IMG/VR virus record: IMGVR_UViG_3300042458_000828
Location: 1-25,143 of that record
Source: a virus
Reading direction: 5' to 3' (one strand)
Length of the DNA stretch: 25,143 nucleotides
Shown: in pieces, positions 1 to 25,143 of the stretch
How positions within the stretch are numbered: the stretch's first letter is position 1
Layout: each line of letters opens with the position of its first letter
Program-made: the position numbers and the translations under genes
Notes under the pieces: generated by a model
Databases searched by the model: none
The model's input: only the letters and a program-made list of their open reading frames with translations
What the model was told of the DNA's origin: nothing

Positions 1-93
1 AAAATATTCATTTACTTCCATTAAAATGCCGTGATCGTCAGACAATAATCTTAATGTAGTTTCATCAACTTTATGTACACGTATATCAGACAT
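1..93 (-). CDS. uvsW: UvsW-type DNA/RNA helicase, N-terminal 31 codons (partial)
   Basis: Only the first 31 codons lie in the window; the gene continues beyond base 1. The peptide opens MSDIRVHKVDETTLRLL and continues to HGILMEVNEYF. This resembles the N-terminal domain of T4-like UvsW, which has a '(I/V)-x-V-x-K-(V/I)-D-E-T' start and an 'E-L-x-x-Y-F' stretch before the helicase core. In T4, UvsW is an ATP-dependent helicase that unwinds R-loops and moves branched DNA during recombination-dependent replication. Its place next to uvsY supports the call. The ATG overlaps the last 8 bases of the preceding homing endonuclease, which sits between uvsY and uvsW. No Shine-Dalgarno sequence is visible. 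The helicase motifs lie outside the window, so the call rests on the short N-terminus and the context. Confidence 0.72.
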   Translation of the reverse strand, partial: MSDIRVHKVDETTLRLLSDDHGILMEVNEYF

Positions 94-847
94 TATTTTT
101 ATATTTACAATTTTCAAAATGCCATCTATTCATATTATGGCCTTTACCAATTTTTTTACAATACGGGCATTCACATTCAGGTAAAGAACTCATCATTCTT
201 TTCATTCTTTCTGATCGTTCACTACTCTGTAATAGTGCTGCTTCTGAAATTTTTTTCCTAACTTCTGGTCTACACGCTGGATTAGATAATCCAGATAATC
301 CGCATTTGGTATGGTCTCTTTTATCAAACTTACCAGAATCCCATGCCGCTTTCATAGATGCGACTCTTTTTTCTAAATCAACTCTTTTATTAAATTCTTT
401 TTGTTTATTGCTATCGTTAAATACGCAATTGGATCTTCCTCTTTTCCACCCATCTGGTAATGGTAAATCTTTATTGATATACTTATCTGTATTACCATCA
501 GTAATCCAAAATTTATTAGATACTGTATCTCCACCATCACCTTCTTCAATTTTTAAATTTGCCCAAACATCAGAATTAACAATATTATATTCTATACTTT
601 TTTCAGTAGCAACTTTTTTAAATTCATCTTTATCTGTGGTTTCAAAGATAAGTTCAGTTTTAATATTATCACCATATTTCTTCAAATGCTTTTTCCATAA
701 TACGCCTGACCCTTTATAGTTATCATATATTACGCCACATGTTGTGGTATAACATAGATATTTTAAGCCGCTGTCTAAATGTGTTTTGATCATTAGTTTA
801 TGAGTTTTCATACTAATAGTATTTATCAAATAACCTAATTCAACCAT
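86..847 (-). CDS. Free-standing homing endonuclease-like protein (GIY-YIG-related, zinc finger)
   Basis: A 253-residue protein wedged between uvsY and uvsW. The N-terminal part contains YKGSGVLWKKHLKKYGDN, the 'KGSG-x-x-W-x-x-H-x-x-x-YG' pattern common in phage GIY-YIG-type homing endonucleases, although a textbook GIY/YIG pair is not obvious. A central 'W-I-T-D-G...P-D-G-W-x-x-G-R' module (about 113-140) and basic helices follow. It ends in a zinc finger, CPYC-x(14)-HFENC, near residues 227-247, seen in many phage homing enzymes. An AGGAG sits 9 bases before the ATG at 847. A second in-frame ATG at 811 follows a GATAAATA late-promoter-like octamer (827-820). The stop overlaps the uvsW start by 8 bases. 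The likely role is to cleave phages that lack the insert and so spread by homing. Whether the nuclease is active cannot be told. Confidence 0.75.
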   Translation of the reverse strand: MVELGYLINTISMKTHKLMIKTHLDSGLKYLCYTTTCGVIYDNYKGSGVLWKKHLKKYGDNIKTELIFETTDKDEFKKVATEKSIEYNIVNSDVWANLKIEEGDGGDTVSNKFWITDGNTDKYINKDLPLPDGWKRGRSNCVFNDSNKQKEFNKRVDLEKRVASMKAAWDSGKFDKRDHTKCGLSGLSNPACRPEVRKKISEAALLQSSERSERMKRMMSSLPECECPYCKKIGKGHNMNRWHFENCKYKNNV

Positions 848-851
848 CTAA

Positions 852-1298
852 TCAAACTCCTGCAGTGAATCGACGGAAGTCAATCATATTTTTAATGTGA
901 GTGTGACGCCATTTGATGTTGTCAAGGATATCCTTAAGGCTATCAACAATAACCTGCTGATAGTCCAACTTCATGCGAAGTTTGCTAATGTCAGCATCAG
1001 TTTCATAAAACAGATCCATATCACTTTTAAGCGGTTTGGCCATGCCGGCAAACGGGTCGTAGTTCCATCCTCTGCTGTCCATATCTTCTTTACTCATCTT
1101 GCCGTTATAGTATAACCATTTATCCTTTTTGAGAACAGCCATACCCAATTCACCTTTCTTGTATTGCAATTTACTCAAGCTGTATAGCTCAAGATATTTT
1201 GAGTGCAACTGAGCGCTCTTCATACTGGTAACATCAAGGTTAACTTCGTCAATCTTGCTGTCCTCAGCCCACATTTTTAATATATCATCTAGAGTCAT
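852..1298 (-). CDS. uvsY: UvsY-like recombination mediator
   Basis: A 148-residue protein of the size of T4 UvsY (137). The C-terminal helix ...KWRHTHIKNMIDFRRFTAGV matches the T4 UvsY ending ('...IKHIQDMRAFEAGK') in layout. The start 'MTLDDILKMWAEDSKID' also resembles UvsY ('M-x-L-x-D-L...D-x-x-I-D'). UvsY loads the UvsX recombinase onto single-stranded DNA coated with gp32 and is needed for recombination-dependent replication. Its position downstream of the structural genes and before uvsW is typical of T4-like marine phages. A one-mismatch late promoter (TATAAATC, 1317-1310) lies 11 bases before the ATG, and no Shine-Dalgarno sequence is visible. Only 4 bases separate it from the homing endonuclease that follows. 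Confidence 0.85.
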   Translation of the reverse strand: MTLDDILKMWAEDSKIDEVNLDVTSMKSAQLHSKYLELYSLSKLQYKKGELGMAVLKKDKWLYYNGKMSKEDMDSRGWNYDPFAGMAKPLKSDMDLFYETDADISKLRMKLDYQQVIVDSLKDILDNIKWRHTHIKNMIDFRRFTAGV

Positions 1299-1322
1299 TG
1301 TTCTAGATTGATTTATATCTTT

Positions 1323-1775
1323 TTAATCTAGGAAATTAAAATTGTCATATTTGAACGTCACATCAATGTATGCATACTCTACATCAGTTGCTTGAGCATT
1401 TAATTCTATACCACTGATGCTGCTGACAAATACAGAATTAAATTGCACGCTGCGCGATACATTAAAATGACTTGTGACAAAGTTTAATACGAGGCTATAT
1501 GTTTCAAGCGATGCTCCTTCACTGTTACGTTTTAGCCAATTGTATAATTCTTCATATACACCTAGCGCTTCATCAACAGCAATGCGTACGCTTAAGTCTC
1601 CATACTGTAGGAATCCGCTGCTAACAAACCCTGCTTTGTTGGAGAAGTTGATGGCAACTTCACTAACGCTTATACTTGGGAAAGACGCTGATACTGCAAG
1701 ACGCTCACACAATGAAAACTGGTCAGTATTAAACTGCATCTTAAACCCAGTCAATGATAATAAATTGGTAGCCAT
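1323..1775 (-). CDS. Probable virion structural protein, tail-tube-like
   Basis: A 150-residue protein between gp23 and uvsY. It begins with a hydrophobic beta strand (LLSLTGFKMQF), followed by 'ERLAVSASFPSISVSEVAINF', 'GDLSVRIAVDEALGVYEELYNWL' and a beta-rich C-terminus. The order 'FPSIS...E...F' then 'L-x-V-x-I-x-V-D-E-x-L-x-x-Y-E-E-L-Y-N-W-L' is the layout of small tail-tube or tail-completion proteins in marine T4-like phages. The gp19 in this window shares it loosely ('TLPASVIG...VPFRGRKLKIAGD...AFENWMNLIN'). Function is inferred from that layout and from the location, so which tail part it forms is open. A late promoter AATAAATA lies 9 bases upstream, and the gp23 terminator hairpin precedes it, so it is probably transcribed separately from gp23. 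Confidence 0.6.
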   Translation of the reverse strand: MATNLLSLTGFKMQFNTDQFSLCERLAVSASFPSISVSEVAINFSNKAGFVSSGFLQYGDLSVRIAVDEALGVYEELYNWLKRNSEGASLETYSLVLNFVTSHFNVSRSVQFNSVFVSSISGIELNAQATDVEYAYIDVTFKYDNFNFLD

Positions 1776-1784
1776 ATTATAAGG

Positions 1785-1792
1785 TATTTATT
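1785..1792 (-). promoter_or_regulatory. Late promoter AATAAATA (T4 type)
   Basis: The minus strand reads AATAAATA, matching the NATAAATA late octamer of T4-like phages, 9 bases before the ATG at 1775. It lies just after the gp23 terminator hairpin, so it would restart transcription for the small structural gene and perhaps uvsY. Confidence 0.55.
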
Positions 1793-1796
1793 AAAG

Positions 1797-1830
1797 TAAA
1801 AAGGTGGGCAACCTTTCGATTGCCCACCTT
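1797..1830 (-). terminator. Rho-independent terminator after gp23
   Basis: A perfect 11-bp inverted repeat (AAGGTGGGCAA / TTGCCCACCTT, 1801-1811 with 1820-1830) has an 8-base loop. On the minus strand it is followed directly by a T run (TTTTTAC). It starts 28 bases after the gp23 stop codon. It probably ends the highly expressed capsid transcript. Confidence 0.85.
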
Positions 1831-1857
1831 ACGATTCCCTAAAGGGATTACTCCAAA

Positions 1858-3327
1858 TTAGCTAGCTGCTTGTTCGGTTGGGATGTATGAACCACCACCA
1901 AGACCAGTAACAACGAATCTACGGAAGTATGGGTTTTGTCCGTTAGTACCAGTTGCACTTGCACTTGCACCACCAGCAAATGGGTTAGCAACAAGACCAT
2001 AACGAGTCTTGAAACCAATCTTTGGTTGGAAGGTGTTAGGATCAACGGCGCGAACCATTGTCAACGGAACGTATGGGCAATAGAAGATACCTGCATCATA
2101 TGCATTGGCACCACGATAACCAACAGTGATATAGTCGTTATCAGCAAATGGGTCAATGAAGACCTTCATGCGGCCGTTAAGAACACCAGCAAATACATTG
2201 CCAGTATCATCAACGTTAAGGTTGGTTGCAAGAGCAGGAGCATAATCAAGAACCCCAGCAGCTGCAAGCGCACTTGCAACGTTTGAAGAACAGATTACGA
2301 TGTTGCCTTTACCACGACGTGTTGCTTTAGCAACAGAGTTAGCTTCAATTTCAATTTGGAAAAGAAGTGACTTGAACTTCTCAACAGCCCAGCGGCCATC
2401 AGCATCTTCGTTAATATCAAATAAACCTGTTGGATTGCCAACGGTTGCAACACCACCAGCACCAGATGCACCAACAAGTGTTACACCACGGATACCACCG
2501 ACGATTGCCTTAGCATTAACAGTTTCAATAACTTCACGGTTGATTTCTGCAAGGATTTCAACAGATAGGATATTCGCAAGTTCAGCTTCTGCATCAAGGC
2601 CGTGAACAGCCTTAAGGTCTTGAGCAAGTTCCATTGTGTATTCTGCTTTAAGAGCGCGTGTTTGAGCAGTAACAGTTGTTTTGTCAACGGTGAAGCCCAT
2701 TTGACCAAAACCACCGTTGGTACGGCCAATGTTAACACTTGATGTACCGTTAAGATCGGTTGCAGGAGCACCAGTAGCAGTACCATAAGTAGCGCCACTT
2801 GTACCAAGACCAAGAGCAACGTTAGGATCAATGTAACGAGCGTTAAGACCGCTGCCAGAAAGGCCTTCACCTTGTGCAGTTGTAAGTCCAAATGCACCAG
2901 TTGCGGTAGTACCTTGTTGACCAGAGAAACCAACATCTGGCTTGTTGAAGAGTGCTTCAGCTTGGTTTGTGCCAGCTGCGTTTTGGTATTGCGAGCGCAT
3001 TGCAAAGATCAAGCCAGTAGGCATGGTCATTGGTTGAACACCAGCGATGTCATAAGCAACGATGTTAGGCATTGCACGACGAACAAGGCTGATAAGAACT
3101 GGATCCCAGGTCTTAACTGCACCAGTACCGCCGCCGATGTCGGAACCACCAATGGTGTTGCCTTCGTTGAGGAATGATGCTTGTGCGTTTTCTTCGCGGA
3201 GTGCTTTCTCTTGGTTCTCAAGGAGAACTGCGGTGATTGCTTTACGATAGTTGTCCTTGAATACAGGAGCGTCTTTGGCTTCCAAGATTGGAGCCCATTT
3301 CTTTTGTAGTTGTTCTGAATTAAACAT
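1858..3327 (-). CDS. 23: Major capsid protein (gp23)
   Basis: A 489-residue major head protein of the T4 gp23 family. The signature 'LVRRAMPNIVAYDIAGVQPM-x-M-P-T-G-L-I-F-A-M-R' lies near residues 81-111, matching the gp23 core ('LIRRAMPNLIAFD-x-x-G-V-Q-P-M'). The N-terminal 55 residues form the propeptide. It ends in FLNE followed by GNTIGG, and the L-x-E/G pattern is the expected cut site of the gp21 prohead protease, after Glu55. The maturation site is inferred from family knowledge. It is downstream of gp22 with a 44-base gap that contains no promoter-like octamer, so it is probably cotranscribed with scaffold and protease. A strong terminator follows. The start has an A-rich leader and no Shine-Dalgarno sequence. 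Confidence 0.97.
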   Translation of the reverse strand: MFNSEQLQKKWAPILEAKDAPVFKDNYRKAITAVLLENQEKALREENAQASFLNEGNTIGGSDIGGGTGAVKTWDPVLISLVRRAMPNIVAYDIAGVQPMTMPTGLIFAMRSQYQNAAGTNQAEALFNKPDVGFSGQQGTTATGAFGLTTAQGEGLSGSGLNARYIDPNVALGLGTSGATYGTATGAPATDLNGTSSVNIGRTNGGFGQMGFTVDKTTVTAQTRALKAEYTMELAQDLKAVHGLDAEAELANILSVEILAEINREVIETVNAKAIVGGIRGVTLVGASGAGGVATVGNPTGLFDINEDADGRWAVEKFKSLLFQIEIEANSVAKATRRGKGNIVICSSNVASALAAAGVLDYAPALATNLNVDDTGNVFAGVLNGRMKVFIDPFADNDYITVGYRGANAYDAGIFYCPYVPLTMVRAVDPNTFQPKIGFKTRYGLVANPFAGGASASATGTNGQNPYFRRFVVTGLGGGSYIPTEQAAS

Positions 3328-3371
3328 AATAGTTATTTTCTAGGTTGTTGTTTGTTTTTGGGAACCGTGTA

Positions 3372-4478
3372 TCAGCTAGCAATGTTTGCAGTTTGTGCAT
3401 TGTTGAGGCGAGATATTGCGGTTAAATATTGTTTCATACTTGGTGAAAGATCTTCACCAAAGGTTTCGTTTTCGACGATAGTTTCTTTACTGATGTATGA
3501 AGAATCTTCAAATGTTTCTTCTTCAATACTTTGACGGCTATTGATATAAAACTCTTTGAGAGTTTCAATTTTCTTACGGAATGAATCAACATCGACATAT
3601 TCGACATCTTCAGATAACGCTTGCAATTTGGCAACTTGAGTATCAGCAAGATCACGAGTAGTTTCGGCAAGAACATTTGCGCGAGATAGTGTTTCAACTT
3701 TCTCAGCAAGGTTCTCAGCAATACGCTCAAGCTTTGCAGCTTGCTCTTGAGTTTCGCTCAACTTAGTTTCCATTTCAGATACCATATCTGTCTTACCTTC
3801 AGGTACGTCAATATAGTTTTCAACAAATACGCTCTTAAGAGAAGTGATAAAGTTTTCAGCAATCTCAGTACGCAATGTACTTTCAACTGCAACTTTATTG
3901 TCAGCTACCCAGCTTTCAACAGCATACGTTAAATAACCGTCGATCTTTTCGACCAAGTCTTCGTGAATGCTTTCAACTTCTTCTGTCAAACGTGTTGCAT
4001 ATTCTTCCTTAAGTGTTGCTTCAGCTTCAGCAACTTTAGAGCGAACTGCAGTTTCAAAAATAAGCGTTGCTTTTTCTTTGAATTCTTCAGTTAGTCCAAC
4101 TTCGCTTTCAACCAATTGCGCAATGTCACTTGAGTCAACCACAAGTTGTTCTTTAACAACAGGAGTTTCTTCAACTTCTTCATTTTGCTTTTCAATAGCT
4201 GCTGAAATCTTCTTGCGGCGATTCTTTAGATATTCGTCAGTCTCATCAGAATCACCGTCGTTGTCAACGTCGTCATCTTCTTTACCAACTTTATCCATTG
4301 CTTCTTCCATTTCATCAGCATCTTCTTCTTCATCTTCTTCCTCTTCTTCCTTAACTTTAGCTTCAGCGATCTCAGTTGATTCCGCGTCCGCCTCTAAAGT
4401 TTCGTCAAGAGAAAGTAATGTTTCTTCGCTGATATCTTCAATGATATCATCTTCAATTGTTTCTTGTTTTGTTTTCAT
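3372..4478 (-). CDS. 22: Prohead core scaffold protein (gp22)
   Basis: A 368-residue, strongly acidic and helix-rich protein placed between the prohead protease and the capsid gene, exactly where T4-like phages encode gp22. Residues about 40-75 are almost all Glu and Asp (for example KEEEEEDEEEDADEMEE). This stretch is followed by a basic 'KNRRKK' patch and long coiled-coil helices ('METKLSETQEQAAKLERIAE', 'AKLQALSEDVEYVDVDSFRK'). The C-terminus 'SPSMKQYLTAISRL' is of the type found in cyanomyovirus gp22. The protein would form the inner core of the prohead and be degraded by gp21. It is longer than T4 gp22 (269) because of the acidic N-terminal extension. Identification rests on order and composition more than on a motif. 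Confidence 0.88.
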   Translation of the reverse strand: MKTKQETIEDDIIEDISEETLLSLDETLEADAESTEIAEAKVKEEEEEDEEEDADEMEEAMDKVGKEDDDVDNDGDSDETDEYLKNRRKKISAAIEKQNEEVEETPVVKEQLVVDSSDIAQLVESEVGLTEEFKEKATLIFETAVRSKVAEAEATLKEEYATRLTEEVESIHEDLVEKIDGYLTYAVESWVADNKVAVESTLRTEIAENFITSLKSVFVENYIDVPEGKTDMVSEMETKLSETQEQAAKLERIAENLAEKVETLSRANVLAETTRDLADTQVAKLQALSEDVEYVDVDSFRKKIETLKEFYINSRQSIEEETFEDSSYISKETIVENETFGEDLSPSMKQYLTAISRLNNAQTANIAS

Positions 4479-4500
4479 GAGTTATATTACTTTATTTTGT

Positions 4501-5145
4501 TTAGAGTTTGGAGAGGAAATCTTTGAAGATACGTTCCTGAGCTTCAGCCAAATTGGCAGAAGAGGTCTTCTTAATTTCTGTCTCATACATTTCAATTTGT
4601 TGCGGCTTAAGCAGTCCATTATCCCAGATCCATTCTACGCCTTCCATAATGCCGTTCACAAAAGCGGACGGAGCACTTGGATCTTGCACAATATCAACTG
4701 TGGACAACACGAAGTCTTCATTGACAACAGTTTGACCATTCTTGCTTGCAACGGTTCCCATACCACGGCTTGAAACACCCAACTGACATCCGCCTTCCAA
4801 TAGTCCTTTCACAATTTTGCCCATTGGCGTATTCAGGATGAGTGCTTTTCCAACAACATCATTACCATTCCACTTGAGAGCGGTAATGCGATGCGAAACT
4901 TTATCGAGGTTGATAGCAGGGCCTTCTGGGTGATTCAATTCACCAACGGCTCGGCCACGATCAACATAGTCAGTTACATATTTTGCAACTGCACCTTCTA
5001 AAACTGTTTTTGGATACACACGGCGATTACGATTAATCTGCTCAGCCTGCATGAATATCCCTTCAATAACATAGTTCTTACTGCCATCCGCAGCGGACTC
5101 AACTAGATAATTTAAATCTTCTAAGTGTTCGGTAATTAACTTCAT
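4501..5145 (-). CDS. 21: Prohead core protease (gp21)
   Basis: A 214-residue serine protease of the T4 gp21 family. Two catalytic blocks are visible: 'GELNHPEGP' with His72, and 'LGVSSRGMG' with Ser125/126, the usual His and Ser of this herpesvirus-assemblin-like fold. The N-terminal 'NRNRRVYPKTVLEGAV' block is also typical. The enzyme sits in the prohead core and cuts capsid and core proteins after (L/I)-x-E. A late promoter TATAAATA lies 13 bases before the ATG. A 22-base gap separates its stop from the gp22 start, consistent with one head-assembly operon. Confidence 0.95.
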   Translation of the reverse strand: MKLITEHLEDLNYLVESAADGSKNYVIEGIFMQAEQINRNRRVYPKTVLEGAVAKYVTDYVDRGRAVGELNHPEGPAINLDKVSHRITALKWNGNDVVGKALILNTPMGKIVKGLLEGGCQLGVSSRGMGTVASKNGQTVVNEDFVLSTVDIVQDPSAPSAFVNGIMEGVEWIWDNGLLKPQQIEMYETEIKKTSSANLAEAQERIFKDFLSKL

Positions 5146-5158
5146 ATTGATAATAGTT

Positions 5159-5166
5159 TATTTATA
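5159..5166 (-). promoter_or_regulatory. Late promoter TATAAATA before gp21
   Basis: Perfect T4 late octamer on the minus strand, 13 bases before the gp21 ATG at 5145. It would give a short leader of about 8 bases. Confidence 0.7.
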
Positions 5167-5171
5167 CAAAG

Positions 5172-5645
5172 TCAGATTTTATCAAGCACATAGTTTAGTG
5201 CATCATAAACCTTTGGATTGCCTCCATCAGACACGCTAACATTCTTAAACTTTTTTAGCAGCTTTGTATATAGCATGCGAATTTCTTTTACAAATTGTTT
5301 ACCTTCATTATCGCGAGTATCAATTTGAATGATGCGTGAAAGAGCGCGTTTGTCTTCATCATCAAGCGCACGGTAAATTTCGCCTTGTGCTTCACGGAAC
5401 TTTGGGTCATTGCGCTCAAGGTCTAGACCTTGAGCGTAATCAAACTTTTTTGTGTTTTTCGCAATGGCCTCGGTTACAATACTTTCAGTAATTTTTGGTT
5501 GGTCATAAATGCTAGCACTTAGTTCAACCCGCTTAATATCAAGCACGGTCTTGACCTTGTCAATAATCATGCGTTGCATCAAGCCTGCGCTGGTGTTTGT
5601 ATCACCGGTAGCAATGCTTTTGATAAAATTTTTGATGTTACTCAT
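5172..5645 (-). CDS. Prohead core-type protein (gp67/gp68 position)
   Basis: A 157-residue, helix-rich, charged protein between portal gp20 and protease gp21, the place of the small prohead core genes 67 and 68 in T4. The N-terminal block 'FIKSIATGDTNTSAGLMQRM' followed by 'IDKVKTVLDIKRVELSASIYD' fits the short-core-protein pattern of an amphipathic helix, then 'K-x-x-x-x-L-D-x-x-(R/K)-x-E-(V/I)-A-x-x-I/F'. The C-terminal half has a helical 'FREAQGEIYRALDDEDKRAL' segment. No catalytic motif is visible. The role in prohead core assembly is inferred from the location and the N-terminal pattern. Two overlapping late octamers precede it by 5-9 bases. Confidence 0.65.
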   Translation of the reverse strand: MSNIKNFIKSIATGDTNTSAGLMQRMIIDKVKTVLDIKRVELSASIYDQPKITESIVTEAIAKNTKKFDYAQGLDLERNDPKFREAQGEIYRALDDEDKRALSRIIQIDTRDNEGKQFVKEIRMLYTKLLKKFKNVSVSDGGNPKVYDALNYVLDKI

Positions 5646-5650
5646 ACAGG

Positions 5651-5662
5651 TATTTATTTATA
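5651..5662 (-). promoter_or_regulatory. Overlapping late promoters (TATAAATA / AATAAATA)
   Basis: The minus strand reads TATAAATAAATA, holding a TATAAATA (5662-5655) and an overlapping AATAAATA (5658-5651). The second ends 5 bases before the ATG at 5645, which would leave almost no 5' leader. Confidence 0.65.
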
Positions 5663-5677
5663 TTTTTCTTTGTTTAA

Positions 5678-7225
5678 TTAAGCGTCAAAATCTGCAGCAT
5701 CAGTGCCGTCTCCTCCGCCATCTGCTGGAGCATTTGCTTCTGCTTCAGTTGCTTCCAATTTAATTTGTTCATTCATCTTTTCAACCTCATCATCACTTTG
5801 GTTTAGGATGTTTGAACGAACCCATTTTTCACTGTAGTATTTTCCAATTTGACCGCTGATAGTATCCAACATGCCAAGACGTTCTTTCATAATTTCAAAG
5901 TCTTTAAGTTCACTAAAGAAGTTGTCTTCAATATAGTCAACACTGCAGTTTTCACGAATAGCTTCCCAATCGTCTTGAGTAATGATTCCTTTTAAAATCA
6001 ACTGCACCTTAAGCATATCAATGAATAGCGTAGAGAACTTACGGCGCAGACGGTTAATAAACTTTTGAAATTTAACTTCTTCACGGCTAATCTCAGTGCT
6101 ACGGCCAACACTAAACATAGTTTCACTTTCAAGACGGCTGGATGGAACATTCAGTGACTTGTAAAGATTCTTCTTAAAGTAAACAACATCTTCAATTTGA
6201 CTAAGATTTTCACCGCCAGGCAGTGTGGTAATTTCAGTACCCCGCCCACCTTCTCGACGTGGTAACCAAAAGTCTTCAAGCATACTCATGGTCTTGCGAT
6301 CATCGCGTATTTCACCGGTGTTGGCGTCATACATCAGCTTGTTGCGGTACTTGGCCATAATGCCTTGTACATATTCTTCGGCTTTACCTTTTGGAAGGTT
6401 ACCAATATCAATATAGAAAATACGGCGCTCAGGCGCGCGTGCAATACGATAGATGACCAATGCGTCTTCCATCATACGCAGTTGATTTACCAACTTGACT
6501 GCCTTGTGTAGGTAGCTGATACTAACTTTACCATTCTCATCAAGTACACCGCTTGGAACATATACAATAGCATTAGGATCAATCTTTAATCCACTCATAC
6601 CAGAGTTATTATTAAAATCATCGGTATACATAAAGTACTCATCGGTAATTTCACTGGTCTTGATGCCAGTTACTTTATCAATTTTTGTACTAACCTCTTT
6701 AATCTTTTTGATCTTTAGCGGATCAATTTGTTGAATCTCTTTGATGCCATCTTTTGGCTTCTTAGGATCCATAATCAGGTAAAAATATAGGCGTCCGTCA
6801 ATATACCAACGACGAAACAGGTCATAACCCATATAGTTAAATGAAAGCAGCTGAAGAACGCGATTAAATTCTTCATGAATCTTTTTCTTGATGCTTTCAT
6901 TGAGATCAACATTGTCAAGAATTAAACTTACTGGTGCGCCGTCACTGTCACTTACAATAGCGCCATTTACAATTTCTGCAATGGCAGCATCACACTCTGG
7001 TTGAACAGCACTTGCACGATAACGCAAGATAAGATCTTTTTCGTTGTTTAGTGAACCGCCGTCAATATCAAGGATTTGACCATAATAACCAGCAGCACTA
7101 CTTGCGGCACTGATATATGCTGCGCCATCATTTTCAACTGGTAAGGCAAAGCTTTGCAAATTAGATGTGCTATCATCTGCTTCTTTGCCTAAACGCTTAG
7201 TTATTTCAAATCCAAATATCTTCAT
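5678..7225 (-). CDS. 20: Portal vertex protein (gp20)
   Basis: A 515-residue portal protein of the T4 gp20 family. It starts MKIFGFEITKRL, a typical cyanomyovirus-like gp20 start. Family features include 'LRYRASAVQPECDAAIAEIVNGAIV', 'YLIMDPKKPKDGIKEIQQIDP', 'RMMEDALVIYRIARAPERRIFYID', 'EDFWLPRREGGRGTEI' and 'TLPGGENLSQIEDV'. Twelve copies would form the DNA entry channel, dock the gp17 motor and seed prohead assembly. An upstream in-frame ATG at 7255 would add MLLLLLYINY, but that codon lies inside the terminator hairpin, so the ATG at 7225 is preferred. The sequence just upstream (TATATATAAACTATATGAA) is also found at the start of the rightward gene at 20165. Confidence 0.97.
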   Translation of the reverse strand: MKIFGFEITKRLGKEADDSTSNLQSFALPVENDGAAYISAASSAAGYYGQILDIDGGSLNNEKDLILRYRASAVQPECDAAIAEIVNGAIVSDSDGAPVSLILDNVDLNESIKKKIHEEFNRVLQLLSFNYMGYDLFRRWYIDGRLYFYLIMDPKKPKDGIKEIQQIDPLKIKKIKEVSTKIDKVTGIKTSEITDEYFMYTDDFNNNSGMSGLKIDPNAIVYVPSGVLDENGKVSISYLHKAVKLVNQLRMMEDALVIYRIARAPERRIFYIDIGNLPKGKAEEYVQGIMAKYRNKLMYDANTGEIRDDRKTMSMLEDFWLPRREGGRGTEITTLPGGENLSQIEDVVYFKKNLYKSLNVPSSRLESETMFSVGRSTEISREEVKFQKFINRLRRKFSTLFIDMLKVQLILKGIITQDDWEAIRENCSVDYIEDNFFSELKDFEIMKERLGMLDTISGQIGKYYSEKWVRSNILNQSDDEVEKMNEQIKLEATEAEANAPADGGGDGTDAADFDA

Positions 7226-7243
7226 ATAGTTTATATATAATAA

Positions 7244-7275
7244 GAGCAGGAGCATGTATATACATGCTCCTGCTC
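7244..7275 (-). terminator. Perfect 32-nt palindrome between gp19 and gp20
   Basis: A perfect inverted repeat with arms GAGCAGGAGCATGTAT and its complement and no spacer. It lies 19 bases after the gp19 stop and 18 bases before the gp20 start. On the minus strand it is followed by TTATTATATAT, a weak T-rich tail. It is most likely a terminator, an attenuator or an RNA-end stabiliser between the tube and portal transcripts. Confidence 0.7.
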
Positions 7276-7294
7276 AGGTAAACACTTCTAAGGT

Positions 7295-7831
7295 TTAGAA
7301 AATGTTGTTAACTTCATCAGTCCAGTATTGATAGTTAAGTTCAACAGTAAACTCTTCAATAGCATCTGTTGTATCATAACTTAATTCAATTGCACTTACA
7401 TTGATTGGGTATGCATCAACGAATGTGTATTCTTTTAATACGTTTTCACTGCGGTCAAGTTGTTGAACTTGCATTTGTGCCATGTATCCCAATGATTGGT
7501 TACCAACATATGCCGATACGTTTGCACTATGAGCATTGATGAGATTCATCCAATTTTCAAATGCAGTACGAATCACCATATTGTTATCATTGATAACAGT
7601 AATAGTCCATGTTTCAAATGTGCGGTCACCCGCAATCTTTAATTTGCGACCACGAAATGGTACTTCAACAGTACCAATTACGCTTGCAGGCAATGTTGCA
7701 CCTTTAATCAAGAAGCTTGCTTTTTCTTGATCAAAGCCAGATGCTCCAGGCCATGCTAATGTTACTCTAAACAAGTTTGGACGAGCTCCGCCGCCTGTTA
7801 GTTTTGATTTAAAATCTTCGATTCCAGCCAT
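7295..7831 (-). CDS. 19: Tail tube protein (gp19)
   Basis: A 178-residue tail tube subunit of the T4 gp19 family (T4: 163). Family patterns are 'ARPNLFRVTLAWP' at the N-terminus, 'FLIKGATLPASVIGTVEVPF', 'GRKLKIAGDRTFETWTITVI' and 'AFENWMNLIN'. The C-terminus ends with 'ELSYDTTDAIEEFTVELNYQY', the usual tube beta strand. Stacked hexamers form the inner tube through which DNA passes. It follows sheath gp18, as in all T4-like phages. A TATAAATA promoter lies 30 bases upstream, between the two genes, so it can be made separately and in high amounts. Confidence 0.95.
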   Translation of the reverse strand: MAGIEDFKSKLTGGGARPNLFRVTLAWPGASGFDQEKASFLIKGATLPASVIGTVEVPFRGRKLKIAGDRTFETWTITVINDNNMVIRTAFENWMNLINAHSANVSAYVGNQSLGYMAQMQVQQLDRSENVLKEYTFVDAYPINVSAIELSYDTTDAIEEFTVELNYQYWTDEVNNIF

Positions 7832-7861
7832 ATTATTTTCTATGTTAAATTGTTATAGGTT

Positions 7862-7869
7862 TATTTATA
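7862..7869 (-). promoter_or_regulatory. Late promoter TATAAATA before gp19
   Basis: Perfect T4 late octamer on the minus strand, directly after the gp18 stop codon and 30 bases before the gp19 ATG. Confidence 0.75.
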
Positions 7870-9984
7870 TTAGGCGCCAACGATTGTTTTAAACTCAACA
7901 CCAGTACGCGTAGCAATGAAGTTAAGCGTAATAAAGTTAATAGAACGAGTTGGCTTGATGTAGATATCAGCAACAAAACGATTGCCATCAACCACATCAC
8001 CGCTATTGTTTGTGGAGTCGCATACAACGCGGAAGTCAGTAATCCCACGTCGACCTTTAACATCACGAAGATAAGGTTCAACCATATTCTTAAATGCTGC
8101 ACGAGTAAAGTCGTCGTTTTGTTCAAACAATTGATATTTACTAGCAGTGCTAATAGATTTCTCAAGAGTAATAAACAAACGGCGAACATTGATGCGATCA
8201 AATGCACTTGGTTTTGCCAAGCGTGTTTTATCACCATACAATACAATACCTTGACCTGGGAATGCGCAAATTGGATTAACTCCAACTTTATAAAGGTCAT
8301 CACGGTCTGCTTGATTTGGATTGTATGCAAGTTTAACTACATCTTGCAATTGACCACGGTTAAAACCAGCTGGGCTAAACCACGCATCAGCAACTTCATC
8401 AGTATTTGCGCATAACCCAGCAATGTGGCCACAAGCAGGAATCCATAGATAGTTATCATTGTACTTGTTGTACACATAAACTGGAGATGAATCCATTACA
8501 ATATAACTGCTAACAGGGCAAGCATTTGTGGTTAACTTGTCAGTTAAGATTGTGCTCTTTTTGGTAGCATCAGTTGTCTTATTAGCAACATCCAACGGCG
8601 CACTTATAAATCCTACGCAATCTTTGCGAGAATTGACAATGGTCGCCAATTTGATATCATTGGTTACCGCAGTTGAGGTAACAGCATGAACTTCACCAAA
8701 CAATAAGTTTACATCAACACTTTGTGCATCGGTAAACAGGTCATATGCTGTGCTCATACCAGTTGCTGTCATTGCAGCATTTGTGCCACTTTCAAGTGTA
8801 ATAATAACACCACCACCTACAGCTGATCGTGCACTTAATTGTGTAGCAACGGTTCCAGCGGAAAACGCGCTACCATCTGTTCTAGTAAATTCAGCTTCAG
8901 TTAACAATGAGGCAGAACCAGCAACAGTAGTATTGCGAGTATACATCAACTTATTGATGTATATGTAATTTGAATTGCGATTAACAACATCACGATAATA
9001 ATTGGTTGCGCCATTATCTGTTTTTGCATCAGTAAAGAGCGAAAGGCCTTCCCATTTTTCAAGAATTGTTCCAGCAGTACCAGTGAATGATCCGTCGCTG
9101 TCAATGACAGCGATGTGAATTTCATCGTTGAATTCTTTAGCGCTCCAACCATTTGCGGTCTGAATTTTTTCTGAATATGAACTTTTTCCAGGAACATACG
9201 AAAAGTAACTAGACATATCATTGCGCTGTGTACCATCAGTTTGACCTGTAGTTGCTGGTGTTAATGCAGTACTACGGCAAAGTACAACGCTTAACGCATT
9301 ACCAAGAACACCTGGATAACGTGCAACAATTGCACTCTTAAGTACTGTGCCACTAACAGTTGCATCAAATACGTCTTTATTGTTAATGCGAGTTGATGTA
9401 ACGGCTGCATACCCGTTTGTTGCAATCGCGCTTACTGCCAATGTACAGCTAGTACCAGTACCACCTGTTGTAACTATACCAGTTGTAGCAGTATAGCCTG
9501 CACCGCTATAAAGAAGAGCAACAGTTGCAACTGGGCCAGTTGCTGCGCCGCCGCTAATAGTTAATACTTGAGCAGTTGCAAGATTTCCTGCTGTACCACC
9601 GCTAAGAGTAAGTATATCACCTACTGCATAACCTGTACCAGCCGCAGTAGGTGCAGCTGTAAGAGTCGTAATTGCACCTGTGGCTTGCCATGGTTTAGTA
9701 GCAGCATTATAATCAGCAGTTTCAACCGAGCGGGAAACTTTAAGATTACTACCATACTTTAAAAAGCTTGCGGCGGTGAAAAAGCTAGCTGTAGTTGAAG
9801 TAGTAACATTATTTGGTGGACCAAAATTTGTTACAAGATCTTTTTCAGAGCTTACAGTAACCAGTTGACCTGCCGGCCCCCAGTTGAAGGATCCTGCATA
9901 ACCACCAACGCTGGTAGCAAGTGCAGGCACAATGTTTGTTAGGTCGATTTCTTTAACTTCGACTCCGGCTGAATATAGGGCCAT
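7870..9984 (-). CDS. 18: Tail sheath protein (gp18) with inserted repeat domain
   Basis: A 704-residue contractile sheath subunit (T4: 659). The N-terminus 'YSAGVEVKEIDLTNIVPALATSVGGYAG' with 'FNWGPAGQ' is the classic gp18 start. The C-terminal half has the conserved 'CAFPGQGIVLYGDKT' and 'RINVRRLFITLEKSI' blocks and ends in 'GRRGITDFRVVCD' and 'PTRSINFITLNFIATRTGVEF', the core that binds neighbours and the tube. Unusual is a Gly/Thr/Ala-rich insert at about residues 101-190 with two 'GxGY' repeats ('GTGYAVGDILTLSGGT' and 'YSGAGYTATTGIVTTGGTGT'). It would be exposed on the sheath surface (inference). A late promoter lies 60 bases upstream, between gp17 and gp18. Confidence 0.96.
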   Translation of the reverse strand: MALYSAGVEVKEIDLTNIVPALATSVGGYAGSFNWGPAGQLVTVSSEKDLVTNFGPPNNVTTSTTASFFTAASFLKYGSNLKVSRSVETADYNAATKPWQATGAITTLTAAPTAAGTGYAVGDILTLSGGTAGNLATAQVLTISGGAATGPVATVALLYSGAGYTATTGIVTTGGTGTSCTLAVSAIATNGYAAVTSTRINNKDVFDATVSGTVLKSAIVARYPGVLGNALSVVLCRSTALTPATTGQTDGTQRNDMSSYFSYVPGKSSYSEKIQTANGWSAKEFNDEIHIAVIDSDGSFTGTAGTILEKWEGLSLFTDAKTDNGATNYYRDVVNRNSNYIYINKLMYTRNTTVAGSASLLTEAEFTRTDGSAFSAGTVATQLSARSAVGGGVIITLESGTNAAMTATGMSTAYDLFTDAQSVDVNLLFGEVHAVTSTAVTNDIKLATIVNSRKDCVGFISAPLDVANKTTDATKKSTILTDKLTTNACPVSSYIVMDSSPVYVYNKYNDNYLWIPACGHIAGLCANTDEVADAWFSPAGFNRGQLQDVVKLAYNPNQADRDDLYKVGVNPICAFPGQGIVLYGDKTRLAKPSAFDRINVRRLFITLEKSISTASKYQLFEQNDDFTRAAFKNMVEPYLRDVKGRRGITDFRVVCDSTNNSGDVVDGNRFVADIYIKPTRSINFITLNFIATRTGVEFKTIVGA

Positions 9985-10044
9985 ATTTTTTTATTTCTCA
10001 GTTGTTATAATAAGTTGTCATAATAAGAAGGCTTTCAATAATCC

Positions 10045-10052
10045 TATTTATA
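10045..10052 (-). promoter_or_regulatory. Late promoter TATAAATA before gp18
   Basis: Perfect late octamer on the minus strand in the 80-base gap between the last terminase fragment and gp18, 60 bases before the gp18 ATG. Confidence 0.75.
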
Positions 10053-10064
10053 AAATACGACATT

Positions 10065-11177
10065 TTACAGGCTATCCCATTCACGGTTTTGTGTCAATGC
10101 TTCTTGATAGTATTGTGAACTTTCTGGAGCATCAGATCCATAGTTATTTATGACGCCAAATAATGGAACATCTTCATCCATTTCACGTATCTTTTCACTA
10201 TATAAGAGTTGTTTAAGATCAACATTACTGATACCACCAAATGCTTCAGTACTAACAAACCATGAAAACATAACAAGGTTCATTACCAAGTCATCATGCG
10301 TACTTCCGCGTGCAGCATAACTATCACCTTTTGGCTCAAAGCTGCTCAACTCGGCAATAGCATCTATGTCGCATACTTCCAGCTTTCCATTCTCAATCAA
10401 GTCTTTAAGATTGCTGCAGCCAATACGTTTAACGCGTTTTGTCATCATGACGCCAATACCATTGCTCTTGACCGCGCTTGATACAAACATATTATCATAT
10501 TCATATTCATAATATACAGCATTACATACAACCTGTCCAGCGTCATTGTTTTCTATGACTACCATTGCATTATTATATTGCTTTGCAGCTCGCACAATAA
10601 GTTCTGGATATATCAATGGACTTATAAGATTATCACGATAAGTACACACGGTTTTAAATGGCATACTGCTAACATTAAAAACAGTAAATGTGCTATAGTC
10701 TTGCCCACGGCCTTTGCTAACATCAACCGTCATAATATAGTCATGCGCTTCAATAGGATCATCATAATAGCGTATACCATATTGACGTTTATTTGGTTCA
10801 ATACCTTTTAGACCTAATAGCGCTTCACTACTAATTAGAGTTGCGCTACTTCCAATAAAGTCACAGTTATGTGAAATAATATCGCCATCATGATAAAAAC
10901 AATGAGTATCCGATACGCCAACCGGATCGTATAATTCAATTTCTTTATTAAAAAATTCAATATGAAACACTGTAAAACCGTCACTTAAGATGTCATTTAT
11001 AACCAATTCGGTTGCAACCTTTTGCAGCCCATTAATAATAAATTTATGATTTAAAGAACAATTTATACTCTTTCCTGTATATGATATTATTTGAAGATAT
11101 TCTTTATGAATAGTTTTCCTAACACCACTAAATTTAACATATTGGTCATTACTATTTTTAATTAAAATATCATTCAT
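10065..11177 (-). CDS. 17: Large terminase fragment 3: C-intein 2 plus nuclease domain
   Basis: A 370-residue protein made of two parts. Residues 1-104 are a C-terminal split intein half ending DIISHN. Residues 105-370 are the nuclease half of a T4 gp17-type terminase, starting CDFIGSSATLIS. The nuclease acidic residues are visible: Asp in 'MTVDVSKGRGQDYST' (near residue 151), Glu in 'VVIENNDAGQVV', and 'THDDLVMNLVMF' near the end. T4 gp17 has the same three blocks. On its own the fragment lacks the ATPase, so it must be joined in trans to the middle fragment to give a working packaging motor. The start codon overlaps the endonuclease stop (ATGA) and no Shine-Dalgarno sequence is visible, so translation is probably coupled. 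Confidence 0.93.
   Translation of the reverse strand: MNDILIKNSNDQYVKFSGVRKTIHKEYLQIISYTGKSINCSLNHKFIINGLQKVATELVINDILSDGFTVFHIEFFNKEIELYDPVGVSDTHCFYHDGDIISHNCDFIGSSATLISSEALLGLKGIEPNKRQYGIRYYDDPIEAHDYIMTVDVSKGRGQDYSTFTVFNVSSMPFKTVCTYRDNLISPLIYPELIVRAAKQYNNAMVVIENNDAGQVVCNAVYYEYEYDNMFVSSAVKSNGIGVMMTKRVKRIGCSNLKDLIENGKLEVCDIDAIAELSSFEPKGDSYAARGSTHDDLVMNLVMFSWFVSTEAFGGISNVDLKQLLYSEKIREMDEDVPLFGVINNYGSDAPESSQYYQEALTQNREWDSL
10866..11177 (-). other. Split intein 2, C-terminal half (104 aa)
   Basis: This covers residues 1-104 of fragment 3. It contains an intein block-B-like 'CSLNHKF', a block-F pattern 'ELYDPVGVSDTHCFYHDG' and the block-G ending 'IISHN' followed by Cys, the +1 splice nucleophile. 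The same size and layout (about 104 residues, 'LYDP-x-x-V', 'SHN/C-x-F-x-G-S') are known from the atypically split AceL-TerL intein of a metagenomic terminase, recalled from the literature. Block A is absent here and is supplied by the N-half at 11781-11882. Confidence 0.9.
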
Positions 11178-11809
11178 AGATTTTTTACATATTCATAGAT
11201 CATATTTTCGCATATAGGCAATTCTTTTGCCATATACCTAGCATATAATCTACTTTTAGTTAATACCCGACCATTTTTAGCTTTTAATCCAATTTGGTCA
11301 TTAACAAATTCATAATAGCCTTGTATAATTTTTTGTATATCTTCATCGGTTAATTTACTCCATGTCTTTTTTCCTTTTTTTGCTAAAGATATTTTTTCCT
11401 TTATAGATGGGTCCTTAGCAAAGAATGCCTTACTCCTTTCAGACCGTATATTAAAACCTTCAGCTGCTGCCCTATTTTTAGCGGCGTCTGACATTTTCTT
11501 TTTAGCTTCATCGCTAAATTTGTAACCAAATGTTGAAAAATTTGATGAATTGTGTCCATGCCCCTTTCCTCCCTGTGTGGAATTTAGACCATTACGAAAT
11601 GTGTCTAAATTAATAATAGCCATTTCTTCAGCCTCTTCAATATCTTTTCTACTTTCTGATTCAAGTAAAATTTCATATGTAAATGAATGTCCATTAAATC
11701 TTTTACTGTGTGCATGCTGAGCCATTCTATTCTTAATACGATAATCAATAGTAATACCTACATATTGATTTCCATCATCACGAGTTATGCAGTATAGGAT
11801 ATGTTTCAT
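11174..11809 (-). CDS. GIY-YIG homing endonuclease in terminase break 2
   Basis: A 211-residue GIY-YIG enzyme. The core is 'LYCITRDDGNQYVGITIDYR' at residues 5-24, with Y6 and Y16-V-G-I as the GIY/YIG pair, an Arg in the following helix, and a Glu-rich helix 'IEEAEEMAII' that holds the metal-binding Glu. C-terminal segments are NUMOD3-like DNA-binding repeats ('FSDEAKKKMSDAAKNRAA', 'KEKISLAKKGKK') and a helix-turn-helix-like end ('LTKSRLYARYMAKELPICEN'). Its first 32 bases overlap the N-intein of fragment 2 in another frame, and its stop overlaps fragment 3 by ATGA. A TATAAATA promoter sits 33 bases upstream, inside the N-intein. It probably cuts intein-free terminase genes and so copies the split intein into them. 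Confidence 0.9.
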   Translation of the reverse strand: MKHILYCITRDDGNQYVGITIDYRIKNRMAQHAHSKRFNGHSFTYEILLESESRKDIEEAEEMAIINLDTFRNGLNSTQGGKGHGHNSSNFSTFGYKFSDEAKKKMSDAAKNRAAAEGFNIRSERSKAFFAKDPSIKEKISLAKKGKKTWSKLTDEDIQKIIQGYYEFVNDQIGLKAKNGRVLTKSRLYARYMAKELPICENMIYEYVKNL

Positions 11810-12470
11810 AGAGATTCTTAAGTTTGATTTTGATTTTATTATTATTTATAATAACATTAACTTCAGAATCACCGTCTAAACATTCAAACTCTTGGTTAAA
11901 CTGCAATTCACTGCTGTTGGCAATAGTTTGCTTTTTCCATGCTTCATCACGCCCAGGTACATCACTCCATTTGATTGTGAATGGTTTAAATTCACTTGTC
12001 TTTTGTACCGCGCCTTCCCATAAGCGATAAAACATATTGCCTACACCATTAGGAGTACTTGTAATGATTACCTTGGTATCTTTACCAGATGAAATAACAG
12101 GATAGGTACTTGTATAAAACTCATTAGCATTTTGCACGAATGCAAATTCGTCAAGGAAAATACAGTTATGGCTAATCAATCCATTTGTATAATATGCATG
12201 AGTATCTTTAACATTTAGCAAATCATAGACAGATTCATTGGCAATTTCATCTATACTTTCTATGCGGATATTTGCGTAAAGTATATCTCCAATTTGTAAA
12301 AATCTTGCAGGGATATATGTTTCGCCATCATCCATTAAAAGTTCATGGTCAGGTGTACATTTAATACTCCTATCATCGGTACATACAATACACAGTAAAC
12401 TGTCTGAAGTACCTTTATTTAGTATTCCATCAAATTGCTTAAACCCTTTATGTGTTAATACCTCAATCAT
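11778..12470 (-). CDS. 17: Large terminase fragment 2: C-intein 1, Walker B segment, N-intein 2
   Basis: A 230-residue protein of three parts. Residues 1-102 are a C-intein half ending LISHN. Residues 103-196 are a terminase segment beginning CIFLDEFAFV, the Walker B motif with Asp107-Glu108. This segment carries the coupling motif 'IITSTPNG' (about 136-142) and ends 'QFNQEFE'. Residues 197-230 are an N-intein half beginning CLDGDS. The middle piece of the terminase is therefore flanked by intein halves of opposite polarity and needs two trans-splicing events, one at each end. In uninterrupted T4-like gp17 the joins read '...RG-x-S-x-N/x-I-F-L-D-E' and '...QEFE/C-x-F-x-G-(S/T)'. The start overlaps the previous stop (ATGA). 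The N-intein end overlaps the start of the next endonuclease. Confidence 0.93.
   Translation of the reverse strand: MIEVLTHKGFKQFDGILNKGTSDSLLCIVCTDDRSIKCTPDHELLMDDGETYIPARFLQIGDILYANIRIESIDEIANESVYDLLNVKDTHAYYTNGLISHNCIFLDEFAFVQNANEFYTSTYPVISSGKDTKVIITSTPNGVGNMFYRLWEGAVQKTSEFKPFTIKWSDVPGRDEAWKKQTIANSSELQFNQEFECLDGDSEVNVIINNNKIKIKLKNLYETYPILHNS
11781..11882 (-). other. Split intein 2, N-terminal half (34 aa)
   Basis: This covers residues 197-230 of fragment 2. It begins with Cys1 in 'CLDGDSEV' (block A: C-x-x-G-D-S/T), then 'KIKIKLKNLYET', and ends at a stop 34 residues later. It is far shorter than canonical split N-inteins of about 90-120 residues, because block B has moved to the C-half. 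It pairs with the C-half at 10866-11177. The preceding residues, EFE, and the +1 Cys of fragment 3 define the splice join. Confidence 0.9.
11843..11850 (-). promoter_or_regulatory. Late promoter TATAAATA inside N-intein 2
   Basis: A perfect late octamer on the minus strand, within the codons for Ile-Ile-Asn of N-intein 2 and 33 bases before the endonuclease ATG at 11809. It would let the endonuclease and terminase fragment 3 be transcribed without the upstream fragments. The A/T-rich codons could produce it by chance. Confidence 0.5.
12165..12470 (-). other. Split intein 1, C-terminal half (102 aa)
   Basis: This covers residues 1-102 of fragment 2. It contains block B 'CTPDHELLM' (T-x-x-H), 'ARFLQIGDIL', block F 'VYDLLNVKDTHAYYTNG' and block G 'LISHN' followed by Cys103 of the terminase. 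The penultimate His and the terminal Asn needed for splicing are present. Block A is missing and is provided by the N-half at 13409-13510, making this an atypical split. Confidence 0.92.
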
Positions 12471-13408
12471 TTCTTAGTTGTATTAACCCATCCAGCTGGT
12501 GCTTCATGCGGAAAGTAATATCCTCTTTTGGATGCATCAGATGGATCGGTAAAGTATTTCTTACCTTTATTTTTAGCAATCATTCCTTTTTTAGCAAGTG
12601 ACATTTTATCTTTAGATTCTGCACTGCGTTTCATACCGCGATGCTTTTCAGCCGTCTTACGTATCTTTTCTGGATTATGATTTATTTTTGAGACATGATC
12701 TATACTCTTTTTCATACCAGTCAACGCTTTACTAATCTTTTCACCAAACCCGTCTGGCTTAGACATACCTTTTAATTTTTGCGATACAATACGACCATTA
12801 GCTTTTCGTGTTTCAGGTAAAGCTTCTATCATTTGGTTTCTTTTATGATAAAATTCTTCGGCCGCAGATTGAATATCAGGCAATTCATACTGTATATTAC
12901 CATTAGGATTTCCGCATTCATAAATTACTTTTACTCGTGCAGCGTGTGCATTGCAATCTTTAAGATAGCCCAATTCATATATTGCATCTTCTACGGTATG
13001 GAATATTCTTCCATCGGTATGAACTATCTTATAACCATTTCCACTATGCAATCCGGTTTTTTGTTTACTTAATTTTTCACGGGTTTCTTTACTATGTGTC
13101 TTTCCATAAAATCCATTATTTTCGCCATGAAGTACACAAATATTACCTCCAACTGATAGATTATAAGTATCTTCTCTTAAAGTAAAGTCGCGATCAACAA
13201 TTCTTTTTTCTTCGGCCTCAGCTTCTTCTTTAGTATTGTATACAGCTAAGATTTCTTTATTAAACCGGTCAACTCCATATTTTTCAACAGCTCTTCTTAT
13301 CAGTTTACCTGATCCCATATATCCATCATCTATGTTGTGTGTAGAATGATAACCCACATAGATTTTACCATTAACTTTATTGGTAATTTTATAAACAGTA
13401 TAATACAT
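12467..13408 (-). CDS. GIY-YIG homing endonuclease 1, possible internal translation start
   Basis: A 313-residue product would arise from the in-frame ATG at 13408. This ATG has a GAGGA Shine-Dalgarno sequence 4 bases upstream and a TATAAATA late promoter 23 bases upstream, both inside the N-intein codons. The GIY-YIG core is 'YYTVYKITNKVNGKIYVGYH' (full-frame residues 207-226), followed by 'NIDDGYMGSGKLI' and a Glu-rich helix 'EEAEAEEKRIV'. NUMOD3-type repeats follow ('GFYGKTHSKETREKLSKQKT', 'GEKISKALTGMKKS', 'HRGMKRSAESKDKMSLAKKG'). A C-terminal 'F-T-D-P...A-P-A-G-W-V' module resembles the 'P-D-G-W' module of the uvsY-uvsW endonuclease. It may be made both fused to the intein and alone, an inference from the initiation signals. 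Confidence 0.8.
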   Translation of the reverse strand: MYYTVYKITNKVNGKIYVGYHSTHNIDDGYMGSGKLIRRAVEKYGVDRFNKEILAVYNTKEEAEAEEKRIVDRDFTLREDTYNLSVGGNICVLHGENNGFYGKTHSKETREKLSKQKTGLHSGNGYKIVHTDGRIFHTVEDAIYELGYLKDCNAHAARVKVIYECGNPNGNIQYELPDIQSAAEEFYHKRNQMIEALPETRKANGRIVSQKLKGMSKPDGFGEKISKALTGMKKSIDHVSKINHNPEKIRKTAEKHRGMKRSAESKDKMSLAKKGMIAKNKGKKYFTDPSDASKRGYYFPHEAPAGWVNTTKK

Positions 13409-14023
13409 ATGTTCCTCGATGAGTTTACTTTTATTTATATAATCATCTATTTTAACATAGTAAATTGCATCATTTTCATATATACAAATTTTGGTATCAC
13501 CTGTCACACAATTCATACTCAAACCACGAATACTGCTACCGCTTGTTGCCGCTGCAATAATTTGGCTGTTGTTGCTAAACTTGATACTGCCTTTGTTCAA
13601 TACCTTACACCCAGGCTGCAAAAAGAATGGCAGGTTTTCCAACATTAGTGTTAAACGGCTCAACATCTCACGTGCAGTTGCACCTTTGTTTGCTAGCATA
13701 CCAATTGTTTTATCTGGATTAAATATGACATAGTGCAGGAGCCATGCCACACTTGTTATACTTTTACCGCTTTGACGACAGGCTAGCACAATGTTGAAAC
13801 GATTGTCCGTAAAGTGTTGCACCATCTTTTCCTGATAACCACGCAGCTTAAAAGGAACAAGCCCATGATCCAAGTGAATAACCTTTACATACTGCTCACA
13901 AAAATAACCAACATCGGCCATGCAACGTTGATATTCAACAATCTCATGCGCCGTAAAGTTTTGCTGCACGCCATCGCCCTTCACGTGCGGGTTGCCATTG
14001 TAGGCATTTGGATGACTAGACAT
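12467..14023 (-). CDS. 17: Large terminase fragment 1: ATPase N-part, N-intein 1, fused GIY-YIG endonuclease
   Basis: A 518-residue reading frame. Residues 1-171 are the N-terminal ATPase part of T4 gp17-type terminase, with 'PFKLRGYQEKMVQHF' (adenine-binding region), Walker A 'CRQSGKS' at 82-88, and 'SGSSIRGLSMN' just before the break. Residues 172-205 are an N-intein half beginning CVTGDT. With no stop codon between, residues 206-518 continue as a GIY-YIG homing endonuclease. The protein is thus terminase, N-intein and nuclease in one chain. Trans-splicing with fragment 2 would free the terminase part and leave the intein half joined to the endonuclease. No Shine-Dalgarno sequence is seen, and the start is nested in AATAAATA repeats. 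The stop overlaps fragment 2 (ATGA). Confidence 0.93.
   Translation of the reverse strand: MSSHPNAYNGNPHVKGDGVQQNFTAHEIVEYQRCMADVGYFCEQYVKVIHLDHGLVPFKLRGYQEKMVQHFTDNRFNIVLACRQSGKSITSVAWLLHYVIFNPDKTIGMLANKGATAREMLSRLTLMLENLPFFLQPGCKVLNKGSIKFSNNSQIIAAATSGSSIRGLSMNCVTGDTKICIYENDAIYYVKIDDYINKSKLIEEHMYYTVYKITNKVNGKIYVGYHSTHNIDDGYMGSGKLIRRAVEKYGVDRFNKEILAVYNTKEEAEAEEKRIVDRDFTLREDTYNLSVGGNICVLHGENNGFYGKTHSKETREKLSKQKTGLHSGNGYKIVHTDGRIFHTVEDAIYELGYLKDCNAHAARVKVIYECGNPNGNIQYELPDIQSAAEEFYHKRNQMIEALPETRKANGRIVSQKLKGMSKPDGFGEKISKALTGMKKSIDHVSKINHNPEKIRKTAEKHRGMKRSAESKDKMSLAKKGMIAKNKGKKYFTDPSDASKRGYYFPHEAPAGWVNTTKK
13413..13417 (-). promoter_or_regulatory. Shine-Dalgarno GAGGA for internal endonuclease start
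   Basis: GAGGA is 4 bases before the in-frame ATG at 13408. It is notable because most starts in this window show no Shine-Dalgarno sequence. The same bases encode Glu-Glu at the end of N-intein 1. Confidence 0.55.
13432..13439 (-). promoter_or_regulatory. Late promoter TATAAATA inside N-intein 1
   Basis: A perfect late octamer on the minus strand within the codons for Tyr-Ile-Asn of N-intein 1. It lies 23 bases before the endonuclease ATG, with the GAGGA Shine-Dalgarno between them, so a normal short leader would result. Confidence 0.6.
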
Positions 14024-14034
14024 ATTTATTTATT
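14023..14034 (-). promoter_or_regulatory. Overlapping AATAAATA octamers at the gp17 start
   Basis: The minus strand reads AATAAATAAATA running into the gp17 ATG. The upstream octamer (14034-14027) is only 3 bases from the start, and the second includes the A of ATG. If used as late promoters they would start RNA inside the gene, so they may simply be an A-rich translation leader. Confidence 0.3.
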
Positions 14035-14110
14035 TTTACCTTTACAAGTTTGCAGAACCCTGTTACAATTGATTTAGATCAAACCGCTAATGGCAATCTA
14101 ATTATATATT

Positions 14111-14145
14111 GGTTTGACCGAAGGCTCCCGAAGGGATGGTCAAAC
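14111..14145 (-). terminator. Hairpin overlapping the gp16 stop
   Basis: An 8-bp stem GTTTGACC/GGTCAAAC (14138-14145 with 14112-14119) encloses a smaller CCC-TTCG-GGA hairpin. The gp16 TGA lies in the stem. An A/T-rich stretch (AATATATAATTAG) follows, not a clean T run. It may reduce read-through from gp16 to gp17 or act in RNA processing. Confidence 0.45.
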
Positions 14146-14613
14146 ATCAACTGTTGTTTCACTTTGACTTTTAAGGAACTTCTGCAATTCGGTGGTTGTT
14201 CCAACAAAGATACTGTTGTTTGTGGTATTAGACCCAACGCTAACACTTTTTGGTGCAGTAGGTTCAATGACAAGTTTCTTGCGGTCGCGTTGCAATGTTA
14301 GCAATTGATTGTTCATATCAGCCGCACTCTTTATCATACCAGCTAGCACTTCAAATGCACGTGGATGTTCGGCATCAGCTGCAAGAGCATGCATTGTTGC
14401 TATTGCTTCATCGCTTGTGCCAATAAGTTTCTTGATATGATCACGTGCAAAACGATAGTCTTCCTCTACATCAACGCTAATGTCATCAACACTTGGTAAC
14501 TTTTCTTTTACAGCTATCTGATTGTTTTCTACAGTAGCTATAGCAACTACAGGTAAATTTGTTTGTAATGAATCAAGTATATCTTGACGCGTCTTTGCTG
14601 GTTTAAGGCTCAT
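14140..14613 (-). CDS. 16: Small terminase subunit (gp16)
   Basis: A 157-residue protein between gp15 and gp17, the position and size of T4 gp16 (164). The central region 'DVEEDYRFARDHIKKLIGTSDEAI' with 'AADAEHPRAFEVLAGMIKSAADMNNQLLTL' is the two-helix oligomerisation core seen in T4-like small terminases ('D-Y-x-x-(A/V)-R-x-x-x-x-x-L-I...HPRAFEV'). It would form a ring that recognises phage DNA and regulates the gp17 motor. The ends are low in conservation, as usual in this family. No promoter octamer was seen upstream, so it is probably read from the neck-gene transcript. Confidence 0.92.
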   Translation of the reverse strand: MSLKPAKTRQDILDSLQTNLPVVAIATVENNQIAVKEKLPSVDDISVDVEEDYRFARDHIKKLIGTSDEAIATMHALAADAEHPRAFEVLAGMIKSAADMNNQLLTLQRDRKKLVIEPTAPKSVSVGSNTTNNSIFVGTTTELQKFLKSQSETTVDV

Positions 14614-14630
14614 AATATAGAATGTTTAAA

Positions 14631-15407
14631 TTATAGGAATCCAAATGTAGTCACCGCAGTATAATTGTCTGGTGTATCTGTTGTCATATTGCCAAGACGC
14701 ACGTTAATTTTATCAAGAGGTGTGGCATTAGTAATTACAGTGCTATCAAGAAAGTTAACATCAACATTTTTGATGATTCCGGTTTTATTAGTTTGACCAG
14801 CAAATTGAACTTTAATGTTAAAGTCAAGAGTATAGATTAGAGTGCGTCGACCAGTTTGATAGTCTCCTTCATAATCATCATTAAAAGTTGTGCCTGTCAA
14901 TATAATAGGTACAACGGTATTTGTACCTGGGACGGCCAAGTCAACTACTGTTAAACTATATTCTGGCGGAAATGTTGGAATGATTTGTTCAAAGATTTGC
15001 AATGCATCATCTTGATTGCGCGCATATATACTAAGCTGCATACCAATGACATATGGTACAGTCTGCCAATAATAATTTTTTTTGCCAGCCGAAATATCAG
15101 TGGCGCTGGAAGTCACAATTTCTTGATTAAGACGATTTAATTTGGCAGAGCTATCATATGCAATACTTGTCATTTCAAAGCTCATGCGCGGAACCTTTAC
15201 TGCAATTTCAGTTTCTTTTTGGTCAGCCGTGTTTTGACGAATACGTGCAAGCCAATGTTCTTTTGGTCCGTATGCTAATGGCACACGCGTCACTGCAGTC
15301 AACTTACCATCAATCAACTTGCCAGTATGAATATTATTAAAGAGTGTGCCAAATACAGCAACTATCTTTTTGATAGTTCCGTGATAATAGTAAGAATTGT
15401 CTAACAT
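14631..15407 (-). CDS. 15: Tail sheath stabiliser / tail terminator (gp15)
   Basis: A 258-residue protein with the gp15 family start 'YYYHGTIKKIVAVFGTLFNNI' and the blocks 'VPLAYGPKEHWLARI', 'VPRMSFEMTSIAYDSSAKLN' and 'YVIGMQLSIYARNQDDALQIFEQIIP' followed by 'FPPEYSLTV'. In T4, gp15 caps the finished tail tube and sheath and joins the neck. It lies between neck gene 14 and gp16, with a 7-base gap to gp14, so cotranscription is likely. The length is close to T4 gp15 (272). Confidence 0.95.
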   Translation of the reverse strand: MLDNSYYYHGTIKKIVAVFGTLFNNIHTGKLIDGKLTAVTRVPLAYGPKEHWLARIRQNTADQKETEIAVKVPRMSFEMTSIAYDSSAKLNRLNQEIVTSSATDISAGKKNYYWQTVPYVIGMQLSIYARNQDDALQIFEQIIPTFPPEYSLTVVDLAVPGTNTVVPIILTGTTFNDDYEGDYQTGRRTLIYTLDFNIKVQFAGQTNKTGIIKNVDVNFLDSTVITNATPLDKINVRLGNMTTDTPDNYTAVTTFGFL

Positions 15408-15414
15408 ATAGGTG

Positions 15415-16332
15415 TTATTGGTTAGGCTCTCCGAATGGATTCATTTGACTAAAGTCGATATATGCATTACCGTTAATTTCAAACACATCATTTTGAGCAT
15501 TAAGATCATTTTCAAATGCGTCTGGATCAGTACTGCTCATTGCGTATACTTCTTGAATTGTAACAACATAGCCGTTATCAATGCTGGTCAGCGTATCGCC
15601 TGCATCTATAATATGATAGTCGGCGTCATTCCAAGAAGGTACTCCAAGTTTAGTGCGCACTACACCGTTGCTATCTTTATAATAACCAAGAAATTCAAGC
15701 GTTCCAGTAACGCTTGTGCCAGACAAACTAACGGTTAGTGTTTCGCCTGCAACGAAGGTTTGCCCAGCCACACTAGTTGTGCGCACACTTTGTGCTTGAG
15801 CCGCGGTGTATTCTATAGCATCAACTTCAGCAACACCAGTATCAAGCGCTTGATTGCTATACTCAAAATTCTCACATGTCAGCTTAAATGTAGGAACTTG
15901 ACCAGCTTGATAGAATGGTTTTTTATCTTCAACATAACGAATCTCAAATAAACCTTTTGTCAGTGGAACATATATAAGATCGCCTTCACGAGGGCGTGCA
16001 CCACCTTCAGTAACACCATAGCGCCCAATCAACTGATTCCAACGGCGATTAGCTACAACAAAAGTAACTTGGTCTCTGAACTCAAACCCAAACTTATTCA
16101 TCAGTTTGCCATCTCCTTCAAAGCCATCCACGCTCTCAACATACATTTCAATTTTAAATGCACTCTCAAAACGTGAAAGCATATCTTCATTTAAAACGGT
16201 ATCCAATTGCACCACCTTGCGTGGTATATAATATACATCATGGCCGTAAATGGACATTGCTTCAATTATTAAATCTTCATAAAGGCTTTTTTCGCTACGA
16301 GTACCATGCGAAAAATATACATTACGTGCCAT
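15415..16332 (-). CDS. 14: Neck protein (gp14)
   Basis: A 305-residue neck protein of the T4 gp14 family (T4: 256). The N-terminus 'YFSHGTRSEKSLYEDLIIEA' followed by 'MSIYGHDVYYIPRKVV' and 'FKIEMYVESVDGFEGDGKLM' is diagnostic. The C-terminus 'INGNAYIDFSQMNPFGEPNQ' also fits the marine homologues ('D-F-S-x-x-N-P-F-G-x-P'). It would close the packaged head and form the tail attachment site with gp13. The extra length over T4 comes from a beta-rich insert around residues 165-265 ('GQTFVAGETLTVSLSGTSVT'). The homing endonuclease from the gp13-gp14 gap ends 2 bases before this start. Confidence 0.95.
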   Translation of the reverse strand: MARNVYFSHGTRSEKSLYEDLIIEAMSIYGHDVYYIPRKVVQLDTVLNEDMLSRFESAFKIEMYVESVDGFEGDGKLMNKFGFEFRDQVTFVVANRRWNQLIGRYGVTEGGARPREGDLIYVPLTKGLFEIRYVEDKKPFYQAGQVPTFKLTCENFEYSNQALDTGVAEVDAIEYTAAQAQSVRTTSVAGQTFVAGETLTVSLSGTSVTGTLEFLGYYKDSNGVVRTKLGVPSWNDADYHIIDAGDTLTSIDNGYVVTIQEVYAMSSTDPDAFENDLNAQNDVFEINGNAYIDFSQMNPFGEPNQ

Positions 16333-16334
16333 AA

Positions 16335-16928
16335 TTAAATCAGTCCTTTCTTTTTATCCCAATATAATTTACGGGCAGCAGACATCTTATCTTTTACTTC
16401 TTGTGATTTTGGAACGCCTAAGCATTTGCCTTTTCTATTCTTAGACATTTTTTGCCGAGTTTCCTCTGATGCTTTTTTTCCAAAATTTTCATTAAGAATA
16501 CCTAATCTAGTTTTACGAAATTCACTAAGTTTTTTTCTAGACTCATCTGATTTTCCTGGATTATTTTCTAAATTTCTTTTTGTAAGATCTGGTCTTTTAT
16601 TTCCAGTATTACCTTTACTTATTTTTGCTTTAGTTATTTCAGTATGTCCTTTACATACAAATTTACAACTGCCATTATGTTGATTATAATAATCTTTATT
16701 ATGCATTGCATCAACAGCTTTTAATATAGTTACTTCTAATTTTATCATTTGATCTGTGGTGCCACGAGAAATTATATATCGTTCAAACACAGAAGGATCT
16801 TTATGGTATTCTTCTAATACCAGTTTACTTGAACATATATATCCATCATCTATATTACCTTTATGCCAACCGATGTATAACCGATTAGTTTTAACATTTC
16901 TTAAACTATAAACAAATGCTTCAAACAT
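16335..16928 (-). CDS. GIY-YIG homing endonuclease between gp13 and gp14
   Basis: A 197-residue protein starting at ATG 16928 (MFEAFVYSLRNVKTNRLYIG). The frame is open further upstream, but that part would overlap gp13 and lacks conservation, and the GIY-YIG domain begins at this Met. The core 'FVYSLRNVKTNRLYIGWHKG' is a GIY-YIG pair, followed by 'NIDDGYICSSKLV', which matches 'NIDDGYMGSGKLI' of the terminase endonuclease 1. The C-terminus holds NUMOD3-type repeats ('GKSDESRKKLSEFRKTR', 'GKKASEETRQKMSKNRKGK', 'KSQEVKDKMSAARKLYWDKK'), which bind DNA. It lies 16 bases after gp13 with no promoter octamer or Shine-Dalgarno of its own. Confidence 0.9.
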   Translation of the reverse strand: MFEAFVYSLRNVKTNRLYIGWHKGNIDDGYICSSKLVLEEYHKDPSVFERYIISRGTTDQMIKLEVTILKAVDAMHNKDYYNQHNGSCKFVCKGHTEITKAKISKGNTGNKRPDLTKRNLENNPGKSDESRKKLSEFRKTRLGILNENFGKKASEETRQKMSKNRKGKCLGVPKSQEVKDKMSAARKLYWDKKKGLI

Positions 16929-16944
16929 AATTAAACATTTTCTA

Positions 16945-17691
16945 CTAACCGCAGTAAAAATCTGGCGGGAACTGATAACGCGATTCAAAGTCTTCTTCAA
17001 TCTTTTGAATCTCAGCATTAGCATCGTCAAATAGAGCACGCCCATTTAGTGTAACACCGCCTGGCAACTGCATACCTTCAAATTTCAACAAGTTGGTTCC
17101 CCACTGACGTTTCAATAATGCAGTGGTATAACGCTTAAGTACCATATCATTGTATACATCACCAAATGCATTTGGATCAATGGTTTGATATGCTTCAACG
17201 ATAATATATTGCCCAGGCTTAAGCGTATGTTTCCAATCGTCATCAATGGTCAAACGATTCATATGGCGTGCAAATGTAATTTGTTGACTTGCACCAGTAA
17301 GAATCATTTCAAGCAGACCCATATATTCTTTGGTCATCTGATAACTAATAATACTTTCTGGTCTGCGAAGCCCATACAAGTCATTAAGATACATCTGATA
17401 CTTAACGCTAAACATATCGCTTGCATCACCACGATTGATATTCATTACGCGCAGCACACAAATCAAACTGTCTGGCAATGTAAAGTAACCGTTATTAAAA
17501 TCATCCTGTGTAATGACATGCTTATAGAATACACGTGTCACGCCATCATTGTGATATTCTTGATAGAATTGAATAGCCTCATCAAGGCGGTCTTCAATCT
17601 GATCGTCATCAATGTTTATTTCAAGCACAGGAGCGCCCAATGCTCGTAGGCAATAGTCAACCAATCCTTGTCGTGTAGTAGGGCGCGCCAT
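16945..17691 (-). CDS. 13: Neck protein (gp13)
   Basis: A 248-residue neck (head completion) protein of the gp13 family. Blocks shared with cyanomyovirus gp13 are 'GLVDYCLRALGAPVLEINID', 'DQIEDRLDEAIQFYQEYHND', 'MNRLTIDDDW', 'YTTALLKRQWGTNLLKFEGM' and 'LPGGVTLNGRALFDDA', ending 'FPPDFYCG'. It works with gp14 to seal the head after packaging and hold the tail. TATAAATA lies exactly 6 bases before the ATG, leaving almost no mRNA leader. It is shorter than T4 gp13 (309) but of normal size for marine relatives. Confidence 0.95.
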   Translation of the reverse strand: MARPTTRQGLVDYCLRALGAPVLEINIDDDQIEDRLDEAIQFYQEYHNDGVTRVFYKHVITQDDFNNGYFTLPDSLICVLRVMNINRGDASDMFSVKYQMYLNDLYGLRRPESIISYQMTKEYMGLLEMILTGASQQITFARHMNRLTIDDDWKHTLKPGQYIIVEAYQTIDPNAFGDVYNDMVLKRYTTALLKRQWGTNLLKFEGMQLPGGVTLNGRALFDDANAEIQKIEEDFESRYQFPPDFYCG

Positions 17692-17697
17692 ATACTG

Positions 17698-17705
17698 TAT
17701 TTATA
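17698..17705 (-). promoter_or_regulatory. Late promoter TATAAATA before gp13
   Basis: Perfect late octamer on the minus strand with only CAGTAT between it and the gp13 ATG. It would head the neck and terminase transcript. Confidence 0.7.
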
Positions 17706-17707
17706 AC

Positions 17708-18001
17708 TTACGCCCACCAGATATTAGGGACGGACTCGTCAACTGGGCGGGAATCACCGGATGCGCTTGACCAGTGGACGAACTGCTTTCCGCCTTCTGG
17801 AACCGGGATGCCTACGAGATCACGGAAAAGCACCCAGTATTGCCCATCTCCATTATGTTCTCCAATGATGCAGAGAGCATGGGCATGTGACGCGAGATTC
17901 GATTGCACTTCGCCGTTCTCATCTACCGCAGCGAAGCCATTGGTGATTCCGAATTGCTCGGCCACCTGTTTTGACGGAAATTTCAAGATGTAGTCGATCA
18001 T
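17708..18001 (-). CDS. Small fibre-associated protein, 'PNxxWA' family (97 aa)
   Basis: A 97-residue protein whose start overlaps the stop of the preceding fibre gene (ATGA). It is a clear paralogue of the 125-residue protein at 22187-22564. Both begin 'MIDY-(I/L)-LKF', share 'NGFAxxxxxG', 'IIGEH', 'YWVLFRDL', '-PEG' and 'WSS', and end in 'PN-x-(W/F)-W-A'. I do not recognise a named function. Being tied one-to-one to fibre genes, it may be a fibre assembly factor or a small fibre-tip subunit (inference). The gene is richer in GC than its neighbours (about 57% in the 60 bases from 17761, against 32% in the 60 bases from 16501). Confidence 0.85.
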   Translation of the reverse strand: MIDYILKFPSKQVAEQFGITNGFAAVDENGEVQSNLASHAHALCIIGEHNGDGQYWVLFRDLVGIPVPEGGKQFVHWSSASGDSRPVDESVPNIWWA

Positions 18002-19308
18002 GGTGCGGTGAGAGATTGTAGTTTGGCGTTGGGCAGGCGTTTCTTGAAGAACTTAATCTCAGCAATGTGTCCGCCGAGAAAAAAACTTCCAGAGGTAAGA
18101 CCACCAATTCTGAATGCGTTTAATCCAACAGGGAAAGTGCGCGTTACTGTTGCGACTGAACCTCCATTTGTTGCGGATGCAAAACTTGTTCCCTCGTAAG
18201 CAATGGCTCTTTTTTGAATGACTGATGCTGCTCCAGCCACCACTGCTAAAAGGCTAGTCGCATCAGTATTGGCTCTTATGGCACCCAGGAATCCTCCATC
18301 TGCCAATGAATAACCATGGCGTATGATGTTATCAGTTGTTCCTGAATCAATCTGAGCAATACCTCGGTTATTCCCAATTAAGTTATTGATCATTGCCTTG
18401 CTCAGTAGTGTGCCAGCGGCGTTGTTATAGAAGCTGGTAAAGTCAGCCCCCGTAATACTACACACATCCGCGCTGCGAACCACGGACGATGCCACGGTCG
18501 GGATGTAGGAGGTGGGGAAGGCTCCAGATTCTACTTGTGCTCCACAGATATAAATCAAATTCGTGCCAGCTGCTACAAGTGTTTGCCTAATATCGCTAAT
18601 TCCATCCCAAGCGGCATTTGATGGATACAACGTGGCGAAGCAACTAGCTGGAACTCCATTGACAACAACTGAAATACGATACCAGTTATTAGGGAAGGCT
18701 TGGATTGCGCTCGATACAACAGAAAACCCGCCAATTGCCGTGCTGGTAACGCTGACAACAGGAGTTGATCCAGTCATTGTAACCTGTATTCCAGCATACT
18801 GAACCGCAGATGAAGCAAAGCCGATAGTAAAATATGGCGCGGCGTTAGCTGGTGGTTTTTTTATAAAAACAGATAGCGTCTTGATTCCTGTTCCTGTCCC
18901 TGTGAGATTAGCTTGAACACCAGTAAAAGTACCAGTACCAGTAAGTGACAACTCCCTAATCTGGCTTGAACCAGTCACCGAAGTTCCAGCAATTGTTGTT
19001 GCGGTGATATTTGTAGGGGTGGCACTGGAATATAAATCAGAGTCAAGTACAAAATTCGTCCTTGACTCTTCAATCAGCAATCCTTTGCAAGCAAGCGTAA
19101 CTGGATCGTGGTCGAAGCGGGGGGAATTAACTGCGGAGGATTGGATCAAGCCATTGCTCCCAACAAAAGTAGCAGTCGATGCACGGTTGAACACCGGAGT
19201 CGGCCCCTTGCGTGCCGTCAGCGTTTTGTCGGTGGCGAACTGTAAGTCTAGGGATAGACCGTATGGGTCTTTTATATTACCCCAAAGGTTGATTCCTATG
19301 CCTAACAT
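17998..19308 (-). CDS. Tail fibre/receptor-binding protein with lectin-like (LamG-type) modules
   Basis: A 436-residue protein starting at ATG 19308. An upstream TTG at 19314 is also in frame but directly follows the previous stop. The N-terminus reads 'SLDLQFATDKTLTARKGPTP', 'FNRASTATFVGSNGLI', 'PRFDHDP' and 'GLLIEESRTNFVL'. Together with 'GAQVESGAFPTSYIPTVASS' and 'VVRSADVCSI' later on, this is a well-known phage pattern around concanavalin-like carbohydrate-binding domains. A second beta-rich lectin-like domain ends 'GGHIAEIKFFKKRLPNAKLQ'. It probably binds host surface sugars as a distal fibre or accessory fibre. It is followed by an overlapping small partner gene, and its base composition is GC-richer than the region, suggesting recent exchange. 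Confidence 0.8.
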   Translation of the reverse strand: MLGIGINLWGNIKDPYGLSLDLQFATDKTLTARKGPTPVFNRASTATFVGSNGLIQSSAVNSPRFDHDPVTLACKGLLIEESRTNFVLDSDLYSSATPTNITATTIAGTSVTGSSQIRELSLTGTGTFTGVQANLTGTGTGIKTLSVFIKKPPANAAPYFTIGFASSAVQYAGIQVTMTGSTPVVSVTSTAIGGFSVVSSAIQAFPNNWYRISVVVNGVPASCFATLYPSNAAWDGISDIRQTLVAAGTNLIYICGAQVESGAFPTSYIPTVASSVVRSADVCSITGADFTSFYNNAAGTLLSKAMINNLIGNNRGIAQIDSGTTDNIIRHGYSLADGGFLGAIRANTDATSLLAVVAGAASVIQKRAIAYEGTSFASATNGGSVATVTRTFPVGLNAFRIGGLTSGSFFLGGHIAEIKFFKKRLPNAKLQSLTAP

Positions 19309-19314
19309 ATGCAA

Positions 19315-19587
19315 TTAGTATAATATTACAGCAACCGTAGCAGGTGATGTGGCAGCAGTACCCAGCATCATGCCAGCAAATGGATACAGGCCAGTGGTGA
19401 CTGCAAAGGTAACTTCAAAGCCGTCACAACCCATAATCTTAAGGTTGCCATCAGAGCTAATTAGTAGGCCTTTGAAAAATTTACCGCCATGGCGTGGACT
19501 AACATGATAGCCAGCAGTATAAGCTGGCACTTCATATGACATTGCACTATCAAAAACTCTTGCATTACTTAGACTTGGTGTACTCAT
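19315..19587 (-). CDS. Small structural protein, possible spike-base type
   Basis: A 90-residue protein immediately before the GC-rich fibre gene. The layout 'FFKGLLISSDGNLKIMGCDG' then 'FEVTFAVTTGLYPFAGMMLG', ending 'TAATSPATVAVILY', fits the small 'G-D-L-x-(V/I)...G...V-x-F-x-V-x-x-G-x-x-P...G-T-(A/T)-A-T...(I/V)-x-x-L-Y' proteins found beside phage and gene-transfer-agent tail spike genes. That assignment is from pattern memory and is tentative. A TATAAATA promoter is exactly 6 bases upstream of the ATG. The TAA abuts the TTG codon that opens the next frame. Confidence 0.6.
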   Translation of the reverse strand: MSTPSLSNARVFDSAMSYEVPAYTAGYHVSPRHGGKFFKGLLISSDGNLKIMGCDGFEVTFAVTTGLYPFAGMMLGTAATSPATVAVILY

Positions 19588-19593
19588 ATGCTA

Positions 19594-19601
19594 TATTTAT
19601 A
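19594..19601 (-). promoter_or_regulatory. Late promoter TATAAATA before the 90-aa gene
   Basis: Perfect late octamer on the minus strand with TAGCAT between it and the ATG at 19587. It would drive the 90-residue gene and the GC-rich fibre pair. Confidence 0.7.
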
Positions 19602-19803
19602 CTTTAATTTTAAAAACAAATGGCGCTATTATTACGGCCACAAATACGACAGCTAAATATAAAAATGATTTGAGGGTTTCAGTAGCACAATCAAATGAAG
19701 CGTCTGTTACAGAGCCAACTTGTTGAAATACACAATAGCCTTTAATGATGAAAGCTAAAACTATGCAACTCAATGCTGTAACTAAAACTCGACGCGTATT
19801 CAT
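19597..19803 (-). CDS. Small two-helix membrane protein
   Basis: A 68-residue protein with two strongly hydrophobic segments, 'VLVTALSCIVLAFIIKGYCVF' split around residues 6-26 and 'FLYLAVVFVAVIIAPFVF' near 47-64. They are joined by a short acidic loop (about 27-46) and the protein ends 'KIKV'. Its ATG overlaps the stop of the 106-residue holin-like gene by 4 bases, so the two are probably translated together. A partner of that gene in lysis (second holin, antiholin or spanin-like) is plausible, but no family was recognised. Confidence 0.65.
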   Translation of the reverse strand: MNTRRVLVTALSCIVLAFIIKGYCVFQQVGSVTDASFDCATETLKSFLYLAVVFVAVIIAPFVFKIKV

Positions 19804-20120
19804 TTACGTGGTAAGAATGATTCTGGCTTGCTCGCAAATTTTTTTCCAATGCTTACCAAGCCAGCTATAATTTCAGGACTAATTACACCTATCACTCCAT
19901 AGGTAATTGCTTTATATAGACTTCCTATATCTGTTTGTTCCAATAAAAACCATGCAATACCACTTGCAAGAGCAGCAACAAATACCTTCTTAACCTGTTC
20001 CAATACAGGAACTGGTGTATTTGTCGAAATCAAACGTGCTAACATGCTTGCTGCGCCCAACAATGGAATAAGCCAGCCGCCTTCCAAAAACTCTTTTACC
20101 ATTGATTTCTCTGCGTCCAT
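19800..20120 (-). CDS. Holin-like membrane protein
   Basis: A 106-residue protein with three likely membrane segments: 'GGWLIPLLGAASMLARLI' (about 14-31), 'VFVAALASGIAWFLLEQTDI' (about 46-65) and 'AITYGVIGVISPEIIAGLVS' (about 71-90). It has an acidic N-terminal end and a basic C-terminal tail (SIGKKFASKPESFLPRK). This size and layout match small phage holins, and similar proteins occur among fibre genes of marine T4-like phages. It would form the inner-membrane hole that times lysis. No endolysin gene is in this window, so the role is inferred. TATAAATA is exactly 6 bases before the ATG, and the small two-helix protein follows with an ATGA overlap. Confidence 0.65.
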   Translation of the reverse strand: MDAEKSMVKEFLEGGWLIPLLGAASMLARLISTNTPVPVLEQVKKVFVAALASGIAWFLLEQTDIGSLYKAITYGVIGVISPEIIAGLVSIGKKFASKPESFLPRK

Positions 20121-20126
20121 TGTGTT

Positions 20127-20134
20127 TATTTATA
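20127..20134 (-). promoter_or_regulatory. Late promoter TATAAATA before the holin-like gene
   Basis: Perfect late octamer on the minus strand with AACACA between it and the ATG at 20120. It lies in the 44-base divergent gap facing the rightward gene at 20165. Confidence 0.65.
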
Positions 20135-20150
20135 ATTTGTTGAAAGTCTG

Positions 20151-20169
20151 TATATATAAACTATATGAA
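20151..20169 (+). repeat. 19-nt A/T-rich sequence shared with the gp20 start
   Basis: TATATATAAACTATATGAA here spans the leader and start codon of the rightward gene. The identical 19 bases occur on the minus strand at the gp20 start (7239-7221), with the ATG at the same place. It may be a promoter or leader element shared by two genes. Confidence 0.45.
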
Positions 20170-20341
20170 TGAACAAATCTATATTAAGAGCGCATTTAAG
20201 GACGAATTAGAAAACCTAAAGATTGGAATCGTTGACTATATTACAGTTTACCGCGTTGAAGGAGATAAAGTTTTCTTTAGTGCAAACCGTGGTAAATTCC
20301 ATATGACAAAAAGTGAATTGGAAGAAGCAAGATTAGCTTAA
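20165..20341 (+). CDS. Small hypothetical protein, only rightward gene (58 aa)
   Basis: A 58-codon frame, MNEQIYIKSAFKDELENLKI through to 'GKFHMTKSELEEARLA'. Its composition is that of a normal soluble protein: an N-terminal helix-like segment, a central 'IVDYITVYRVEGDKVFFSAN' beta-type segment and a C-terminal charged helix. The frame is consistent, with third-position A/T bias typical of this genome. Function unknown. It is divergent from the holin-like gene with a 44-base gap and convergent with the remnant at 20338-20454. The two stop codons share the palindrome TTAA. An A/T-rich leader identical to that of gp20 precedes it. Opposite orientation suggests separate, perhaps early, expression (inference). 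Confidence 0.7.
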   Translation: MNEQIYIKSAFKDELENLKIGIVDYITVYRVEGDKVFFSANRGKFHMTKSELEEARLA

Positions 20342-20454
20342 GCCCAAAATACATTGGGAACATCATCTCCGCTTGTTGACGACTAATATATGAACTCTTC
20401 TGTGACAGGCGGTGTAGTAACACCGACAACGAATTTTTCAACAAGTGAGGTCAT
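20338..20454 (-). pseudogene. Remnant of a third 'PNxxWA' fibre partner, with in-frame amber
   Basis: Downstream of the 559-residue spike gene, the minus strand encodes a 23-codon frame MTSLVEKFVVGVTTPPVTEE... ending FIY, then TAG, then in the same frame SSTSGDDVPNVFWA and TAA. The tail matches the C-termini of the fibre partner proteins at 17708 ('FVHWSSASG...VPNIWWA') and 22187 ('YIVWSSS...IPNRFWA'). The TAG falls exactly where both paralogues have Trp (TGG), a single-base change. The N-terminal two thirds of the family are missing. It is probably a decayed copy, but a 23-residue peptide or amber read-through cannot be excluded. Confidence 0.65.
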
Positions 20455-20503
20455 AGAGGTAGTATAGAGTTAGATTTGGGTGGGGTCAATGATTGATCTT
20501 ATG

Positions 20504-22183
20504 CTAGTAAACAAGCCCAGCATTTACGAGATAATTTCCTACGATAGTAACATTCGAATTAAATGTTTTATTCGAGCTTGCAGATGACGACAGAACAGTT
20601 CTTGCGCTAGTGGCAGTAATTGAATTTGTTCCATTACCAGTATAGAAAAACGGATCACCGTAAAGTCGCAAAAGCTTGTTGGTTCCAGTTGTTGTTGTGA
20701 AACTTATGCACGGATTACTTGAATAAGTCATTGCACGCCCACCCCTAATAGTTGTTAGGTTAGTTACAATACTATCCCCGTATTCAAATGAAAAGAATGT
20801 GCAATTATTAGTTGCATCAGCAAGAGTTTCATAGTCAATTCCTAAAGTCCCACCAACAACTAGAAAGCATTTTGTTCCAAAGCATTGGATCGTCTGACAA
20901 ACGCAACTGAACTGTGCGTAGGAATTGTTTGTTGGCATGTCAACCATTCTAGCGCAATAAGTAAAAGGAACTCTGTAATTTACATTGCTGCTGGTTCCAG
21001 CACAATACGCGATTGTTGAAGTCATAGCATAAACAGTTCCCGCTTCAACAACAAGCACACCAGTTGAAACGTCAAAGATTCTTGCGCTGTTGGAGATTGT
21101 CAGAATTGAATAGCATTCAATCGAACACAGTTGATTGGAAGTTGTGCCACCAGACTGCTGCCAGAATTTGGTTGTTGATCCTAAAATATTGAACTGACCA
21201 CCTCCACTGATTACTTTGGATTGACCAACCGATAGAGTGAAAACGGGTGCGCTAGCAACATTACAGTTTACAACCACGCCCTCTTCAAGATGCAGGTTTC
21301 CTTCGTTATTAAGATTGATCGTGCTTGTGATCGAGTAGGTTCCAGCACGAACACGGACTGTGTCGCCAATAGCAGATGCAGTCATCGCCGCGCCAATAGT
21401 AGCGAACGGAATCGACATGCTGTATTTGCTAGTAGTTCCTCTTGTATCGTTTCCAGTTACAGCATCTACAAAGATTGTTCTGCCAGTGATTCGTTCAAGA
21501 GCCACGGTTCCTGATTCATTTGGCAGGGTCCATTCGCGGTCAGCTGTGATGTCAGCGGTCTTTAGGCGACCGGTGAGACCATTGAAGAACCAGACAAACC
21601 AGCCGCGAACACGTTCAACTGCGGATTGGTCATTAGCGGAAGTATTACCAAATCTATGGTGGTACGTTCCACTACTACTAGTTGTAATCGCACCTGTGCC
21701 AGAATCTGAATTGATTTCAGCACCAGTAGATGTTTGACTAGTTAAGATTCCGCCAATGCCATTGGTTGAAGCACCATATGTTCCAACACCAGATGTGCTG
21801 CTTCCAGAAACTCCTCGTCCAGTAGAGCTGCTTCCATTTACGCCTATGCCATCAACGGCTGTCGCATATATTGCTTGGCCTGAGCCACTAGCAATGGCAA
21901 GTATTCCGCCACTCCCATTACTTCCACGCGCATCTATTGCATATGTACCACTACCGCCTATTGCTGTAGCATATATTGCAGCTGCGCCCGCGGCTGTACG
22001 AGATGTAGTAAAATTAGCATACCCATTCGCATCACGTTTTACAATTGCATTGGCTATTTCAGGCCCAATGCTAAATACATCATTGGCCCCATAATTAACA
22101 TTCTTTGCATATAATGTGCTAGGAGCACTTAATGATACATTAACACCAGGTGGCTGCGCAATTTTAACATTTAAGTTGTCCAT
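20504..22183 (-). CDS. Tail spike/fibre with beta-helix (pectin-lyase-like) domain
   Basis: A 559-residue protein. It begins MDNLNVKIAQPPGVNVSLSA, a probable attachment end. A Gly/Ser/Ala-rich repeat region follows (about 65-160) with recurrent 'IYATA', 'GVGTYGAST' and 'G-x-G-G-I' units. A stretch 'GLTGRLKTADITADREWTLP' precedes 'IFVDAVTGNDTRGTTSKYSM' and 'IPFATIGAAMTASAIGDTVR', the standard opening of right-handed beta-helix spike domains, which continue to near the C-terminus. Such trimeric spikes bind or cleave surface polysaccharides. No catalytic residues can be named. It begins 3 bases after the 125-residue partner gene and is followed by the amber-interrupted remnant of another partner. 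Confidence 0.85.
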   Translation of the reverse strand: MDNLNVKIAQPPGVNVSLSAPSTLYAKNVNYGANDVFSIGPEIANAIVKRDANGYANFTTSRTAAGAAAIYATAIGGSGTYAIDARGSNGSGGILAIASGSGQAIYATAVDGIGVNGSSSTGRGVSGSSTSGVGTYGASTNGIGGILTSQTSTGAEINSDSGTGAITTSSSGTYHHRFGNTSANDQSAVERVRGWFVWFFNGLTGRLKTADITADREWTLPNESGTVALERITGRTIFVDAVTGNDTRGTTSKYSMSIPFATIGAAMTASAIGDTVRVRAGTYSITSTINLNNEGNLHLEEGVVVNCNVASAPVFTLSVGQSKVISGGGQFNILGSTTKFWQQSGGTTSNQLCSIECYSILTISNSARIFDVSTGVLVVEAGTVYAMTSTIAYCAGTSSNVNYRVPFTYCARMVDMPTNNSYAQFSCVCQTIQCFGTKCFLVVGGTLGIDYETLADATNNCTFFSFEYGDSIVTNLTTIRGGRAMTYSSNPCISFTTTTGTNKLLRLYGDPFFYTGNGTNSITATSARTVLSSSASSNKTFNSNVTIVGNYLVNAGLVY

Positions 22184-22186
22184 AAG

Positions 22187-22564
22187 TTATGCCCAAAAGC
22201 GATTAGGAATTAGTGGATCATCTGTAGGACGTTCAACTGGTGTGGTTTTCTTGCGCACAGTAACAGTCATACTACTGCTCCACACAATATACTGGTCTAC
22301 TCCTTCAGGCAATGCTCTGTCAATCAAGTCTCGGAACAATACCCAATAATATCCATCACCTACAAGTTGAGGATATAAGATTCCATCATCACTTGTAGTT
22401 TCAACACCAGACGGAATCCAATGTTCGCCAATAATACTCATACTATAACTTTGATCATACACCTGAGACGTTATCCCATCAGCATTTATTTCAGCAAATC
22501 CATTGTTCACTGCAAATGTTTCTGCTTCTTCTTTATTGTTAAATTTTAATAGGTAGTCAATCAT
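22187..22564 (-). CDS. Small fibre-associated protein, 'PNxxWA' family (125 aa)
   Basis: A 125-residue paralogue of the protein at 17708-18001. Shared parts are the start 'MIDYLLKF', 'NNGFAEINADG', 'SIIGEHWIP', 'YYWVLFRDL', 'LPEGVDQYIVWSSS' and the ending 'DPLIPNRFWA'. It is longer by an insert after 'IIGEH' ('VETTSDDGILYPQLVGD') and another after 'WSS' ('TVTVRKKTTPVERPT'). Its ATG overlaps the stop of the 837-residue fibre gene (ATGA), the same coupling as the other pair. A role in folding or capping the fibre encoded next to it is the simplest guess. No named family was recognised. Confidence 0.85.
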   Translation of the reverse strand: MIDYLLKFNNKEEAETFAVNNGFAEINADGITSQVYDQSYSMSIIGEHWIPSGVETTSDDGILYPQLVGDGYYWVLFRDLIDRALPEGVDQYIVWSSSMTVTVRKKTTPVERPTDDPLIPNRFWA

Positions 22565-25074
22565 TGTGTTATTATTTTAAGATATTGATCTGATAATTTT
22601 TTTGTAAAAACTGTAAAGCGAGAAACTATAATGTTAGATGGCTGATAACCAACACCGTCATAACCGCCATTTGCGCCCAATCTTATTCTATTAGGAGCAG
22701 CCTGAAATGTAAGCCTTGTGTTTGTACTTGTTAAAGTGCTTTTGCTGCCAAGCATAGATGTTTGATATGATGCTGATGTAACTGCGGTACGAACTGTTCC
22801 ATTAAATGCTGCATTGATATTGCCAGCTGAATAGGTTAAAGCAATGCGATTATAGTCATTTAAAAGTTTGCTATTACTTAATGACAAATCAGCACCATAA
22901 TGGGCGTCATTCCATCCTGTTAACATATTACTATTTTGATTTACGACTGCATTTAATTGCATACCATTCCTCCATCCAAAAGCTAAGTTTGAATTCATTA
23001 TATTGTCTTTATGTATGGTAAGAACTCCTTGAGTAAAATTACTTGGTGATACCGGCTTAAATTTTAAAAACACGGCGCCTTCATTAATATTAAAAAAGTT
23101 ATAAATCTGATCGTACGAATAGATGTTTTCATAACTGCACCAATTCATAGGGCGTGTAAGAGGCGATGACTGCGTTGGTATATAACTGCTAACATGCCAA
23201 TTTTTTTCAAATTGTGCGCCATACAAGTATAATCCGTAAACTCCATTGCCGGTATATGCTGGAGGGGTGTATGATCCACTTTTGGTACCAACTGGTGCTG
23301 TACTAGGAACTGTTACTACACTGTCAGCGGTTCCAATATAGTATGTAAAAGATGTAGCGCTGCCAGCATTAACACTTGTGTTTACTGTATATGAACAACG
23401 ATACCAACCATTTGCACATGCTGTTACAACTGGAGGATAATCGGTTGACAAATTGCCTGTAGCACTATTAGTCACAGCAATGGCATTGTCCAAATCAAAT
23501 ATCACTCCTTCATTGTCAAAAACATATTGGCCATTCAAACGAGAATATATGTAGCGATGACCATTTTTCTTTATAAAGAATGAAAAAGTATACAATGTAT
23601 TTGCTGTTAGTACATTTGTAACCGTTCTTTTTATATAATGGCTACTGTATGTATAGTCTTCACGCAAGTCGTCTGCACTCATCAATGCGTCAGGGCCAAT
23701 CACACCGTCTTGAAAAGAATCGTGACCAACCAAATTGTAACCATTCACACCCCAATATGAAAAATCATTTGAATATGTAAGTAAATTTGCCTGATCATTA
23801 TGAGTACCTTCGCATTCCAAAAACAGCCCTTGATTTTTTATAAACCGCGGCCCATATGCTGGTGCAGTAGATGTAGGAATATATTGCCCAAGGTTTACAC
23901 TTCTTTCGAGTTGAGCACCATAAATGTAATTTCCAATTCCTCTAGCTGTTCCAGCATATGAAACGGTTGAAGTATTGTCACCTCCGCTAAATCGCATTTC
24001 ACATGTATGCACACTAGGAGATGCTAATGTTGCAAATGTTATGCTGCATCTATACCATCCATTATTAACAGATGTAATGGAACTTGAAACTATGTTGTTA
24101 TAATATGCGCCTTTTGCACCAGTTTGCAAATCAAATGTTTGTTCATGAATACTTCCATCATTACACAAGAGTGAAAAATATCTAGCATTATCATATTTTA
24201 CATAAGCACTAAATGTATATGTAGTACGAGGAAGATATGTTACAGTTTGTTTAAGTGCAACGCTACTATATGCATCGGTGGCAACAAAAGGTTGTGTTAG
24301 ACGGTTACAAACATAATTTCCTTCAGGATTAATTATGTTACTGTTTGATATGATTGGAACAATTCTTACGGTTGCAGCCGGAGCAGTTCCAGCTGTACCA
24401 ATTGTTCCACCACTAAATGTTATGGTGAATGCTCCTCCGTTATACACAAGTGTGGTTTCGCCAACGGTTGTTAATTTTATTGAAGCAACAACTCCAGATG
24501 CTGCAAGAACCGCAGTAGCTGGCACACTTGTACCGTTAGCATCGGCGATGGATACATTAGGAGCTACACTATAAATTCGTGTACCGCCATTAACATTTAT
24601 ACTGCTAACTGGCAAAAATGAATATGTATTCCAATTACCTATACCAGTTTGAGAAAATGCTTCACTATATTTTAACAGATTTTCTGGAGAATATTTTAAT
24701 AGCCCATCACTGTCAATATATGTACTTGATGAGCTGGTATAATAAAGAATACTTGGGCCAGTAACAGCAGCTATATTAAAAATATTAGCAGTGGTACGGT
24801 CTCTTGTAAATGTTGGATTTTCCGCAAAGTTAATATCTACGGATGGCGCAGCATATGCATATTCATTAAGCCATGGTTTGCTAGCTGACGTAATATCAAC
24901 TTGAGTATTTAACAATGCAGTTTGAGCAGTGCTCAGCGGTTTGTTAGCATCTGTGGTATTGTCTACATTATTTAATGCAAGTCTAGTCTTAACAACCACT
25001 TTATTGGTACTCAACAGACTAACTGGTAAAGCAACATTATTGTTTAGCGCATCCTGTGCATTTATAGTAGCCAT
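22561..25074 (-). CDS. Large tail fibre protein with tandem lectin-like modules
   Basis: An 837-residue fibre. The N-terminal part 'LALNNVDNTTDANKPLSTAQ' (about 32-51) is a motif common in phage fibres near the trimerising or attachment region. Two copies of a carbohydrate-binding-type module follow. The first runs from 'ENLLKYSEAFSQTG' (131) to 'YIYGAQLERS...YIPTSTAP' (404), with an extra beta insert at about 155-245. The second runs from 'QANLLTYSNDFSYWGVNGYN' (429) to 'LYGAQFEKN...YIPTQSSPLTRP'. A C-terminal concanavalin-like domain starts near 'NEGAVFLKFKPV' and ends 'SRFTVFTKKLSDQYLKII'. The role is probably host recognition. AATAAATA is exactly 6 bases before the ATG, and the gene overlaps its small partner by ATGA. 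Confidence 0.85.
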   Translation of the reverse strand: MATINAQDALNNNVALPVSLLSTNKVVVKTRLALNNVDNTTDANKPLSTAQTALLNTQVDITSASKPWLNEYAYAAPSVDINFAENPTFTRDRTTANIFNIAAVTGPSILYYTSSSSTYIDSDGLLKYSPENLLKYSEAFSQTGIGNWNTYSFLPVSSINVNGGTRIYSVAPNVSIADANGTSVPATAVLAASGVVASIKLTTVGETTLVYNGGAFTITFSGGTIGTAGTAPAATVRIVPIISNSNIINPEGNYVCNRLTQPFVATDAYSSVALKQTVTYLPRTTYTFSAYVKYDNARYFSLLCNDGSIHEQTFDLQTGAKGAYYNNIVSSSITSVNNGWYRCSITFATLASPSVHTCEMRFSGGDNTSTVSYAGTARGIGNYIYGAQLERSVNLGQYIPTSTAPAYGPRFIKNQGLFLECEGTHNDQANLLTYSNDFSYWGVNGYNLVGHDSFQDGVIGPDALMSADDLREDYTYSSHYIKRTVTNVLTANTLYTFSFFIKKNGHRYIYSRLNGQYVFDNEGVIFDLDNAIAVTNSATGNLSTDYPPVVTACANGWYRCSYTVNTSVNAGSATSFTYYIGTADSVVTVPSTAPVGTKSGSYTPPAYTGNGVYGLYLYGAQFEKNWHVSSYIPTQSSPLTRPMNWCSYENIYSYDQIYNFFNINEGAVFLKFKPVSPSNFTQGVLTIHKDNIMNSNLAFGWRNGMQLNAVVNQNSNMLTGWNDAHYGADLSLSNSKLLNDYNRIALTYSAGNINAAFNGTVRTAVTSASYQTSMLGSKSTLTSTNTRLTFQAAPNRIRLGANGGYDGVGYQPSNIIVSRFTVFTKKLSDQYLKIITQ

Positions 25075-25080
25075 TGTAAC

Positions 25081-25088
25081 TATTTATT
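25081..25088 (-). promoter_or_regulatory. Late promoter AATAAATA before the large fibre gene
   Basis: NATAAATA octamer on the minus strand, with GTTACA between it and the ATG at 25074. It overlaps the stop codon of the upstream partial gene. Confidence 0.6.
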
Positions 25089-25143
25089 ATAATGTTGTTG
25101 TCACACTCATGAATTGATTACTCTTACGCACTGGATAGTATTG
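25087..25143 (-). CDS. C-terminal end of an upstream gene (partial)
   Basis: The last 18 codons and stop of a leftward gene: QYYPVRKSNQFMSVTTTL. The other two minus frames are closed in this stretch. Too little is present to name it. By position it should be another tail or fibre structural gene. Confidence 0.5.
   Translation of the reverse strand, partial: QYYPVRKSNQFMSVTTTL

What the first reader, a model, noticed from the sequence alone, without database searches (positions are those of the whole stretch)
10065..14023. Large terminase split into three genes by two atypically split inteins
Seen: gp17 is encoded as three frames. Fragment 1 stops being terminase at ...RGLSMN. Fragment 2 supplies CIFLDEFAFV...NQEFE. 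Fragment 3 supplies CDFIGSSATLIS onwards. Each break is flanked by an N-intein half (CVTGDT, CLDGDS) and a C-intein half ending SHN before Cys. Joined pieces give 171+94+266 = 531 residues with Walker A, Walker B, coupling motif and nuclease acids all present. Known: fractured genes with split inteins have been described in phage metagenomes, and one terminase split intein of this atypical type (AceL-TerL) has been studied. Inferred: two orthogonal trans-splicing reactions are needed to build one motor protein, so DNA packaging depends on both. Two such splits in one gene is the strongest candidate here for an undescribed arrangement.
Basis: partly seen in the sequence, partly recalled or inferred. 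Interest (0 to 1): 0.95.

Follow-up and report, generated by a model that had tools for sequence, protein, structure and literature searches.

The report
Phage packaging motor gene in three pieces
A T4-like phage encodes its DNA-packaging motor as three separate proteins that two different self-splicing elements (split inteins) most likely stitch into one chain; close relatives with neither, one or the other element show how it arose, and at least eleven other virus lineages carry comparable double breaks.

Summary
TerL (gp17) is encoded as three chains: ExtA-IntN1 (fused in frame to a GIY-YIG homing endonuclease), IntC1-ExtB-IntN2, and IntC2-ExtC, with a second GIY-YIG gene between the last two. 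The joined exteins give 531 residues that align without gaps to an intact 531-residue TerL in a relative (L006). Both IntCs match CatC, the solved consensus TerL split intein. Related contigs supply all four allele states: none (L006), intein 1 only (L005/L004/L011), intein 2 only (L278), both (window). Contiguous 132-133 aa homologues of intein 1 exist in other phages, so the two halves make one whole intein. Intein halves and endonucleases are under purifying selection. The best reading is two successive homing invasions and two trans-splicing reactions. Splicing itself was not tested.

It is not unique: 13 viral contigs (12 lineages, window included) carry at least two split inteins in TerL; one, L286, has the same site pair. 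Split TerL inteins and a two-intein (cis) TerL are published. The middle chain has the order IntC-extein-IntN, which would circularise if the two inteins cross-reacted, so they should be orthogonal. New variant of a known kind.

The parts
13511..14023 (-). ExtA: TerL residues 1-171, with Walker A (CRQSGKS), ending ...RGLSMN
   Evidence: Pfam Terminase_6N; 98% identical to ExtA of intein-free L006
13409..13510 (-). IntN1, 34 aa, CVTGDTKICIYENDAIYYVKIDDYINKSKLIEEH, Cys1
   Evidence: Collinear with the N part of contiguous mini-inteins at the same site in L131/L145/L157; no amino-acid change against L005
12467..13408 (-). HEG1, GIY-YIG/NUMOD3 homing endonuclease, in frame with ExtA-IntN1; internal ATG at 13406-13408 with GAGGA upstream
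   Evidence: Pfam GIY-YIG, NUMOD3, SegE; dN/dS 0.05-0.06 against L005/L004; ATG conserved in most relatives, GAGGA only in the closest
12165..12470 (-). IntC1, 102 aa, ends GLISHN; its ATG overlaps the HEG1 stop (ATGA)
   Evidence: PDB 6dsl_B CatC E=2e-11; TIGR01443; ATGA overlap shared by eight contigs at this site, window included
11883..12164 (-). ExtB: TerL residues 172-265, with Walker B (CIFLDEF) and coupling motif (TSTPN)
   Evidence: Pfam Terminase_6N 99-211; T4 gp17 250-351
11778..11882 (-). IntN2, 34 aa plus stop, CLDGDSEVNVIINNNKIKIKLKNLYETYPILHNS
   Evidence: Close relative at the same TerL site in L278, a phage with no intein at site a
11174..11809 (-). HEG2, free-standing GIY-YIG/NUMOD3 endonuclease, overlaps the IntN2 frame and the IntC2 start
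   Evidence: Pfam, PHROG 314; 77% identical to the HEG in L278; dN/dS 0.10
10866..11177 (-). IntC2, 104 aa, ends DIISHN
   Evidence: PDB 6dsl_B CatC E=2.5e-6 alone, 3e-7 within ORF3; TIGR01443; 67% identical to L278 IntC
10065..10865 (-). ExtC: TerL residues 266-531, nuclease domain
   Evidence: Pfam Terminase_6C E=3e-15; T4 gp17 352-561

Best explanation
The phage's terL gene was invaded twice, independently, by homing cassettes of the atypical TerL split-intein family (short IntN + GIY-YIG endonuclease + long IntC): at site a, four residues before the Walker B DE, and at site b, at the end of the ATPase domain. The operon makes three chains through overlapping start and stop codons. IntN1 pairs with IntC1 and IntN2 with IntC2; each pair excises itself, leaving a Cys at the joint, and the result is one 531-residue motor-nuclease. 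Walker A, Walker B and the nuclease lie on three different chains, so no unspliced chain has a full ATPase site. Shown: anatomy, allele series, purifying selection, family membership of the intein halves. Inferred: splicing, orthogonality, homing activity.
For: Exact junctions and gap-free intact relatives. Four allele states: L006/L007 none, L004/L005/L011 a only, L278 b only, window both. The match to L004 across the gene is interrupted only by intein 2. Both IntCs match CatC in the PDB. Contiguous 132-133 aa homologues of intein 1 at the same site, 47-54% identical; the fold of one is predicted at pLDDT 93.7 and matches VidaL, NpuDnaB and gp41-1 inteins. The +1 codon is Val (GTT/GTC) in empty alleles of the clade and Cys (TGT) at both occupied sites. 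dN/dS: IntN1 0-0.05, HEG1 0.05-0.06, IntC1 0.14-0.29, IntN2 0.20, IntC2 0.17, HEG2 0.10. IntCs cluster by site (8 label changes, shuffled mean 50.8). In Campylobacter phage NCTC12673 a related TerL intein joins halves about 26 kb apart, so one intact gene is not needed there.
Against: No splicing experiment. The a+b combination is seen on one contig of this clade plus a distant one (L286). The 34-aa IntN pieces alone find no convincing solved relative. Cross-reaction between short-fragment inteins is documented (PMC7090010; GOS/AceL fragments are interchangeable, PMC11766414). Lower synonymous divergence in the intein-1 cassette, expected after recent homing, was tested and was not significant (Fisher p=0.21). 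Only 25 kb of the genome are known.
Confidence: 0.88

Rival explanations
1. Gene in pieces without splicing: the three chains assemble non-covalently into a working motor and the intein halves are decaying remnants.
For: A phage ribonucleotide reductase split by a homing endonuclease works as two separate peptides (cited in PMC10448857).
Against: All splice-site residues are present; intein halves are under purifying selection; Val of the empty sites is Cys at both joints; Walker A and B would sit on different chains, each with a 34-102 aa appendage or more.
Confidence: 0.06
2. Assembly or sequencing artefact: a chimera or frameshifts broke an ordinary terL.
For: A single metagenomic contig has this exact pair in its clade; raw reads are not available.
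Against: Each element occurs alone in independent contigs at the same codon (L005, L004, L011, L278); a chimera would need breakpoints exact to the base on both sides; every frame is open and conserved.
Confidence: 0.02
3. The two inteins are not orthogonal: IntC1 and IntN2 on the middle chain cross-react, circularising ExtB, or IntN1 and IntC2 give ExtA-ExtC, so functional TerL is made inefficiently and the double state is a transient, costly allele.
For: The middle chain has the IntC-extein-IntN order used for protein circularisation (established knowledge); short-IntN inteins are the most prone to cross-talk (PMC7090010); only one a+b contig in this clade.
Against: IntN1/IntN2 15% and IntC1/IntC2 31% identical; double-split TerLs recur in 12 lineages; low dN/dS.
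Confidence: 0.1
4. The breaks are removed at RNA level by group I or II introns.
For: GIY-YIG endonucleases often sit in introns; terL introns exist in ICP1 (PMC10448857) and IBB_35 (PMC3322345).
Against: No Rfam match up to E=1 over 9900-14200; both insertion ends code for intein splice motifs.
Confidence: 0.01

Closest known systems
AceL-TerL / GOS-TerL / Cat split inteins
   Same: TerL host gene, IntN of 25-37 aa, IntC of about 104-115 aa, Cys+1; IntC1 and IntC2 both match CatC (6dsl); split after the first helix, the S2 position (PMC13014065, PMC11766414)
   Different: Two in one gene, at two sites; IntN1 fused in frame to an endonuclease
Fractured genes (Dassa et al. 2009, NAR 37:2560; not held, known here from citations and memory)
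   Same: Conserved phage gene broken by a split intein with an endonuclease gene in between
   Different: Broken into three; endonuclease 1 is not free-standing; GIY-YIG type
Aeromonas phage PX29 genes 17A/17B
   Same: T4-like TerL split at or within a codon of site b, annotated as N-intein and C-intein
   Different: Single split; GIY-YIG fused to the IntC side
Cyanophage Mic1 TerL (PMC7156551) and Vibrio phage VP-1 TerL
   Same: Two inteins in one terminase
   Different: Mic1: both contiguous. VP-1: one contiguous after Walker A, one split at site b
Viral contig L286 (IMGVR_UViG_3300022468_000384)
   Same: Split inteins at both a and b, IntN(a) fused to a GIY-YIG endonuclease
   Different: Distant TerL (37-57% by segment); only 464 nt at site b, with no endonuclease ORF beside IntC

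Membership tests
Atypical (short-IntN, S2-split) TerL split inteins | IntN of about 15-37 aa and IntC of about 100-115 aa on separate chains | tested here: met
   34/102 and 34/104 aa; IntN1 then continues in frame into HEG1, a deviation
Atypical (short-IntN, S2-split) TerL split inteins | Sequence homology to AceL/GOS/Cat | tested here: met
   6dsl_B CatC E=2e-11 (IntC1) and 2.5e-6 (IntC2)
Atypical (short-IntN, S2-split) TerL split inteins | Cys1, block B His, terminal His-Asn, Cys+1 | tested here: met
   CTPDH / CSLNH...SHN|C in both
Atypical (short-IntN, S2-split) TerL split inteins | Split right after the first alpha helix | tested here: met
   Seam of intein 1 aligns just after helix 22-28 of the modelled contiguous homologue L131; intein 2 by alignment
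Atypical (short-IntN, S2-split) TerL split inteins | Trans-splicing activity | not testable with these tools
   Needs expression
Fractured gene with split intein and endonuclease | Free-standing endonuclease gene between the two halves | tested here: inconclusive
   Met for intein 2 (HEG2); not strictly for intein 1, whose HEG is in frame with IntN1, although it has its own ATG
T4-type TerL (gp17) | ATPase and RNase H-like nuclease domains with catalytic motifs | tested here: met
   Terminase_6N split over ORF1/ORF2, Terminase_6C in ORF3; gp17 structures matched
GIY-YIG homing endonucleases | GIY-YIG domain with NUMOD3 DNA-binding motifs | tested here: met
   Both above Pfam cut-offs
GIY-YIG homing endonucleases | Cleavage of the empty terL allele | not testable with these tools
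   Needs a cleavage assay on L006-type DNA

The most novel reading that the evidence does not exclude
Environmental T4-like phages keep a motor gene that must be assembled from three chains by two mutually orthogonal natural trans-splicing reactions, with a middle chain in the circularising order IntC-extein-IntN; selection against self-circularisation has kept co-resident inteins orthogonal, making TerL sites W, a, a' and b a natural library of compatible split inteins.
Probability: 0.5. Interest if true: 0.75.

Novelty: new variant of a known kind. Interest (0 to 1): 0.62.

Why it matters
It points to natural three-chain assembly of an essential motor by two split inteins, in a clade that also preserves the none, a-only and b-only states, so the history and the cost of stacking trans-splicing elements can be tested directly. 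The middle chain's IntC-extein-IntN order makes orthogonality a condition of survival, which suggests that co-resident TerL inteins are ready-made compatible pairs for joining three or more protein pieces. The recurrence in 12 lineages marks TerL as a hot spot where inteins pile up, and standard annotation would score such genes as broken or unknown.

Tried and rejected
Homing signal by synonymous divergence: lower in the intein-1 cassette, but at fourfold sites not significant (p=0.21), so not used. Similarity of co-resident inteins: cross-site pairs within a contig are no more alike than between contigs (IntC 0.115 against 0.141, p=0.036; IntN p=0.17; confounded by site mix), so there is no sign that one intein was copied into the other site, and no clear proof of selection for divergence. 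Short IntN searches against the PDB found nothing convincing. RNA intron: no Rfam hit. The multi-species alignment A1 was too diverse for a collection scan, so IUPAC junction patterns were used instead. L137 (stop in Walker A) and L145 (shortened IntC frame at W, near-copy of L131) were left out of the double-split count. Papers by Dassa 2009, Bachmann 2015 and Stevens 2018 are not held, so an earlier mention of a double-split gene cannot be ruled out.

Full report
What is there. The window is a 25,143-bp virus contig carrying the late block of a T4-like phage on the minus strand: terminase small subunit 14140-14613, TerL, tail sheath 7870-9984, portal 5678-7255 and major head protein 1858-3327, all recognised by PHROGs. 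The closest isolates by major head protein are only 52-53% identical (Methylophilales phage Melnitz, Synechococcus phages), so the phage is far from anything cultured.

TerL is encoded by three ORFs. ORF1 (518 aa) holds ExtA (171 aa), IntN1 (34 aa) and, in the same frame, a GIY-YIG/NUMOD3 endonuclease (HEG1, 313 aa). ORF2 (230 aa) holds IntC1 (102 aa), ExtB (94 aa) and IntN2 (34 aa). A separate ORF of 211 aa is a second GIY-YIG endonuclease (HEG2). ORF3 (370 aa) holds IntC2 (104 aa) and ExtC (266 aa). The HEG1 stop and IntC1 start overlap as ATGA (12467-12470), as do the HEG2 stop and IntC2 start (11174-11177); HEG2 starts inside the IntN2 frame. The IntC1 ATGA overlap is shared by eight contigs at this site, window included, which suggests coupled translation (inference). 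Domain searches place Terminase_6N across ORF1 and ORF2, Terminase_6C in ORF3, and intein domains at the right places.

Are the junctions right? Close relatives settle this better than T4 does. L006 and L007 have an uninterrupted TerL 90-98% identical by segment, with no gap at either junction...SMN|VIFLDEF... and ...QEFE|V.FIG.... L004, L005 and L011 carry intein 1 alone, at the same codon, with an uninterrupted site b. L278 carries intein 2 and a 77%-identical HEG2 alone, with an uninterrupted site a. The window has both. So all four states exist, and at both sites the +1 codon differs from the empty state: GTT/GTC (Val) in empty alleles of this clade, TGT (Cys) when occupied in the window. 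Val is therefore Cys in the mature protein, once inside the Walker B strand. The contig is collinear with L004, L005 and L006 on both sides, and between window and L004 only intein 2 interrupts the match across the gene. A chimera is very unlikely.

Are these working inteins? Both IntCs match CatC, the solved consensus of atypical TerL inteins (6dsl_B; E=2e-11 for IntC1; 2.5e-6 for IntC2). Cys1, block-B His, terminal His-Asn and Cys+1 are all present. Contiguous mini-inteins of 132-133 aa, 47-54% identical to IntN1+IntC1 and at the same TerL site, exist in L131, L145, L150 and L157: the two halves make one whole. AlphaFold models the L131 form at pLDDT 93.7, and Foldseek returns VidaL, NpuDnaB and gp41-1 inteins. 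The seam of the split form falls just after the first helix, the S2 position that PMC13014065 gives for AceL and GOS TerL. dN/dS is 0-0.05 for IntN1, 0.05-0.06 for HEG1, 0.14-0.29 for IntC1, 0.20 for IntN2, 0.17 for IntC2 and 0.10 for HEG2: none looks like a relic.

How it most likely works. Three chains are made from one operon. IntN1 with IntC1 joins ExtA to ExtB, IntN2 with IntC2 joins ExtB to ExtC, and 531 residues result. Walker A is on chain 1, Walker B and the coupling motif on chain 2, the nuclease on chain 3, so an ATPase site cannot form within any single chain. After splicing, IntN1 leaves attached to HEG1; HEG1 may also be made from its own ATG (GAGGA upstream in the window, L004 and L005; weaker elsewhere). 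If IntC1 accepted IntN2, ExtB would close on itself; if IntN1 met IntC2, a 437-residue TerL without ExtB would form. The two inteins should therefore be orthogonal. They are 15% (IntN) and 31% (IntC) identical, but short-fragment inteins are those that cross-react most (PMC7090010), and AceL/GOS TerL fragments can be exchanged (PMC11766414), so this must be measured. A test for extra divergence between co-resident inteins was inconclusive.

How unusual is it? Inteins sit at four main sites: after Walker A (W), before Walker B (a), just after Walker B (a') and at the end of the ATPase domain (b). After inspection, thirteen contigs in twelve lineages, the window included, have two or more split inteins: W+a in L042, L141, L154, L160; W+b in L210, L220, L272, L281; W+b with a third, contiguous intein in L131 and L222; W+a' with two contiguous inteins, four in all, in L118; a+b in L286 and the window. 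These counts come from a sample chosen for a or b inteins and are not prevalences. IntCs group by site rather than at random (8 changes, shuffled mean 50.8), as expected if each site has its own homing lineages. In this sample the IntN at site a is fused in frame to a long downstream frame, mostly an endonuclease, in 14 contigs, so that feature is common at the site.

Known background. Split TerL inteins are established (AceL, GOS, Cat; PMC11766414, PMC13014065). PX29 is annotated as 17A/17B with N- and C-intein. Mic1 has two contiguous inteins in TerL (PMC7156551); Campylobacter phage IBB_35 has an intein plus an intron in terL (PMC3322345). In Campylobacter phage NCTC12673 a related intein just after Walker B joins TerL halves about 26 kb apart: in a cultured phage, one intact gene is not needed. 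No held paper found here describes a natural gene broken by two split inteins, but the key 2009-2018 papers are not held.

Verdict. The rarity claim fails: the arrangement is a recurring variant of a known kind. What is new here is the complete allele series, the recurrence, and the circularisation problem set by the middle chain.

Noticed in passing
L292 3501-4829 and L295 1441-2157 (Campylobacter phage NCTC12673, GU296433): TerL halves joined by a split intein just after Walker B lie about 26 kb apart; 44 Campylobacter phage records match the IntC query. The C-terminal piece carries no annotated gene in GU296433.
   Followed up: partly
L118 (IMGVR_UViG_3300044971_004217) 499-5368: A TerL with four inteins: Walker A split, before Walker B contiguous, after Walker B split, end of ATPase domain contiguous.
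   Followed up: partly
L222 (IMGVR_UViG_3300029286_000707): TerL with split inteins at Walker A and site b plus a large contiguous intein, LAGLIDADG-like by its look (not searched), inserted near the coupling motif.
   Followed up: partly
L045 470-1680: Site-a intein whose reading frame is open throughout, while an HNH-like endonuclease is encoded in the +1 frame inside it: an endonuclease overprinted on a contiguous intein.
   Followed up: no
L083 6264-7400: Site-a split intein fused in frame to an HNH-like endonuclease instead of GIY-YIG, with IntC ending SHQ instead of SHN: endonuclease swap at the same site.
   Followed up: no
window 16335-17045, minus strand: Free-standing GIY-YIG/NUMOD3-type endonuclease overlapping the end of the gene 16945-17691; a third endonuclease of this family in the window.
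   Followed up: partly
window 86-847, minus strand: 253-aa ORF downstream of the major head gene with no significant Pfam, NCBIfam or PHROG match; unassigned.
   Followed up: no
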